Below are positions 1 to 64,000 of a DNA stretch of 64,000 nt, piece after piece; positions within the stretch are counted from its first letter, which is position 1; each line of letters starts with the position of its first letter. The position numbers were made by a program, and so were the translations under genes. The DNA is from Deltaproteobacteria bacterium. Its GTDB lineage: Bacteria > Myxococcota_A > UBA796 > GCA-2862545. Under the pieces are notes generated by a model. The model was not told where the DNA came from, searched no databases, and saw only the letters and a program-made list of their open reading frames with translations. The stretch is taken from contig SBGP01000010.1 in NCBI GenBank assembly GCA_006226595.1, positions 62,001 to 126,000 of the forward strand, written 5' to 3'.

Positions 1-3
1 CGG

Positions 4-1080
4 CTACGGCGCGCGCAGCGCATCCATCTCCGCCTCGACCTCGGCCAGGGCCTCGGCGATGGACGGGTCATCGGGCTTCGCGCGCTGTTCCTCGCGAAGG
101 GCCGCGGACTCCGCGGCGAGCGCGGACAGCTCCTGGACTCGGCGCTCCTTGGCGAGCAAGCGGGCGAACAGATCGCGCTCGGCGGCGGTGCCGGCGTCAC
201 TCGTCAGGCCCTCGAGGGCGGCGAGCGTCTCTCCCGCCGGCAGCGACAGGCGCGGCACGTTCAGGTCGTCCGGGGCGCGCACACCCTTGAGCGCGGCATC
301 GAGCATCAGGTCGAGCGCCCGCTCGGGATCGACGTCCATGTCGATCACCTCCACGTCGAGGGTGAGCTCGTACACCTCGTCCGGGTCGAGCTGCAGCGGT
401 TCGGCGGGCAGCGCAGGCAGGCAGGCGCGGCGGGCGTCCTTCTCACAGTAGGCGAGGAGCGAGCACGGCTTGTCCGCCTTGACGCCGATGAGCTCGGCCC
501 GCCCGTCGGCATCGGTGACCTCGGTTGCGCCACAGCCCGCGACCCGCAGCCCCTGGAGCGGCTTGCCATGCTGGTCGAGCGCAGTGACGACGATCTCGCC
601 CCGCAGGATGGGCTCCACGGTACAGGTGGCGACCTGACCTGCCGTCGTCGCCTGCCAGCTCACGTAGAACAGGTGCTCGAACTCCGGGTCCTCCGGCTCG
701 CCCCCCGGCACCCGCATCTCGACGACACGCGTGCCGACGAAGGTGTCGACCACATCCGAGTACCAGCCCTCCTCGATCGCCGGCATCCACCGACCGGTGA
801 GCGACAGCCCATCGTAGGCCTCGCCGACGTAGCACCGCAGCGGCACAAGCCCGAGAGCCGCACCAAGCTCGGCATGGGCCGCGGCGAAGCTCTCCTCGTC
901 CGGTGGCGTGTCCGGGAGCACGTCGGGCGGAACCCAGCGCTCGGGCAGGACCACCTCGTCGACCGGCGCGACCACCGGCTCCGGGGCGGGCGTCCCCTTC
1001 GGCGGCGCCTGCAGCGTCCACAGCGCCAGGCCCGCGCCCAGCGCCACCGCGACTGCCACTCCCACGACCGCGCGTCGCAT
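4..1080 (-). CDS. Membrane-anchored or secreted protein of unknown function
   Basis: Encodes 358 residues. An N-terminal hydrophobic segment (about residues 3-22, after MRR) reads as a signal peptide or signal anchor and is followed by a Pro-rich linker. Residues about 165-210 resemble a carboxypeptidase-regulatory/Ig-like fold (GEIVVTALDQHGKPLQG followed by DADGRAEL). The last 60 residues are Glu/Ala/Arg-rich and probably form a coiled coil. The ATG at 1080 has GGAGAGG upstream, and a TAGGCT box lies about 30 nt before it. It is divergent from the nitronate monooxygenase gene with a gap of 73 nt. No catalytic motif was recognised; a surface or periplasmic structural role is a guess. Confidence 0.75.
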   Translation of the reverse strand: MRRAVVGVAVAVALGAGLALWTLQAPPKGTPAPEPVVAPVDEVVLPERWVPPDVLPDTPPDEESFAAAHAELGAALGLVPLRCYVGEAYDGLSLTGRWMPAIEEGWYSDVVDTFVGTRVVEMRVPGGEPEDPEFEHLFYVSWQATTAGQVATCTVEPILRGEIVVTALDQHGKPLQGLRVAGCGATEVTDADGRAELIGVKADKPCSLLAYCEKDARRACLPALPAEPLQLDPDEVYELTLDVEVIDMDVDPERALDLMLDAALKGVRAPDDLNVPRLSLPAGETLAALEGLTSDAGTAAERDLFARLLAKERRVQELSALAAESAALREEQRAKPDDPSIAEALAEVEAEMDALRAP

Positions 1081-1130
1081 CTTCGTGCACCTCTCCGGGA
1101 CAAGAGCCTACACGCTGCGCGGGTCGGGGT

Positions 1131-1136
1131 TAGCCG
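1131..1136 (+). promoter_or_regulatory. Candidate -10 box (TAGCCG), short-leader class
   Basis: Sits 23 nt upstream of the ATG at 1154, with GGAGG between. It fits the recurring local pattern of a TA-containing box 20-27 nt before starts that carry a Shine-Dalgarno. A close parallel (GTTAGCC followed by GGAGG) occurs before the DUF4920 gene at 53043. No clear -35 was seen. Confidence 0.35.
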
Positions 1137-1153
1137 AAGCTTCCGGAGGTTCG

Positions 1154-2047
1154 ATGTCCGCGTTCTCGACGCCCTTGTCCCGCAAGCTCGGCCTGACCTA
1201 CCCGCTGGTCGCCGCCCCGATGTTCATCATCTCGAACAAGGAGATGCTGCTCGCGTGCGCCGAAGCCGGCATCCTCGGCGCGATGCCGTCGCTGAACCAG
1301 CGAACCAGCGAGGGCCTGCGCGCCGACCTCGAGTGGGTCCGCAGCCGCACGGACAAGCCCTTCGCGATCAACCTCACCATCGGCCTGACCAACCCCGAGC
1401 GGCGCGAAGCCGACGTGCAGGCCTGCCTCGACTTCGAGGTGCCGGTGATGATCACGTCGTACGGCAACCCGACCGAGATCGTGCAGCGCGCCCACGAGAA
1501 GGGCATCACCGTGTTCCACGACGTCATCCGTCTCGACCATGCGCTCAAGGCCCAGAAGGCCGGTGTCGACGCGATCATCGGCGTCTCCCAGGGCGCTGGC
1601 GGTCACGCGGGCACCATCAACCCCTACGCCCTCATCCCCTACCTGCGCGCGAACCTGAACGTGCCGGTCATCGGTGCCGGCTGCATCAGCGGCGGGGAGC
1701 AGGTGGCGGCCGCACTCGCCCTCGGTGCCGAGCTCGCGTACATGGGCACCCGCTTCATCGCGAGCAGCGAGTGTGCCGCGCCGCAGGCGTACAAGCAGAT
1801 GGTCGTCGACAGCACCCACGACGACATCGTGTACACCGACCAGATCTCCGGCGTGCACGCGAACTTCCTCAAGCAGACCATCCCCGACTCCTTCGAGGCC
1901 GGCGGCCACGACGCCGCGCGGCGCTGGGTGGACATCTGGAGCGCCGGTCAGGGCGTCGACACCATCCACGACATCAAGCCCATCGGCGAGATCGTCGAGG
2001 ACATCGTCCGCGAGTACCACGACGCGGTGAAGCGACTGGCGGGATGA
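1154..2047 (+). CDS. Nitronate monooxygenase / 2-nitropropane dioxygenase family
   Basis: 297 residues with the FMN-binding TIM-barrel features of the family. 'PLVAAPMFIISN' lies at the N-terminus, 'GVSQGAGGHAG' holds the phosphate-binding and catalytic His region, and 'VIGAGCISGGEQVAAALALG' and 'AYMGTRF' follow. Family members oxidise alkyl nitronates with FMN and O2; many homologues act on other substrates, so the substrate is open. The ATG at 1154 was chosen because GGAGGT lies 4 nt upstream and homology starts at 'PLSRKLGLTYPLVAAPM'; longer in-frame extensions show no homology. Its TGA overlaps the next ATG (ATGA), so the two genes are probably co-translated. Confidence 0.9.
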   Translation: MSAFSTPLSRKLGLTYPLVAAPMFIISNKEMLLACAEAGILGAMPSLNQRTSEGLRADLEWVRSRTDKPFAINLTIGLTNPERREADVQACLDFEVPVMITSYGNPTEIVQRAHEKGITVFHDVIRLDHALKAQKAGVDAIIGVSQGAGGHAGTINPYALIPYLRANLNVPVIGAGCISGGEQVAAALALGAELAYMGTRFIASSECAAPQAYKQMVVDSTHDDIVYTDQISGVHANFLKQTIPDSFEAGGHDAARRWVDIWSAGQGVDTIHDIKPIGEIVEDIVREYHDAVKRLAG

Positions 2048-2742
2048 GCGACCCTCACAGCACCGAACACCACCGCTCCCACCGCACCGGCTGGCTGCGC
2101 GCGGCCGTCCTCGGGGCGAACGACGGGCTCGTGTCCACCGCGAGCCTGGTCGTCGGCGTGGCCGCAGCTTCCGGCGGAAGCCGAGAGGTGCTCGTGGCCG
2201 GGGTCGCCGGACTCGTCGCCGGCGCGATGTCGATGGCGGCGGGCGAGTACGTGTCCGTGTCCTCGCAGTCCGACACCGAGCAGGCGGACCTCGCCATGGA
2301 GCGCGAGGCCCTCGCCACGCACCCGAAGGACGAGCTCGAGGAGCTGGCGCAGATCTATGTCGCGCGGGGGGTCGAGCCCGCCACCGCGCGTCAGGTCGCG
2401 GAACAGCTCACCGCGCACGACGCCCTCGAGGCCCATGCCCGCGAGGAGCTCGGCATCACGGAGATGACCGCGGCAAACCCGATGCAGGCGGCCATCACGT
2501 CCGCGTTGACCTTCGCGGTCGGCGCGGCCCTGCCCCTCGGCGTCGCCCTGGCCTCCCCCGACGAGCTGCGCCTGGTCGCGGTCCCCGGCGCGACCATCCT
2601 CTTCCTCGCCATCCTCGGCGCCCTGGGCGCCTACGCGGGAGGCGCGCCGCCGCTCAAGCCGATGACCCGCGTGGTCGTGTGGGGAACCCTCGCCATGGCC
2701 ATCACCGCCGGAGTCGGCGTGCTCTTCGGCGTCGCGGCCTGA
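2044..2742 (+). CDS. VIT1/CCC1 family transporter
   Basis: 232 residues. The family signature is intact: 'GANDGLVSTASLVVGVAAAS' in the first membrane helix, then 'AGAMSMAAGEYVSVSSQSD' and 'EQADLAMEREA', a cytosolic helical region (residues about 75-145) that binds metal in characterised members, and three C-terminal membrane helices. Characterised homologues move Fe(II) or Mn(II) out of the cytosol. The start ATG overlaps the stop of the upstream gene. The TGA ends at 2742, directly abutting the stop of the convergent SDR gene, so no intergenic base remains. Confidence 0.9.
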   Translation: MSDPHSTEHHRSHRTGWLRAAVLGANDGLVSTASLVVGVAAASGGSREVLVAGVAGLVAGAMSMAAGEYVSVSSQSDTEQADLAMEREALATHPKDELEELAQIYVARGVEPATARQVAEQLTAHDALEAHAREELGITEMTAANPMQAAITSALTFAVGAALPLGVALASPDELRLVAVPGATILFLAILGALGAYAGGAPPLKPMTRVVVWGTLAMAITAGVGVLFGVAA

Positions 2743-3693
2743 TCAGGCGCTGACCGGCGTGCCGTTGCCCACGGCCAGCATGCCGAAGTCGACTCCCGTG
2801 AGCTCGACGCTCTGGTCCCACAGCTGACGCTGCAGGTCGGTGTCGTGCGAGCGCTTGGAGGAGTCCACCTTCTTCGGGTAGCCGCGGAACTCGCCGAGCC
2901 CGCCAGGCCCGTAGTAGTCGCCGCCGACCACGTCGGGGTGGGTCGCCGCGTACAGCTGGGGCAGCGCGCCCATGTCGGCGGACTGGGCGAGAAGCTTGTT
3001 GCCGAGCGACATGATGCCGCCCATGAACTTGCTGCCGGCGACGCGCGGCGCGACGAACTGCAGGTCGGTGTCGGCGTAGCCGGGGTGTCCCGCGACCGCG
3101 ATCACCGGTGCCTGGGCCCGGGCCAGCCGCCGCTGGAGCTCGTAGGTGAACAGCAGGTTCGCGACCTTGGAGCGCGCGTAGGCATCCCAGTTCGAGTAGC
3201 CCGCGTCCGAGCGCAGATCGGTCATGTCCATCTGGCGCATGCGGTGGGCGTTGCTGGCGACCGACACGACCCGGGCCGCCGGTGCGGCGAGCAGCTTGCC
3301 GAGCAGCAATCCGGTGAGCGCGAAGTGACCGAGGTGGTTGGTGCCGATCTGCATCTCGAAACCGTCGGCGGTCTGGCGGTATGGGATCGCCATCACCCCG
3401 GCGTTGTTGATCAGCAGGTCCAGGTGGTCGATGTCGAAGCCAGAGGCGAAGGCCCGCACGGACGAGAGATCCGAGAGGTCGAGGGGCCGGACCTCGATGG
3501 ACGGCTCGCTCACGGCCTCTCGGATGCGTGCCTCGGCGGCTGCAGCCTTCTCGAGGTTGCGCGCGGCGATGATCACGTGGGCGCCCTTGCGGGCGAGCTC
3601 GCGCGCGGTAACCTCGCCGAGACCACCGTTTCCGCCAGTCACCACGACCACGCGTCCAGATTGATCGGGGATGTCAGCAGCCGTCCAGGGCAT
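2743..3693 (-). CDS. Short-chain dehydrogenase/reductase, retinol-dehydrogenase-like
   Basis: 316 residues with a complete classical SDR set: TGGNGGLG (19-26) for NAD(P), NNAG (96-99), Ser147, Tyr172 and Lys176. A C-terminal extension of about 130 residues is typical of the retinol-dehydrogenase/WWOX-like subgroup, whose members interconvert lipophilic aldehydes or ketones and alcohols. It is the last gene of the minus-strand run containing the ACP and the aminotransferase-acyl-ACP-reductase fusion, 95 nt downstream of it. A TACGCT box 26 nt before the ATG suggests it also has its own promoter. A role in reducing a fatty aldehyde or keto intermediate fits the context but is inferred. Confidence 0.88.
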   Translation of the reverse strand: MPWTAADIPDQSGRVVVVTGGNGGLGEVTARELARKGAHVIIAARNLEKAAAAEARIREAVSEPSIEVRPLDLSDLSSVRAFASGFDIDHLDLLINNAGVMAIPYRQTADGFEMQIGTNHLGHFALTGLLLGKLLAAPAARVVSVASNAHRMRQMDMTDLRSDAGYSNWDAYARSKVANLLFTYELQRRLARAQAPVIAVAGHPGYADTDLQFVAPRVAGSKFMGGIMSLGNKLLAQSADMGALPQLYAATHPDVVGGDYYGPGGLGEFRGYPKKVDSSKRSHDTDLQRQLWDQSVELTGVDFGMLAVGNGTPVSA

Positions 3694-3713
3694 GGGCCCT
3701 CCGTTCGGTCGCA

Positions 3714-3719
3714 AGCGTA
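3714..3719 (-). promoter_or_regulatory. Candidate -10 box (TACGCT) for the SDR gene
   Basis: Lies in the 95-nt gap between the fusion gene and the SDR, 26 nt before its ATG, with GGAGGG between. The same hexamer precedes the genes at 24536 and 52390 at 21 and 25 nt, which argues for a shared promoter element. Confidence 0.4.
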
Positions 3720-3788
3720 GCCCGGGAAGGTCGGGCGCGGCGTGTGCGTCGTGTGCCGAGATCGGCGCGGCACCGCGAGAGGCCGGAA

Positions 3789-6578
3789 CTACCGGCGGTT
3801 CTCGTCGATCTCGAATCCGGCGACCCGCGCCAGCTCGCGCACCTGGCGCACGCGAGCCGCGTTGAGGTCGCCACAGGAGAAGTTTTCGCGCACGCCAGAC
3901 ACGCCGAGGAGCAGGGTCTCGGCGAGGCAGCCGTACAGTTCGCCCGGTCGCAGGCTCATGCCGTCGAAGGCGAGCTGCTGACCGAGGGGCGCGCGGACCA
4001 TGCCCCCGCGGAGCACCACCGCGTCGGGGCGGCACAGGTCGACGGCCGGCGCGACGTCGGTGGGAACGGCCACGTCGACGACCACCGTCGGCGCCATGCT
4101 GATGTGCTCGGGCAGGATCACCGGGCGCGGGGCGTTGGTCGCCGAGAGCACCATGTTGCAGCTCGGGAGCGCGCTCATGTCGTCGATGCGCACGGGGGCG
4201 GCATCCCCGAGGCGCTCGTTCACCGCGTCGACCAGCTGGTCCTCGGGCACGTCGAGGAAGTCCGCCATCACCCTGGCGATGCCGCGGTCGTGGCCCTCGC
4301 GGGCCCGGGCCTGAGCCGACGCGTAGATGCGCGCGACGACCCGGTCCAGACGCCGGGACCGACGCTGGCGACCGACGAGCACGATCTCGTCGACCTCGTC
4401 GGCGGCCACGTCCGCGAGCACCGCGCCGATGTTGCCAGCGGCGCCGACGATGCCCATGCGGCGGTGCTCCAGACCGAGACGCTCGGCGGCGAGGCGCGCC
4501 GCTTCGAGGCCCGCGGCCGCGGTGAGGCTGTTGCCGGAGGTGACGTTGAGGTCCGGGTTCACCACCTCGCGGCAGTTGCCCGTGAGGATCGACGTGTAGC
4601 CGCCGAAGCCGAGCAGGCTGCACCCCAGGCGACGCGCGGTCTCGACACCCTGGTGGATGAGCTCGAGGATCCAGTCGTTGCCGGCGCGCAGGCTCTCCAT
4701 GGCCTGATCCGGGGTGAACGGGATGCCGATGACGGTCACGGTGACCGCCTGCCCCGTCGCGGACTGCAGGGTGTTGCGCGCGACGACGAACGGGTCGATG
4801 GCGCCCTCGGTGCGCGCGAGGAAGGCCTCGCAGTCGCGCTTCGAGAAGGGCGACAGGCTCTTGTCCCAGGTCTTGAGCCCCTCCGGCTCGAGGAAGTGCG
4901 CCAGGAAGCCGACGTGCGTCTGGCCGGGCGGCACCGGGGGAATCGGGGTCGGCGCTGGCTGCTCCACCCGCTTCGCGGCCTGTCCGGTGCGGCCCACGAG
5001 GCAGCGACTCAGGGTCCACGCGTCCGAGTGGCGCATCGCTTCGAGCGCCTCGCCCAGGGCGGCGCAGAACCGGTCGAGGTCCGCCTCCGCGATGAACGCC
5101 GAGGGCTGCAGGCGCAGGGTCGTGCGCGCCGAGAGCGTGGAGGTCACCCGCACTCCGTGCTCGCGGAGCAGGAAGCCCGCGACGAGGTACGCGAGGGTGT
5201 CCTGCTCGGAGAGCACGCGCAGGAGCGCACTGTGGCTCCCCTCCTGGGTCGCGAGCTCGACGCCGACCATCAGCCCACGGCCCCGAACGTCGACGATCTG
5301 GTCCGGGTAGCGCGCACGCAGCGCGTCGAGCTTGTCGCGGAAGCGGGCGCCGAGGGTGGCACAGCGCGCCGGCACGTCCTCGTCGTCGAGCAGATCGAGG
5401 ACCTTGTTCGCGACCGCGCTGGAGAAGTGGTCCTCGGCGTAGGTCGAGGTGTGGGCGATGCCGAACTCGGGCTCGTACCGACGCGCGTCGACGAGCAGGG
5501 CCGAGATCTTCGCGAGGCCGCCGGACAGCGTCTTCGCGAGGGTCACGTAGTCGGGCACGACCCCGGAGGGCTCGCTGGCGAGGAAGGTGCCCGTGCGCCC
5601 CATGCCGCACTGGATCTCGTCGAAGACCAGCGGGAACGCCCCGGCATCGGCCGCGTCGCGCAGCGCGCTCAGATAGTCGGCGCCGATCTCGACCACGCCG
5701 CCCTCTCCCTGGATGGGCTCGACGATGGCCATGCACACGTTGACGAAGGCGCGCTCGACGAGCACGACCTCCCCGCCCTCGATCGCGAGGGTGCGGTAGG
5801 CAATGGTCGCGTCCTCGACGGCCTCGGCGAGAGCATCCACGTCCTCTCGGGGCAGGAACACGCTCCGCGGCCCGACCCGGGTCCACGGCATGCGGAAGCT
5901 CGCGTTGTGCGTGAGCTGCACGGAGCCGAGCGTCTTGCCGTGGAAGGCGCCCTCGAGCGCGAAGAACACCGGGCGCTGCTCGAGCAGCTCGAGGACCCCG
6001 CGCGACACGCGCATGAGCAGCTCGGACAGCGTCGGGATCTGCTCGACCCCGAAGGCGCGCGCCGCTTGCTTGAACAAGCGCGGAGGCAGGCGCACCCGCT
6101 GCTCGAGCAGCCCGAGCTGGATGGCGTCGCGCGTGCGCTGGAGCTCGGTGAGCACGCCCTCGGCGCGGTTTCTCCGCTCGAGCTCGGCGTGCTTCATCGC
6201 CGCCTCGACAGCCTCGGTGCCCGAGTTCGCGAGGGTGACGACGTACTCCTGGCCCGTGGTGCGGCCGACCCGCTCCGAGAGCCGCTGCGCGAGCACACCT
6301 GCTTCGCCGCGACCGCTACCCTGGGCGTGGAACGGCCTCCCGCTCGCGAGCACGTCCTGGGCGACGGCGACCAGCTGCGGGTGGTTGTGGCCCAGCAGGG
6401 ACGCGCCGAAGCCGCCGACCATGTCGAGCACCTCGACCTCGGCGCCGGACTCGTCGCGGTACCAGACACGGTCCCCGGACGCCCGGTGGTACTCGACGTC
6501 CAGCCCCACCGCGCGCAGGCGGCTCATCAGGGAGGGCTTGACGAAGTCCCCGTAGGCATCGAGGCGCGCGTCCCCCAT
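3789..6578 (-). CDS. Fusion of class III aminotransferase with long-chain acyl-ACP reductase (AAR-like)
   Basis: 929 residues in one frame. Residues 1-515 are a class III PLP aminotransferase: 'ANSGTEAVEAAMKH', 'EGAFHGKTLGSV', Asp320 in 'VFDEIQCGMGRTG' and the PLP lysine Lys349 in 'LAKTLSGGL'. About 55 extra residues (135-200) lie between two conserved motifs compared with usual family members. A Pro-rich linker (539-552) leads to residues 553-929, which match cyanobacterial acyl-ACP reductase: 'LGFGGYTSI' (656-664), Rossmann glycines 'GIVGAAGNIGAV' (709-720), Cys884 in 'YGCLAETLLL' at the position of the catalytic cysteine, and the ending 'NFSCGDLN'. Such reductases make fatty aldehydes from acyl-ACP; the attached transaminase could aminate the aldehyde. 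The start overlaps the ACP stop (ATGA). Confidence 0.88.
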   Translation of the reverse strand: MGDARLDAYGDFVKPSLMSRLRAVGLDVEYHRASGDRVWYRDESGAEVEVLDMVGGFGASLLGHNHPQLVAVAQDVLASGRPFHAQGSGRGEAGVLAQRLSERVGRTTGQEYVVTLANSGTEAVEAAMKHAELERRNRAEGVLTELQRTRDAIQLGLLEQRVRLPPRLFKQAARAFGVEQIPTLSELLMRVSRGVLELLEQRPVFFALEGAFHGKTLGSVQLTHNASFRMPWTRVGPRSVFLPREDVDALAEAVEDATIAYRTLAIEGGEVVLVERAFVNVCMAIVEPIQGEGGVVEIGADYLSALRDAADAGAFPLVFDEIQCGMGRTGTFLASEPSGVVPDYVTLAKTLSGGLAKISALLVDARRYEPEFGIAHTSTYAEDHFSSAVANKVLDLLDDEDVPARCATLGARFRDKLDALRARYPDQIVDVRGRGLMVGVELATQEGSHSALLRVLSEQDTLAYLVAGFLLREHGVRVTSTLSARTTLRLQPSAFIAEADLDRFCAALGEALEAMRHSDAWTLSRCLVGRTGQAAKRVEQPAPTPIPPVPPGQTHVGFLAHFLEPEGLKTWDKSLSPFSKRDCEAFLARTEGAIDPFVVARNTLQSATGQAVTVTVIGIPFTPDQAMESLRAGNDWILELIHQGVETARRLGCSLLGFGGYTSILTGNCREVVNPDLNVTSGNSLTAAAGLEAARLAAERLGLEHRRMGIVGAAGNIGAVLADVAADEVDEIVLVGRQRRSRRLDRVVARIYASAQARAREGHDRGIARVMADFLDVPEDQLVDAVNERLGDAAPVRIDDMSALPSCNMVLSATNAPRPVILPEHISMAPTVVVDVAVPTDVAPAVDLCRPDAVVLRGGMVRAPLGQQLAFDGMSLRPGELYGCLAETLLLGVSGVRENFSCGDLNAARVRQVRELARVAGFEIDENRR

Positions 6579-6817
6579 CAGACCTTCCGGGAGACGTAGT
6601 CGATGAGGTCGCGGGTCGTCTTCACGCGGGCGAGGGCCGGGTCCTGCTCGTCGAGCTCGATGTCGTACTCCTCTTCGACGGCGATCATCAGGTCGACGAG
6701 GCGCACCGAGTCGAGGCCCAGACCGACCAACTTCGCGTCGTCCGACACGGTGTCGACCTCGATGCCGCAGACCTCTGCCACCTGCTCCTTGAGAAAGGAC
6801 GCGAGTTCACTGCTCAT
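6578..6817 (-). CDS. Acyl carrier protein
   Basis: 79 residues, normal ACP length. Ser37 in 'GLGLDSVRLVDLMIAVEEEY' is the phosphopantetheine attachment site, and the flanking acidic helix II is typical. The ATG at 6817 is preceded by TTGGAG at normal spacing; an upstream ATG would add 45 Arg-rich, non-homologous residues. It sits between the CarS-like gene and the aminotransferase-reductase fusion and is translationally coupled to the latter. This suggests a dedicated carrier that presents an acyl chain to the fused reductase, perhaps loaded by the fatty-acyl-AMP ligase encoded at 9324-11252. Confidence 0.93.
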   Translation of the reverse strand: MSSELASFLKEQVAEVCGIEVDTVSDDAKLVGLGLDSVRLVDLMIAVEEEYDIELDEQDPALARVKTTRDLIDYVSRKV

Positions 6818-6855
6818 GGTCACGCTCCAAAGCGGGCGCGCCTGATAACGCGCGG

Positions 6856-7461
6856 TCAGAGGTTCTTGCGTACCTTCGCACGGTACAACGCGAAGTTGAT
6901 CGCGAGGTGCACCCCGGTGAGCACCACGGAGCCCAGCGCCACCGCACTCCACGAGATGCCGTAGGCGAGCTTCGCGAGCAGCAGGGCCGCGACGACACTG
7001 TCGCCCTGGTCGACCACGAAGAACAGGGCGCCGACGAAGCCCGAGCCGACCTTGCCGGGGGTGATGTCAAGCTGACGCTTGGTGAACGAGTTCGGCAGCT
7101 CGCCCAGCGCGTAGCCGAGCCCCATCACGCCGTGAACCAGCCCGTAGCCGAGCACGAGTGCGAGTGGGCCCTCTGCGCCGCCGCCGGCCGCGCGAAAGTC
7201 GACGAGGGTGCCGCCCTCGAGGGCCGAGCCGGCGAGCAGGCCGAGGATCGCGCCGAACAGGGCGGACGCACCGATCATCCACACGACGCCGCGCCAGGTC
7301 TTGTTCTCGCCGAACAGCCGCTGTCCGCGGAAGGTCAGCCCGCCGTCGAGCGGCTTTTTCAGCCCCGGCGCGAGATCCCGTTTCACCACGACCATATGAA
7401 GGATGCCGGCGAAGACCACCGGAAGCGAGAAATACAGGACCTGGCCGAGGAGAACGAGCAT
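6856..7461 (-). CDS. CDP-archaeol-synthase-like (CarS/DUF46) integral membrane protein
   Basis: 201 residues with about five membrane helices. The CarS family signature is visible: 'PLDGG' (37-41), then 'LFGENKTWRG' (49-58), and later 'LGELPNSFTKRQLDI' and 'VVDQGDS', which correspond to the metal- and nucleotide-binding part of CDP-alcohol-forming enzymes. Archaeal CarS transfers CMP from CTP to unsaturated archaetidic acid; the substrate of bacterial homologues is unknown. It is the first gene of the minus-strand lipid operon. Its start codon overlaps that of the divergent amidohydrolase gene (CATG at 7459-7462). There is no Shine-Dalgarno; a TATGAC box 15 nt upstream suggests a leaderless message. 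Confidence 0.8.
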   Translation of the reverse strand: MLVLLGQVLYFSLPVVFAGILHMVVVKRDLAPGLKKPLDGGLTFRGQRLFGENKTWRGVVWMIGASALFGAILGLLAGSALEGGTLVDFRAAGGGAEGPLALVLGYGLVHGVMGLGYALGELPNSFTKRQLDITPGKVGSGFVGALFFVVDQGDSVVAALLLAKLAYGISWSAVALGSVVLTGVHLAINFALYRAKVRKNL

Positions 7462-8461
7462 GGCGGCGGAGTCATATCGCGGCGCAATCGACTGTCACGC
7501 GCACGCGTTCCCGAGCGTGTCGCGCAAGGCCAAGGCAGCCGCCGAGGTCTTGCCCGCGCCCGTGGGGAAGCGGCTGATCGCCGCGGGTCGCGCCGCGAAG
7601 GCCGCGGTGCTGTGGAGTCGTCGCTCGCACGCGGACGAAGCGCGCCCCACCCAGGTCGAGCAGGTCGCCCAGCTTCGCGACCGCCTGCCCAAGGGCATCG
7701 CCGATCGCCTGGAGGCGGGGGTCTCGGCGGTCACCGGCATCCCCACCGTCGCGTCGGGCTCGATGCGCCGCCTGCTCGCGTCGATGGACCGCCACGGGGT
7801 CGCCGAGACCGTGGTCATCGCGGCCCACGACGTCGCCGACAACGACTGGCTGCTCACCGAGGGCGTCGCCGAGGGCGGGGACCGCGTGATTCCCGTCGCC
7901 ATCCTCCCGCACCTTTCCCGCGACAGCACCTTCGAGGCGTGGGCCGACGGCTGGCGCGCACTCGCCGAGCGCGGCGCCCAGGGCTTCAAGCTGCACGCGA
8001 ACCTCGACGACATGACCGCCGAGCACCCGGCGTACCGCGCCGCCTTCGCCGTCGCCGAGGAGACCGGTCGCTTCGTCATCGCCCACACCGGCTGCTTCGC
8101 GGTGCCGGTCTACAAGAACAAGGAATGCGCCCGTCCCGCGCAGTTCGAGCCGCTCATGAAGGCCCACCCCGGCGCGCGCGTGTGCCTGGCGCACATGAAC
8201 CGCACCCACCCCGAGGAGGTGTGGCCGCTGATGAAGCGCTACGAGCAGGTCTACGCCGACACGAGCTGGCAGACCTCCGAGGCGCTCGAGCGCGCGTTCG
8301 ACGCCGTCGGCGACGAGCGCATCCTCCTCGGCTCCGACTGGCCGCTGCTTCACGACGACCTGCAGGCCGATGCCATGGCCGTGGTCGCTCGCGCCACCGC
8401 GGGTGAGCGCCGTGACCGCGTGATGCGCGACAACGCGAAGCGCTTCCTCGGCCGCGCCTGA
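7460..8461 (+). CDS. Amidohydrolase-2 family metal-dependent hydrolase
   Basis: 333 residues, TIM-barrel amidohydrolase of the 2-pyrone-dicarboxylate/ACMSD-like branch. Metal ligands are His13 and His15 in 'GAIDCHAHAFP', a His in 'FVIAHTGCFA', another in 'VCLAHMNRTHPE', and the catalytic Asp in 'ILLGSDWPLL'. Substrate unknown; hydrolysis or decarboxylation are both possible in this family. The ATG at 7460 has GAGGAGA upstream and a TACAGG box at 27 nt, so its promoter would lie inside the divergent CarS-like gene. A 19-codon upstream extension to another ATG adds no homology. Confidence 0.83.
   Translation: MAAESYRGAIDCHAHAFPSVSRKAKAAAEVLPAPVGKRLIAAGRAAKAAVLWSRRSHADEARPTQVEQVAQLRDRLPKGIADRLEAGVSAVTGIPTVASGSMRRLLASMDRHGVAETVVIAAHDVADNDWLLTEGVAEGGDRVIPVAILPHLSRDSTFEAWADGWRALAERGAQGFKLHANLDDMTAEHPAYRAAFAVAEETGRFVIAHTGCFAVPVYKNKECARPAQFEPLMKAHPGARVCLAHMNRTHPEEVWPLMKRYEQVYADTSWQTSEALERAFDAVGDERILLGSDWPLLHDDLQADAMAVVARATAGERRDRVMRDNAKRFLGRA
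7471..7476 (-). promoter_or_regulatory. Candidate -10 box (TATGAC), leaderless class
   Basis: Located 15 nt before the CarS-like ATG, inside the coding region of the divergent amidohydrolase gene. No Shine-Dalgarno follows it, as at the other genes of this class. If real, it drives the ACP/aminotransferase-reductase operon. Confidence 0.3.
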
Positions 8462-8485
8462 CCCGGCGCGTGGCAGGATGCGGGC

Positions 8486-9316
8486 ATGGATGAAGCACCC
8501 AGCCCGTGGCCGATGATCGGCGGCATCTTCGCGGTCGCGATCGTCGGCGGCCTGTTCTTCCAGTGGCTCGAAGGCGACACCTGGGCCGAGGACTGCCGCA
8601 GCCACGAGGTGGAGCTTCGCGCATCCCGCGGAGAGGGCGCGCGCCTCGCGCCGGACGAGTACCACTCCTTCTGGTCCTGTCCCTCGGGCTGCGACGAGGG
8701 CGATGCCTACTCGTGCAACGAGACCGCGCTCATCTACGCCTCCGGGCAGGGCTACACCTACAGCGGCGGCGTGGACTGGCCCAAGGCCGTCGCGTACGCC
8801 GGGCGCGCCTGCGCGCTGGAGAGCCGCTACTGCGTGGTCGAGGCGAAGTACCGCTGCAAGTCGGATCCGGTCGCGTGCCGCGAGGCGTGCACCTTCGGCG
8901 GCGACTTCGCCGCGTGCTCCACGCTGCTCGAGGGCATGCTCGACGGCAGCGGCTGGCCCAGCGCGAGCACCGCCGCCGACGCGCTTCCCCTGCTCCGTGT
9001 GGCCTGCGGGCTCGACGCCCCGAGCGACCTGCCTCCCCTCGCCCGCAAGGCCGGCATCCTCAGCACCGAGCAGAAGCGCCAGCTGTCCCAGTGCGCGTCG
9101 CTGCCGGCCGTCGCCTGCGCGCTCGACCTCGCGACGTGCGCCCAGACCTGCGACGACGGCGAGGCGGCAACGTGCAAGGCCCTCGCCGACCTGTTCGACG
9201 CCGGGCGCGTCGGCATCCGCGAGGACAAGGTCAAGGCGTCGGCCTATCGGGCGAAGGCGTGCACCCTCGATGCATCCATCGAGCCGGACTGTGCCGCCAT
9301 CCTGCTCTCGCCCTGA
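8486..9316 (+). CDS. Membrane-anchored Cys-rich protein with Sel1-like repeats
   Basis: 276 residues. A short N-terminus leads into one membrane helix (residues about 9-26) and then a periplasmic or extracellular part with about 20 cysteines. 'GDAYSCNETALIYASGQG' followed by 'DWPKAVAYAGRAC' and the later 'EAATCKALADLFDAGRVG' show the Sel1/TPR-like rhythm (Cys, Leu, Tyr or Phe, Gly, then Ala-Cys). Such repeats mediate protein contacts; no enzyme motif was seen. The start has no good Shine-Dalgarno. It converges with the fatty-acyl-AMP ligase gene and the stops are 5 nt apart. Confidence 0.75.
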   Translation: MDEAPSPWPMIGGIFAVAIVGGLFFQWLEGDTWAEDCRSHEVELRASRGEGARLAPDEYHSFWSCPSGCDEGDAYSCNETALIYASGQGYTYSGGVDWPKAVAYAGRACALESRYCVVEAKYRCKSDPVACREACTFGGDFAACSTLLEGMLDGSGWPSASTAADALPLLRVACGLDAPSDLPPLARKAGILSTEQKRQLSQCASLPAVACALDLATCAQTCDDGEAATCKALADLFDAGRVGIREDKVKASAYRAKACTLDASIEPDCAAILLSP

Positions 9317-9323
9317 GGGCGGC

Positions 9324-11252
9324 TCAGCTGCGACCGAAGAGCTTGCGACCGCGCATCACCGCGTAGCCGAACTGGCTGCGCATGAACATCCACGCGAGAC
9401 GGGCGGTGGCCTCGCTCGGCGGCTTGAGCTCGCCGGCGACCCAGCGCGTGCGGGTCGTGCCCCGGCGACGCTTGCCGCTCGACGTCTTCGGGATCGTCCC
9501 GGGGACGACGATCTCGACCACGTCGATGGTCAGGCCACACTCGCGGGACACGTGCTCGCGCACCTGCTCGAGCAGCTCGGCCTTCTCGGCCTTGTCGGTG
9601 AGCTTGGTCTCGCAGATGACGACGACCTTGTCGGTCGCGGTGGACTCGTCGTACACGCCGAAGGCCACGCAGCCGCCGCCGCGAACGCCGTCGAGGGCCT
9701 CGGCCGCCGACTCGAGGTCCTCGGCGTAGTAGTTCTTGCCGCGGACGATGATCAGGTCCTTCACGCGGCCGGTGATGTACAGCTCGCCCCCGCTGACGAA
9801 GCCGAGATCACCGGTCCACAGGAAGCCATCGCGCACGACCTCGTCGGTGGCCGACTGGTTCTCGAAGTAGCCCTGCATGATCGAGCGACCGCCGGCGAGC
9901 ACGTGCCCGACGACGTCCTCGCTGCACTGCTGCCCCTCCGAGTCGACGACCTGGACCACCTGGCCGGGAATCGCCTTGCCGACACAGGCGACGGCGATGG
10001 CCTGCGGCCCGCCGTCGGAGGGCTCGACATAGCCGTTGGCGAGGGCCTCGCGGTCGACGAGCTTGGTCTTGATCGGCGCCGAGAGCTCCGAGAAGGTCAC
10101 CGCCACCGAGGCCTCGGCGAGGCCGTAGATCGGACACACCGCGTGCGCGGGCAGGCCGTAGGGGGCGTAGGTGTCGGTGAAGTTCTGGACGGTATCGACG
10201 TTGACCTGCTCGGCGCCGTTGCCGGCCCAGCGCCAGCACGACAGGTCGAGTCCCTCACGCTGCTTCTCGGTCACGCGCCGAACCGCGAGGATGTAGCCGA
10301 AGTTTGGCGCCGGGGAGAGCGTGCAGCGGTAGTCGCTGATCGCCCGCAGCCAGCGGTGGGGCCGACGCAGGAACGCGAGCGGCGACATGAGCACCATCGG
10401 CAGCCGCCAGTAGATCGCGAACAGCAGCGCGCCGATCAGCCCCATGTCGTGGTACAGCGGGCACCAGCTCGCGACGCGGTCGTCGCGTCGGACCTCGATG
10501 GCCTGGCCGATGCTGTGCACGTTGCACACGAGGTTGTCGTGGGTGAGCACGACGCCCTTGGGGTCCCCGGTGGAGCCCGACGTGTACTGGATGAACGCCG
10601 GCTTGTCGGGACGCGGCACGCGAATGCGCTCGATGGGCCCGTACGCGAGCAGCGCCGGCACGGCGGTCACGTACTCGAGCGTCGGCGCCGACAGCCCGAG
10701 GTCCCCGAGCACCGGCATGACGGCATCCCAGGTGATGCACACCTTGGCGCGGGACTGACGCGCGATGCGACCCAGGCGCTCGATGCCGGCCTCGACCTGC
10801 ATGCCCGCCGGTGGGTACACCGGAATCGGCACCGCGCCCACGGCCTGGATCGCGAAGAAGGACATGATGAACTCGTGCCCGGTCGGCAGTACGAGGATGA
10901 CCCGGTCCTTGCGGTCCACGCCCAGCGCCTTGAGCCCGTTCGCGATCCGGAGCGCACCCTCGTACAGCTCGGCGTAGCTCTTGTGGACCGGCGGATGCTT
11001 CTCGCGCTCGCCGAGCAGGGTGACGCCCTTGTCCGGGGACTTCAGGGCCGCAGACTCGAGCGCCTCGAGCACGTTCGTGTGGATGGGCCGCACTTCTTCG
11101 GGGAAGGCGAACTTGCCGTGGATCCACTCGGCCGTGCGAAAGCCCGTGAACGACACGTCCTCGGTGATCGAGTCGAGTGGCCCGTAGGGCTGCCACTTGC
11201 CGTCTTCCGTCGGAAAGCGGCTCACGAATCGCTTTGGCGCGCGCTCGGACAT
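9324..11252 (-). CDS. Fatty-acyl-AMP ligase (FAAL-like adenylating enzyme)
   Basis: 642 residues. ANL-superfamily motifs run in order: 'AVPIPVYPPAG' (about 140-150, typical of FAALs), P-loop 'YTSGSTGDPKG' (223-233), 'YGLAEAS', 'TGDLGF', the hinge 'GRVKDLIIVRGKNYYAEDLE' and the C-terminal catalytic Lys in 'IPKTSSGK'. FAALs activate fatty acids as acyl-adenylates and load them onto carrier proteins. The likely acceptor is the ACP encoded at 6578-6817, although the genes are not contiguous. The ATG at 11252 has AGGGAG upstream; a start at 11390 would add 46 non-homologous residues. FAAL versus CoA ligase cannot be settled by eye. Confidence 0.88.
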   Translation of the reverse strand: MSERAPKRFVSRFPTEDGKWQPYGPLDSITEDVSFTGFRTAEWIHGKFAFPEEVRPIHTNVLEALESAALKSPDKGVTLLGEREKHPPVHKSYAELYEGALRIANGLKALGVDRKDRVILVLPTGHEFIMSFFAIQAVGAVPIPVYPPAGMQVEAGIERLGRIARQSRAKVCITWDAVMPVLGDLGLSAPTLEYVTAVPALLAYGPIERIRVPRPDKPAFIQYTSGSTGDPKGVVLTHDNLVCNVHSIGQAIEVRRDDRVASWCPLYHDMGLIGALLFAIYWRLPMVLMSPLAFLRRPHRWLRAISDYRCTLSPAPNFGYILAVRRVTEKQREGLDLSCWRWAGNGAEQVNVDTVQNFTDTYAPYGLPAHAVCPIYGLAEASVAVTFSELSAPIKTKLVDREALANGYVEPSDGGPQAIAVACVGKAIPGQVVQVVDSEGQQCSEDVVGHVLAGGRSIMQGYFENQSATDEVVRDGFLWTGDLGFVSGGELYITGRVKDLIIVRGKNYYAEDLESAAEALDGVRGGGCVAFGVYDESTATDKVVVICETKLTDKAEKAELLEQVREHVSRECGLTIDVVEIVVPGTIPKTSSGKRRRGTTRTRWVAGELKPPSEATARLAWMFMRSQFGYAVMRGRKLFGRS

Positions 11253-11390
11253 GGACTCCCTGAGAGACGTGGCCTGTGAGATCCCTATGCCACGGCGGCA
11301 GGCCGACGGAAAGCGGGTGTGGCCAAGCTGACGCGCTGAAGACACGTCGGAGTTCCCGGAAAGCCCCGTGGCAACGCGGCCGTCGCGCAT

Positions 11391-11396
11391 TATCAG
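11391..11396 (+). promoter_or_regulatory. Candidate -10 box (TATCAG), leaderless class
   Basis: Lies 14 nt upstream of the ATG at 11405, which has no Shine-Dalgarno. Transcription would begin at or next to the start codon of the first gene of the six-gene plus-strand operon. Confidence 0.4.
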
Positions 11397-11404
11397 GCGC
11401 CCCC

Positions 11405-12022
11405 ATGCTGCGCTTCTTCAACGTCGCCAACGCCGTGACCCTCGTAGGCCTGTGGTCCGCGGTGGCGTGTGCCCTGCTCGCGGCGGGCGGCAAGCCGGCC
11501 TACGCGATCGTGGCGCTCATCGTCGCCGGCATCGCCGACTTCCTCGACGGGGCGATCAGCCGCAAGCTGACGCGAACCGAAGAGGAGCAGCGCTTCGGCG
11601 CCAACCTCGACAGCGTCGCCGACTCCTGCAGCTTCGGCATGGCTCCGGCCGTGCTCTTCTGGTCCCTCGGGATGCAGACCGTCCCCGACGCCCTCGCCAT
11701 CGGCTTCTTCGCGGCGTGCGCCGTGTGGCGGCTGGCCTACTTCGACACCGTCGGCTTCGGTGACGGCCCGAGCCGCACCTACACCGGCCTGCCAACCACC
11801 TTCGTCGCGCTCATCCTCCCCCTGGCACTGCTCGGCGGCTTCGCGGCCCCCGACGCCACGGTGTGGATCGCCCGAGTCGCCTGCGTGCTGCTCGGAGCCG
11901 CCATGGTGTCGACGGTGAAGGTCCCCAAGCCGGGCGGCGCGATGTACGTCGTTCTTCCCGTGCTCGCGCTCATCGTCGGCAGCACCTTCGCGCTGAAGGC
12001 CGCCGACTTCCCCGTTCCCTGA
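11405..12022 (+). CDS. PssA-like CDP-alcohol phosphatidyltransferase
   Basis: 205 residues, about six membrane helices. The CDP-alcohol signature is 'DFLDGAISRK' followed by 'FGANLDSVAD'. All four Asp residues are present, Ser replaces the usual Ala before Arg, and the spacing between Arg and the FG pair is about 3 residues longer than in most PssA proteins. 'GLPTT' after the fourth helix is typical of phosphatidylserine synthases. It probably transfers serine or another alcohol to a CDP-lipid at the inner membrane. A phosphatidylserine decarboxylase gene at 21039 could complete an ethanolamine head group. It is the first gene of an operon with dikinase and exporter genes, 7 nt before the dikinase ATG. 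Confidence 0.85.
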   Translation: MLRFFNVANAVTLVGLWSAVACALLAAGGKPAYAIVALIVAGIADFLDGAISRKLTRTEEEQRFGANLDSVADSCSFGMAPAVLFWSLGMQTVPDALAIGFFAACAVWRLAYFDTVGFGDGPSRTYTGLPTTFVALILPLALLGGFAAPDATVWIARVACVLLGAAMVSTVKVPKPGGAMYVVLPVLALIVGSTFALKAADFPVP

Positions 12023-12029
12023 GGTCGAG

Positions 12030-14606
12030 ATGACCGCCACCATCCGCACCCTGGCCGAGGTCGGTGAGCTCGACCTCTCCGAGGTCGGCGGCAAGGCCCG
12101 CTCGCTGGGCGTCCTCGCGGCCGCTGGCTTCCGTGTGCCCGGCGGCTTCGCGCTGACCACCAACGTGCTCGAGCGCTTCCTCGCGCTCACGGGGCTGGCG
12201 GAAGAGCGCCAGGCGATGGACGCGCAGATCGCCGACGGCGAGCTGCCGGACGAGGCGCGGCTCGCCGCGTTCCGCGAGGCCATTACGGCCGCGACCTTCC
12301 CCGATGCGCTCGCCGCCGAGGTGCGCGAGGCCATGGGCACCGCCCTTCCCGCGGTGGACCACCCGGTCGCCGTGCGCTCGAGCGGCACCCGAGAGGACCT
12401 CGAGGGCGCCTCGTTCGCAGGGCAGTACGAGACCTACCTCAACGTGCGTGGCGTCGACGCCGTGCTGCGGAGCATCCAGCTGTGCTGGGCGAGCGTGTGG
12501 GAGCACCGGGTGCTCGACTACGCCCAGAACCGAGCGGGTGGGGCGAGCGGCCTGCAGATGTGCGTGGTCGTGCAGCAGATGGCGCTCGCCGACGTGAGCG
12601 GCGTGCTGTTCACGGTGAACCCGGTGAGCGGGCGCGAAGAGGAAGTCCTCGTCGAGTCGGTCTTCGGTCTCGGCGAAGCGCTGGTGTCCGGACGGGTCAC
12701 CGCCGATCAGTTCGTCGTCGACGCGTACACCCACGCCGTCACGCGCGAGACGCTCGCCGACCAGGCCTTCGCCGTGCGGCCGACCGCCCAGGGCACCGAG
12801 GAGGTGACACTCGACGAGCCCGGTGCCCGCTCGCTGACCGACGCACAGCTCGCCGAGCTCGGGGCGCTCGCCGCCGACATCCAGGAGCACTATGGTCGCC
12901 CCATGGACGTCGAGTTCGCGTTCGCGGACGGCCAGCTCTACGTGCTCCAGGCAAGGCCGATCACGACCCTGTCCTTCGCAGCGGACATCGGCGAGTGGAC
13001 CACCGCCGACTTCCGCGACGGCGGCGTGTCCTCCGGCGTGTGCTCGCCGTTCATGTGGTCGCTGTACGACTACGCGCTCGAGAGCTCGATGCCCGGGTAC
13101 TTCAAGGACATCAAGCTCATCCCGCCCGAGTACGAGGCGACCTGGGGCCGCATGTTCTTCGCCCGTCCTTATTGGAACCTCGGCGAGGTGAAGAAGGCGC
13201 TGATGCCGCTGCCCGACTTCGACGAGGCGGGCTTCTACGCGGACATGGGCGTCGAGATGGAGCCAGGCTTCGTCGGGCGCAAGACCCCGCTCACCGTCAC
13301 GGGCGTGCTCAGGGCGCTGCCGACGCTGTTCGCGCTCAACCGCAACTACAAGGAACGCCTGACGTGGGCCGAGCGCTTCGTCGCCGAGTTCCCAGCCCGC
13401 AAGGCCCCGTACGACATCGCGCCGAGCGACATCGCGGCCCTCGACCGGGACACGTTCGTCCGTCGCTTCGGCCACCTGCTCCGCGACCTGTATCGCGACA
13501 CCGAGGCTGGCTACTTCTCGACCATCTACAACACGTCGAACAGCAAGACCGACCTGCGGCCCGCCTTCGAGAAGGCGAACGCGGCGACCGGCGGCAAGCT
13601 CGACGAGCCCACGCTGCTCGGCGGACTCAAGGACCTGTCGCACCTCCGCCCGATGAAGGACATGCGTCGCGTCGTCGGCGCCCTCCACGCAGCCAGAAAG
13701 CCGCTCGACGACGAGACCGTCGCGGAGTTCGCGCAGCGCTGGCGCCACCACGGCAAGAAGGAGCTCGACATCCGCGTGCCGCGGTGGGTCGACGACCACG
13801 ACTTCGTGCGCGCGATGCTCCAGAGCGCCCTCGATACCTACGATCCGAAGGCCGACACCGACGCGATGGAGCAGGCGCACCACCAGCGCTACCTCGACCT
13901 CCGCGACGAGGCGGTGCGCGCCCTGCGGTTCCGCCCCTTCCTCAAGCGGTCCTTCCTCTCGAAGCTGGACCTGGTGCGCAAGTACGCGTGGTGGCGCGAG
14001 GAGATGCGCGACCACTCGAGCTTCGCCTACTACCTGGTTCGGCTGTGGGCCGTGGATGCCGCGCGTCGCCTGGTCGACGAGGGCGCATTCGCGGAGCCCG
14101 ACGACATCTGGCACCTGACCTGGCAGGACGTGCTCGCCCTGTTCGAGGGCACGCTCGACCACGACGAAGCGCGCACGCGCATCCGCGCCGGCCGACGACT
14201 GGTTCGCTCGTTCCGGAACTTCGACAACCCGAACGAGATCGGCAGCCACTTCGCGGTGCCCGATGCCGGTGAGCGCCCCGAAGGCGCGCTGACCGGCACG
14301 CCGTGCTCCGCGGGTCGCGTGACGGCGCGGGCCTGTGTGGTCCGCACCCTCGAGGAAGCCGACAAGCTGCAGCCCGGCGACATCCTCGTCACCGTGTTCA
14401 CCGATCCCGGGTGGACTCCCCTGTTCTCGCGCATCGCCGGCGTCGTCACCGAGACCGGCGGCGTGCTGTCCCATGCGGCGGTGATCTCGCGCGAGTACGG
14501 CATTCCCGCCGTTCTCGCGGTGCAAGGCGCCACCCGCTTGATCGAAGATGGGCAGCAGATCACCCTCGACGGACTCGCCGGCACGGTCGAGCCGCTGGAG
14601 GACTAG
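12030..14606 (+). CDS. Dikinase with ATP-grasp and swivelling phospho-His domains (rifampin-phosphotransferase-like)
   Basis: 858 residues. The N-terminal 320 residues are the PPDK/PEP-synthase ATP-grasp domain ('VGGKARSLGVL', 'AVRSSGTREDLEGASFAGQY', 'VLQARPITTL'). The C-terminus is the mobile phospho-His domain with His815 in 'GGVLSHAAVISREYGIPAV'. Between them are about 450 residues without the PEP-binding TIM barrel of true PEP synthase. Length and layout match rifampin phosphotransferase (about 865 aa), which splits ATP and passes the beta-phosphate to an alcohol. Substrate unknown; its place between a CDP-alcohol transferase and a lipid exporter suggests a lipid or polyol hydroxyl. It ends in TAGTG, coupling it to the MMPL gene. 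Confidence 0.83.
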   Translation: MTATIRTLAEVGELDLSEVGGKARSLGVLAAAGFRVPGGFALTTNVLERFLALTGLAEERQAMDAQIADGELPDEARLAAFREAITAATFPDALAAEVREAMGTALPAVDHPVAVRSSGTREDLEGASFAGQYETYLNVRGVDAVLRSIQLCWASVWEHRVLDYAQNRAGGASGLQMCVVVQQMALADVSGVLFTVNPVSGREEEVLVESVFGLGEALVSGRVTADQFVVDAYTHAVTRETLADQAFAVRPTAQGTEEVTLDEPGARSLTDAQLAELGALAADIQEHYGRPMDVEFAFADGQLYVLQARPITTLSFAADIGEWTTADFRDGGVSSGVCSPFMWSLYDYALESSMPGYFKDIKLIPPEYEATWGRMFFARPYWNLGEVKKALMPLPDFDEAGFYADMGVEMEPGFVGRKTPLTVTGVLRALPTLFALNRNYKERLTWAERFVAEFPARKAPYDIAPSDIAALDRDTFVRRFGHLLRDLYRDTEAGYFSTIYNTSNSKTDLRPAFEKANAATGGKLDEPTLLGGLKDLSHLRPMKDMRRVVGALHAARKPLDDETVAEFAQRWRHHGKKELDIRVPRWVDDHDFVRAMLQSALDTYDPKADTDAMEQAHHQRYLDLRDEAVRALRFRPFLKRSFLSKLDLVRKYAWWREEMRDHSSFAYYLVRLWAVDAARRLVDEGAFAEPDDIWHLTWQDVLALFEGTLDHDEARTRIRAGRRLVRSFRNFDNPNEIGSHFAVPDAGERPEGALTGTPCSAGRVTARACVVRTLEEADKLQPGDILVTVFTDPGWTPLFSRIAGVVTETGGVLSHAAVISREYGIPAVLAVQGATRLIEDGQQITLDGLAGTVEPLED

Positions 14607-17044
14607 TGGCCACCGCCCGCAATCGCTTTCACGCCCTGGCCGAGCACGTGCTCGGCATGCGCTGGCTGTACCTGGCGCTGGTCGCCGTGCTCGTCGTCGG
14701 CGCGGTCTCCGCGATCTCGACGATGCTCCGGGTCGACAACAGCACGGAGTACTTCGCCGCCAGCGATGCCGAATCCAAGGCCTTCCTCGACGAGTTTCGC
14801 GCGGAGTTCGGCCGCGACGAGATGACCTACGTGCTCGCCGAGGGCGACGTGTTCACCGTCGAGTTCCTCACCCAGCTTCGCGAGCTGCACGAGTCGCTCG
14901 AGCGCTTCGACCTCGAGCTTCTCGACGCCGAGGAGCAGGAGGAGGCGACCGCGACCTTCGACGGCTTCGGCGAGGACGAGGGCTGGGGCGACGAAGCCGG
15001 CGGCTCGCTGGTCGACAAGGTCACCAGCCTGATCAACTTCCGGCGCACGGTCTCGGACGAGCGCGGCGTGCGGGTGGTCGGGTTCATGGACGAGCCGCCC
15101 ACCGCCGAGGAGCTTCCCGGCCTGTGGGAGACCGCGAAGAACGACCGCACGATGCTGGGCAACATCGTCGGCCATGGCGGTCACCACACGGTGATCGCGG
15201 TGAAGACCCGCATCCTGAGCGAGCGGGACTCGGACCGCGTGTCCGTGGCCCTGCGCGAGTACATCGAGCCCTATGAGGCCGAGGGCTTCGCCTTGTCGCT
15301 CACCGGCGCTCCGCCGATGAACGAGACGCTCAACCGCATGGTCATCGAGGACGTGAACCTGCTGATCACGCTAGCGACCTTGTTCATGATCGTCATGCTC
15401 TATGTGCTGTTCCGGCGCCCCATCGCCGTGATCGGACCGCTCGTGGTCGTCAGCTGCTCCTCCACCTTCACCATGGCCGCGATGGCCCTGGCCGGCGCCC
15501 CGCTCACGCTGCTCACCAACGTGCTGCCCGCGTTCATCTGCTGCGTGGGGCTCGGGGACTCCATCCACGTGGTGTCGGTGTGGCGAGATCTGCGAGCGCA
15601 GGGACTCGGCAACCGCGAAGCCATCGTCGAGGCCATCGGCAGCACCGGCACGCCCATCGTGCTCACCTCGCTGACCACGGCGGCTGGCCTCGCCTCGTTC
15701 TACCTGTCGTCGAGCCAGGCCACCCGCGAGGTCGGCGTCGCCGGCGCGTTCGGCGTGATGGCCGCGATGACGCTGTCGCTCGTACTGCTCCCGGCCATCC
15801 TCTCCTTCGCTCGCGGCGCCGTCGAGGCCAGCGAGCCCAAGGAGCGCGCGCCGGACCTCACCGACCGCTTCATCGCGGCGTGCACGAACCTGTCGCGCGA
15901 GCGTGGCCCCCGCACCGCGCTGCTCGCGACCGTGCTCGCCGGCGTAATCGTCCTGTTCTGGGGCCTCGCGAACCTCGGCGTGTATCACGACCCGCTCGTG
16001 TGGTTCGGCAAGGACAGCCCGGTCACCATCGGCATCGAGACCATGGATGCCGAGGTCGGCGGCACCGCGCCCGCGAGCATCGTCATCGACGCAAAGGACG
16101 CCGGCGTCCGCGATCTACGCGTGCTGAAGGCCATGGAGAAGCTCGAGGCGCACATCCTGCAGTACCGCCAGCCGGGCACCGGCGAAGCCGTCGTCACCAA
16201 CGTGAGCAGCGTGCTCGACGTGCTCCGCGAGACCCACCAGGCCCTCAAGGGCGGCGCCGAGGCCGAGTACCGCTTGCCCGAGAGCCAGCGCGGCGTGGAC
16301 GACACCCTGCTCGTGTTCGAGAACGCCGGACCCGACGAGCTCGCCGAGTTCGTCACCGGCGACTACAGCCGCGCGAAGATGGTCGTGCGCCTGAAGTGGA
16401 TGGACGCCAGCTCCTACCAGCCGTTCGCGGCTCACGTGGACGCCGGTGTGGACGAGTTCGTCGGTGAGCTCGCCGAGGTGAACTCGACCGGGACGATCTA
16501 CAACGTCCTGCGTGTCGTCGACTCGCTGATGACCGATCTCGCAAAGAGCTTCACCGGCGCGCTCCTCGCCATCACCGTGATGATGATCGCGCTGTTCGGA
16601 CGGCTCAAGCTGGGTCTCATCGCAATGTTGCCCAACCTGCTGCCCATCCTGTTCCTGCTCGGGTTCATGGGGCTCACGGGCATCGCCATCGACTTCAACA
16701 ACCTGCTCATCGCCTCGATCGCGCTGGGCATCGCCGTCGACGACACCATTCACTACGTCCACCAATTCAAGATCGGCTTCGACCGTACGGGCGACGCCGA
16801 GGACGCGATCCAGCGGGCCATCGCCCACACGGGTCGCGCCCTGGTGAGCACCACCGCGGTGCTCGTCATCGGCTTCGGCGTGTACCTGTCGTCGCGCCTG
16901 ATCAGCCTGCAGCGCTTCGGCCTGCTCATCGGCCTCGCGTGCATCGCGGCCCTGTTGTCCGATCTCATCGTGACGCCGGCCCTGCTTCGCGTGTTCTATG
17001 GCCGCAAGTCCCCTTCCCCTGGAGAAAGCCATGCGTCTGCGTGA
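14606..17044 (+). CDS. MMPL/RND family lipid exporter
   Basis: 812 residues, two halves each with one helix, a large periplasmic loop and a group of about five helices. The RND proton-relay style motifs are 'VGLGDSIHVVSVW' in the first half and 'LGIAVDDTIHYVHQFK' in the second. This resembles the hopanoid/MMPL-type RND transporters that move lipids rather than drugs. The GTG at 14606 overlaps the preceding TAG and has GGAGGA 5 nt upstream. Its 3' end overlaps the LolA-like gene by 14 nt. The first periplasmic loop has a very acidic insert around residue 115 (GFGEDEGWGDEAGG). Likely cargo is the lipid made by neighbouring enzymes. Confidence 0.87.
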   Translation: MATARNRFHALAEHVLGMRWLYLALVAVLVVGAVSAISTMLRVDNSTEYFAASDAESKAFLDEFRAEFGRDEMTYVLAEGDVFTVEFLTQLRELHESLERFDLELLDAEEQEEATATFDGFGEDEGWGDEAGGSLVDKVTSLINFRRTVSDERGVRVVGFMDEPPTAEELPGLWETAKNDRTMLGNIVGHGGHHTVIAVKTRILSERDSDRVSVALREYIEPYEAEGFALSLTGAPPMNETLNRMVIEDVNLLITLATLFMIVMLYVLFRRPIAVIGPLVVVSCSSTFTMAAMALAGAPLTLLTNVLPAFICCVGLGDSIHVVSVWRDLRAQGLGNREAIVEAIGSTGTPIVLTSLTTAAGLASFYLSSSQATREVGVAGAFGVMAAMTLSLVLLPAILSFARGAVEASEPKERAPDLTDRFIAACTNLSRERGPRTALLATVLAGVIVLFWGLANLGVYHDPLVWFGKDSPVTIGIETMDAEVGGTAPASIVIDAKDAGVRDLRVLKAMEKLEAHILQYRQPGTGEAVVTNVSSVLDVLRETHQALKGGAEAEYRLPESQRGVDDTLLVFENAGPDELAEFVTGDYSRAKMVVRLKWMDASSYQPFAAHVDAGVDEFVGELAEVNSTGTIYNVLRVVDSLMTDLAKSFTGALLAITVMMIALFGRLKLGLIAMLPNLLPILFLLGFMGLTGIAIDFNNLLIASIALGIAVDDTIHYVHQFKIGFDRTGDAEDAIQRAIAHTGRALVSTTAVLVIGFGVYLSSRLISLQRFGLLIGLACIAALLSDLIVTPALLRVFYGRKSPSPGESHASA

Positions 17045-17837
17045 CCTGCTCGTCCTCGCCGCGTTCCTCGCCTCCCCGGCCTGGGCCATCTCGCCCGACA
17101 GCACCGATGCCGACGCGATCATGCGCGAGGTCGAGGACCGCGACCTCGGCGACCGCGGCACCTCCCGGATGCAGATCGTCGTCACCGACAAGGCCGGCCA
17201 CTCGCGCACGCGCACCGTGCAGACCCGCGGCATGAAGTTCGACGGCGGCCGCCGCGAGCTGATGCTGTTCGACAGCCCGGCCGAGCTGCGCAACGCCGGC
17301 CTGCTCTCCGTCGACTTCGACGAGGGCTCCGCCACCGACGACCAGTGGCTGTACCTGCCGAGCATGAACCGTACGACGCGCATCGCCGGCTCCGAGAAGT
17401 CGAGCTCGTTCATGGGCACCGACCTCACCTACGCCGACATGACCAAGGCCGATCCCGACGACTATGCGTACACGATGGTCGAGGTGAACGCCGAGGCCGG
17501 TGGCGAGGCCGCGTGGCTGATCGAAGCGCGCCCGGTCACCGACAAGGCCAAGGAGGAGACCGGCTACCTCAAGACCCAGGTGTGGGTCAGCAAGGACAAG
17601 CTGGTGCCGCTGCAGGCGAAGGCCTGGGTCATCGCCGGCAAGAAGCTCAAGTACACCGAGTACAAGAACTGGAAGAAGGTCGACGGCGTGTGGATCGCCC
17701 ACGAGACCGTGGTCCGCACCACCCGTGACGGCGCACTGCTCTCCACGTCGGTACTCACCACGAGCGACGTGCGCTTCGGCGTGGACGACGTGACCGAGGC
17801 CGACTTCACGCAGCAGCGCCTGGAGCGCGGCCTGTGA
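17031..17837 (+). CDS. Outer-membrane lipoprotein-sorting (LolA-like) protein
   Basis: 268 residues with a signal peptide (1-19, cleavage after 'SPAWA'). The mature part has the LolA/LolB-like half-barrel pattern: 'ADAIMREVEDRD' at the start, 'RTRTVQTRGMKF', 'WLYLPSMNRTTRIAG' and 'SSSFMGTDLTYADM'. This family is often encoded beside MMPL transporters and probably shuttles a lipid through the periplasm. GGAGAAA lies 4 nt before the ATG at 17031, making that start better than the ATG at 16998. It overlaps the MMPL gene by 14 nt and the next gene by GTGA. Confidence 0.87.
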   Translation: MRLRDLLVLAAFLASPAWAISPDSTDADAIMREVEDRDLGDRGTSRMQIVVTDKAGHSRTRTVQTRGMKFDGGRRELMLFDSPAELRNAGLLSVDFDEGSATDDQWLYLPSMNRTTRIAGSEKSSSFMGTDLTYADMTKADPDDYAYTMVEVNAEAGGEAAWLIEARPVTDKAKEETGYLKTQVWVSKDKLVPLQAKAWVIAGKKLKYTEYKNWKKVDGVWIAHETVVRTTRDGALLSTSVLTTSDVRFGVDDVTEADFTQQRLERGL

Positions 17838-19321
17838 GCTTGGTCCTGCTGGCGCTGCTCGCCGCCCGCGCCGGCGACCCGAGCGAAGACGACTGGGGAA
17901 ACGACGACAGCATCGGGTTTCCCTCGTCGACGCCCTCGTCCGACGAGGACGACTGGGGTGAGGGCGACGACGGCTGGGGCGACGACGACGCCATCGGCTT
18001 TCCGTCCGACAGCAGCGCCCCGGCACCGCCCCCCACCCGCGAGTCGCCGATCCGCCTCGGTGGCACGGTGGTGAGCACGGACGTGATGTGGCTCCAGCGC
18101 CTCAAGGACGAGCCCTACGCGAGCTCCCGCAAGTCCTTCGACCCGCACCTGCGCATCGTCGAGGACAAGCTGCGCGTCGAGGTGAGCCTGCACTTCGAGG
18201 CCGACGCCCGCTACCTCGCCGAGGGCGAGGACCTCGATGACGCCACCTGGGAGGTGTACGCCTACCAGGCCGCTCCGCGCCTGCTGTTCGCCGATGTCGA
18301 GGTCCGTCCCGGCCTGGTCGTCTCGGCCGGTCGCCAGATCGTGTCCTGGGGCGAGGGCGTGGTCCTCTCGCCGCTCGACGTCATCAACCCCGCGGACCAG
18401 CGCGACCCGGGCCTCGGTGACCCCGACGACTTCAAGCTGCCCATCCTCATGGGTCGCGTCGACGGGCGCATCGGCGACCACGAGCTCGACGCCATCGTCG
18501 TGCCCGAGGCCTTCTTCGGGTACGTGCCGAACCCGACCGGTCCCTACGGTGCCCTCGACGACCTGCTCGCCGAGGCGAACATCCCGCCCGAGATGCTCGA
18601 GCCCTACACCATTCGCTACCAGCACGGCCAGCGTGGCACCGACCCGCGCAACTTCGAGGTCTACGGCCGGTGGCGCTACTTCGGGCGCGGCTTCGACCTC
18701 GGTCTGTACGCCGCCAGCCTGCTCGATGACGCCGGCCTGATCGTGTTCCAGGACGTCAGCGATGGCCTCGGCACCAACGAGAACGTCGACATCGTGCTCG
18801 ACCATCGCCGGTTCACGCTGCTCGGCCACTCCGGCACCGCCCTGCCTCACGAGGATCTGCTCGTTCGCTGGGAGCTGACCGCGGAGCTCGACCGCTGGTT
18901 CACGACCTACGAGTCGACGCCAGCACCGACCTTCGGCGAGGCCCAGGCGAGCATGGCTCGCGGCATGATCGGCCTGCAGTACAACGGCCTGCCGCGCACG
19001 ACCATCGATCTCGAGGCGACCAAGGGCCTGTTCTTCGAGCGTCCGCGTGGGCTGACCTTCGACGTCGACACCGAGATCTTCGCGCTGCGCGTGACCCACG
19101 ACGAGCTGCGCGAGCGCCTCGAGATGACCGTGCTCGCGATGCTGCTCGGCGCAGACCTGCTGTACGGCGGCGCCGTGCGCGCCGAGGTGAACTACGAGGT
19201 CGCCGACGGGCTGCGTGCCGGGCTCGGCGTCGTGCTCACCTACCCCGGAGACGAGCGCGGGCCGCTGTATGGTCTCGACGAGCACCACCGGGCCTTCGCC
19301 CGTGCCCGCTACGAGTTCTGA
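17834..19321 (+). CDS. Outer-membrane beta-barrel (porin/DUF1302-like) of the MMPL export operon
   Basis: 495 residues. A short signal peptide (about 1-12) follows a GTG start that overlaps the upstream TGA. The mature N-terminus is an acidic tract with two imperfect repeats of the pattern DDWG...DD(S/A)IGFP. From residue 75 on, alternating hydrophobic strands and a C-terminal Phe ('RARYEF') indicate a barrel assembled by BAM. With the MMPL pump and the LolA-like protein it would give a route across the whole envelope. No specific substrate motif was seen. Its TGA overlaps the next ATG (TGATG). Confidence 0.78.
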   Translation: MSLVLLALLAARAGDPSEDDWGNDDSIGFPSSTPSSDEDDWGEGDDGWGDDDAIGFPSDSSAPAPPPTRESPIRLGGTVVSTDVMWLQRLKDEPYASSRKSFDPHLRIVEDKLRVEVSLHFEADARYLAEGEDLDDATWEVYAYQAAPRLLFADVEVRPGLVVSAGRQIVSWGEGVVLSPLDVINPADQRDPGLGDPDDFKLPILMGRVDGRIGDHELDAIVVPEAFFGYVPNPTGPYGALDDLLAEANIPPEMLEPYTIRYQHGQRGTDPRNFEVYGRWRYFGRGFDLGLYAASLLDDAGLIVFQDVSDGLGTNENVDIVLDHRRFTLLGHSGTALPHEDLLVRWELTAELDRWFTTYESTPAPTFGEAQASMARGMIGLQYNGLPRTTIDLEATKGLFFERPRGLTFDVDTEIFALRVTHDELRERLEMTVLAMLLGADLLYGGAVRAEVNYEVADGLRAGLGVVLTYPGDERGPLYGLDEHHRAFARARYEF

Positions 19322-21042
19322 TGCCCCTCGCCCAGTCCTGGTTCGACCTGTACCCGACGCCGCTCGCCGACGACGCGCTGCTCGTCGCGTTGGACGCCGA
19401 GATGCAGGCCCAGACCGACGCGCTCGTCGACGCCGCGCGCGCCAAGGCCTACCCGAAGGCCGTGCTCGATGCGCTGCGGGCGCGGGGACTCGCGCAGGTG
19501 TTCACCGGCTCGGACGCGACGCCAGTGAGCTCGGCGCGCCTGTGCGCGCTCAACGCGATCAGCGCCCGCCACTCGGGAGGACTGGCCATCTCGCTGGGCA
19601 TCTTCTCGCTCGCCCTGCTGCCTGTGTACATCGCCGGCGACGACGCGCAGAAGGCCGAGGTGTTCGCGGCAGTGCGCGAGGGCGAGGCCGCGGGCCTGCT
19701 GCTCACCGAGCTCGACGCGGGCTCCGACCTGCTCTCGGTGCAGACCCGCGCCACGCTCGGGCTGCTCGTCGACGGCGCCTTCGTGCCGACCGAGGACGAG
19801 CCCACCCACCTGCGGGTGGTCGGCGAAAAGCACCTGATCAACGGCGGGCAGGTCGCGGAGGTCCTCGTCACCCTCGCCCGCTCTGGCGACCCGGTGGACC
19901 CCGACAGCCCGTTCGGCAGCACGCCACCGTTCACGCTGATGGTGATCCGGCGTTCGGAAGGCGGCGTCGAGCCGCTTCCAGCCTGGGACACGCTGCCCGC
20001 GCCAGGGAGCGACATCTCCGGCGTGAAGCTCGCTGGCGCGCTGGTTCCGCGACACCGCGTGCTCGGCAAGGAGGGCGGCGGCTTCGCCCTGGTCCAGCAG
20101 GTGCTCACCATGTCCCGCGGAGGCGTCGCCTCCCTCGCCGCCGGCGCGGCCCAGCGGGCCTGGGACCTCACGTGGGCGCACGCGAACGACCGAGTGCTCT
20201 ACGGCGAGCCCATCGTCGGGCTCGGCCCCATCGCCGATCACGTGCTGCGCACCGAGATGTATGCGCTGCTCGCGAATGCACTCGCCGCGAAGACCGGCGC
20301 GATGATGAACGCGCTCGGCCAGGCCGCGGGCTGGTACACCGCCGCCGCCAAGCTCGCGTGCTGCCAGCTCGCCGAACAGGCTGTCGACGAGGGCCGTCGC
20401 GTGCTCGGCGCCCGCGCGCTCGTCCACGAGCTGCCCTACGCCCAGCTCGTCCGCGACGTGCTGCTCTACGGCGTGTTCGACGGCACCTCCCACGTGATGC
20501 AGAACCACCTCGCCGGCATGGTGGTGCGCATGAAGCGCGGTAAGGGCCCCACGGTCGAGCGCCTGCGCGAGGTGTACGCGACGCCTCCCCAGGACATCTG
20601 CACCGCCGCCAGCCGCCGCCGCTCTCCGTTGCTGCTGCCGCTCGACGCTCACGTGCGCGAGCTCGCGACACTGCCGGGCGCCGACCTCGCCCCGCTCGTG
20701 TCCCTCGTGGATGCGCTGCTCGACGCCATCGACGCCGCGCGCGCGGGAGACGTGTGGCAGGCAGACCACGGCGTTCGTGCGCGCTTCGCGACCCACCTCG
20801 CCTCGGTCGAGGCCCTGCTCGCGGTGGCCGAGCTCGCCGACCCCGATCGCCGGGCCGCGCTCGGCATCTCCCACGGCGGCAGCGAGCCGACCGCCGTCGC
20901 CTACACCCTGGCGGCCTACGGGAGCGAGGTCGCCGCCGAGCTCGCGCGGACCTGTGCCCTCGCAGGGCTCGAGCCTCCCGCGGAGCCCGGCTTCGCCGCG
21001 GTGCTCGCAGCGGTCCGACGCGACCGCCTGGCCGCGCGCTAG
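19321..21042 (+). CDS. Acyl-CoA dehydrogenase family protein with C-terminal extension
   Basis: 573 residues; residues 1-405 are the acyl-CoA dehydrogenase fold ('AISARHSGGLAISLG', 'GLLLTELDAGSD', 'VPRHRVLG', 'MSRGGVASLAAGAAQRAWD'), and about 170 further residues form a helical extension seen in larger family members. At the usual catalytic Glu of the short/medium-chain branch ('YEGT'), this protein reads 'VFDGTSHVMQN', putting Asp387 there. It may desaturate an acyl-CoA or acyl-ACP of the locus, or act as a different flavoprotein. It is the last gene of the operon. The TAG overlaps the opposing TAG of psd in CTAG (21039-21042). Confidence 0.82.
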   Translation: MPLAQSWFDLYPTPLADDALLVALDAEMQAQTDALVDAARAKAYPKAVLDALRARGLAQVFTGSDATPVSSARLCALNAISARHSGGLAISLGIFSLALLPVYIAGDDAQKAEVFAAVREGEAAGLLLTELDAGSDLLSVQTRATLGLLVDGAFVPTEDEPTHLRVVGEKHLINGGQVAEVLVTLARSGDPVDPDSPFGSTPPFTLMVIRRSEGGVEPLPAWDTLPAPGSDISGVKLAGALVPRHRVLGKEGGGFALVQQVLTMSRGGVASLAAGAAQRAWDLTWAHANDRVLYGEPIVGLGPIADHVLRTEMYALLANALAAKTGAMMNALGQAAGWYTAAAKLACCQLAEQAVDEGRRVLGARALVHELPYAQLVRDVLLYGVFDGTSHVMQNHLAGMVVRMKRGKGPTVERLREVYATPPQDICTAASRRRSPLLLPLDAHVRELATLPGADLAPLVSLVDALLDAIDAARAGDVWQADHGVRARFATHLASVEALLAVAELADPDRRAALGISHGGSEPTAVAYTLAAYGSEVAAELARTCALAGLEPPAEPGFAAVLAAVRRDRLAAR

Positions 21043-21911
21043 GTGGCGATGCCGGTGCCCATGCGCACCAGCGTCTCGAACCCGTTGCCGGTGTTCGCGA
21101 GCAGATCCGCGTCCCAGGTCAGCGCGCCGGGCTCGGCGAGCAAGACCACCGTCGAGCCGCCGAAGCGGAACAGGCCCTTGGCCGCCCCGCGGGTGACGCT
21201 TCCGGGCGCGTAGTGCTGCTCGATGGTGCCGACGAGAAGCGCGCCGACCTCGACGAGCACGAGGCGTCCGAAGCGCTCGGTGTCCAGCGTCGACACCGTC
21301 CGGTAGTTCTCGAAGCTGCGCGCCCCGGCGCCGAGAGCGATGGGGTGCACCGAGTGCAGGCGCCCGTCGATCTCGCGGGTGTCGCTGGCGACGCCGTCCG
21401 CGGGGAAGTGGAACCAGTGGTAGTCGGCGGGGGCGAGCCGCGCGACGAGCACCGCCCCTCCCGCGAGGGGTGCCGCGACCTCGGCGTCCCCGACCAGCTG
21501 AGCGACAGTGACCCGGCTGCCCTTTACCGGCAGCGCCTCGCCATCGATCGCCGCATACGCGAGCACCCGCGCATCGCAGGGCGACACGAGCCGTGCTGGA
21601 TCCGGATCGACCGGACGCACGCCCTCGCGCAGGCGGCGGGTGAAGAACGCATCGAGGTTCGGATAGGCCGAGAGCGGCAGCTCGGCTTCGGTGGCGTCGA
21701 TGCCGAGCTTGGCCACGAACTCGGGAATGCGCTGCTTCGAGCGCGGAGAGCGCTGCCAAAGCCCGTACAGGCGGTTGGTGCTCCGCCGCGTGAGCACGTG
21801 GTCGGTGAGCCAGCGCACCCGGCGGTCCTCGTAGAGCACGTTGAGGGCGCTCCCCCCGAACACCCGCTCCTCGACGACCTCGCCTCGCTCGCGATCGACG
21901 TAGGCGGTCAT
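21039..21911 (-). CDS. psd: Phosphatidylserine decarboxylase proenzyme
   Basis: 290 residues. Hallmarks are 'LDAFFTRRLREGVRPVDPDP', 'VSPCDARV', 'YHWFHFPADG' and the C-terminal autocleavage site 'RFGGSTVVLL', where Ser253 would become the pyruvoyl group; the motif is GGST rather than LGST. The enzyme decarboxylates phosphatidylserine to phosphatidylethanolamine at the inner membrane. It pairs logically with the PssA-like gene at 11405. The ATG at 21911 overlaps the stop of the upstream GNAT gene (ATGA), so the acyltransferase and decarboxylase are co-expressed. A decarboxylase for a non-canonical seryl lipid is possible. Confidence 0.93.
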   Translation of the reverse strand: MTAYVDRERGEVVEERVFGGSALNVLYEDRRVRWLTDHVLTRRSTNRLYGLWQRSPRSKQRIPEFVAKLGIDATEAELPLSAYPNLDAFFTRRLREGVRPVDPDPARLVSPCDARVLAYAAIDGEALPVKGSRVTVAQLVGDAEVAAPLAGGAVLVARLAPADYHWFHFPADGVASDTREIDGRLHSVHPIALGAGARSFENYRTVSTLDTERFGRLVLVEVGALLVGTIEQHYAPGSVTRGAAKGLFRFGGSTVVLLAEPGALTWDADLLANTGNGFETLVRMGTGIAT

Positions 21912-23008
21912 CGCAGCTCGTAGAGGTGGTACGCGCGGCTGTGCTCGCCAGTGCGGTCGTAGCCGGTGCGGCCCTCCTTCGCGACGGCGCCAATGGCCTG
22001 CGCGAAGCCGTTCTCGAAAGCCGTGGGCATGTAGTCCACCGCCATCAGTGCCTGGGGCACACCCATCTTCCGGTAGGGCTTGCGCACGGTCATCGTGTGC
22101 ATGATCAGCCGCGGTCCGCGGTAGGGATTGGTCGCCGCGTCGAGCGCCGGCGTGGGAAGTCCGGCAGCAGCGCGCACCTGCGGCCCGAGGTCCGGGTAGG
22201 TGTAGCCGTAGGCCGCCGGCTCGCCCGCCGCGTCGAACACGAGGATCGGGCACGCGCCGGGCACGATAAGCGGCCGCAGCGGCTCGACGAGCTCGCGGTA
22301 CTCCTCGAGGCTGATCGGCGAGAACCCGAGGTTCTCCGAGAAGCCCTCCATGAGGATGGCATGGGTGATCGGCAGCACTTCGTCGAAGTCCTCGGCCGAC
22401 ACGAGCCGAATCGTGAACCCAGCCTGGTCGAGGGCCGCGCGCGGCACTGCGGTGGCCGCGGCGTGAATCGCCTTGAGGTGAGGGTCGAGCAGGTCCCAGG
22501 ACCGCCAACGCGCGAGCTTCTCGAAGCCGTAGCGCTCGAAGAAGGCCGGGTAGTAGGCCGGATTGTAGGGCTCGCCCAGGTACGGGATGGTGTCGAAGCC
22601 CTCGGTCATGAACCGGTAGTCGTCCCACACCGAGAAGTTCATCGGGCCCCACACCGTGGCGGCACCCTGCTCGCGAAGCCAGGCCACCGCGGCATCGAGC
22701 AGGGCCGCGGCCAGCGCGTAGTCCTCGGTGCACTCGAAGTAGCCGACCATGCCGACCGGCGTGTTCGGCGCCTGGATCCGCGCGTTGAGGATGGCCACGC
22801 AGCGGCCGGCAAGCGCCCCCTCTGCGTCGCGCACACCGAAAGCCTGGGCCTTGCCGTAGGCGAAGAAGGCGTGGTCCGGAGAGAGCTTGTGACGCAGGCT
22901 CTCGGGGTCCGAAGGGATCCACCGCGGGTCCGCCGCGTGCAGCGTCGCGGGCAGCCCGAGGAACGCTTCGAAAGCCTCGGTGCCCGGGGCGATCTGCTCG
23001 ACGCTCAT
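21908..23008 (-). CDS. GNAT-fold acyltransferase, possibly ceramide-synthase-like
   Basis: 366 residues with two GNAT-like halves. The central block 'GPMNFSVWDDYRFMTEGF' and 'EPYNPAYYPAFFERYGFEK' is a strong family signature, and the second half carries 'HTMTVRKPYRKMGVPQALM' as the acyl-CoA-type binding loop. From memory, the bacterial ceramide synthase of Caulobacter belongs to a GNAT family with this look, and sphingolipid loci there also carry a dedicated ACP and an acyl-AMP ligase, as this region does. N-acylation of an amino lipid is therefore plausible, but a database comparison would be needed. GGAGAG lies before the ATG at 23008. It is coupled to psd. Confidence 0.78.
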   Translation of the reverse strand: MSVEQIAPGTEAFEAFLGLPATLHAADPRWIPSDPESLRHKLSPDHAFFAYGKAQAFGVRDAEGALAGRCVAILNARIQAPNTPVGMVGYFECTEDYALAAALLDAAVAWLREQGAATVWGPMNFSVWDDYRFMTEGFDTIPYLGEPYNPAYYPAFFERYGFEKLARWRSWDLLDPHLKAIHAAATAVPRAALDQAGFTIRLVSAEDFDEVLPITHAILMEGFSENLGFSPISLEEYRELVEPLRPLIVPGACPILVFDAAGEPAAYGYTYPDLGPQVRAAAGLPTPALDAATNPYRGPRLIMHTMTVRKPYRKMGVPQALMAVDYMPTAFENGFAQAIGAVAKEGRTGYDRTGEHSRAYHLYELR

Positions 23009-23152
23009 GCTCTCTCCTACGCAGACATCCGGACCACCGTCCGGGTCCCGCCTGATAGCACAATCGCGACCCCCGGCGTACCGCGAAACCACCGTTGCTT
23101 CCTGCCGCGCGCGGTCGCCAGCCGGGCTATGACGGCGACCACAGGAGCCTGC

Positions 23153-24484
23153 ATGGGCCGCACCGCCCCGGGACCCTTCGTCCCTCCCCTCATCGGCAAC
23201 ACGCTTCAGTTCGCGCGCGACCCGCTGCAGTTCTACGTCGACACCGCAGCGCGCTACGGCGACATCGCCCGCATCGGGCTCATGGGCCGCACCTGCTTCC
23301 TGCTCAATCACCCGGATCACGTGCGCCACGTGCTCCAGGGGCGCGTCGACAACTACGTGAAGAGCTCCAGCTACCGCGAGCTGGCGCGGCTCCTGGGCAA
23401 CGGGCTGCTCACCTCGGAGGGGGCACTGTGGAAGCGGCATCGCCGGGTGATCCAGCCCGCGTTCCACCGCAAGTCCCTCGATCAACTGGTCGACACCATG
23501 TTCGCGTGTGCCGACGAGGCCGGTGAGGCGGTCGCCCAGCGAACGGGCGGCGTGGCGGACATCTCCGCGGCGTGCATGCAGGCCTCGCTGTCCATCGTCG
23601 GTCGCGCGCTGTTCGGCACGGGACTGGGTCACCGAGCGCAGGAGGTCGAGCAGGCCATTCGCGCGAGCCTCGTGTACATCAACGCTCGCGCCGAGGCCCC
23701 CTATCCCCTGCCCTACCGCATCCCCACGCCGCGCAAGCGGGCCTTCGAACAGGGTCGCGCGCGTCTCGACGCCCTGGTCCAGGCAATCATCGCCGAGCGA
23801 CGACGCGCCGATCATCCCGGCGACGACCTGCTCGGCATGCTGCTCACCGCCACGGACGAGGACGGCCAGGGCTTGTCCGACGAGGAGCTGCGTGACGAGG
23901 TCCTGACCATGGTCGGCGCCGGCTACGAGACGACAGCCACCACCCTGTCGTGGACGCTGGCATTCCTCTCGGAGCACGCCGCGGTTCGCGAGCGCGCGGA
24001 GCAGGCCGCCGAGCGCGCCTGGAACGATGCGGACCGCCGACGTGCGGTGCTCGCAGACGACGTGCTCGACCGCGTCCTCAAGGAGTCCATGCGCCTGCGA
24101 CCGCCGGTGTGGTCGATCACGCGACTCGCGGTCGAAGACGACGCCATGGGCGGGTACGCGGTGCCCGCCGGCTCGGTCGCCATCGTCAGCCCCTACCTCG
24201 CGCATCGCGACGCCCGGTACTGGGCCAACCCCGAGGGCTTCGACCTCGACCACTTCGCGCCCGAGGTGGTCAAGGACCGCGACCGCCAGGCCTACCTGCC
24301 CTTCGGCGCCGGACAGCGAAAGTGCATCGGCGAGCGCATGGCGATGATGGAGATGAAGGTCATCCTCGCCCGGCTGCTCGTGGCATTCCGCCTCGACCTC
24401 ATCCCCGGAAAGCGCCCGGTGCCCGCCCCGTCCATCGTGTTGCGGCCGGCCGAGCCGCTGCTCATGCGCGTCTCGAAGCGTTAG
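23153..24484 (+). CDS. Cytochrome P450
   Basis: 443 residues, complete P450: I-helix 'GAGYETTATTL', ExxR in 'LKESMRLRPP', and the heme loop 'FGAGQRKCIGERMAMMEM' with Cys391 as the thiolate ligand. The look is of CYP110/CYP102-type fatty-acid hydroxylases, but the substrate is not determined. The ATG at 23153 has AGGAG 5 nt upstream; an in-frame ATG at 23129 is possible but less well placed. It is divergent from the GNAT-psd pair with about 145 nt between. It is a likely oxidation step of the lipid locus and indicates an aerobic host. Confidence 0.9.
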   Translation: MGRTAPGPFVPPLIGNTLQFARDPLQFYVDTAARYGDIARIGLMGRTCFLLNHPDHVRHVLQGRVDNYVKSSSYRELARLLGNGLLTSEGALWKRHRRVIQPAFHRKSLDQLVDTMFACADEAGEAVAQRTGGVADISAACMQASLSIVGRALFGTGLGHRAQEVEQAIRASLVYINARAEAPYPLPYRIPTPRKRAFEQGRARLDALVQAIIAERRRADHPGDDLLGMLLTATDEDGQGLSDEELRDEVLTMVGAGYETTATTLSWTLAFLSEHAAVRERAEQAAERAWNDADRRRAVLADDVLDRVLKESMRLRPPVWSITRLAVEDDAMGGYAVPAGSVAIVSPYLAHRDARYWANPEGFDLDHFAPEVVKDRDRQAYLPFGAGQRKCIGERMAMMEMKVILARLLVAFRLDLIPGKRPVPAPSIVLRPAEPLLMRVSKR

Positions 24485-24535
24485 GCTGCGCTGGCTCTCG
24501 CGGCGCGCCGCGGCTACGCTCGACACACGGCCCGC

Positions 24536-25216
24536 GTGGGGTCGGTTGGAGTGTCCCTGCGCTTGCCCCTGCTCGCCCTGTGCCTGACTGCGTGTCCCGA
24601 TCCCGGCCTTCCGGCACCCGGGCCGACTTCGACCATCAGCGACTTCAGCGTGACCAGCTGCACCAGCGGCCGCGACGCCTTCTTCGGCCCGGTGAGCGAC
24701 GAAGCGGGCTGGGTCGGCTGGTCGGTGCGCATGGCCGGCGCGCAGGCCGTCACCCTGACCAGCCTGCGCTACGACCTGGTCCAGGCCACCGAGATCGTCG
24801 GCGATCAAGCGCTGACCTGCGAGGCGCATCGCGCCCATCGCCTCGCCGTGTGGGTCCAGGACGTCACGGACCCCGCCGCCACGCCACCGACTGACGCGTG
24901 GTTCGTCGACGTGCCGACGAGCGCCACCAGCTACGCCAACGACACCGTGAATCCCTTTGCCATCGACCTCGATGGCTCGGGCCTCGTCGCCGAGCCCGGG
25001 CAGACCATCGCCGCCGCGCTGTACAGCGACAAGGAGGTCGGCGAGATGAACTTCACCGGCCAGATCCCGGTGCGCATGGCGTGCGTGAGCACCTGCGACG
25101 CGAGCCCGGGAACGAGCAGCTTCTGGAGCCCGGGCGCATCGACCGACTGGGCGTGGGAAACGCTCGGCTCACACGGCAGCGGGGACGTGCAGTGGGTCGT
25201 CTCCGGCGCGCCCTAG
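24536..25216 (+). CDS. Lipoprotein of unknown function
   Basis: 226 residues with a lipobox ('LALCLTAC') after a short hydrophobic signal. The rest is a Cys-containing, beta-rich secreted domain ending in 'DVQWVVSGAP'; no family recognised. Two GTG starts are possible, 24536 and 24551. The first is preferred because a TACGCT box lies 21 nt before it. The TAG shares the palindrome CTAG (25213-25216) with the stop of the convergent prenyltransferase gene. Confidence 0.72.
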   Translation: MGSVGVSLRLPLLALCLTACPDPGLPAPGPTSTISDFSVTSCTSGRDAFFGPVSDEAGWVGWSVRMAGAQAVTLTSLRYDLVQATEIVGDQALTCEAHRAHRLAVWVQDVTDPAATPPTDAWFVDVPTSATSYANDTVNPFAIDLDGSGLVAEPGQTIAAALYSDKEVGEMNFTGQIPVRMACVSTCDASPGTSSFWSPGASTDWAWETLGSHGSGDVQWVVSGAP

Positions 25217-26169
25217 GGCCAGCTGACCCCGGTGCTCCACACGAAACCACCGACGAGCAGCAGGTTCGCCACGGCGGCGTAGCCCTCGACCAGCGGCCGC
25301 AGCCGATCGGAACCCGCGGTGGTCGGGTTCATGCGGAACTGGAGGCAGGCCCCGACGGGAAGCGCGGCGGCAAGCCCGATGACCGCGGCCATCCACACGG
25401 GAAGCCCGGCCTGGAGCACCACGTACACGAAGCTCGCCGCAGACACCGCGACGAAGCCGGCGGGCAGCAGCGACGCGGTCTTCCATCCGATGCGGCGGCT
25501 GTAGGTCTCGTAGTCGGTCTCGTCGGCCTCGGTGCGCACCTTTCGGGACAGCTCCCAGGCAGCGACCGGGAACCACAGCCCGACCATGAGCGCGAAGTTC
25601 GCGGGGGTGAGCAGCTCGCCGTCGTCGATGACGGTCATCGCGATGGCCGCGCCGAACAGCTCGACGAAGAAGGTCAGGGGGTTGTGGGTGACGAAGGCGA
25701 GCACGATGTTCGTCTTGATCGCCGGCCAGAAGAACCACTGGAACGACAGCCACATCAGGAAGAACGCGAGCAGGAACGTGCCCCACACGAGCGGCGTGCC
25801 CACGGGCACGACCGTCGCGAACAGCAGTCCGGTCACCACCCAGCGCAGCATGACCAGGTCCGAGGGCAGGATGTCGCCCTTCACGATGGGCCGGTCGGCA
25901 AAGCGCGGGTCGCCAGAAGCGCCCAGGCGCAGGTCGGTCTCGACGTCCTTGAGCTCGTCGTAGACACGCATCTGCAGCGCGAACAGGATCGCGGAGGCAC
26001 AGCCGGAGATCGCGGCGACGCCCGTGTGGAGCGTGTCGTTGCCCGCGAGCACCTGAAGGCCGAAGAACAGCACCAGGTACTGGATGGCGCCGCCCGGGAC
26101 CATCACGGCCAGCGGGAACATGGCCGAGAAGAACACCGCGAGGCGGGAAGGCAGGCTGCGCTGGCTCAA
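25213..26169 (-). CDS. UbiA-superfamily prenyltransferase-like membrane protein
   Basis: 318 residues, eight to nine membrane helices. The first Asp-rich motif is 'VYDELKDVETD' (69-79) followed by 'DRPIVKGDI'. The second lies around 205-220, with Lys-Val-Arg-Thr-Glu-Ala-Asp then Asp-Tyr. Both bind Mg-diphosphate in UbiA enzymes. The family attaches prenyl chains to aromatic rings, heme or glycerol phosphates; the substrate here is unknown. The start is TTG at 26169, supported by GGAGG five nt upstream and a TAAAAG box 26 nt upstream. It lies next to a dikinase gene transcribed in the same direction. Confidence 0.8.
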   Translation of the reverse strand: MSQRSLPSRLAVFFSAMFPLAVMVPGGAIQYLVLFFGLQVLAGNDTLHTGVAAISGCASAILFALQMRVYDELKDVETDLRLGASGDPRFADRPIVKGDILPSDLVMLRWVVTGLLFATVVPVGTPLVWGTFLLAFFLMWLSFQWFFWPAIKTNIVLAFVTHNPLTFFVELFGAAIAMTVIDDGELLTPANFALMVGLWFPVAAWELSRKVRTEADETDYETYSRRIGWKTASLLPAGFVAVSAASFVYVVLQAGLPVWMAAVIGLAAALPVGACLQFRMNPTTAGSDRLRPLVEGYAAVANLLLVGGFVWSTGVSWP

Positions 26170-26243
26170 GAGATCCTCCGAACGCCGCCCTTTTAGCGCA
26201 AATCGCCCGCGCGGCTCGCGCCGATGTGACGGACCGGCGCGGG

Positions 26244-28907
26244 TCAGGCGTCGGCGTCCGGCGGCGCGACGATCTCGACGGTGCCGGTGCCGCCATCGAT
26301 GCGGAGCCAGTCGCCGTCGGCGATGCGCGTGGTCGCGCCCTTCACCCCGACCACGGTGGGAATGCCCAGCTCGCGGCCGATGATCGCGGTGTGCGACAGC
26401 AGGCTGCCCTTCTCGACGACCAGGCCCGACGCACGGAGCATGAGGAACACCCAGCCCGGATCGGTCATCTCGGCGACGAGGATCTGGCCGCTGCAGTCAC
26501 CCGCGTTCTTCGGGTCGCGGATCACGCGCGCCTGCGCCGTGATCACGCCGGTGGAGCAGCCCGTGCCGCCGAGCTCGCCCTCGGCGACAGCCGGAGGACG
26601 CCGACGCGGGACCACGTTCTTGCCGACGGCCCCCTTGAGTCGCACACGCTCGGGCGGGTGCTTGTCGCTGTAGCTCGCGTGGAGCGCGCGGCGACGCTCG
26701 ACCAGGCCCTGCACGTCCGCATCGAGACCCGTCCCGCCGATGTAGTTCAGGACCTCCTCCACGCCGAGGTAGAACACGTCGTCCACGTGGGCGAGCACGC
26801 CGCTGTCGACGAGCTCGCGGCCCATGCCGCGGAACAGCGTGCGCACGCGCCCGAAGCCGCGGGCGCGCTCCAGACGCGACGCTTCCCGGTAGCGAACGTG
26901 GCGGCGGGCAAAGGCCATGGCGACGCGGATCTGCACCTTCGCGAAGCCGCGGCCCTCGAGCCCACGGTCGAACTCGGCCTGCGCCTCGGCGACGATGGCC
27001 TGCTCCCGGGAGAGCGTGTCCTCCACGGTCATGCCGGCGTCCGCGTACGACAGCACGAGCTCGACGAGCCGACCGGGCTCGTCGCGGAAGCTCGCGGACT
27101 CGAGCTTGAGCTCCTCCATGCACCGGTCGCCGAAGGCGTCGAGGTAGTCGTCGAGCGCTCGCAGGAAGCCGCGACCGCCGCGGACCCGGTCGATGGCCTC
27201 GCGGTCGAAGTCGCCGGCGAGCACCTCGCGCAGGGCCTGGTTGTCGCGCACCCGCTCGGAGAGCTCGAGGATGCGGCGCACGGGCTGCACGCTCTCGAGC
27301 TCCGAGTCGCCGGCGAACAGGCGTCCGAACAGCTCGTCCGAGAGCCCGTGCTTGCGCAGCAGACCGCGGGCGATGGCCGACCACACGAAGCAATAGCCGT
27401 CGTTGAGCAGCGTGATGTCCCAGCCCCGGGTGCCGAGCGCCGTCCAGCGGCGGTACGCACGGGCGAGCCCCACCGCATCGAGGGCGTCGACGTCGAGCTC
27501 GGCGAACTCGCGGTGCAGACGTCGCACGTGGCGGAGCGCCGCCGCCATCACCACGTCCATGGCCACGAAGTAGAACAGCACCCAGCTGTACACCCAGAGC
27601 ATGCGAGGCAGCTCGGTGAGCCCCGCGAGCCTGGACTCGGACTTCGGCGAGGGCTCGATGCCGAGCATCTCCTCCCACACCGCGAGGTACGCGCCGGTCC
27701 CCGGGACGAGCGCGAACATGCGATGCCAGTTGCCGAGGTTGTAGTAGACCCGCCCGTCGAGGTACCCGAGCAGGTTCTTGAACACGTGGTCGGATTCGGC
27801 GATGCGCCACGAGGATGCGCCCGCGCGGAGCAGCACGTCCCGGAACAGGGTCTCGTAGCCCTGGCGGATGTAGCTGACCGTGAGCGGCAGGGTGTGGCCC
27901 GGGTAGGACTCGACGACATTCGAGTTGTCGAACACGGACAGCTCGCCGGCGGGAATCGTCGTAATCGGCCGCGACTGGGTCACGAACAGCGCGCCAGACG
28001 CGTCGAGCGCCCACTCCACGTCGACGAAGCGACCGGTGCGCGCCTCGATGGTCAGGGCATGGGCGAGCAGCGACGTACGCTGAGCCTCGGAGAGCACCTC
28101 GACGACGCACAGATCCGCGGGGACGGCCTCGGTCACCGTGCCGCCATCCGTTCCGCGCACGATGCGACGGGTCTTCTCGGCCACGTCGACCTGCCAGGTC
28201 TCGGCGAGGCGGTCGTAGACGTAGCTGTCGACCTCGACCTGATCGGTGACGACGCCCTCGCCGAGGCCGTAGCCAGCGACGATCACGACCTCGTCGATGC
28301 TGCCGGCCGGGTTGGCGGTGAACAGCACGCCAGAGCGCTCGGAGGCGACCATGGCCTGCACGACCACGCCGAGTCGCTGCTCGCGGGGGTCGATGCCGCG
28401 AGCGTGCATGTAGGTGAGCACCCGCGCGCCGAAGGCCGAGGCCCAGCACGCGCGCACGCGGTCGATGACCTGCGCCGGGCCCACGTGCAGGTAGGACTCG
28501 AGCTGTCCGGCGAAGGAGTCGCGCGCCGAGTCCTCGGCCGCCGCGGAAGAGCGCACCGCGAGATCGGCCGCACCCAGGCCTGCCACCGCCTTGTCGACCT
28601 TGGCGGCGAAGCCCTCGGGCAGCGGCGCCTCGGCGAACAGCGTCGCGATCGCGGCGGCCGCAGCGTCGATCGAGGCCGCATCACTCGGCTCGATCGCCGC
28701 GAGCGCGGCGTCGAGATCCGCGGCGACGGCCCGGCGAACCTCGGCGAACACGGCGGTACCGACCACGAACCACGCGGGGACCGGCACACCCTGGGCCGAG
28801 AGGGCATGCAGGCTCGCGCCCTTTCCGCCCATTGCGGAGCGCTCGGAGTCGGGGGATGCCGGGAAGTGGAGCTCGGTGTGCACGCGTCCGCCGTGGGTGG
28901 AGTTCAT
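26244..28907 (-). CDS. Second dikinase of the rifampin-phosphotransferase-like type
   Basis: 887 residues with the same layout as the gene at 12030. The ATP-grasp domain has 'MGGKGASLHAL', 'AVRSSAAAEDSARDSFAGQL' and 'FVTQSRPITTI'. A middle region of about 450 residues lacks a PEP-binding barrel. The swivelling domain carries His839 in 'KGSLLSHTAIIGRELGIPTV'. It should split ATP and phosphorylate an acceptor via phospho-His. The middle (acceptor) part differs strongly from the first copy, implying another substrate. The ATG at 28907 has GCGAGG close upstream. It lies upstream of the UbiA-like gene in the same direction, with 74 nt between. Confidence 0.82.
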   Translation of the reverse strand: MNSTHGGRVHTELHFPASPDSERSAMGGKGASLHALSAQGVPVPAWFVVGTAVFAEVRRAVAADLDAALAAIEPSDAASIDAAAAAIATLFAEAPLPEGFAAKVDKAVAGLGAADLAVRSSAAAEDSARDSFAGQLESYLHVGPAQVIDRVRACWASAFGARVLTYMHARGIDPREQRLGVVVQAMVASERSGVLFTANPAGSIDEVVIVAGYGLGEGVVTDQVEVDSYVYDRLAETWQVDVAEKTRRIVRGTDGGTVTEAVPADLCVVEVLSEAQRTSLLAHALTIEARTGRFVDVEWALDASGALFVTQSRPITTIPAGELSVFDNSNVVESYPGHTLPLTVSYIRQGYETLFRDVLLRAGASSWRIAESDHVFKNLLGYLDGRVYYNLGNWHRMFALVPGTGAYLAVWEEMLGIEPSPKSESRLAGLTELPRMLWVYSWVLFYFVAMDVVMAAALRHVRRLHREFAELDVDALDAVGLARAYRRWTALGTRGWDITLLNDGYCFVWSAIARGLLRKHGLSDELFGRLFAGDSELESVQPVRRILELSERVRDNQALREVLAGDFDREAIDRVRGGRGFLRALDDYLDAFGDRCMEELKLESASFRDEPGRLVELVLSYADAGMTVEDTLSREQAIVAEAQAEFDRGLEGRGFAKVQIRVAMAFARRHVRYREASRLERARGFGRVRTLFRGMGRELVDSGVLAHVDDVFYLGVEEVLNYIGGTGLDADVQGLVERRRALHASYSDKHPPERVRLKGAVGKNVVPRRRPPAVAEGELGGTGCSTGVITAQARVIRDPKNAGDCSGQILVAEMTDPGWVFLMLRASGLVVEKGSLLSHTAIIGRELGIPTVVGVKGATTRIADGDWLRIDGGTGTVEIVAPPDADA

Positions 28908-29050
28908 CCTCGCGGGGCCGAGGTAGCCAACCCGGCCGCGTCCGTCATCCTCCGCGACGAACGCGACTTCCCGAAGAGGTCAGCGAACCCGGACGGGTTC
29001 GTTGTCCACGCCCGTCCCGCCACCGGCTCGGCGGCGGGATCGGAGCGCTC

Positions 29051-30574
29051 TCAGTCCCAGTTGGAGGCGATGTACAGATCCCAGCCACGCAGGGTACCGG
29101 TCTCGCCGGTGACCACGTCCTCGATGGTGACGAAGTACTCCCCGTTTACTTCGTCGTCGCTCGGGAACGCGCGGACCACGATCTCGTTGGCCGGGTTGGC
29201 CTCGCGGTCCCACACGACCTCGCTGTAGCCGTTGAAGTTGCTGATGGTCACGACCAGGTCGCTCTTGCGCGGGTGATCGACGTCGAGGGTGAGCACGACG
29301 TCGAGGGGCACGCTCGCGAGGCCCTGCACGTCGACCGTGGTCACGAGCGGGTTGCCCTCGCCGATCGCCGCGGGACCGGCGTAGCTGAAGGTGCCGTACT
29401 GGCTGTCGTCGATGCACCACATGCCCGACTCGAGCGCGTACTCGCCGAGGCACACGAGGCCCGACGCGCAGTCGGCGGTGGTGTCGCAGGACTCGTTCAC
29501 GCCCGCGCCACCGGTCTCGGTCACCCACTCGCAGGTAAACGTGTCGGAGCAGCCCCACGCGCCCACGGTCATGATGTGCGGCAGGCCGTCACAGTCGGTG
29601 GCCGCGGTCTCGTCCGAGCCGCACCAGTCCTGCGTGTGGCAGGTACCCGCGGCATCCGCGACGCCACCGAGCCACTCCTTGCACGCGAGGCCCTCGTCGC
29701 AGGTCAGCGCGCCGATGCCGCCGCAGGTGTCGCCCACGCCCACGCCCCAGGCGTAGGTGACCTCGGCGTTGCCCGACTGATAGCCGAAGGCCTTCATCGT
29801 GAGGTCGGCCGGGATCTGGCCGGCAATCTCGATGGACTCGCGACCCCAGTTACCGCCGATGCCGTTGTAGCCGGAGTAGGTGATGGTCATGCCGCGGTAG
29901 CTGACGGACTCCTGGCCCGCGCCGGAGAGCAGGCCGTCGGGCCATGCGACGATAGCGGTCTCACCGTCCCACAGCTGGACGTCGACGTCCTTGCTGCCCG
30001 CGTCGAGCTCGATGGCCACGTTGGACTTGCCCGCCGGGATGTCGCCAACGAGGACGGTGTCCTGGTAGGCAATCGCCTGGGAGAACGCGCCGTTGCCGGT
30101 CTCGTTGCAGGTGTTCACCGGGTTGAAGCGGTAGGTCACGAGCGCATCGCCAGCGGCGTAGCCGTAGGCGCGCATCTCGACCTCGCGGGTCGCTTCGCCG
30201 TTGATGCGGATGTACTCGTGGCCGTAGGTGCCCGCGGTCTGGCCGCCGTTGTAGCCGCTGTAGCAGAAGGACAGGCCCTGGTAGCTGCCGCACTCCTCGC
30301 TGGCCCCGGAGAGGATGCCGTTCGGCCACGCGATGAGCTCGGTGCCGGTGGCGACGTCGATGAGCTGGATGTCGACGTCGACATCGGACTCGAGGCGAAC
30401 CTCGATGTCCTGCTTGCCGGTGGGGATGACGCCGACCGAGGTCACCTGCCCCTGGTCGATGAACTGGGAGAACTCACCGGAGCCGGCGTCACAGTCGGCG
30501 CCCCAGTCGAAGCCGGCAACGGCGGAGGTGGAAAGGCAAAGGACGGCGCACGCCGCGACGGTGCGGAAGCTCAT
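29051..30574 (-). CDS. Secreted protein with two N-terminal repeats, Cys-rich region and P/Homo-B domain
   Basis: 507 residues with a signal peptide (1-20, 'CLSTSAVA'). Two related modules (about 22-140 and 145-265) each run from a Cys-Asn/Asp-Gly start through 'W(P)(N/D)G(I/L)LSGA' and 'YSGYNG' to an aromatic strand; they resemble pre-peptidase C-type beta domains. A Cys-rich stretch (about 275-385) has EGF-like spacing. The C-terminus (about 390-507, 'DVVLTLDVDHPRKSDLVVTI') matches the proprotein-convertase P/Homo-B fold. No protease catalytic domain is present, so it may be a binding protein. AGGAATG precedes the ATG, and a TTGACC/ATAGAC promoter lies about 80 nt upstream. Confidence 0.8.
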   Translation of the reverse strand: MSFRTVAACAVLCLSTSAVAGFDWGADCDAGSGEFSQFIDQGQVTSVGVIPTGKQDIEVRLESDVDVDIQLIDVATGTELIAWPNGILSGASEECGSYQGLSFCYSGYNGGQTAGTYGHEYIRINGEATREVEMRAYGYAAGDALVTYRFNPVNTCNETGNGAFSQAIAYQDTVLVGDIPAGKSNVAIELDAGSKDVDVQLWDGETAIVAWPDGLLSGAGQESVSYRGMTITYSGYNGIGGNWGRESIEIAGQIPADLTMKAFGYQSGNAEVTYAWGVGVGDTCGGIGALTCDEGLACKEWLGGVADAAGTCHTQDWCGSDETAATDCDGLPHIMTVGAWGCSDTFTCEWVTETGGAGVNESCDTTADCASGLVCLGEYALESGMWCIDDSQYGTFSYAGPAAIGEGNPLVTTVDVQGLASVPLDVVLTLDVDHPRKSDLVVTISNFNGYSEVVWDREANPANEIVVRAFPSDDEVNGEYFVTIEDVVTGETGTLRGWDLYIASNWD

Positions 30575-30654
30575 GATTCATTCCTGGTGCTGGACCGTTC
30601 CTGGGGTCGACGCCTGCGAGCGGACCCCGATGGGACCGGTGGGAAACCCGCGCC

Positions 30655-30682
30655 GTCTATGGGCGACGGCGGACCGGGTCAA
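30655..30682 (-). promoter_or_regulatory. Candidate sigma-70-type promoter for the P-domain protein
   Basis: On the minus strand TTGACC (30682-30677) is followed after 16 nt by ATAGAC (30660-30655). It lies about 80 nt upstream of the ATG at 30574. Confidence 0.4.
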
Positions 30683-30710
30683 CACCTGGGTGAAATTTTT
30701 TCGCCGCAGC

Positions 30711-31310
30711 CTACTCGGCGGCGACGATCAGGTTGTCGAAGTACACCGATGGGCGCAAGCCCGCGAAGTCCTCGAGGATCACGAGCGAGATCTGCACGCT
30801 GTCGCCAAGCTCCTCGGGATCCAGCGAGGCAGTGAGCGTGAACCACTCGTCGTCCGCTGGCTCGTAGGGATCGGTGCCGCCGTCGACGAACACTCCGCTC
30901 GCGCCGTCGAGATCGACGTGCACCGTCTGGTCGGCGAGCTCGCCGACGAGTCGGATCTCCATGCGCTGCATCGCGTTGAACGGCCGGGTCGCGTAGGCCA
31001 CGTCCACCGAGAACACCGCCGGCGCCTCGAGATCGATGGGCTGGAGGCCGAGCGCAGCGAGGCCCGCCTCGGAGAAGCTGTCCGGGTCGGACTCGGTGAG
31101 ATGCGCACACGTCTCGCCCTCGCCGAAGGCGCTGAACGAGGCCTGCTCCCACACGCCGCCATCGGTGGTGTGGTCGGTGAGGTCGACGCCCGCCGGAGGG
31201 AACATGCCCTCGAAGTCGACGCGCGAGGTCGGCTGCTCGGTGAGCGGCGTCTCCTCCTCCCCGGCGCAAGCGGTGAGAAGGAGGGTCGCAAGGATGATGT
31301 GGCGTGCCAT
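30711..31310 (-). CDS. Lipoprotein of unknown function
   Basis: 199 residues with lipobox 'LATLLLTAC' and a following acidic linker. The mature domain looks like a jelly-roll carbohydrate-binding or concanavalin-like fold: 'VDFEGMFPPAGVDLTDHTTDGG', 'FTLTASLDPEEL' and 'LRPSVYFDNLIV', the last a typical terminal strand of such domains. No catalytic residues recognised. The ATG at 31310 was chosen: GGAG sits 8 nt upstream and a TAGCGG box lies 23 nt upstream. An earlier in-frame start would put 11 residues before the signal peptide. Confidence 0.75.
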   Translation of the reverse strand: MARHIILATLLLTACAGEEETPLTEQPTSRVDFEGMFPPAGVDLTDHTTDGGVWEQASFSAFGEGETCAHLTESDPDSFSEAGLAALGLQPIDLEAPAVFSVDVAYATRPFNAMQRMEIRLVGELADQTVHVDLDGASGVFVDGGTDPYEPADDEWFTLTASLDPEELGDSVQISLVILEDFAGLRPSVYFDNLIVAAE

Positions 31311-31602
31311 GGGTGACTCCGCCGTGCCCGCTATCAGCTTCACTCGACCGCGGCATACCGTCTATCGATACATGCTCGGCAACATTGCATCGGAACCCAA
31401 CACAATCGAGCTAGCCACTACTCAGAGAGAAGAGGCGCACACTCGCGCAGACCGGGCGTCGACACGCGACCTGTTCGCATTCCGCACCTGGAGGTTCGGA
31501 ATTGCCATAGAGCAAGTCAGGTAGCGGGATAGCGGTCGTTCGCGCTTCCTGCGACCTTGGAGGTGGGTCGAGGCCAAGTCGTGGTCGACCCTCGGAGGAA
31601 CC
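31311..31602. other. Intergenic stretch, 292 nt
   Basis: Divergent intergenic region with lower GC than its surroundings. It contains the promoter side of the lipoprotein gene and an 8-bp palindrome TATCGATA at 31363-31370. No open frame with coding character and no clear terminator was seen. Confidence 0.5.
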
Positions 31603-33243
31603 ATGACCCTGCTCGCCCTTCTCACCGCCCTCACACCCACCGCCAGCGCCTGTGGTGGCTTCTTCTGCGACGTGCAGCAGCCGATCTACCAGGCCGGCGA
31701 AGAGATCGTCTTTGCCGTCGACGACGAGGCCTGCGAGGTCACCGCGCACATCGGCATCCAGTACGAGGGGGCGGCCGAGGACTTCGCATGGATCGTGCCC
31801 GTCTCGGGCAACCCCGACCTGTTCACCTCGCACTCCGCCATCTTCGGGGCATTGCGCACGCCCACCGACCCGACCTACAGCCTGCGCCGCGAGGAGCGCG
31901 GCATCTGCGCATCGGAGGCTCGCCTGTTCGAGGCCGCCACCGATGACGCCGAGATGGACAGCGGTGAGTTCGCGGACACCGCCTTCCCGTCCGACGGCGG
32001 CGACGGCGTCAACGTCATCGGACAGGAGCGGGTCGGCCCCTACGAGACGGTGACCCTGCAAGCACTCAACGCCACCGTGCTCATCAGCTGGCTGCAGGAC
32101 AATGGTTACGACCTGCCCGATGCCCTCGAGGACACGCTCCAGCCCTACGTGAACGACAACCAGTTCTTCGTCGCCCTGAAGCTCGCAGCCGGCCAGGACG
32201 CCGGTGACCTCATGCCTCTCGGCATGCGCTACGCCGGATGCGGCGCGAGCGTGCCCATCCAGCTCACCTCCGTGGCCGCGGTAGCCGACATGCCCGTCGA
32301 CGTGTACATCGCCGCCGACGCCCGCGCGGTGCCCGACAACTACCTGCACGTGACCCTGAACGACGCGGCCATCGACTGGTTCTCCGGCGGCAGCAACATC
32401 GGTCAGGTCATCGCCACCGCCGCCGATGAGGCCGGGGGCAACGCCTTCCACACGATGTTCTCGGGCGCCATGCCCGCCACCCTGGTCTATCGGGGCAACT
32501 TCTCGCAGACCCAGCTCGCCGCGACCACCGACGCCTTCGCCTTCGTGGGCCGCCTGCGCTTCGACTACGGCATCCCGATCACGCCGGAGCTCACCAGCAT
32601 CCTCGAAGACGTGCTGCCGATGTCGAACGACGCCATCGCCAACGGCATCCCCGCCGCGCAGTACTACCAGTGCATGGACTGCTGGGGCGGCAGCTACCCC
32701 TCCTTCGACGCGACGGCGGCCGCCGAGCGCATCGCCACCGAGCTCATCCCGGCTCTGGACGAGGCCCAGGCGCTGATCGACGACTATCCGCACCTCACTC
32801 GCCTCAGCACCACCCTCGACCCCGAGGAGATGACGACGGACCCGATGTTCGTCCTCAACCGGGACCTGCCCCAGAACATCGCGAGTGGCGGTATGGCGAC
32901 CGAGGTCCTGCAGTGCGGGCTGCTCGAGCGACGCGACAAGGCCGAGCGGCTGCTGCAGCTCGCCGACGGTCGCGAGGTGAAGCTGCCGAGCCGCGACTGG
33001 GTCTCCCGCCACGGCACCAGCGAGATGGAACTGATGGGTGAGCTCGAATCGCCTGCGGCCATCCTCATCGAAGACTACGGCGCCGAGGGCATGGGTGAGA
33101 TCGTGTTCGACTTCCGCGACGAAGCGCTGCGCGACGCACGTCGTACGCCGCGAGCCGGCTGTGGATGCCAGTCCACGAGCGTGCCGTGGTCGCTCGGGTC
33201 TCTGCTGCTCCTCCTCCCCGCGCTGGCGCGCCGGCGGCGCTAG
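31603..33243 (+). CDS. DUF2330 protein with MYXO-CTERM-type sorting tail
   Basis: 546 residues. A signal peptide (1-16) ends just before 'CGGFFCDVQQPIYQAGEEI', the DUF2330 opening, and 'EDFAWIVPVSGNPDLF' follows. The C-terminus has 'GCGCQ' (519-523), a hydrophobic stretch and four arginines, the tripartite MYXO-CTERM sorting signal that in myxobacteria leads to cell-surface display. Function of DUF2330 is unknown. GGAGGA lies before the ATG at 31603. This gene is the strongest single taxonomic clue in the window. It is followed by a duplicated terminator-like repeat. Confidence 0.9.
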   Translation: MTLLALLTALTPTASACGGFFCDVQQPIYQAGEEIVFAVDDEACEVTAHIGIQYEGAAEDFAWIVPVSGNPDLFTSHSAIFGALRTPTDPTYSLRREERGICASEARLFEAATDDAEMDSGEFADTAFPSDGGDGVNVIGQERVGPYETVTLQALNATVLISWLQDNGYDLPDALEDTLQPYVNDNQFFVALKLAAGQDAGDLMPLGMRYAGCGASVPIQLTSVAAVADMPVDVYIAADARAVPDNYLHVTLNDAAIDWFSGGSNIGQVIATAADEAGGNAFHTMFSGAMPATLVYRGNFSQTQLAATTDAFAFVGRLRFDYGIPITPELTSILEDVLPMSNDAIANGIPAAQYYQCMDCWGGSYPSFDATAAAERIATELIPALDEAQALIDDYPHLTRLSTTLDPEEMTTDPMFVLNRDLPQNIASGGMATEVLQCGLLERRDKAERLLQLADGREVKLPSRDWVSRHGTSEMELMGELESPAAILIEDYGAEGMGEIVFDFRDEALRDARRTPRAGCGCQSTSVPWSLGSLLLLLPALARRRR

Positions 33244-33254
33244 AGGCGAGCAAC

Positions 33255-33310
33255 GGCCAACGGCCCCCTGCGTCCGAGATCCCGTGGGCGGCCCGCCCCA
33301 TGGCGGGCCT
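33255..33310. repeat. Direct repeat copy 1 (56 bp) with hairpin
   Basis: Matches 33350-33405 at 54 of 56 positions, offset by 95 nt. It holds the stem GGCCCGCC/GGCGGGCC but lacks the following T-run of copy 2. It lies just after the DUF2330 stop. Confidence 0.85.
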
Positions 33311-33349
33311 GGCAGGCTACGCCCGCCTCGGGCTGCGGGTGGCCTGGGC

Positions 33350-33405
33350 GGCCAACGGCCGCCTGCGTCCGAGATCCCGTGGGCGGCCCGCCCGATGGCG
33401 GGCCT
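33350..33405. repeat. Direct repeat copy 2 (56 bp)
   Basis: Second copy of the repeat at 33255, differing at two positions. Its hairpin is directly followed by TTTT and forms a terminator. The pair may have arisen by local duplication or be members of a REP-like family. Confidence 0.85.
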
Positions 33406-33408
33406 TTT
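33385..33408 (+). terminator. Rho-independent terminator after the DUF2330 gene
   Basis: Perfect 8-bp stem GGCCCGCC/GGCGGGCC (33385-33392 with 33397-33404), loop CGAT, then TTTT at 33405-33408. It separates the DUF2330 gene from the activase gene. Confidence 0.8.
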
Positions 33409-33410
33409 AG

Positions 33411-33428
33411 TGACTGACATGTCAGTCA
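33411..33428. promoter_or_regulatory. Perfect 18-bp palindrome, TetR-operator-like
   Basis: TGACTGACATGTCAGTCA equals its own reverse complement. It lies 20 nt upstream of the ATG of the activase-fusion gene and would cover the -35 region of the TAAGCT -10 candidate at 33437. The TGAC...GTCA form is typical of TetR-family operators. No regulator gene is adjacent. Confidence 0.65.
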
Positions 33429-33436
33429 GTCGCGGA

Positions 33437-33442
33437 TAAGCT
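33437..33442 (+). promoter_or_regulatory. Candidate -10 box (TAAGCT), leaderless class
   Basis: Lies 12 nt upstream of the ATG at 33449, which lacks a Shine-Dalgarno. The palindrome at 33411-33428 overlaps the expected -35 position. Confidence 0.35.
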
Positions 33443-33448
33443 CCCGCC

Positions 33449-36913
<3,465 letters not shown>

Positions 36914-36990
36914 TCAGGCGGTCGCGAGGCTGGCGACCGGCGTCTCCTGCTCGGTCGCGTCGCGGAGCAGGTAGGACGTGGCTCCGGCGG

Positions 36991-38544
36991 CTAGTCGTCC
37001 CCCACCACCGCCGGCTCGTCACAGCCGAGCACGACCTCGGTGAGCGTCACCGCGTCGTCCCCGCGACCGTCGGCGCCACCGCCGTGCCAGTACACGCTCC
37101 CGTCGAACGACACCGGCTCGGTGCAGCCCTCGTCGAGCTGCAGCAGCACCACTTCGGCACTGAGCTCGACCTCGCCGTGCTTGCTGAACTGCGCGACCGT
37201 CAGCGGCGCGATCTCGACGGGTCCCCACTGCTGGTAGAGCAGGTGCGCCTTGGCGGCGAGGCGCCCGGCCTCGGGGTCGTAGTCCCCGGGATGCAGCGCC
37301 AGCGCGAGCCCACGGGTGTGCAAGGGCGCGCTTAGCTGCACGCCCACACGCGATAAGCCCGCCGTCGCGAGCGGCGGCCCCTCGATGCCCACCAGCTCGA
37401 CATCGAGCATGTGGTCGCGGAACTTCACCATGTCGAGCAGGGTCTCTGCCTCCCACGCGTAGGCATGGGCCGGCAGCACGTGGTCCGTCACGTGGAGTCC
37501 CGGGGCGGTCACCCAGGCCCACCGCACCTCGACGACGTACTCGGTGAACCGATCGCGGCGACACTCGGCGGTGCGACACGCCATCTGGAGCTCGCCCGAG
37601 ACGCAGAGGACCTCGACGCCCTCGACCTCTTCGTGCTCGACCTGGAACGCCATGCCCCAAAGCGAGTGGGCCGACCGCAGCGCCTTGATGTCGAAGCCCT
37701 CGAGCACCGCGGCTCCAGAGCCCGGCATGGGGATGCACTCGGCGTCCTGCAGCTGCTCGCCCTCGCGCCCGGTGAACCACAGCGTGCTCATGCCGTACTG
37801 CACGTCGAGTCCCGGCGCCGAGACCCACTCCCCGAGGTCCCGTACGCGGGCCTGGTCCGCACCGGAGCCCGACGCGGCGGCGTGGGCGATCTCGGCGGAG
37901 CAGCCCGCCTCTTCGGTGCATGCCGGCGGCGTCACCCAGCTCCCGAGGCGGTTGATCCGGTGGTTGTACGTCCACTCCTGCTCGAAGCCCTGCCACAGAA
38001 GCAGCTTGTCGCTCGCCGCGCGCTCGGTGGCCGGCCGAACGAGGTCCGGCGGGTGCTCCTCGGCGGCGGACTTGAGCTGCGCGAGGACGGCGTCGACCGA
38101 GCGCTGCACGCTGACTTCGCCCGCGGTGATGTTCTGGATCCTCGGTGCCCAGGTGAGCCTCGTGCCTCCGTCCACCGCCTCCCACGAGAGGTAGGTCGTC
38201 TGCCGCCACCGGGTCCACGAGTCCACACCGAAGCCGGCGGGCACGAAGCGCACGAGCTCGAAGGACAGGTGCCGCTCGTCGACCTCGACCACCGTGATCT
38301 TGCCGGCACCCTGCCCGGCGCCGTACCACCGCAAGCTCTGGCCGCGTTGGCCGGAGGTCCCGCGGATGGCGACCTGGGCGAGCTTGTCGTCCGAGCCGAT
38401 GTTCGCCCACTCCGCCCAGCTCTCGAGGTCCGTGATCAGCTCGGCGACCACCTCTGGAGAGGCGTCGATGTGAATGCTTCGCTCGATCGGCTCCCGCGCC
38501 ATGGCGCCTTGCCACAGCAGGATCGCTCCCAGCCACGCGCTCAC
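36991..38544 (-). CDS. Secreted SRPBCC (START-like) domain protein
   Basis: 517 residues. A short signal peptide (1-16) is followed by an SRPBCC/polyketide-cyclase-like domain (about 18-165): 'IERSIHIDASPEVVAELI', 'LESWAEWANIGSDDKL', then 'GTRLTWAPRIQNITAGEV'. The remaining 350 residues are beta-rich with several Cys pairs ('CTEEAGC', 'CRTAEC') and are not recognised. SRPBCC domains bind hydrophobic ligands. The start is GTG at 38544, supported by GGAGGT 5 nt upstream and a TAGACT box 27 nt upstream. The 77 nt between its stop and the activase gene hold a small hairpin but no T-run. Confidence 0.72.
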   Translation of the reverse strand: MSAWLGAILLWQGAMAREPIERSIHIDASPEVVAELITDLESWAEWANIGSDDKLAQVAIRGTSGQRGQSLRWYGAGQGAGKITVVEVDERHLSFELVRFVPAGFGVDSWTRWRQTTYLSWEAVDGGTRLTWAPRIQNITAGEVSVQRSVDAVLAQLKSAAEEHPPDLVRPATERAASDKLLLWQGFEQEWTYNHRINRLGSWVTPPACTEEAGCSAEIAHAAASGSGADQARVRDLGEWVSAPGLDVQYGMSTLWFTGREGEQLQDAECIPMPGSGAAVLEGFDIKALRSAHSLWGMAFQVEHEEVEGVEVLCVSGELQMACRTAECRRDRFTEYVVEVRWAWVTAPGLHVTDHVLPAHAYAWEAETLLDMVKFRDHMLDVELVGIEGPPLATAGLSRVGVQLSAPLHTRGLALALHPGDYDPEAGRLAAKAHLLYQQWGPVEIAPLTVAQFSKHGEVELSAEVVLLQLDEGCTEPVSFDGSVYWHGGGADGRGDDAVTLTEVVLGCDEPAVVGDD

Positions 38545-38646
38545 CCGGACCTCCGCTCGGGCTGCAGTCTACTGGCCGAGGTCCGGTCTCCAAAGCGGAG
38601 TCACGCTTTTCGACCGGCGCGGTGTCTACAGCAGCGGGAGGGCCGG

Positions 38647-39441
38647 ATGTGGCTTCTGTTCCTGTTCACCGCCATGGCCAACGACGCCGCGAGCGAGCTC
38701 GAGCTCGGGTTCGGCGCCGCCGTGCGGGCCACCGCGGATGACACGTTCTCGGACCGCGCCTACACCGGCGCGACGCCGGTCCACGGAGCCGTTGGACTCC
38801 GGCGGCAAGGCGCGCGCTGGCGCCACGAGATCGAGGTCGACCTCGACCACACGGCCATGCGCACGGGACCGTCCTACGACGTTCGCTGGGACCCGGATGG
38901 CCAGTGGATCGCCACGGGCAGCAGCCCCTTCTTTCGCGTGCAGGCCGGCTGGGCGGCGGGCGTTCGAGCGGTCGAGGGACCGGTGACCCTCGACGTGGGC
39001 GGCGCGTGGCGAAACCGCATCGAGACGCGCAACCACGACTACGGCTTCACCGGCGTGTTCGGCTACCTCGGCGTGTTCGGCATCGGGCCGTGGGCGCGGG
39101 TGGCGGCTCGTCCGGGACCCTGGACCCTGTCAGCGGAGGTCGACCTGATCGGGGTGGGCTGGGGTACGCGCTCGCCGTATGCGATCAACGACGACCCCTA
39201 CATGCGCGCGATCGAGGACCACAACGGACTCAAGACCTTCGCGATGCACATCGGCCACGGTCGTCCGATCACGGCGCTGTCGACCCAGGACGCTCGCGTG
39301 CAGCTGAGGGCCGCCCACGCCCTGGGTGAGCGGTGGGCCGTGTCGCTGTCCACCGACCTGGCGCTGTTCCACGAGCGCTCACCCGCTCCAGTCACCGATC
39401 TCACCTGGACGAGCCGTCTCGGGCTCGCCACGACCTTCTGA
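38647..39441 (+). CDS. Predicted outer-membrane beta-barrel protein
   Basis: 264 residues. A very short signal (about 1-11, 'MWLLFLFTAMA') precedes a protein of alternating aromatic strands with a C-terminal Phe ('SRLGLATTF'), typical of small outer-membrane barrels. No family identified. GGGAGG precedes the ATG at 38647 and a TACAGC box lies 20 nt upstream. It is divergent from the SRPBCC gene and is followed after 7 nt by the S41-like lipoprotein gene, so the two may form an operon. Confidence 0.68.
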   Translation: MWLLFLFTAMANDAASELELGFGAAVRATADDTFSDRAYTGATPVHGAVGLRRQGARWRHEIEVDLDHTAMRTGPSYDVRWDPDGQWIATGSSPFFRVQAGWAAGVRAVEGPVTLDVGGAWRNRIETRNHDYGFTGVFGYLGVFGIGPWARVAARPGPWTLSAEVDLIGVGWGTRSPYAINDDPYMRAIEDHNGLKTFAMHIGHGRPITALSTQDARVQLRAAHALGERWAVSLSTDLALFHERSPAPVTDLTWTSRLGLATTF

Positions 39442-39448
39442 GGCTCCG

Positions 39449-40441
39449 ATGCGACTGCTGGCTCCCCTGCTCCTGCTCGCGGCCTGCGCCGACGAACCCA
39501 CACCCACCGAGAGCGTCGACAGCCTGTGGACCACCATGGACGAGCGCTACGGGCCCTTCGCGCAGCGCGGCGTCGACTGGGACGCCATCGGCGACCAGGC
39601 CTTTGCCGCCGTGGACGACGAGATGGGCGACGACGCACTCGCCGCGGTGATGGAGGCGATGCTCGCGCCCCTGGACGACGGACACCTCAACCTCGCGCGG
39701 CCGGATGCGCTCGTGTACCGCAGCAACCGGACGTATCGCGAGCGCATCGACGACGAGCTGTTCGACCTCGACGTCGTGCGCAGCCTGCTCGAGGGCTGGT
39801 CCACGAACGACGCCGGGGACTACACGCACGGCACCCTGTGCGGCGCGCGCTACCTGCACCTCGCCGGCACGCGGGACCAGGCGATGATGGTGCCGCATGT
39901 GCTCGATGCCGGCGACGAGCCGCTGATCCTCGACCTGCGGCACGCGCGGGGCGGCGACTTCACATGGGCGTTCGAGGCCCTGGCCCGCACCACGGACGTC
40001 GAGCGGCCCGTGTTCCGCTCCCGGTCGCGAATCGGCCCGGAGCGGGACGCGTTCTCGGAGTGGGACACCTTCGCGCTCGAGCCCGACGGCGACGTCCACG
40101 ACGACAGGCCCATCGCCCTGCTCATCGACCGCTACACGATCAGCGCCGCCGAGCGCATGGCGATGGCCGTCGGCACCCTGCCCCAGGCGACAGTGCTCGG
40201 GGTGCCCACCAACGGGGCCCAGGCGACGATGGCCACCCACGTGCTCGCCAACGGGTGGGTGCTCACGTTGCCCGTGCAGGAAGTCGAGGGCGTGGACGGC
40301 GAGGTCTACGAGGGCCCGGGCTACCCGCCGGACATCGAGGTCCAGACCACTCGGGAAGCACTCGATCAAGGCGTGGATGCGGTGCTCGACGCCGCACTCG
40401 ACGCGCTCGGCCTGAGCTGCGACCCGAGCGACGGCGCGTAG
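39449..40441 (+). CDS. S41 (C-terminal-processing-like) peptidase-family lipoprotein
   Basis: 330 residues with lipobox 'LLLLAACA'. The N-terminal helical part ('SLWTTMDERYGPFAQRGVDW') and 'LAPLDDGHLNL' match S41/TSPc proteins. The core 'PLILDLRHARGGDF' followed by 'PIALLIDRYTISAAERMAMA' contains Ser232 in the place of the catalytic Ser; the usual downstream Lys is not obvious ('TNGAQATMATH'). It may be a peptidase or a degenerate binding homologue. The ATG at 39449 is 7 nt after the preceding stop. Confidence 0.78.
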   Translation: MRLLAPLLLLAACADEPTPTESVDSLWTTMDERYGPFAQRGVDWDAIGDQAFAAVDDEMGDDALAAVMEAMLAPLDDGHLNLARPDALVYRSNRTYRERIDDELFDLDVVRSLLEGWSTNDAGDYTHGTLCGARYLHLAGTRDQAMMVPHVLDAGDEPLILDLRHARGGDFTWAFEALARTTDVERPVFRSRSRIGPERDAFSEWDTFALEPDGDVHDDRPIALLIDRYTISAAERMAMAVGTLPQATVLGVPTNGAQATMATHVLANGWVLTLPVQEVEGVDGEVYEGPGYPPDIEVQTTREALDQGVDAVLDAALDALGLSCDPSDGA

Positions 40442-40451
40442 ATCGCGCGGG

Positions 40452-41108
40452 CTAGCCTGCCATCATCCGCATGCCGTATTCCTCGCACACCTCCATCAGC
40501 GTGTGAGTGCTGACCCACCCGGTGATCCCCGACGAGAGGCGCACGAGGATCCAGTCGTCGCGGGTGCCGTGCTCGCCGAGCACCCGGATGGTGCTGTTCG
40601 GGCGCGTATTCGCGATGGTCTGCCCACCGGGCTCGGAGAGCAACTGGAAGGTCTTCTGCACCGTCAACTCGATGGTCTCGGCGGTGGAGTAGAGGGGCTG
40701 CGGCACGAGGGTGAGCTTGCCATCGGCATAGGTGAGCTTGTCGACGCGCTCGTAGAGGCGATGGCGCCACGAGTCGGTGACCAGCACGAAGCCGCCGCCC
40801 GTGGTGCTCACCGACGGCATGTACAGCCCCTCCGGCTTGGACACCTCGACGAGCTTGCCGCCGGACAGACGGTAGATCATGCAGGTGATCTCGTCCCGCA
40901 CCCCATGCTCGCAGAACACGAGCTCCTGCTGGCCGTCGCCCTTCTTGATGTCGATGCCGGACACCTCGCAGGACCCACCCCCGCAGGGCAGCTCGTGCTT
41001 GCCGACGCGAATGTCGCCGCTGTCCGAGGTCTGGACGGGCAGCGGACCTCCGCCGAGATCGATGGAAGCTCCCCCGGCGAGGGCAGCGGCGAGAAACAGT
41101 GAAATCAC
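40452..41108 (-). CDS. Secreted protein with C-terminal bacterial SH3-like domain
   Basis: 218 residues with a signal peptide (about 1-15). Cys pairs ('LPCGGGSCEV', 'VFCEHGVRDEITC') occur in the middle. The last 70 residues look like a bacterial SH3 module ('NSTIRVLGEHGTRDDWILVR' and 'GWVSTHTL'), which commonly binds cell wall. The start is GTG at 41108, with GGAGAG upstream; it overlaps the stop of the upstream pentaheme cytochrome gene (GTGA), so both are co-translated. Confidence 0.78.
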   Translation of the reverse strand: MISLFLAAALAGGASIDLGGGPLPVQTSDSGDIRVGKHELPCGGGSCEVSGIDIKKGDGQQELVFCEHGVRDEITCMIYRLSGGKLVEVSKPEGLYMPSVSTTGGGFVLVTDSWRHRLYERVDKLTYADGKLTLVPQPLYSTAETIELTVQKTFQLLSEPGGQTIANTRPNSTIRVLGEHGTRDDWILVRLSSGITGWVSTHTLMEVCEEYGMRMMAG

Positions 41109-42088
41109 GGGCTCTCCAGTGGACCGGATGCGACGACGAAGCCGACTTCCTCGGGCGGAAGACGGTCCTCGAACCGACGGTCTCCGAAACGATAGTCGGC
41201 GCGCCAGAATCGTGCGCCGGGTGCATGCAGATCGAAGCTCGTCACGGCGGGCTCGGTGGGCGTCTCTGGCCCCACCGTGGTGTCGAGCGCGAGGATCCAC
41301 GAGGTCGCATCTGCCTCGAACCGGCGGCGCATGGTCCGCTCGGCGAGCACCTCGGTACACGCTTCGTCGGCGCACGCGCGGATCAGGATCCTGCGAAACG
41401 GATCGCCGGTGGGGATGCGGTGAGGTGCGCCCGGGGCGCGGACCTCGACGTGCACGAGCTCGTCGCGGCGCTCCACCGAGAACTGCAGCGCTCCCCGCAC
41501 GAGCTCGGGGGTGTGAGCACCCGGAGACGCATGGCCCTCGGCGAAGTGGCAGTCCACGCAGCCTCGGCCCGCAGCCGCCGCGGTCGACTGCTTCCACTCG
41601 GTGATCGTCTCTTGAGCAGGGGTGCTTCCGTAGGCGAAGGGCCAGCGCGGCGTATGCAGCTGAAACGGGAACTCGTGGCACTCAGCGCACAGGCGACCGT
41701 CGGTGAGCGCGGGATCGGCGGCGATGTCGTGAGCCACGGTGGCCGCTTCGCTCGGACTCCCCGCGCTGCGCAGCACCCCGCGCTCGTCGAGGTGGCAGGT
41801 CTCGCAGTGAACGCCCCAGCTCCAGGCGTCCCCCGGTTCCGCGGCCGGAAGCCGGTGCACGACGCCGGGTGTGGCGAGGCCACCGAGGCGCGCTCGCTGG
41901 GAGTCCGGGCTCGGCGCGTGGCACCCCAGGCACCAGCCGTTGGGCCAGTGCTCCCAGGATGCGGTGAACACCGGGTTGGTTGCCGCGCGAGCGTGCCGGG
42001 ACTCCGACCACTGCCCGTGTGTCTCACCGTGGCACGGCAGGCAGTCGGTCGGTGCGGCGAGCGCGGCGCTGATCAGGAGGACGAGCAT
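41105..42088 (-). CDS. Pentaheme c-type cytochrome
   Basis: 327 residues with a signal peptide (1-12). Five CXXCH heme sites: CLPCH (16-20), CLGCH (53-57), CETCH (95-99), CAECH (134-138) and CVDCH (177-181). The last 140 residues are heme-free and beta-rich. Spacing resembles the cytochrome c-554/multiheme 'decaheme-fragment' proteins used in periplasmic electron transfer. Terminal acceptor unknown. The ATG at 42088 is given; a GTG at 42139 would lengthen the n-region by 17 residues and has a better upstream GGATG, so the start is uncertain. It is coupled to the SH3 protein gene. Confidence 0.85.
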   Translation of the reverse strand: MLVLLISAALAAPTDCLPCHGETHGQWSESRHARAATNPVFTASWEHWPNGWCLGCHAPSPDSQRARLGGLATPGVVHRLPAAEPGDAWSWGVHCETCHLDERGVLRSAGSPSEAATVAHDIAADPALTDGRLCAECHEFPFQLHTPRWPFAYGSTPAQETITEWKQSTAAAAGRGCVDCHFAEGHASPGAHTPELVRGALQFSVERRDELVHVEVRAPGAPHRIPTGDPFRRILIRACADEACTEVLAERTMRRRFEADATSWILALDTTVGPETPTEPAVTSFDLHAPGARFWRADYRFGDRRFEDRLPPEEVGFVVASGPLESP

Positions 42089-42282
42089 CGCGACGATCGG
42101 AGCACGTGATCCACAAAATTGCGAGCGGCGCGGGCCCACTCACATCCACGATTCGTCGACTCGATGCTGTCGCAAAGAGATCCGAACCCACTTTTGTCAC
42201 GTATCTCCCTGATGAATGGGCAATCGGCGGCGTCCGGCATTGGCACGCCACGTGCATTGACCTGTGTGTCTCGGAGGCTTCG

Positions 42283-42834
42283 ATGTCCTGGCTGCTGCTC
42301 CTGCTGGTCCCGTTCGCACACGCCAACGCCCCTGCCTGGCGGGTCGTGGACACGCACCGTGCCGATCTCGACGGCGATGGCCAGGCCGAGACCATCCAGC
42401 TCGCCATCGACGCCGAGAAGGCGCTGCACCTCACCGTCCGCGACAAAAGTGCCGCGCACGACCTCGATCTCGGCGTGACCTACGACATCTTCGGCCCGCG
42501 AACCGACGCACAGCTCACGCTGACCGAGGTCACCGAGACGGGCGTGGTCTTTGCGCGGGTCCACCTGCCGGGCGGCGAGTACTGCGGCTCCGGCGACAGC
42601 ACGCGCTACATCGCGTGGAGCGGCGGAGAGCCCGTCGAGGTGCTGCATACGTGGACCTGGGCAGACGCGCCGGTCTACGCCTCGCGCGAGGCGACGTTCC
42701 ACCCGGAGACGCGGACGGTCACCGTGGTCGAGACCCGCGGCGAGTACGGGCACGAGGACGACAGCCACGAGACGCACGTGACCACCGAGCTCGCGTGGAA
42801 CGGGCAGGGCTACGTCGCCACCGCCCGTCGCTGA
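42283..42834 (+). CDS. Secreted protein of unknown function
   Basis: 183 residues with a signal peptide (1-14, 'LLLLLVPFAHA'). An FG-GAP/VCBS-like calcium loop is suggested by 'HRADLDGDGQAETIQL'. The rest is beta-rich with 'GGEYCGSGDSTRYIAWSGG'. Function unknown. GGAGG precedes the ATG at 42283. Its TGA abuts the opposing TCA of the TPR gene so that the two stops form TGATCA. Confidence 0.75.
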   Translation: MSWLLLLLVPFAHANAPAWRVVDTHRADLDGDGQAETIQLAIDAEKALHLTVRDKSAAHDLDLGVTYDIFGPRTDAQLTLTEVTETGVVFARVHLPGGEYCGSGDSTRYIAWSGGEPVEVLHTWTWADAPVYASREATFHPETRTVTVVETRGEYGHEDDSHETHVTTELAWNGQGYVATARR

Positions 42835-44505
42835 TCAGCCTGCGAACTGCCTGAGACGCGCGACGCGGCCCTCGGGCGGTGTCGGGCCCAGTCCGTCGAG
42901 ATCGAGCTCGAGCCACGCACCGAGGGCGACCCGCAGCGCGTGGGAGGCGCCGTCATGAAGCTGACCGAGCGTGTGCAGCCACTCGCCAATCAGCAGCCAG
43001 GTGCCGCTCATCCGCACCGGAAGCAGGGCGTCGAGGGTGCCCTGACCCCGGCAGATCGCGGCGAGGGCCGCGGACTGCTGGTGTCGGCGGTCCGGAGACG
43101 CGGCGAGGAAGGCAAACACCTCGTCGTCGAAGTCCCCACGCAACAGCATGATCTCGCCGCGCTCGTCGGCCTCTTCGGGTACCGGCGCGGCCGCCAGCAA
43201 CGCGTGGGCCGCCTCGACCTCGCCGTCGAGCAGGTGCGCGCGTACCCGGGCCTTGAGCACCCACGGCGAGGTCTCGCCATCGCGCATGGCCTCGTCGCAC
43301 ACGGCCCGGGCCTCGTCGGGACGGCCGAGATCGAGCAAGGTCTGCGCAAGGTTCCCGGAGGTCACACCACAGTCCGCGTCGAGCTCGGCAGCGCGCTGGT
43401 ACGCGGCCATCGCCTCGTCGGGGCGGAACAGGTAGTCCTGCAGCTGCACACCGAGTCCCACCCAGCAGCTCGAGTCATCGAGCTCCTCGGCCCCGATGCG
43501 GAACGCCTTCTCGGCACCCACCACGTCGAACAGGTTCTCGGCGAGCATCTCGCCCAGGCGCGCCCAGCCACAGCGATCCTGCGGGTAGAGCTCGAGCATC
43601 CACCGAGTCGCGTCGACGGCCTCCTGGTAGCGCCCCAGCTCCTCGTACAGCGCCGCCAACGCCGTGTGCGCGTACCAGTGCTCCTTGTCCGCGGCCACCG
43701 CCTGCTCGAGTTCGAGCAGTCCACCGTCCCGGTCGCCGAGGGTGAGCACGAGGTACTGCGACATCGCGTAGTGACTGTCGGCCGCGAGCTCCGGGTCGAC
43801 GTCGCGCGCCCGGCGACAGGCCGCCGCCACCTGGTCCGCGCGCTCGGGGTCCTCGCTCCACAGGGCCGCCAGCGACAGCCACGCCCGTCCGAGGCCCGGA
43901 TTCATGGCCAGCGCAAGCTGCCAGGCCTCTTCGGCCGCGTCGAGCTGGTCGAGCTGCTCGCGCACGTGGCCGATCTCCATCCACACGTCGGCCCCCGACA
44001 CGTCTGCCGCCATCGCGAGGTCGAGCGCCCGCTCGGCGAGCTCGGGACGCTCGAGCTGGGCCGCCGCCAGCGCGAGCGACAGCAACCAGCCCTGGTGCTC
44101 ACGCCAGCCACCGAGACGCGGGACCGTGGATCGGAGCTCCGCCTCGAAGAGGTCGAGAATGGCGGCCCCGTCGCGCAGCATGCAGCTGGCCCAGAACATG
44201 TGGGTGTGGAAGTAGTGCGCCGCGACCGCGCGCTCGGGCACGTCCGCGAAGCTCGCCCGCCACGCGCTCGCGCGGGGCAGGTTCGCGAGGATCTCGCCAC
44301 GCAACTCGGCCCGGGCCCCCGCCTCGGCAGTGAGCGCCTCCTCGAGCGGCTGGAATGGCGCCGGCTCGTTGACCAGCTGGGTGAGCAACGCCCCCCACGC
44401 CGCATCCACGTCACGGGGCACACACGCGTCGTCTCCGGGCTCACGGCCCAGGTCACGCAGGATCAGCAGCGGGAAGTCCCACCGCACCACATCCGTCGGC
44501 AGCAT
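42835..44505 (-). CDS. TPR-repeat protein
   Basis: 556 residues, no signal peptide. From about residue 140 to 470 the sequence is a run of tetratricopeptide repeats, for example 'DAAEEAWQLALAMNPGLGRA', 'YAHTALAALYEELGRYQEAV' and 'VTSGNLAQTLLDLGRPDEAR'. It is probably a cytosolic scaffold. A 17-bp palindrome (44512-44528) lies 7 nt before its ATG, and an XRE-type regulator gene is the next gene upstream in the same direction. This suggests repressor control of this gene. Confidence 0.8.
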   Translation of the reverse strand: MLPTDVVRWDFPLLILRDLGREPGDDACVPRDVDAAWGALLTQLVNEPAPFQPLEEALTAEAGARAELRGEILANLPRASAWRASFADVPERAVAAHYFHTHMFWASCMLRDGAAILDLFEAELRSTVPRLGGWREHQGWLLSLALAAAQLERPELAERALDLAMAADVSGADVWMEIGHVREQLDQLDAAEEAWQLALAMNPGLGRAWLSLAALWSEDPERADQVAAACRRARDVDPELAADSHYAMSQYLVLTLGDRDGGLLELEQAVAADKEHWYAHTALAALYEELGRYQEAVDATRWMLELYPQDRCGWARLGEMLAENLFDVVGAEKAFRIGAEELDDSSCWVGLGVQLQDYLFRPDEAMAAYQRAAELDADCGVTSGNLAQTLLDLGRPDEARAVCDEAMRDGETSPWVLKARVRAHLLDGEVEAAHALLAAAPVPEEADERGEIMLLRGDFDDEVFAFLAASPDRRHQQSAALAAICRGQGTLDALLPVRMSGTWLLIGEWLHTLGQLHDGASHALRVALGAWLELDLDGLGPTPPEGRVARLRQFAG

Positions 44506-44511
44506 CGGATC

Positions 44512-44528
44512 TCCATGTTCAACATGGA
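44512..44528. promoter_or_regulatory. 17-bp interrupted palindrome, candidate operator
   Basis: TCCATGTTCAACATGGA: 8-bp arms TCCATGTT/AACATGGA around one central base. It lies between the XRE regulator gene and the TPR gene, 7 nt before the TPR start. Binding there would block expression of the TPR gene. Confidence 0.55.
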
Positions 44529-44567
44529 TTCACGTAGCGGCGTGCCGGGGGATGTCAAGCCGCGGCC

Positions 44568-44792
44568 CTAGACCTCGTCAGGCGGCGTGGACGGCGCTTG
44601 GTGCGGCGGAATGCGCAGCGAGAAGTCGCCAGCCTCGGCGGCGGTGAGCACCCGGTCCAGACGGGAGAGCAGGTCCTCGTCGTTCCACTCCCCGCGCTCG
44701 ACGAGTGCCAGGGCGGCACTGTTCACGCCGGCACGGTCCGCGAGCTCGCGGCGGTTCCAGCCGATCGCCTTGCGACGTTCCTTGATCTCCAT
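44568..44792 (-). CDS. Small XRE-family helix-turn-helix protein
   Basis: 74 residues. The HTH is 'ERRKAIGWNRRELADRAG' followed by 'VNSAALALVERGEWNDEDLL', with the conserved Glu-Arg-Gly of the recognition segment. The last 20 residues are a Pro-rich tail with no known domain. The start has the strongest Shine-Dalgarno of the area (AAAGGAGGTGG). It is probably a DNA-binding regulator acting on the adjacent palindrome and the TPR gene 63 nt downstream. It is divergent from darP. Confidence 0.83.
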   Translation of the reverse strand: MEIKERRKAIGWNRRELADRAGVNSAALALVERGEWNDEDLLSRLDRVLTAAEAGDFSLRIPPHQAPSTPPDEV

Positions 44793-44823
44793 GCCACCTC
44801 CTTTCGGGCAGCCTACCGCGGGT

Positions 44824-44829
44824 TATCCG
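44824..44829 (+). promoter_or_regulatory. Candidate -10 box (TATCCG), leaderless class
   Basis: Lies 11 nt before the darP ATG, which has no Shine-Dalgarno. Transcription would start at the start codon itself. Confidence 0.4.
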
Positions 44830-44834
44830 GCGGC

Positions 44835-45326
44835 ATGGACGAACGCCCCGACCGACAGGAGCGACGCACCGAAGAGCGGCAGCTGGTGAAGCGTGCCCGC
44901 GAGGTGGTCGTCGCATTGCTCAAGCTCACCGAAGCCGAGGCACTCGCGCTGCCTCTCGACGACGCCGTCGCGCGCAGCGTCGGGGAGTACTACCGCATCC
45001 CCTCGCGGGGGGACCGGGCGCGCAGTCGCCTCAAGGACCGCCTGGTGCGCGAGGTCCGGCTCACCAACCTCGACGAGCTCGAGCTCGTGCTGGGCCTTGG
45101 CGAAGCGGCGCGCACCGCGAAGGACGACGCGATGATCGCGCTCGAGCAGCAGCGCAACGACCTGCTCGATGGCGGTGACGAGGCACTCGACGCCCTCCTC
45201 GAGCAGTACCCGGACGCGAACCGTCAGCAGCTGCGCGCGCTGATCCGGCAGGCCCGCAAGGACGGCGGCCGCGGCAAGGCATTCAAGCGCCTCTTCGCCG
45301 AGCTCCGCACCTTGAACGGCCTGTAG
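44835..45326 (+). CDS. darP: Ribosome-associated protein DarP/YjgA (DUF615)
   Basis: 163 residues, matching the family in length and layout: 'QLVKRAREVVVALLKLTEAE' at the N-terminus, 'LDELELVLGL', and the signature 'YPDANRQQLRALIRQARKD' followed by 'AFKRLFAELRTL'. DarP binds 50S precursors and assists late large-subunit assembly. Divergent from the XRE gene with 42 nt between; the ATG lacks a Shine-Dalgarno and follows a TATCCG box at 11 nt. It converges with the glycoside hydrolase gene. Confidence 0.88.
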   Translation: MDERPDRQERRTEERQLVKRAREVVVALLKLTEAEALALPLDDAVARSVGEYYRIPSRGDRARSRLKDRLVREVRLTNLDELELVLGLGEAARTAKDDAMIALEQQRNDLLDGGDEALDALLEQYPDANRQQLRALIRQARKDGGRGKAFKRLFAELRTLNGL

Positions 45327-45332
45327 ACGCCG

Positions 45333-46799
45333 CTACGGCAGCTCGACGACCACGGCCTGCGACAGCACCCCGTCCATCGACACCGAGGCCACGGCCCACC
45401 GTCCGGAGGCGAGCGCGATGGCCTGGCCCGGCGGGTGCAGCGCCTGTGGCGTCCAGCCCTCGCCGTCGGCGGCGAAGAGGGCCACGGAGCGCGCCGCGAC
45501 CGCGTCGGCGTGACTCACTGTCAGGCTCCCTTCGCCCACGGTCACCGTCGGCGGCGTCGCAACGCGCGCAACCGCCGTGTGCAGGGGGGGCGTGAGCGCG
45601 CGTTCCGAGAACAGCTCCGTCGCGAGGACCCCGCGCACGCCCTGCTGATCGTCGAGGATCGGCGCGAAGTTGTAGAAGATGTGGCCCTTGGCGCCGCCCG
45701 CCTCCTGAGCGCGAACCAGCGCGACCTGGGTGCGGAACTCGTCGAGCGTCCACGAAGACGAGCTGCCGAGCTGCGACAGGTAGTCGCCCGCGAAGATGTA
45801 CCGACCGCCCGAGGTATTCGCGGCCCACCACTCGATCAGCGCGCCGTAGGGCTGACCGCTCGACGTGCTCGGCCAGTACAGCTGCGGCGCGAGGTAGTCG
45901 ACCCAGCCCTCGTCCATCCACTTCTTGGGGTCGGCGTACAGGCCCTCGTACTGATCGAAGCCGACGACGCCCGCGGGCTGTCCGGGTCGGTAGATCCCAA
46001 ACGGGCTCACCCCGAAGCGCACCGCCGGATCCGCAGCCGTGACCGCGGCCGACACCGACTGCATGGCCTGGTCGACGTTGCTGCGACGCCAATCGGCCAG
46101 CGACAGCGTCCCGCCGGCGCTCGTGTACGCGGCGTAGGTGCCGGAGTCCGGGAAGGCGCCGTCCGGGTAAGGGTAGAAGTAGTCGTCGAAGTGGATGCCA
46201 TCGATCGCGTAGTGGTCCACCAGGTCGGTCACCACGTCGACGAGCTGCTCGCGCACCCCGGTCACGCCAGGATCCATCCAGTCGAGATCGCCGTAGCTCA
46301 CCACCCAGTCCGGGTGCTGCACCGCCATGTGGCCGCTGCCGTAGGCGGGGCTCGACGCCTTGGCTCGGTACGGGTTGAGCCACGCGTGGACCTCGATGTT
46401 CCGGCCGTGGGCAGCGTCGACGAGGTACGCGAGCGGGTCGTAGCCAGGGTCCTGCCCCTGGGTGCCGGTGAGCACGTGGCTCCACGGCTCGTGCTGGCTC
46501 GCGTAGAGCGCGTCTCCCTCGGGGCGCACCTGGAAGAACAGCGCGTTGAGGTGCGCGTCGTCCGCTGCGGCGACGATGGCGTCGAGCTCGGCCTGCTGCG
46601 CCTCGACGGAGAGTCCCCGCGCACTCGGGAAGTTGATGTTCCACACGGTCGCCACCCACGCGCCGCGCAGCTCGCGAGGCCAGGTCACGTCGACCAGTTC
46701 GACGGTCGGCGCGGGGTCTTCGCTGTCGTCCTCCAGTTCCGGGGTGCGGACGACGCCGCGCTGGCAGGCGACGAAGGCGAGGAGGGGCAAGAGGCGCAT
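45333..46799 (-). CDS. GHL10/DUF187-type glycoside hydrolase lipoprotein
   Basis: 488 residues with lipobox 'LLAFVACQ'. The domain opens with 'RGAWVATVWNINFPSARGLS', followed by 'LNALFFQVRPEGDALY', 'HAWLNPYRA', 'GIHFDDYFYPYP' (acidic active-site loop) and 'WVDYLAPQLYWP', the known features of the GHL10 (YngK-like) family. A C-terminal beta domain follows. It probably cleaves a cell-wall or surface glycan. GGGATCC precedes the ATG, and a TAGGTC box lies 27 nt upstream. Confidence 0.88.
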   Translation of the reverse strand: MRLLPLLAFVACQRGVVRTPELEDDSEDPAPTVELVDVTWPRELRGAWVATVWNINFPSARGLSVEAQQAELDAIVAAADDAHLNALFFQVRPEGDALYASQHEPWSHVLTGTQGQDPGYDPLAYLVDAAHGRNIEVHAWLNPYRAKASSPAYGSGHMAVQHPDWVVSYGDLDWMDPGVTGVREQLVDVVTDLVDHYAIDGIHFDDYFYPYPDGAFPDSGTYAAYTSAGGTLSLADWRRSNVDQAMQSVSAAVTAADPAVRFGVSPFGIYRPGQPAGVVGFDQYEGLYADPKKWMDEGWVDYLAPQLYWPSTSSGQPYGALIEWWAANTSGGRYIFAGDYLSQLGSSSSWTLDEFRTQVALVRAQEAGGAKGHIFYNFAPILDDQQGVRGVLATELFSERALTPPLHTAVARVATPPTVTVGEGSLTVSHADAVAARSVALFAADGEGWTPQALHPPGQAIALASGRWAVASVSMDGVLSQAVVVELP

Positions 46800-46938
46800 G
46801 TGGATCCCGTTCTTTTGCCGGACCTATGCCTCGAACTTGCCAAGCTGGCCAGCCGAGAATGTGCCATGCAGGCTCACCTCCGAGGTGCGACACTGAGGCG
46901 ACACTCATTTACGTGGACAATTTTAAATATTCGTACTT

Positions 46939-46944
46939 ATAGTG
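46939..46944 (+). promoter_or_regulatory. Candidate -10 box (TATAGT) in an AT-rich promoter island
   Basis: Within an unusually AT-rich stretch (46916-46945) in GC-rich DNA, 26 nt before the ATG at 46965. TGGACA at 46914-46919 could be the -35, with 19 nt spacing to TATAGT or 17 to TTATAG. Probably a strong promoter. Confidence 0.5.
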
Positions 46945-46964
46945 AATGACAGAAGAGGTGCCTC

Positions 46965-47318
46965 ATGCTCATTCCCCTCCTGGCCGTGACCCTTGCGTCT
47001 GCCGCCGAACCCGCGAAGCTCAAGGATGGAGCCGTCGAGCTCATCAGCGACAAGCGGGAGTCCATCAGCCTTCAGGATGCGGTGACCCCCGTCCTCGCGG
47101 AGCTCGGGACCTGCTCGGAGCACACCGGTGGGCTCGACTACGGGGACCTGACGCTGACGTTCATGGTCGACAAGAAGGGAAACACCGCGAACTACAGTGT
47201 TCGCAGCGACTACCTGCTTCCCAAGGAACTCACGAAGTGCCTGACCGCTCCGCTCGAGGAGGTCAACCTCGGACGCGGTGACGTCGCGGTCGCGAAGTTC
47301 GTCATCAAGCTGCCCTAG
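46965..47318 (+). CDS. Small secreted protein, AgmX/TonB-C-like
   Basis: 117 residues with a signal peptide (1-14, 'LLAVTLASAA'). The mature part ('VTPVLAELGTC', 'LTFMVDKKGNTANYSVRSDY', 'LTKCLTAPLEEV') shows the rhythm of AgmX/PglI C-terminal domains: a Cys, a strand ending in Asp-Lys-Lys-Gly, and a second Cys. Two such proteins occur elsewhere in the window (50915, 52390). Role unknown; envelope or motility-related in myxobacteria. AGAGG precedes the ATG. The strong AT-rich promoter suggests high expression. Confidence 0.75.
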   Translation: MLIPLLAVTLASAAEPAKLKDGAVELISDKRESISLQDAVTPVLAELGTCSEHTGGLDYGDLTLTFMVDKKGNTANYSVRSDYLLPKELTKCLTAPLEEVNLGRGDVAVAKFVIKLP

Positions 47319-47327
47319 GCTCGTCGC

Positions 47328-48521
47328 CTAGGCGCCGCGCTCGATGCAGTCGTACAGCGCCTGGCACAGCGCCAGTGCGCGTGGCGACCGGATGCGCCAG
47401 TCCATGCGGTTCATGACGTAGCCGATGGCCAGGCCCGCATCCGGGTCCGCCCACCCGAGCGAGCCGCCGGCCCCCGCGTGTCCGAACGACGCGGGGTTCG
47501 GAGAGAACATGCCTCGGGTGTCTTCCTTGAGCATGCCCAGCGACCAGCCGAGGGGCTTGTGGAGCACGCGGTCCCGCTGCGACCACGTCTGCCGGCCACG
47601 CACCACGCGGAGGGTGCGCTCGTCGAGCAGGCGCACCCCGTCGACCTCGCCGATCATGCCGGCGTAGACCCTGGCCAGACCTTCGGCGGTCGCGAGGGCG
47701 CCCATCCACGGCAGGTCCAGCGCCCGGACCTCGGGGAGGTTCAGCTCGTCGAGCTTCATCTGCGGGTTTGCGAACGCGCGCTTGGTGTCGGTCGAGTTCA
47801 CCAGGAACCGCCGGAACACGCGGCCCTCGGTATTGCGCCGCGTGAGGATGGTCGGCAGGTGATGCCGCACGATGTCCTTCGGGCCGATGGGCAGCAGACG
47901 CGCCGCCCGCTGGGCGACCTCGTCGGGGGCGCCCGAGTAGACGTCCGCACCGAGCGGGTTCGCGACGTGCTCCGCGAACTGCGGACCGAAGCGCTCCCCG
48001 GTGAGCCGGTAGAGCAGCTCGCCGACGAACGGGCCGTAGGCGGTGGCCGCGTAGCCCTGGTCCGTGTCGGGCTCCCATAGCGGCTCCTGGTCGACGAGCG
48101 CGTCGTGGACCTTGCCGGAGGGGTCGACGAAGTCGAGCAGCGACAGCGGGGCGTCGATGGCGGAGAGACCGGCGCGGTGGTTGAGCAGCATGCGGCCGGT
48201 GATGTGTTCCTTGCCCTTGCGCGCGAACTCCGGCCAGACCTCGGCCACTGGCGCATCCGGGTCGAACCGTCCCTGCTCGTACAGCTGCAGGAAGCGCGAG
48301 GCCACCAGGCCCTTGGTCGCGGAGAACACGACCATCGGGGTGTCGCGCTCCCACTCCCGTCCCGTCGACGGGTCGGTGACGCCGCCCCACAGGTCCACGA
48401 CGATCTGGCCGTCGCGGTACACGCACAGCGCCGCGCCGACCTCGCCCCGCTTGCGGAAGTTCTCTTCGAAGACCTCGCGGACCCGCTCGAAGCCCGGCGC
48501 TACCTGACCGTGAATGCTCAT
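47328..48521 (-). CDS. Beta-lactamase-family serine esterase (EstB-like)
   Basis: 397 residues. The nucleophile motif SxxK is 'SATK' (67-70) in 'MVVFSATKGLVA'; a Tyr-containing second motif is 'QGYAATAYGPFVGEL', and 'FGHAGAGGSLGWADP' replaces the KTG box. This is the class C-like esterase branch (family VIII carboxylesterases), usually acting on short acyl esters rather than lactams. No signal peptide, so cytosolic. The ATG at 48521 has no Shine-Dalgarno; a TATCCG box lies 13 nt upstream. Confidence 0.88.
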   Translation of the reverse strand: MSIHGQVAPGFERVREVFEENFRKRGEVGAALCVYRDGQIVVDLWGGVTDPSTGREWERDTPMVVFSATKGLVASRFLQLYEQGRFDPDAPVAEVWPEFARKGKEHITGRMLLNHRAGLSAIDAPLSLLDFVDPSGKVHDALVDQEPLWEPDTDQGYAATAYGPFVGELLYRLTGERFGPQFAEHVANPLGADVYSGAPDEVAQRAARLLPIGPKDIVRHHLPTILTRRNTEGRVFRRFLVNSTDTKRAFANPQMKLDELNLPEVRALDLPWMGALATAEGLARVYAGMIGEVDGVRLLDERTLRVVRGRQTWSQRDRVLHKPLGWSLGMLKEDTRGMFSPNPASFGHAGAGGSLGWADPDAGLAIGYVMNRMDWRIRSPRALALCQALYDCIERGA

Positions 48522-48528
48522 GGAAGCG

Positions 48529-48534
48529 CGGATA
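48529..48534 (-). promoter_or_regulatory. Candidate -10 box (TATCCG), leaderless class
   Basis: On the minus strand 13 nt before the esterase ATG, which lacks a Shine-Dalgarno. Same hexamer as before darP. Confidence 0.4.
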
Positions 48535-48555
48535 ACCCGCCAGGACGGCAGCCTG

Positions 48556-48699
48556 CTAGAGCTCGCCGAGCTCGCGCATCGCCTCGGCCCATTCGCACCC
48601 GTAGCAGCCGCTCTGGCAGCAGTGACGCGGCGGACGCGGCGGCTTGCGCTTCTCGGGCTGCGCCTGGGGCTTCGCGGGGGTGGTCGGACGGGACTTCAT
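48556..48699 (-). CDS. Small Cys-rich protein (oxidoreductase-like N-terminal type)
   Basis: 47 residues. A Pro/Lys-rich start leads into 'PPRPPRHCCQSGCYGCEWAE', a Cys-Cys-x3-Cys-x2-Cys-x-Trp motif like that of the short oxidoreductase-like (PF09791-type) proteins, perhaps binding a metal. Identification rests on this motif only. The ATG is at 48699; no strong Shine-Dalgarno was seen. It lies between the esterase gene and the membrane-protein pair. Confidence 0.6.
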   Translation of the reverse strand: MKSRPTTPAKPQAQPEKRKPPRPPRHCCQSGCYGCEWAEAMRELGEL

Positions 48700-48752
48700 G
48701 ATCGCGGCATAGCGCACTCCGTAGGCGGAGGCCTGGCAACGATGCGCGAACG

Positions 48753-49265
48753 TCACGTCCAGTCGCGCGAGTCCGGGTCCACGCGGGAGGACGCACGCAG
48801 GGCCCCGACAATGCCGAGCAGCACGCCGCCGCAGCACATCCACACCCCGCCGGCCCACGTGCCGAGCGCCATGAGCAGCATCACCACGTCGGGCGCCCGC
48901 CCCTCGAGCATGCACCAGCCCAGTGCCGGCACGCCGATGCCGATGAACACGCCGAGCAGGTACACGCCGCCGGGGTGACCGGGGAAGGTCTGGGTTCGGT
49001 GCGCGCCCTCGCAGCACATCGCGTTGCCGACCAGCGTCATCGCCAGGGCCAGGGTGATGCCGATGCCGAACACGCCGAACACCGCGGCGAGCAAGACCAT
49101 GGCCCACACGCCGATCAGCGTGGGAGCGGCAGCGAACAGCCACCACCCCGCGTCCGAGCGCTCCTTGAGGGTGAGGACCAGCCCGGACCCGAACGCGGCC
49201 ACCGGTGCGAAGATCACCGGCAGTAGGAAGCACAGGGTCAGCGGGAGCGCGATCAGGTGCGCCAC
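48753..49265 (-). CDS. Integral membrane protein of unknown function (tandem pair, 2)
   Basis: 170 residues, about four membrane helices with a short cytosolic loop 'LTLKERSDAG' after the first. The start is GTG at 49265, overlapping the 3' end of the upstream gene by 13 nt. It shares layout with that gene (hydrophobic helix, Ala-Phe-Gly-(S/A)-Gly, Leu-Lys-Glu-Arg loop, two helices), which suggests a diverged duplicate. No functional motif seen. Confidence 0.68.
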   Translation of the reverse strand: MAHLIALPLTLCFLLPVIFAPVAAFGSGLVLTLKERSDAGWWLFAAAPTLIGVWAMVLLAAVFGVFGIGITLALAMTLVGNAMCCEGAHRTQTFPGHPGGVYLLGVFIGIGVPALGWCMLEGRAPDVVMLLMALGTWAGGVWMCCGGVLLGIVGALRASSRVDPDSRDWT

Positions 49266-49741
49266 TCCGGCGTCTTGGCGCGCAGGGCCGCGAGCCACGC
49301 CCATGCAAGGCCCGCGACCAGCGTCCACCCGGCCCCCGCGAGCGCCCACACGAGCACCGGGATCCCGAGCTCGCCGGGACGGAGCGGACCGGCCTGCACG
49401 AACAGCGGCGGTCCGAGGCCGATGACGACGAGGGCCAGGTAGGTCGGGATCGGATGACGCCCTCCACCCGCCATGGTCGACGCCGACGCCGCGAGCAGGT
49501 TGCCGAGCACCGCGCACGCGGGCATCAACCACAGCCCCCCCTCGGGCAGAGCGCGCAGCGACGCGAGCACGTACGGCGTCCACGCGCCGAGAAGCACGAC
49601 ACTCGCGAGGAACAGCAGCACCGCGGGACGCTGGCGCTCCTTCATCCACAGCATCGCACCCGCCCCAAACGCGGCGGGCGACGCCAGCAATGATCCGAGC
49701 AGCCACCCGAGCATACCGAGCGACAGCACCACGTACGGCAC
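49253..49741 (-). CDS. Integral membrane protein of unknown function (tandem pair, 1)
   Basis: 162 residues, four to five membrane helices, with 'AAFGAGAMLWMKERQRPAVL' after the first helix. The start is placed at GTG 49741 because GGGAGG lies 8 nt upstream; TTG at 49744 and GTG at 49777 are alternatives. It is translationally coupled to the related membrane protein downstream. Divergent from the Rieske oxygenase gene. Confidence 0.65.
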   Translation of the reverse strand: MPYVVLSLGMLGWLLGSLLASPAAFGAGAMLWMKERQRPAVLLFLASVVLLGAWTPYVLASLRALPEGGLWLMPACAVLGNLLAASASTMAGGGRHPIPTYLALVVIGLGPPLFVQAGPLRPGELGIPVLVWALAGAGWTLVAGLAWAWLAALRAKTPEWRT

Positions 49742-49805
49742 CAACGCAACCTCCCAAGCCCGCCCTATCGTGGCCACTCTCGAAGGCCAACGCTAGGAGA
49801 TTCGC

Positions 49806-50846
49806 GTGAACGCTCCCATTCCACCGCGCATCCGTGACGCCTGGTACGTCCTGGCCTGGTCCCACGAGGTCGGCCGCAAGCCGATCGTGCGCAAGCTGTA
49901 CGGCGAGCCGATCACGCTGTTCCGCGCCAGCAACGGCGAGGTCGGCGCGCTCGTCGACCGGTGCCCGCATCGCGGCGTGCCCCTCTCCGGGGGCGTCGTC
50001 GTCGGCGACCGACTGCAGTGCCCGTACCACGGCTGGGAGTTCACCTGTTCCGGCCGCTGCGAGGCCATCCCCTCGTTCCTCGGAGACCCGGACCACGTCG
50101 GTCGCCGCGCCCAGGCCCACGCGGTACGCGAGCAGCAGGGCGTCGTGTGGGTATGGGGACGCGCCGGCGCCGAGCCCACGGAAGAGCCCTTCCACTTCGA
50201 GTACGCGGGTCGCGCCGGCTACACCGAGATCCGACACGACGTGCAGGCCGACGCCACCGTCCACGCGGTGGCCGAGAACGCGCTCGACGTGCCGCACACC
50301 GCGTACCTTCACGGCGGCCTCTTCCGAAACGCCGACGTGCGCAACCGCATCACCGCCGAGGTCCGCCGCTGGCACGACCACGTCGAGTGCGAGTACATCG
50401 GCGAGCCGCGCCCCACCGGCATCGTCGCCCGCATCCTCTCGCCGTCGGGCGGCATCGTCACCCACTACGACCGGTTCTTCCTGCCGTCGATCGTGCAGGT
50501 CGAGTACCGCATCGGCGACGAGAACCACTTCGTGATCACCGCCGCCGGCACCCCCGCCGATGACTACGACACTCGCCTGTACGCGGTCGTCGCCCTGAAG
50601 AGCCGCATCCCCGGCTTCGTGTTCCGGGTACTCAAGCCCCTGGGCTTGCGCGTGTTCGCCCAGGACGCCGTGATCCTCGCGCAGCAGACCGAGAACACGC
50701 ATCGCTTCGGCGAAGAGGTGTACGCGAGCACCGAGGTCGACCTCATCGGGCCGCACATCCTCAAGCTCATGCGCCGCGCAGAGCGTGGGGACCTCGGTCC
50801 GCAGAAGGCCGAACCGTGGACGCGCAGCGTCGAGATGGACGTCTGA
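49806..50846 (+). CDS. Rieske [2Fe-2S] non-heme iron oxygenase, terminal component
   Basis: 346 residues. The Rieske cluster ligands are Cys53 and His55 in 'CPHRGVPLSGG', and Cys72 and His75 in 'QCPYHGWEFTC'. The mononuclear iron site is 'ENALDVPHTAYLHGG' with Asp161, His164 and His169. This is the VanA/KshA/CarAa-like single-subunit type. Substrate unknown; ring hydroxylation, demethylation or sterol-type oxidation are family options. GTG start at 49806 with AGGAGA 5 nt upstream. No reductase or ferredoxin gene lies nearby. Confidence 0.92.
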   Translation: MNAPIPPRIRDAWYVLAWSHEVGRKPIVRKLYGEPITLFRASNGEVGALVDRCPHRGVPLSGGVVVGDRLQCPYHGWEFTCSGRCEAIPSFLGDPDHVGRRAQAHAVREQQGVVWVWGRAGAEPTEEPFHFEYAGRAGYTEIRHDVQADATVHAVAENALDVPHTAYLHGGLFRNADVRNRITAEVRRWHDHVECEYIGEPRPTGIVARILSPSGGIVTHYDRFFLPSIVQVEYRIGDENHFVITAAGTPADDYDTRLYAVVALKSRIPGFVFRVLKPLGLRVFAQDAVILAQQTENTHRFGEEVYASTEVDLIGPHILKLMRRAERGDLGPQKAEPWTRSVEMDV

Positions 50847-50914
50847 CGAGCCCGGCTTCGGCCGAGCGAATCGCCGCGCGTGATCGCGGCGCGAGCTTGT
50901 GGCAAGCTACGCAC

Positions 50915-51376
50915 ATGCGCATCCTCCTGCCCCTGCTCCTGATCGCCTGCGGCGCTCCTCCGGAACCCGCGGAGACGCCCGAGGCTCCCGCTCCCGAGGC
51001 CAAGGCCGAGGCGCCCGCCGAGGAGGCGCCGCCCGCCGGCAAGATCGGCGGTGCTCCCATTCTGCCGCACCCGGTGGTCATCGGCGCGCTCTCCGCGGAC
51101 AAGGTCTCGGAGGTGATCGAGGCCCACCTCGACGAGCTCGACGCCTGCTACACCAACGAGGTGGCGAAGAAGCCGGACCTCAAGGGCAAGGTGCTGGTGA
51201 AGTTCAGCATCCAGAAGGATGGCAGCGTCACCAACGCGCGGACCGAGTCGACCTCGCTCCGCCACGAGCCCACCGAAGCCTGCCTCGCCGAAGTCGTCGC
51301 GAAGCAGACCTTCCCGGCGCTCGAGAGCGGCAAGCTGGCGGTCGTGCAGTTCCCGTTCAGCTTCCCGCGCGGCTGA
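50915..51376 (+). CDS. AgmX/PglI C-terminal-domain lipoprotein
   Basis: 153 residues with lipobox 'LPLLLIACG', then a Pro/Ala/Glu-rich linker (16-45) and the AgmX/PglI-type domain: 'HLDELDACYTNEV', 'GKVLVKFSIQKDGSVTNA' and 'ACLAEVVAKQTFPAL'. In myxobacteria the domain occurs in gliding-motility and envelope proteins; it is related to TonB C-termini. No Shine-Dalgarno is evident before the ATG at 50915. Confidence 0.82.
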   Translation: MRILLPLLLIACGAPPEPAETPEAPAPEAKAEAPAEEAPPAGKIGGAPILPHPVVIGALSADKVSEVIEAHLDELDACYTNEVAKKPDLKGKVLVKFSIQKDGSVTNARTESTSLRHEPTEACLAEVVAKQTFPALESGKLAVVQFPFSFPRG

Positions 51377-51380
51377 TCCC

Positions 51381-52235
51381 CTACTCCGCGTCCTCGGCGG
51401 CGGGCGGAACCGGCTCCGGCGGGTAGAACTCCGCACGCCGGACCTCGACCCCGCTTCCCTCGAGCCCCTTGTCGAACACGGACAGGTCGCTGTCGTTGTA
51501 GTGATACGGCGTGACCACGGCGGGCTTGAACGCGGCCACGCACTCCGCGGCCTCTTCCGGCGGCATGGTGTACGGCAGGTTCATGGGCACGAAAGCGTGG
51601 TCGATGCCCGTCAGCGCCTTCATCTCGTCGGTGCAGGCCGTGTCGCCGGCGAAGTACACGCGCTTGCCGCCCACCTCGAGCAGGTACCCGTTGCCGCGGC
51701 CCTTGTCGTGGAAGAGCTTGCCCTCCTCGGGGCCGCGGTGGTGGTTGTACATGGGCACGGCCGTGACCTGGATGCCGAGGACCTCGGTGGTCTCGCCGTT
51801 CGCGAGCACCGTGTCGAGGCTCCCCTGCTCACCGAGCTGATCGGCCACCGCCTGCGGCCCGACCGCGACCGCACCGTCGGCGCGAACCGCAGAGAGCGCG
51901 GCGGCATCGAGGTGATCGGGGTGGATGTCGGTGACGAGCACCGCCTGGCCCTTGGGGTAGGCGCCGAGCTCGCCGACCGGGTCGAGCCAGATCACCTGCT
52001 CGCCTAGCGTCAGGTACAGCGTGCCGTGCCGCACCGGGTGAATCGTCAGCGTGCCAGCCTCCGTCTCGTGGGACAGGCTCGTTGTGGGTGCGTCCGGCGC
52101 GGGCGCCGTCTCCGGTGCAGGCTCCGGGGCCACGCCGGGTGCGGCTTCGGGCGCGGGACCCGGCGAGGAACCACAGGCCAGCAGCGAGAGCAGGGCAAGA
52201 GTCGCATGAAACCTCCGGCTCTCGGATAACCGCAC
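51381..52235 (-). CDS. Metallo-beta-lactamase-fold (UlaG/YtnP-like) lipoprotein
   Basis: 284 residues. A lipobox 'LALLSLLACG' is followed by a Pro/Ala-rich linker and an MBL-fold hydrolase: 'PVRHGTLYLTLGEQVIWLDP', 'VTDIHPDHLDAAAL' (the HxxDH motif is seen as His-Pro-Asp-His), 'VPMYNHHRG', 'VYFAGDTACTDEM' and 'VTPYHYND'. It probably hydrolyses a phosphoester or lactone outside the inner membrane. A GTG at 52235 is given as start. The best Shine-Dalgarno plus ATG (GGAGG, ATG at 52207) lies in a different frame, so either the GTG is used or the start carries a one-base change. Confidence 0.8.
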   Translation of the reverse strand: MRLSESRRFHATLALLSLLACGSSPGPAPEAAPGVAPEPAPETAPAPDAPTTSLSHETEAGTLTIHPVRHGTLYLTLGEQVIWLDPVGELGAYPKGQAVLVTDIHPDHLDAAALSAVRADGAVAVGPQAVADQLGEQGSLDTVLANGETTEVLGIQVTAVPMYNHHRGPEEGKLFHDKGRGNGYLLEVGGKRVYFAGDTACTDEMKALTGIDHAFVPMNLPYTMPPEEAAECVAAFKPAVVTPYHYNDSDLSVFDKGLEGSGVEVRRAEFYPPEPVPPAAEDAE

Positions 52236-52364
52236 GTGCCCACGCGCTCCGTGTGGCGTGTCGCGACAGGGCGTCGCGGTTTGTGAACCCGACGGGTCGA
52301 GCCACCCTCGCAGGAGGGAAGGGCAATGGCCGACTTCGGGTTGTGTCGACGACCGCCCGCGGCG

Positions 52365-52370
52365 TACGCT
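52365..52370 (+). promoter_or_regulatory. Candidate -10 box (TACGCT), short-leader class
   Basis: Located 25 nt before the CTG at 52390, with GGAGG between. It supports that unusual start codon. Confidence 0.35.
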
Positions 52371-52389
52371 CCTAGCCGAGGAGGCCCGC

Positions 52390-52806
52390 CTGCACCGCCT
52401 GACCGCCCTCGCCCTCATCCTCGTCGCCACCGCCAGTGCCGACCCGGCTGATCGCGTCCCCGACCCGCGCCCAGAGCGCTGCATCCCCTTCGATCCCGAG
52501 CTCGGCGAGAGCGGCATGGCCACGCCGGAGGGTCTGTCGTACCCCGAGGTGAAGAGTGCGCTGAACGACGTCATCCAGGCGGCGCTGTACTGCCCGCGGC
52601 CGTCGGGCTTCTCCGAAGTGAACCTGACCTTCGAGCTCGTCGTGGGCTGCGACGGACTGGTGGCGAGCATCGAGGCCAGCGACACCGGCGGTGCCCCCGA
52701 GTCCTACGTCGAGTGCGTCTCCGACGTCATCGAGAAGGCGGACTTCCCCGCGCACGACATGGAAGACGGCATGCCGCTGACGTACCCCGTCAACGTGGCC
52801 TGGTGA
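52390..52806 (+). CDS. Secreted AgmX-like protein with probable CTG start
   Basis: 138 residues if started at CTG 52390, giving a neat signal peptide ('LTALALILVATASA') and a mature domain with 'VNLTFELVVGCDGLVASIEA' and 'YVECVSDVIEKADFP', like AgmX/PglI C-termini. No ATG, GTG or TTG lies in frame near the signal peptide; the CTG has GGAGG 5 nt upstream and a TACGCT box 25 nt upstream. A GTG at 52258 would add 44 non-homologous residues. It ends in TGGTGA, overlapping the next GTG. Confidence 0.65.
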   Translation: MHRLTALALILVATASADPADRVPDPRPERCIPFDPELGESGMATPEGLSYPEVKSALNDVIQAALYCPRPSGFSEVNLTFELVVGCDGLVASIEASDTGGAPESYVECVSDVIEKADFPAHDMEDGMPLTYPVNVAW

Positions 52807-53003
52807 GGCGCGGGAGCGGCTATGTCATCGACGATGCCCTGTACGCGCGGGTGATCGACTGTCTCGCCGACCACGAAGGCCAGGCAGCCGTGCACCTCGC
52901 GATGCTGCTCGGTGAGGACAGCGCGAAGGTCAAGCGCATCCTCCGTGAGGCGGAGGGTCTCGGCCAGACGACGTGCCAGGGACGACGCTGGTACCTGGGC
53001 TGA
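52803..53003 (+). CDS. Small winged-helix-like protein
   Basis: 66 residues. 'DDALYARVIDCLADHEGQAA' followed by 'VHLAMLLGEDSAKVKRILRE' and 'TTCQGRRWYLG' has the helix-turn-helix plus wing rhythm of a minimal wHTH domain. It overlaps the upstream stop (GTGA) and is probably co-translated with the AgmX-like gene. DNA binding is suggested but not certain. Confidence 0.6.
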   Translation: MRRGSGYVIDDALYARVIDCLADHEGQAAVHLAMLLGEDSAKVKRILREAEGLGQTTCQGRRWYLG

Positions 53004-53042
53004 TCCGGGCGGGGGTGTTAGCCAGCGGGTTCTGGAGGCCCG

Positions 53043-53570
53043 ATGCGCACCCTTTTCCTGCTCGTGCTCGCTGCTTGCGGCACCCCTTCCGAGAACGCTG
53101 ACCAGGCTGTCGCCCCGGAGGCCCACGAGGCCCACGAGGCTGCCGCTCCCGCCGAGGCCACCGCGGCTGCCGGCGACTGGGCCAGCTTCGGCGCCCCGGT
53201 CACCGAGGGCGAGATCGTGTCCATCGCGGCCTTCCTCGACGACCCGACCCCCTACGAGGGCAAGTCGGTGCGCGTCCAGGGCAAGGTCACCGACGTCTGC
53301 CAGAAGGCCGGATGCTGGATGGTGATGACCGACGACACGCGCCACCTGCGCGTGACCATGAAGGACCACGACTTCTCCGTCGACAAGCAGGGCGCCGGCG
53401 CCGACTGCATCGTCGAGGGCGTGGTCAAGTCCAAGGCTGTCGACCCGAAGGAGGTCGCCCACTTCAAGAGCGAGTCCAGCGAGGGCGCGGTGATCCCCGA
53501 GGAGCAGGCCCAGAGCGACAAGACCTGGGAGATCGTGGCCGCCGGCGTAAAGATGCGGAAGGAGTCCTGA
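53043..53570 (+). CDS. DUF4920 lipoprotein
   Basis: 175 residues with lipobox 'LLVLAACG', an Ala/Glu/His-rich linker (18-45) and the DUF4920 OB-fold-like domain: 'YEGKSVRVQGKVTDVCQKAG' then 'CWMVMTDDTRHLRVTMKDH'. The paired Cys-Gln-Lys-Ala-Gly-Cys is the family hallmark. Function unknown; perhaps metal or thiol related in the envelope. GGAGG precedes the ATG and a TAGCCA box lies 24 nt upstream. The TGA overlaps the CTG proposed as start of the next gene. Confidence 0.85.
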   Translation: MRTLFLLVLAACGTPSENADQAVAPEAHEAHEAAAPAEATAAAGDWASFGAPVTEGEIVSIAAFLDDPTPYEGKSVRVQGKVTDVCQKAGCWMVMTDDTRHLRVTMKDHDFSVDKQGAGADCIVEGVVKSKAVDPKEVAHFKSESSEGAVIPEEQAQSDKTWEIVAAGVKMRKES

Positions 53571-54352
53571 GCTCCTTCTCCACGCTGATCGACGGCCATG
53601 ACGGCACCTGGCACTTTCCCGAGGACTGGGGCCAGGGCCGCGCCACCTTCGGGGGGCTGGTGGCCGCGGCCGGCGTCCGGGCCCTGTGCGAGGACGTGCC
53701 CGCCGACCGGCCCATGCGCTGGCTGCAGACGGTGTTCGCAGGACCCGTGCCCGCGGGAGACGCACGCATCGACGCCCAGACCCTCCGCGCAGGCGGAAGC
53801 GCGACCCTGCGCGAGGCGCGCCTGAGCGTCGACGGCTCGGTCCGCATGACCGCCACCGCCGCCTTCGGCGCGACTCGGGCGTCTCGCCTCGACCACGCGC
53901 CACCCGCGGCTCCGGCCTACCCCGAGCCCGGAAGCCCCCAGAGCCCGCTGATCCCCTACATCGAGGGGGTGATGCCCGTGTTCACGCAGCGCACGGACAT
54001 GGCCTTCGCCGAGGGCAGCTTTCCGTTTACCGGACAGGCCGCGCGCAGCCATGGAGGCTGGGTTCGCATGCCCGAGGCCATCGGCCCTCGGGACCCGGCC
54101 ATGATCACGGCGCTGCTCGACGTGTGGCCGTGTCCCGCGCTCCAGTGTCTGTCGGGTCCCGCGCCGGCGAGCACGATGAGCTGGACCGTGCACTTCCACC
54201 CCGAGGTGGCCGGTGACGCCGCCGACTGGTGTCGCTTCCGCGCCGAGACCGATGCGAGCGCAGACGGCTACCACGTGTTCCACGCGTGGCTGTGGGACCG
54301 GGACGGGCGGCCGCTGGCCAGTGCCACCCAGCACGTCGCGGTGTTCGGCTAG
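53567..54352 (+). CDS. Acyl-CoA thioesterase family (double hot-dog) protein
   Basis: 261 residues from CTG 53567. The TesB/4HBT_3 look is clear: 'GTWHFPEDWGQGRATFGGLV', 'VFAGPVPAGDARIDAQTLRA', 'SWTVHFHPEVAGDAADWCRF' and 'GRPLASATQHVAVF'. Such enzymes hydrolyse acyl-CoA or acyl-ACP thioesters. The frame has no ATG, GTG or TTG close to the homology start; the CTG forms CTGA with the preceding stop and has GGAAGGAG a few nt upstream, so coupling with a CTG start is the best guess. Confidence 0.75.
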   Translation: MSSFSTLIDGHDGTWHFPEDWGQGRATFGGLVAAAGVRALCEDVPADRPMRWLQTVFAGPVPAGDARIDAQTLRAGGSATLREARLSVDGSVRMTATAAFGATRASRLDHAPPAAPAYPEPGSPQSPLIPYIEGVMPVFTQRTDMAFAEGSFPFTGQAARSHGGWVRMPEAIGPRDPAMITALLDVWPCPALQCLSGPAPASTMSWTVHFHPEVAGDAADWCRFRAETDASADGYHVFHAWLWDRDGRPLASATQHVAVFG

Positions 54353-54465
54353 CGCGCAACCAGTCGCTGCGGCGAGCGCCGGTGACAGCGTGTTCGCCGG
54401 TCAAGCTTTGCCGCAGGAGACGGGGCGCTCGCGCGGTCGCCGATCGCTGAGGGTATGTCGCGCCC

Positions 54466-55470
54466 ATGCGACCCATCCTGCTCTTCCTGGCCCTGGCCGC
54501 CTGCACGGCCGACGACGACCCCATCGAGACCGGCGAGACCGGCGAGGTCGACCCCGGCCCCTCCGAGCCCTCGATCCTCGGCGCCTCCGGGGTGAACGCG
54601 TGCGCCATGGCCCCCGACGCACTGCGGTGCTGGGGCGACGGCGCGTCCGTGCATCGCGTGCCCGACGTCGATGATGATGCGACCGTGCTCGCCGTCTCCG
54701 GTGACCAGAGCTGCTGGCTGAACAGCGCCGGCGAGGTGTGGTGCACGGGCTCGGCCGAACCGACGCGCAAGGTCGAGGCGGGCCTGCACGTGCGAGGCGG
54801 CGAGGATGGCTTCTGTGCCGTGAACGGCTTCCGGCGCGCGGAGTGTTGGGACCGCGTGGACGGCACCCCCGCCGAGGTTGCGAACACGGTGGGCGCCTCG
54901 CGGGCGTATGCGCGAGCCGGCACCGACGAGTGGTCGCTGGTCGAGGCGAACGGCATCATCCAGACGTGGACCTGGGGTGGAGACGCCGTGTTCAACGACG
55001 TGCTCCGCGCCAACGAAGAGCTGGCGATGGGCCCTGACCACGGCTGCAGCCGCATCACGTCCACGGCCGCGGTGTGCTGGGGCAGCGACGCCCTGGGCCA
55101 GACCGGCGTCGAGGGCAGCGGCACCCTGGACGAAGGCGACCGGGTCACCGTGTTCGAGGACTCGGTCCAGCAGATCGTCGGCGGCCTGAACCACGTATGT
55201 GTGCTGCTCGACGACGGAAGCGTCCACTGCTGGGGCGACAACAGCCGCGGTCAGCTCGGCCGTGGCGCCGTGGGCACGCCCGCCATCGGCCCCACCCCAA
55301 ACGCTGTTCCCGGGCTGACGGACGTGCTCGAGCTCGCCGCAGGCGACGACTTCACCTGCGCGGCGCTGCCCGATGCCAGCGTGCGCTGTTGGGGCGCGGG
55401 CTCCGAGGGTCAGCTCGGCGGCAGCGAAGATCGCGGCGAGCCGATCGTCGTCATCGCGCCAGCAGGCTGA
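54466..55470 (+). CDS. RCC1-repeat lipoprotein
   Basis: 334 residues with lipobox 'LFLALAACT' and an acidic linker. At least four RCC1-type repeats follow, with the pattern HxC-xL-xDGxVxCWGxNxxGQLG; the clearest is 'HVCVLLDDGSVHCWGDNSRG' continuing 'QLGRG'. Cysteine-rich RCC1 lipoproteins are common in Myxococcota surface proteomes. Function is likely binding. No Shine-Dalgarno; a TATGTC box 12 nt upstream suggests a leaderless message. The 3' end overlaps the convergent lipoprotein gene by 20 nt. Confidence 0.85.
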   Translation: MRPILLFLALAACTADDDPIETGETGEVDPGPSEPSILGASGVNACAMAPDALRCWGDGASVHRVPDVDDDATVLAVSGDQSCWLNSAGEVWCTGSAEPTRKVEAGLHVRGGEDGFCAVNGFRRAECWDRVDGTPAEVANTVGASRAYARAGTDEWSLVEANGIIQTWTWGGDAVFNDVLRANEELAMGPDHGCSRITSTAAVCWGSDALGQTGVEGSGTLDEGDRVTVFEDSVQQIVGGLNHVCVLLDDGSVHCWGDNSRGQLGRGAVGTPAIGPTPNAVPGLTDVLELAAGDDFTCAALPDASVRCWGAGSEGQLGGSEDRGEPIVVIAPAG

Positions 55471-55957
55471 TCTCGAGCTCCGCGGGGGTGCGGTAGCCAT
55501 CCGGTGCGTTGCCGGACAGATGCACCACCGGAAGCGTCAGCGTCCACGTGCCTGGCGCCGCTGGAGGCATCGCGCCCAGCCAGGCCTCGGTCTGGGCGCC
55601 GAGCGCGCGTGAGCCCTCTGTCGCCGGCCCCTCGTCGGTCACCGAGCCGTCGGGCTGCAGCCAGACGCGGGCATCGCCGAGCTCGAGACGCGCCTCCCCC
55701 ACCGACCAGTCGAGGGTCGCGCAGCCCTGGATCGGATCGTCCGTGGCGCACAGCGAAGACTGCAGTCGTCCCGGATGCCCGCGGTCGACGATGCGCACCT
55801 CGAGCTCGCTGGCGCCGATGAACGCTGCCCCCTGGGCCTCGGCGACGTACTCCGCGCCTGGCTCGGCCCCGACGACCATCTCGAACACGGCGAGGGTCTC
55901 GGGTTCCGGAGCGGTGTCGTCCGTGTAGGTGGCGCAGCCGAAGAGGAAGAGCAGCAT
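55451..55957 (-). CDS. Lipoprotein of unknown function
   Basis: 168 residues, lipobox 'LLFLFGCA' with a very short n-region. The mature domain is beta-rich ('SELEVRIVDRGHPGRLQ', 'GTWTLTLPVVHL') with one Cys pair around residues 70-80 and no family recognised. The 3' end overlaps the RCC1 gene by 20 nt; it is divergent from the membrane-anchored protein gene at 55979 with 21 nt between. Confidence 0.7.
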   Translation of the reverse strand: MLLFLFGCATYTDDTAPEPETLAVFEMVVGAEPGAEYVAEAQGAAFIGASELEVRIVDRGHPGRLQSSLCATDDPIQGCATLDWSVGEARLELGDARVWLQPDGSVTDEGPATEGSRALGAQTEAWLGAMPPAAPGTWTLTLPVVHLSGNAPDGYRTPAELEISLLAR

Positions 55958-55978
55958 GCGCCCCTGTATCCTCCTCGC

Positions 55979-56632
55979 ATGGAAGACATCGCATTCCTCG
56001 GCTGCTTCTTCGGCCTTCCCGTGCTCATGGTGCTGGCGCTCCTGTGGGTCGCGCTCCGGGCGCTACGCGCGCGTTCGGCGTGGAGACGCGCCCTGCGCCA
56101 GGGATGGAAGCCCATGGAGCGCGCCGAGCTCGACGCCGTGCTCCGCAACTTTCCGCCCCTGAACGAGGGCGGCAAGGTCGTCGTCGATCGCATCGCGCGC
56201 AAGCCCATCCACGGGGTGGAGGCGGTGGTCTGTCGCTACCACTGGACCTCGAAGGGCCACGGCGAGCACCGCCATGGGCGTCGCGAGGCATGGCTCGTGC
56301 TGCCCGCGGGTGCCCAGCTTCCGAGGGCCGTGATTCAGCCCCGGACGGGCGGCCTCGTCGAGCGCGCGCTCATCGCGGTGATGGAGACGGCCGGCGCCCA
56401 GCGCATACCGCTGGGCGAAGCGTGGGACTGGGCCCTGGTCTTCGGCCCCGGCGCTCCGCCGTGGTTCAGCGAGGCGCGCGGCTCCGCGCTGAAGGCGGTC
56501 CTGAAGGCGCCGGAACAGCTGTGGCTGCACGACCGCAACCTGGTGCTCGTCCTTCCGGACCACGCGCACGGGCGATTGCTCCGCGACGCCGAGCGCATCG
56601 CCGAGCAGCTTCGTCGCGCCACCGACGCCTGA
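55979..56632 (+). CDS. Membrane-anchored protein of unknown function
   Basis: 217 residues. One N-terminal membrane helix (about 4-27) is followed by a basic stretch and a soluble domain of mixed alpha/beta character ('VVVDRIARKPIHGVEAVVCR', 'QLWLHDRNLVLVLPDHAHGR'). No family recognised; the layout recalls small DUF3137-like proteins. No Shine-Dalgarno; TATCCT lies 12 nt before the ATG, so the message may be leaderless. Confidence 0.68.
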   Translation: MEDIAFLGCFFGLPVLMVLALLWVALRALRARSAWRRALRQGWKPMERAELDAVLRNFPPLNEGGKVVVDRIARKPIHGVEAVVCRYHWTSKGHGEHRHGRREAWLVLPAGAQLPRAVIQPRTGGLVERALIAVMETAGAQRIPLGEAWDWALVFGPGAPPWFSEARGSALKAVLKAPEQLWLHDRNLVLVLPDHAHGRLLRDAERIAEQLRRATDA

Positions 56633-56682
56633 TCCCGCGTCCGACAACACAACGGAGCTATTCGCGACCGGCGGCAGGCGTT

Positions 56683-56688
56683 AGTGTC
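56683..56688 (+). promoter_or_regulatory. Candidate -10 box (TAGTGT), short-leader class
   Basis: Lies 23 nt before the ATG at 56706, with GGAGG between, matching the spacing seen before the genes at 1154 and 53043. Confidence 0.35.
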
Positions 56689-56705
56689 TCGGGCTCGGAG
56701 GTTTC

Positions 56706-57971
<1,266 letters not shown>

Positions 57972-58002
57972 TCGGCGTACACTGGGCCCACGGAGTTTGT
58001 CG

Positions 58003-58563
58003 ATGAAGATGCGTGCCCTTCTCCTCGCCCTCGTACTCGCCGCGGGCGCCGGGTTCTCGACCGAAGCCCAGGCCCAGGACTGGGAAAAGGTCTACGTGCG
58101 CGCGCGAACCGCGAACTACGTGAGCTATGCGGCGCCCGCCGCCGGCCTCGGTCTCGGCATCCCGATGTTCGTGCGCGCGACCCACTCGGACAACTTCTTC
58201 GAGACGCTGCTGCTGGCCGCGGGTGGCAGCCTGGCGATCACCGGCGGCATGGTCGCCGGAGGACCGCTGCAGGCGTGGTCGGGCATGCGCGGGGCACGCG
58301 CCCTCGAGGAGCTGGGCCGTCCGGTCAGCCGCGTACCCGGCACGCTCTCGTGGGCGGGCTCGGGCCTGAGCGCCACGAGCATGGTCGTGTTTCTGACCGC
58401 CGCGGGCTTCGATGTGGACGAGCTGATCGGCCCGTCCCTGGTCGGCGTGATTGGCGGCTTCGCGCTCGGCTACGGCGCCGGGCTCGCTCAGTGGACCGTG
58501 AACCGCAAAGCCTGGCGCAACCGCGACGTGCCCGTGATGCTCCGCGTCGGCGGCGCGTTCTAG
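58003..58563 (+). CDS. Membrane protein with signal peptide, unknown function
   Basis: 186 residues. A signal peptide (about 1-25, 'LLLALVLAAGAGFSTEAQA') is followed by four hydrophobic segments (for example 'YAAPAAGLGLGIPMFV', 'LLLAAGGSLAITGGMVAG', 'LVGVIGGFALGYGAGLAQW'). No family recognised. The ATG at 58003 has CGGAG 7 nt upstream and a TACACT box at 25 nt; a TTG at 57997 is an alternative. Confidence 0.7.
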   Translation: MKMRALLLALVLAAGAGFSTEAQAQDWEKVYVRARTANYVSYAAPAAGLGLGIPMFVRATHSDNFFETLLLAAGGSLAITGGMVAGGPLQAWSGMRGARALEELGRPVSRVPGTLSWAGSGLSATSMVVFLTAAGFDVDELIGPSLVGVIGGFALGYGAGLAQWTVNRKAWRNRDVPVMLRVGGAF

Positions 58564-58572
58564 CAGGGCCTG

Positions 58573-59355
58573 CTAGCGCGCGAGATCGCGGCTGATCACC
58601 TGGCTGCCGAGCCAGAGCACCAGGCCGGCCAGCGACAGGCCCCCGAGCGCGACCAGCCCCTGAACGACCGGGCCCTCGGGGAGCAGTGCGGTGAGCATCA
58701 GCCCGCACGCGAACTGGGCGACGAGCACGACCAGCCACACCCCCTGCTGCGCGGTGCGCACGTCGTGCGACAGGGTCGAGATGATCGCGCACACAGCGCC
58801 GATCGCCGCCGCCCACGCCGGCCCACCGAGGAAGAACGCGACCATCCACGCCGGGTTTGGGGGCAAGGTGTCCGTGAACCCGCTCGCCACAGGCATCTGC
58901 GCCAGCAGAAGGCACGCGGTACCCGAGAACAGCACGTACAGCACCAGGGGTGCGCCGATGCTGCCGAGCACCTTTCCGGTGAGCAACTCGAAGCGACGCA
59001 CCGGCGCGAGCAGCAAGAACGGCAGCGTGTTCACCTGTCGATCGTGGAGCACGCTGTGGCCGGCGAGCACCGCCGCGATGCCGAGGAACTGGGTGAAGAT
59101 CAGCCAGTTGGTGACCGGCACCACAGTGCCCACAACGTTGTAGATCACGTCCTCGGGCGTCGCACCGAGGGTAGGCAGCGCCCGATGAAACTCCGCTGAG
59201 CGCCCCGGCACGTTCGCAACCAGCTGCATGAGCCCGACCGCCGCGAGCGCGAGACCCGCGACGACCGCGTCGAGCACCGCGATGATTGCGAGCATCGCCG
59301 GCTGACGTCGCTGCTCGAGCCACTCGCGCTTCGCGATGTGCAGGATGCGGCTCAT
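58573..59355 (-). CDS. ABC transporter permease (ABC-2 type)
   Basis: 260 residues with six membrane helices. The opening 'ILHIAKREWLEQRRQPAML' is typical of ABC-2/CcmB-like permeases, as is 'LHDRQVNTLPFLLLAPVRRF' (the cytosolic coupling helix). Partner of the ATPase encoded upstream, with which it overlaps by ATGA. Substrate unknown; exporters of this type move lipids, polysaccharides or drugs. Confidence 0.85.
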   Translation of the reverse strand: MSRILHIAKREWLEQRRQPAMLAIIAVLDAVVAGLALAAVGLMQLVANVPGRSAEFHRALPTLGATPEDVIYNVVGTVVPVTNWLIFTQFLGIAAVLAGHSVLHDRQVNTLPFLLLAPVRRFELLTGKVLGSIGAPLVLYVLFSGTACLLLAQMPVASGFTDTLPPNPAWMVAFFLGGPAWAAAIGAVCAIISTLSHDVRTAQQGVWLVVLVAQFACGLMLTALLPEGPVVQGLVALGGLSLAGLVLWLGSQVISRDLAR

Positions 59356-60074
59356 TCTTCGACGTGCTCCTGGTACACGGCGAGCAGTCCGGAGGCGGCC
59401 GGCACCGTCTTCTCGCCCGGCAGCGCGCGCTCGTGGCGCACGGTCCCCTGCACCACGGCCACCCGGTCGCAGACCTGCTCGACCGCCGCGAGGTCGTGGG
59501 TGACGACGACCACGGCGAGCCCCTGATCCGCGCGGCTGCGCATCGTCCGGTACAGCGTGTGCGCGCTGACCGGGTCGAGGTTCGCGGTGGGCTCGTCGAG
59601 CAGCAGTACCTTCGGGGCCATCAGCAAGGCCCGCACGAGCGCGAGCTTCTGCTGCATGCCCGAGCTGTAGCCACCAACCGGCAGGTCGAGGCTCCCGGTG
59701 ATGCCGAGTTCTTCGGCCACCGCCGCCGCCTTCGCGGCCACGTCTGCGGCGGACAGGCCGAACAGTCCTCCGAAGAACGCGAGGTTCTCGGATCCGGTGA
59801 GCAGCGGATAGAAGCCAGGCCGCGCCGTGATCAGCCCGACCGTGCCCGTCGTCTCGAGGGCCACGGTCTCCGCGGGTCTCCCGTCGACGAGCAAGGTGCC
59901 GCTGGTCGGCGCCACGAGTCCGGCCATGAGCAGGAGCAGCGTGCTCTTCCCGCCGCCGTTCGGGCCGATGAGCGCGAGCACTTCACCGGCGGCGACCTCG
60001 AGGTTCACGTCTCGGAGGACGTCGACCTTGCCGAAGCGGCGACCCACGCCCTGTGCGGAGATGACGGCAGACAC
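59352..60074 (-). CDS. ABC transporter ATP-binding protein
   Basis: 240 residues. Walker A 'GPNGGGKST' (37-45), a signature variant 'YSSGMQQKLALVRALL' (Ser-Ser-Gly-Met-Gln-Gln) and Walker B 'VLLLDEPTANLD' are present, with the switch His in 'VVVVTHDLAAV'. First gene of a two-gene exporter operon with the permease. Divergent from the PH-like membrane protein gene at 60162. Confidence 0.92.
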   Translation of the reverse strand: MSAVISAQGVGRRFGKVDVLRDVNLEVAAGEVLALIGPNGGGKSTLLLLMAGLVAPTSGTLLVDGRPAETVALETTGTVGLITARPGFYPLLTGSENLAFFGGLFGLSAADVAAKAAAVAEELGITGSLDLPVGGYSSGMQQKLALVRALLMAPKVLLLDEPTANLDPVSAHTLYRTMRSRADQGLAVVVVTHDLAAVEQVCDRVAVVQGTVRHERALPGEKTVPAASGLLAVYQEHVEE

Positions 60075-60136
60075 GGCGCGAGTCTACTCGAAACCGGCCG
60101 GGAGGGGCACGGAAGCGACCGGCGCCAGCCCGCGGC

Positions 60137-60142
60137 TACAAT
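60137..60142 (+). promoter_or_regulatory. Candidate -10 box (TACAAT)
   Basis: Close to the sigma-70 consensus and 25 nt before the GTG at 60162, with GGAGGAGG between. Confidence 0.45.
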
Positions 60143-60161
60143 GCTCTGGAGGAGGCCAGCC

Positions 60162-60971
60162 GTGAGTGACGGCCTGGATCACCACAGTCGAGACTTTGAT
60201 GTGACCCCACCCGGATGGCTGCTCCGCCTGCGTCGGTGGGCCCTTGTGGGTGCGGGAGTGCCCGTGTTGCTCCTCGCGCTCCACCTGTTCGGACAGGTCG
60301 CGCCGCCGGAAGACTCGCTCGCGGCGCGATGGGGGCAGGCCCCCTACTCCGAGGACGTGCGCTCCTTCGCCGAGTGGTGCATGAGCGGCCCGGGACCAGC
60401 GCCAGAGCGCTGCGAGCAGGATGGCGTGTGGATGACCGGCACGGACGCGAAGGCCATCCTCGACAGCGACGCGCTCAGCCCGACCCAGGCGGCGATTCGA
60501 CGGTCGCGACGCGCGACGGGCCTCGCCTACCTCCGCCGGGTGGCCATGGCGGGAGGCCGCGAGCTCGGGTCGGTGCTGAGCTTCCTCGCGGCCCACGCGA
60601 CGTCCGTGTGGGCGACGCTCGCCGCAACGACGCTGTTCGGCGGCACGTGGCTCTGGGCCTGGTCGCGCAAGCCGCGGTGCAGCGTCACCGTCGATCCGCG
60701 CGGGGTGGTCATCGACCGAGAGCGCATTCCCCTGGAGGACATCCTCGCGGTCGAGATCATCGCGGGCTCCCTGCGCTTCACCCTGACCCGTGGCCGCGAT
60801 CTGATGACGCCTCCGCTCGATGTGGGCGAGATCGAGCTCCACCAGCTCGTCGTCGCGATTCGCGCCCTGCTGCTCTCCCCGGAGCAACGACGCGCCCTCG
60901 CCACCGACACCGAGCGCATCGACAGCGAGCGCGAGGAGCTGAGGGCTCAGCGGCCGAGGCTGCGCACGTAG
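60162..60971 (+). CDS. Membrane protein with C-terminal PH-like domain
   Basis: 269 residues. Membrane helices at about 22-42 ('ALVGAGVPVLLLALHLFG') and 140-168, separated by a periplasmic loop with two Cys. The cytosolic C-terminus ('SVTVDPRGVVIDRERIPLED' then 'ILAVEIIAGSLRFTLTRGRD') looks like a bacterial PH domain. Function unknown. GTG start at 60162 supported by GGAGGAGG. The 3' end overlaps the convergent nadE gene by 25 nt. Confidence 0.68.
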   Translation: MSDGLDHHSRDFDVTPPGWLLRLRRWALVGAGVPVLLLALHLFGQVAPPEDSLAARWGQAPYSEDVRSFAEWCMSGPGPAPERCEQDGVWMTGTDAKAILDSDALSPTQAAIRRSRRATGLAYLRRVAMAGGRELGSVLSFLAAHATSVWATLAATTLFGGTWLWAWSRKPRCSVTVDPRGVVIDRERIPLEDILAVEIIAGSLRFTLTRGRDLMTPPLDVGEIELHQLVVAIRALLLSPEQRRALATDTERIDSEREELRAQRPRLRT

Positions 60972-63004
60972 GCGTCGAGCTCGTCGAGCTCCTCCCGGAA
61001 CGGCGCCTGGACCGGCGGGAAACGGAAGCCCGTCTTCGGGTCGAGGTCGAACGCGGTCACCCGGAAGCTGATCGCGAAGCGCTCGCGCTTCCACTGGGCG
61101 AAGCACACCTTGCGCACGAAGTTCTTGATGTCCGCGGCGAAGGCCCGCGCGTCGCCCTTGTAGGACTCGCGAAGCTGCGGCCACAGCGACTGGAACATCT
61201 CGAGCGGCCCCTGTCCCTTCTGCACGAAGTGGAACATGAGCTGGTCGAGCACGAAGAAGGGCATCAGGTCGCCCTCGTCGGTCTGCGCGCGGTCCGGCGG
61301 GCGTAGCTCGGCCGTCGGCGGCGCCGCGGTGACGTGGCGCAGGCTCTCGTAGCCGTGGAAGTCGCGTGCCCAGGCAAGCCACAGGCTGACCAGCGACTTC
61401 GGCACGTCGGCGATGGGCGAGATGCCGCCCGAGGTGTCGCCGTCCATGGTCGCGTAGCCCACCGCCGCCTCGCTCTTGTTCGACGTCGACATGAGCAGGA
61501 AGTTGCGCAGGTTGGCGACCATCCAGATCAACGAGCCGCGCAGCCGCGCCTGCACGTTCTGCATCGCGATGTCGTGGGTCGGCTCGTCCCAGGACAAGTC
61601 GACGCCCATCATGTCTCGGATCAGCTCGTGGTGCGTGTCGACGGCACTCTGGATGCGGCCGAGCAGGTGCTCGGCCCCGATCTCGTCGGCGAGGGCCTCA
61701 GCGGCGGTCTGCGTGGCGCTGCCCGAGTTGGCGGTGGACATGTAGGCGGTGACGAAGCGCTTGCGCACGATGGCGCGCAGCTCCTCGGCGCTCTTCTCCG
61801 GGTAGTGGTAGCGGAAGGCGCGGTGCAGGAGCACGGCGCACATCGCCGAGTCTCGGCCGCCGGACAACGCGAGGGCGACACCGGGGATGCCGGTCTTCTC
61901 GAGGTACTCGCGCAGGGCAAGCGCCAGCGCGAGCTCGAGCTCGAGGTGCGGGAGGTCGGTGGCAGCGAACTGCGGTACGAGACCCGCCTCGACGAGCCAG
62001 TCGAGGCTCTGGTCGGGGGAGGTCACCTGCGTGCCGGCGGTCCAGTACGGCGCCTGGGCTGGAGCGACGGCGTCGCTCTTGAAGTTGCCGGGGACCGAGA
62101 CCAGTGTCGGCGCGGGCCCGGCATCCCCGCGCTCGAGAGCCTGGACCTGCTCGCGCCAGCTGCCCGCCTCCATGCGCACGTGCGCGAGGTGCTCGAGGTC
62201 GATGACCTCGTCGACGAGCTCGTACTCCTCGGAGAACACGAAGCGCCGGCCCTCGGTGCGGATGTCGCCGTCGGCGGCGATGAACACACTGCCGTCGAAG
62301 ATCAGGCGGGTCGCGTCGCAGCCGAGCAGCGAGGTGTACAGGTAGGCGCAGCGATCCTCGCGGCTGATCTGCGTGACCATGTTGCGGCGCACCCGGTGCT
62401 TGCCGAGGGTGAACCAGCTCGCGGACGGGTTGAGCAGGATCTGGGCGCCGGCGAGGGCATACACGCTGCCCGGTCGCAGGCCAATCCATCCGTCCTCGCA
62501 GATCTCGACGGCGAAGCGTCCGACGCCATGAGCCTCGAACACGAGCGAGCCCACGGGAATCACGGTGCCATCGGGGGCCTCGAACGTGTCCACCCGACCG
62601 AGGGGCCACCCGGCGTACCAGCGGTTCTCGTACTCGACATCGCCGGTGGCGAGGTTGTGCTTGGGCACGAGGCCGACGATGCGCCCATCCGCGAGCACCG
62701 CGGCACAGTTGTGCAGCACGCCGCGCAGGCGCAGCGGCAGGCCGACGACGACCACCATCCCGTCGGTATGCGTGGCGAGCTCCTCGAGCATCGCCCAGCT
62801 GCGCTCGAGTGTGCCCCGCATGAGCAGGCGGTCACCGAGCGAGTACCCGGGAATGCACATCTCGGGCAGAGCGAGCAACGTGGCGCCCCGGGAGCGTGCG
62901 GCCTGGATCACCTCGAGGATGCGGCGGCGGTTGCCCTTCCAGTCTCCGACGGTCTGGTTGATCGAAGCGGCAGCGACGTGCGCGAAGCGCGGGGTGAGAG
63001 CCAT
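60947..63004 (-). CDS. nadE: Glutamine-dependent NAD+ synthetase
   Basis: 685 residues. The N-terminal nitrilase-type glutaminase domain has the triad Glu48 ('LLALPEMC'), Lys115 ('PKHNLATGD') and Cys169 ('VEICEDGWIG'). The C-terminal synthetase has the ATP loop 'SGGRDSAM' (from 381), then 'MSTANSGSATQTAAEALADE' and 'SNKSEAAVGYATMDGD'. It converts deamido-NAD to NAD using glutamine. AGGAGG precedes the ATG and a TAAGTG box lies 23 nt upstream. Confidence 0.95.
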   Translation of the reverse strand: MALTPRFAHVAAASINQTVGDWKGNRRRILEVIQAARSRGATLLALPEMCIPGYSLGDRLLMRGTLERSWAMLEELATHTDGMVVVVGLPLRLRGVLHNCAAVLADGRIVGLVPKHNLATGDVEYENRWYAGWPLGRVDTFEAPDGTVIPVGSLVFEAHGVGRFAVEICEDGWIGLRPGSVYALAGAQILLNPSASWFTLGKHRVRRNMVTQISREDRCAYLYTSLLGCDATRLIFDGSVFIAADGDIRTEGRRFVFSEEYELVDEVIDLEHLAHVRMEAGSWREQVQALERGDAGPAPTLVSVPGNFKSDAVAPAQAPYWTAGTQVTSPDQSLDWLVEAGLVPQFAATDLPHLELELALALALREYLEKTGIPGVALALSGGRDSAMCAVLLHRAFRYHYPEKSAEELRAIVRKRFVTAYMSTANSGSATQTAAEALADEIGAEHLLGRIQSAVDTHHELIRDMMGVDLSWDEPTHDIAMQNVQARLRGSLIWMVANLRNFLLMSTSNKSEAAVGYATMDGDTSGGISPIADVPKSLVSLWLAWARDFHGYESLRHVTAAPPTAELRPPDRAQTDEGDLMPFFVLDQLMFHFVQKGQGPLEMFQSLWPQLRESYKGDARAFAADIKNFVRKVCFAQWKRERFAISFRVTAFDLDPKTGFRFPPVQAPFREELDELDAYVRSLGR

Positions 63005-63111
63005 GGCTTCCTCCTGCTCGACACTTAACGCGATTCTGCATCTAAGTCGCGTCGAGTGCGCATTGGACGAAGCGTACCCCGGGCAGCTCGCCCACGAGCC
63101 CGGCGGCAGAC

Positions 63112-63147
63112 GAAGAAAGGCCCGACACGCGCGAAGCGCATCGGGCC
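63112..63147 (-). terminator. Terminator of the Glu/Ala-rich protein gene
   Basis: On the minus strand a stem GGCCCGA...TCGGGCC (63147-63141 with 63125-63119), whose inner part GCGC-TTC-GCGC extends the pairing, is followed by TTTC TT (63118-63112). It lies about 30 nt after the TAG at 63176. Confidence 0.75.
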
Positions 63148-63175
63148 CATCGAAGAAAAACTACGTCCGGCGGAA

Positions 63176-63478
<303 letters not shown>

Positions 63479-63515
63479 GATCTCCTCCAGTTCCGGCCCG
63501 GACGGGCCTGGCGAA

Positions 63516-63545
63516 CGTATAGGACAACGCCTCCGCAAAGGTCAA
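63516..63545 (-). promoter_or_regulatory. Candidate sigma-70-type promoter of the Glu/Ala-rich gene
   Basis: On the minus strand TTGACC (63545-63540) and TATACG (63521-63516), 18 nt apart (17 to CTATAC). A GGCCCG/CGGGCC hairpin (63508-63495) then lies in the leader about 20 nt before the ATG. Confidence 0.55.
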
Positions 63546-63760
63546 CATTCCCCCCCGCCGAGGATCCCCTTGGAACCCTCGGGATCGGCCGGAACGCACC
63601 TGCGGGCTGTCGGCGATAGAATGCGACGGAACGGCAACATCGCCGCATTCGCAGACGTTTGCGCCCCCCGTTTCTTCGAAGGTCAGGCCATCGTGAAGTT
63701 TCGTGACACCGCAAGAGCGGAACGGCGCGCGGCCCGGGATAGGCGGCGCGCAGATCCCCT
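63539..63760. other. Intergenic stretch, about 220 nt
   Basis: Lies between the promoter of the Glu/Ala-rich gene and the 3' end of the partial gene at the right edge. No coding frame with consistent codon bias was seen and no convincing terminator for the incoming gene. Confidence 0.4.
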
Positions 63761-64000
63761 CTACAGCGGGACGATCTCGATCCGTTCCGGGTCGATGCCG
63801 ATGCGACGAGCTCCGCGACGAACCTCGACAATGCCCGCAGCACCCTCGAGTCCGGCGGCCGCCAGCTGGCCGCGCGCACGGTAGATCGACACGTTGAGGG
63901 CATTGGCGTCGACCCCGAGCATGCGGAGCAGCCGATCGCGATCGATCCACCCCTGCTCCCCCGTGGGCAGCTCGGCTTCGTCGACGCGCGCGCGCGCCAG
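63761..64000 (-). CDS. Partial gene: C-terminal winged-helix-like domain (FHA-protein type)
   Basis: The last 79 codons of a gene entering from beyond the right edge; no start inside the window. The sequence includes 'GEQGWIDRDRLLRMLGVDAN', 'LNVSIYRARGQLAAAGLEGA' and 'ARRIGIDPERIEIV'. This helix-rich segment ending in two strands is like the C-terminal DNA-binding-type domain often found behind FHA domains in myxobacteria. Assignment is from memory of that pattern and needs the missing N-terminus. Confidence 0.65.
   Translation of the reverse strand: MARARVDEAELPTGEQGWIDRDRLLRMLGVDANALNVSIYRARGQLAAAGLEGAAGIVEVRRGARRIGIDPERIEIVPL

Follow-up and report, generated by a model that had tools for sequence, protein, structure and literature searches.

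A TamH/KecF-Type Aminotransferase-Reductase Fusion in a Gene Setting That Looks Like a Pathway for an Unusual Nitrogen-Containing Membrane Lipid

The window analyzed here is a stretch of 64,000 nucleotides from the genome of a deltaproteobacterium (contig SBGP01000010.1, assembly GCA_006226595.1). On its minus strand, a single open frame (window 6578 to 3789) encodes a protein of 929 amino acids. The frame has a strong coding and GC3 bias, with GC fractions of 0.75, 0.47, and 0.94 at the three codon positions. A previous sequence-only reading proposed that this frame joins a complete class III aminotransferase to a complete acyl-ACP reductase (AAR), and profile and structure-based searches bear this out. 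Residues 29 to 512 matched the Pfam family Aminotran_3 (E value, 4.5e-64). The C-terminal half (residues 530 to 929) fell within the AAR family, with matches to the cyanobacterial AAR 6jzu (2e-10) and to the AAR-like N terminus of PigE (4ppm; 1.5e-19) and similarity spanning about residues 550 to 929. The residues that had been named as catalytic, Asp320, Lys349, and Cys884, were without variation across 21 aligned fusions. The same was true of G712 and G715 in the proposed Rossmann motif (residues 712 to 718), whereas its third glycine, G718, is present here and variable elsewhere in the family. The protein thus has, in one frame, an N-terminal class III aminotransferase with the PLP lysine and a C-terminal AAR with the catalytic cysteine and the Rossmann glycines, features by which it is predicted to be a bifunctional enzyme of the TamH/KecF type.

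The AlphaFold2 model of the fusion had a pLDDT of 87.5 and a pTM of 0.83. The nearest solved structure for the aminotransferase half, over residues 18 to 520, was CrmG (TM score by target length, 0.90; 35% identity). The substrate of CrmG, an enzyme of caerulomycin biosynthesis, is a bipyridine aldehyde. Unlike the fusion, CrmG has no reductase domain, but its fold (PDB 5dds and 8jt3) includes the helical segment found at about residues 120 to 200 of the fusion and in all of the relatives aligned. The insert at residues 135 to 200 had been suggested to be an element for docking the ACP or another partner. Because the fusion inherited this segment along with the CrmG-type aminotransferase fold, a special docking role is unsupported, and we rejected it.

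The gene directly before the fusion encodes an acyl carrier protein (ACP) (6578 to 6817, minus strand) with an LDS site and a match to Pfam PP-binding (4.9e-11). The stop codon of the ACP gene does overlap the start codon of the fusion gene, as had been proposed, but the overlap is TGATG, sharing 1 nucleotide, rather than ATGA, and both genes are on the minus strand. A CarS-like CDP-lipid synthase, a membrane CTP transferase, is encoded at 6856 to 7461 (minus; Pfam CarS-like, 3.7e-12; NCBIfam PRK04032, 1.9e-16), and a short-chain dehydrogenase lies downstream of the fusion (2743 to 3693, minus; PRK06197, 3.9e-120). The fatty acyl-AMP ligase (FAAL) at 9324 to 11252 (minus; NF006624, 2.3e-137) is presumed to load the neighboring ACP. 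At 1130 to 2047 (plus) there is a nitronate monooxygenase/FabK-like protein, counterparts of which stand near fusions in Streptomyces-type loci.

The plus strand carries a CDP-alcohol phosphatidyltransferase resembling phosphatidylserine (PS) or archaetidylserine synthases (11405 to 12022, start inferred; Pfam, 1.3e-13), with NF038087 (archaetidylserine synthase; 3.6e-26) and pssA (1.5e-22) both scoring under their curated cutoffs. It is followed by dikinase 1 (12030 to 14606), an MMPL/HAE3 RND-type transporter (14603 to 17044), a LolA-like protein of the lipoprotein-sorting type (16998 to 17837; PF17131, 1.8e-43), a DUF1302 outer-membrane protein (17834 to 19321), and an acyl-CoA dehydrogenase-like protein whose membership in the pathway is uncertain (19321 to 21042). 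Dikinase 1 combines a PPDK_N ATP-grasp domain with a His swivel domain. Pfam assigns it PPDK_N and a C-terminal PEP-utilizers domain that ends the protein, with no pyruvate/PEP barrel found after the swivel domain, which rules out a PEP synthase of central metabolism. Dikinase 1 also scored below the NCBIfam cutoffs for the prodiginine ligases RedH (400 bits versus 1350) and PigC (361 versus 1300) and for rifamycin phosphotransferase (410 versus 999).

Four more genes lie on the minus strand. Phosphatidylserine decarboxylase (PSD) (21039 to 21911; NF001941, 3.1e-80), in which the FGGST motif is seen, overlaps the gene for a tandem-GNAT-type N-acyltransferase (21908 to 23008), whose Pfam Acetyltransf_1 score (0.0065) is under the cutoff. 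The model of the latter protein has low confidence (pLDDT, 58). It aligned with the tandem GNAT 2wpx (Z, 11.5; root mean square deviation [rmsd], 9.3; 235 residues aligned) and with the single GNAT 1s3z (Z, 10.8; rmsd, 3.0; 108 residues aligned), and amine acetyltransferases were among its best structural matches. As modeled, the protein has the GNAT fold, with the first domain better supported than the second. A diverged membrane enzyme of the UbiA family with a DELKDxExD motif (25213 to 26169; PRK13592, 3.1e-28; Pfam UbiA, 5.7e-07, under the cutoff) and dikinase 2, in which the swivel His is present (26244 to 28907), complete the cluster. Because their scores are under the cutoffs, family assignment does not decide the substrates of the PS-synthase-like and UbiA-like enzymes. 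The cluster extends about 27 kb around the fusion in several divergent transcription units, with apparently unrelated genes (an amidohydrolase and VIT1) interspersed. Not far from it, a 1,154-amino-acid BadF/BcrD-type ATPase plus DUF2229 protein (33449 to 36913, plus) has a makeup that we take to be that of PlsA/GeR-type ether-lipid reductases.

The cluster holds extra copies of lipid enzymes because the rest of the genome also has one canonical CdsA, another PSD (on contig C88), and three other CDP-alcohol transferases. We infer from the additional CarS, PS-synthase-like, and PSD genes that the context is one of lipid synthesis. This surrounding cluster, which the sequence-only reading missed, is a more unusual feature than the fusion itself.

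That reading knew of no described fusion of this kind, but KecF (2019; PMC6498172), PigE (2021; PMC8341465), and TamH (2022; PMC9594044) came earlier and rule out a new type of enzyme fusion. PtTamH, from the pathway for tambjamine YP1 in Pseudoalteromonas tunicata, converts a fatty acid to the C12 amine in vitro when coupled to the acyl-ACP-forming PtTamA (PMC9594044). It has the same domain order, a similar length (about 940 amino acids), the PLP lysine, GxxGxxG, and the catalytic cysteine, and its pathway likewise draws acyl-ACP from a dedicated ligase and ACP and includes a dikinase-type partner (TamQ). The two systems differ in that PtTamA is an ACP-ANL fusion whereas the window has a separate ACP and FAAL, and in that phospholipid-type genes stand in the window in place of a visible bipyrrole pathway. 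KecF, from the koreenceine pathway of Pseudomonas koreensis, also has an N-terminal aminotransferase and a C-terminal AAR-like reductase (PMC6498172). PigE, of prodigiosin synthesis, catalyzes thioester reduction and transamination (PMC8341465) and shares both domains and a dikinase-type pathway partner (PigC), but its domain order is reversed and its substrate and downstream chemistry are different. The scanned proteins, drawn from roughly the initial 30 kb of the window, included none for bipyrrole (MBC) synthesis (no prolyl ligase, PCP, KS, or PigH-type synthase), and only the generic acyl-CoA-dehydrogenase-like protein turned up. On the basis of these scanned neighbors, we rejected a tambjamine as the product, and the cluster does not fit a prodiginine pathway.

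Full-length relatives of the fusion occur in Proteobacteria, Methylomirabilota, Goldiibacteriota, Spirochaetota, and actinomycetes, and their distribution across the sampled genomes is patchy. In these genomes, many of which are drafts, the AAR half had matches in 9 of the 379 genomes from the window's phylum (with full-length fusions in few), in 11 of the 40 from the phylum of locus L008 (about 8 in frames of about 1,000 amino acids), and in 3 of the 393 from the phylum of locus L025; the class to which locus L007 belongs had 7 long fusions among 389 genomes. In the class of genome G379, many genomes encode proteins of about 700 amino acids in which an AAR-like part is fused to something else.

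Dikinase 1 adjoins the fusion in most relatives and was near it at 17 of 22 non-actinomycete loci, a count of loci of which several are closely related and do not represent independent events; among the remaining five, L009 sits on a short contig. Counted by locus in the same way, MMPL transporters were found at 9 of the 22, UbiA together with dikinase 2 at 8, GNAT at 7, a BtaA-like (DUF3419) protein at 6, PSD at 5, CarS at 3 (including L007 and L156), and PS synthase at 2, with a homologue in L007. Three genomes of the class of L007 (loci L160, L161, and L163) have a contiguous set of seven genes in the order dikinase 1, fusion, UbiA, BtaA-like, dikinase 2, GNAT, and PSD; L158 has the first six in that order, and the genes bordering the set in L161 and L163 seem unrelated. 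L007 has a run of fusion, dikinase 1, CarS, PS synthase, MMPL, GNAT, UbiA, and dikinase 2, and L008 has GNAT and dikinase 1 as a fusion. In a tree, the two dikinases fall into separate clades (support, 100/100). A core of fusion, dikinase 1, UbiA, dikinase 2, GNAT, and PSD recurs across distant lineages. BtaA-like and CarS genes did not occur together at any of the 22 loci. The head group module appears to be exchangeable because the BtaA-like gene stands in other phyla where CarS and PS synthase stand in the window. In the L129 to L133 subgroup, a radical SAM enzyme directly precedes dikinase 1 and the fusion, and a secreted protein and an MMPL transporter usually come next.

The first steps of a pathway can be proposed. 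A fatty acid would be loaded by FAAL onto the neighboring ACP; the acyl group would pass to Cys884 of the AAR domain and be reduced with NAD(P)H to the aldehyde, which the PLP domain (Lys349) would convert to a long-chain primary amine. Strong precedent exists for the two steps of the fusion; the loading step is presumed. We consider it likely that the fusion makes an amine from acyl-ACP via the aldehyde because the catalytic residues are invariant, PtTamH has been shown to do so, and KecF and PigE provide further precedents. This was also the proposal of the sequence-only reading and remains the best one, although the idea of channeling the aldehyde between the domains had already been advanced for PigE.

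Dikinase 1, the constant partner, may be the next enzyme, activating or condensing the amine in the manner of PigC or TamQ; its linkage to the fusion, the Nocardia frames in which the order is aminotransferase, AAR, and dikinase, and the TamH/TamQ and PigE/PigC pairs all point to this role. In L028 (7953 to 13865) and similar Nocardia loci, such a frame of about 1,970 amino acids, with ACP and FAAL alongside, ends, on the C-terminal side, in an additional stretch resembling a P-loop kinase. In the window's genome, the amine probably goes into a dedicated membrane lipid rather than into a tambjamine. Completion of a hydrophobic core with N-linked chains would fall to dikinase 2, the UbiA-like enzyme, and the tandem GNAT; the linkage in this core could be an amide, an amine, or a phosphorylated amino-alcohol. 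From the known functions of their families, the core, once phosphorylated, may be CDP activated by the CarS-like enzyme; the PS-synthase-like enzyme may then install serine as the head group, which the second PSD would decarboxylate. The MMPL, LolA-like, and outer-membrane proteins may export the product.

Taken as a whole, a dedicated membrane-lipid pathway with a TamH-type fatty-amine step, head group steps, and export is the explanation that we modestly favor. For the cluster in this window the chances that it specifies a membrane-lipid pathway are roughly even. The dispersal of the genes in divergent units over about 27 kb and the presence of CarS and PS synthase at only three and two loci count against it, as do the low confidence of the GNAT model and the PS-synthase and UbiA scores under the cutoffs. 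Furthermore, the fusion and a dikinase do not by themselves imply a membrane lipid, since actinomycete pairs occur without lipid genes.

Those actinomycete loci, which have an ACP directly upstream of the fusion and FAAL nearby, as in the window, and sometimes a dikinase, resemble secondary-metabolite clusters, and the window fusion groups with the actinomycete fusions (support, 100/99). The fusion/dikinase pairs that have been characterized are TamH/TamQ and PigE/PigC. It is therefore conceivable, if unlikely, that the product is a soluble or secreted secondary metabolite: dikinase 1 would condense the amine with a small partner, the role that a bipyrrole aldehyde plays for TamQ, MMPL would export the product, and the phospholipid genes would be incidental. 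However, PSD, UbiA, dikinase 2, and GNAT are found again alongside the fusion in distant lineages, other biosynthetic genes are not evident in the compact operons, and bipyrrole, PKS, and NRPS genes were not seen among the scanned cluster proteins. At L010, L012, L015, and L036, the actinomycete fusions have no dikinase and share a pair of small conserved proteins (of about 323 and 292 amino acids) as well as additional AMP ligases, which marks a metabolite cluster of another kind.

For the loci with BtaA, the adjacency of the BtaA-like gene to PSD and GNAT in L008, L160, L161, and L163, and the amine acetyltransferases among the matches of the GNAT model, could instead suggest an N-alkyl polyamine-type amphiphile, in which an aminocarboxypropyl group from SAM is placed on the amine nitrogen, decarboxylated by the PSD-like enzyme to an N-alkyl-diaminopropane, and acylated by GNAT. 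This is improbable: BtaA homologues are known for transfer to the oxygen of diacylglycerol, the window cluster has no BtaA, and CarS and PS synthase act on lipid phosphates. A comparably poor prospect is that the fusion acts on a hydroxy- or keto-acyl-ACP to give an amino-alcohol or cyclic imine. KecF, which is proposed to act on a polyketide chain from the ketosynthases of its own cluster, is a precedent, and a free hydroxyl would offer the dikinases a target for phosphorylation, but no ketosynthase was seen in the scanned cluster and FAAL suggests a ready-made fatty acid. Although CarS, archaetidylserine synthase, and a decarboxylase are the families of the archaeal phospholipid head group pathway, the top curated matches are to CDP-archaeol and archaetidylserine synthases, and a UbiA-like enzyme recalls DGGGP synthase, it is very improbable that the cluster is a bacterial counterpart of the isoprenoid ether-lipid pathway of archaea, with the fusion as a bystander. 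We rejected archaeal ether lipids for the lack of any match to GGGP synthase (PcrB family; PF01884) in this 97% complete genome (search controls were positive). The UbiA score is also under the Pfam cutoff, no other members of the set recur as constantly as the fusion and dikinase 1, and fatty-amine, FAAL, dikinase, and GNAT genes are found instead.

The fusion type is already known, but its gene setting looks new. No description of a lipid operon of such makeup was found in the open-access literature searched. The gene set, common to several distant phyla, looks built for an unusual nitrogen-containing membrane lipid and its export. More tentatively, it may specify an undescribed class of lipids with N-linked chains, sporadic in several phyla, with a core made by a TamH-type synthase, two swivel dikinases, a UbiA-like enzyme, and a tandem GNAT, and capped by one of two exchangeable modules (CarS, PS synthase, and PSD, or BtaA-like and PSD). 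If so, a lipid biosynthetic pathway absent from the open literature searched would be at hand, and a natural-product enzyme type like TamH/TamQ would be tied to membrane chemistry. The gene set would be ready for lipid discovery by expression and mass spectrometry and would provide a set of natural catalysts for the one-pot conversion of acyl-ACP to amine, and the compact operon would serve as a tracer for the pathway in uncultured and cultured lineages.
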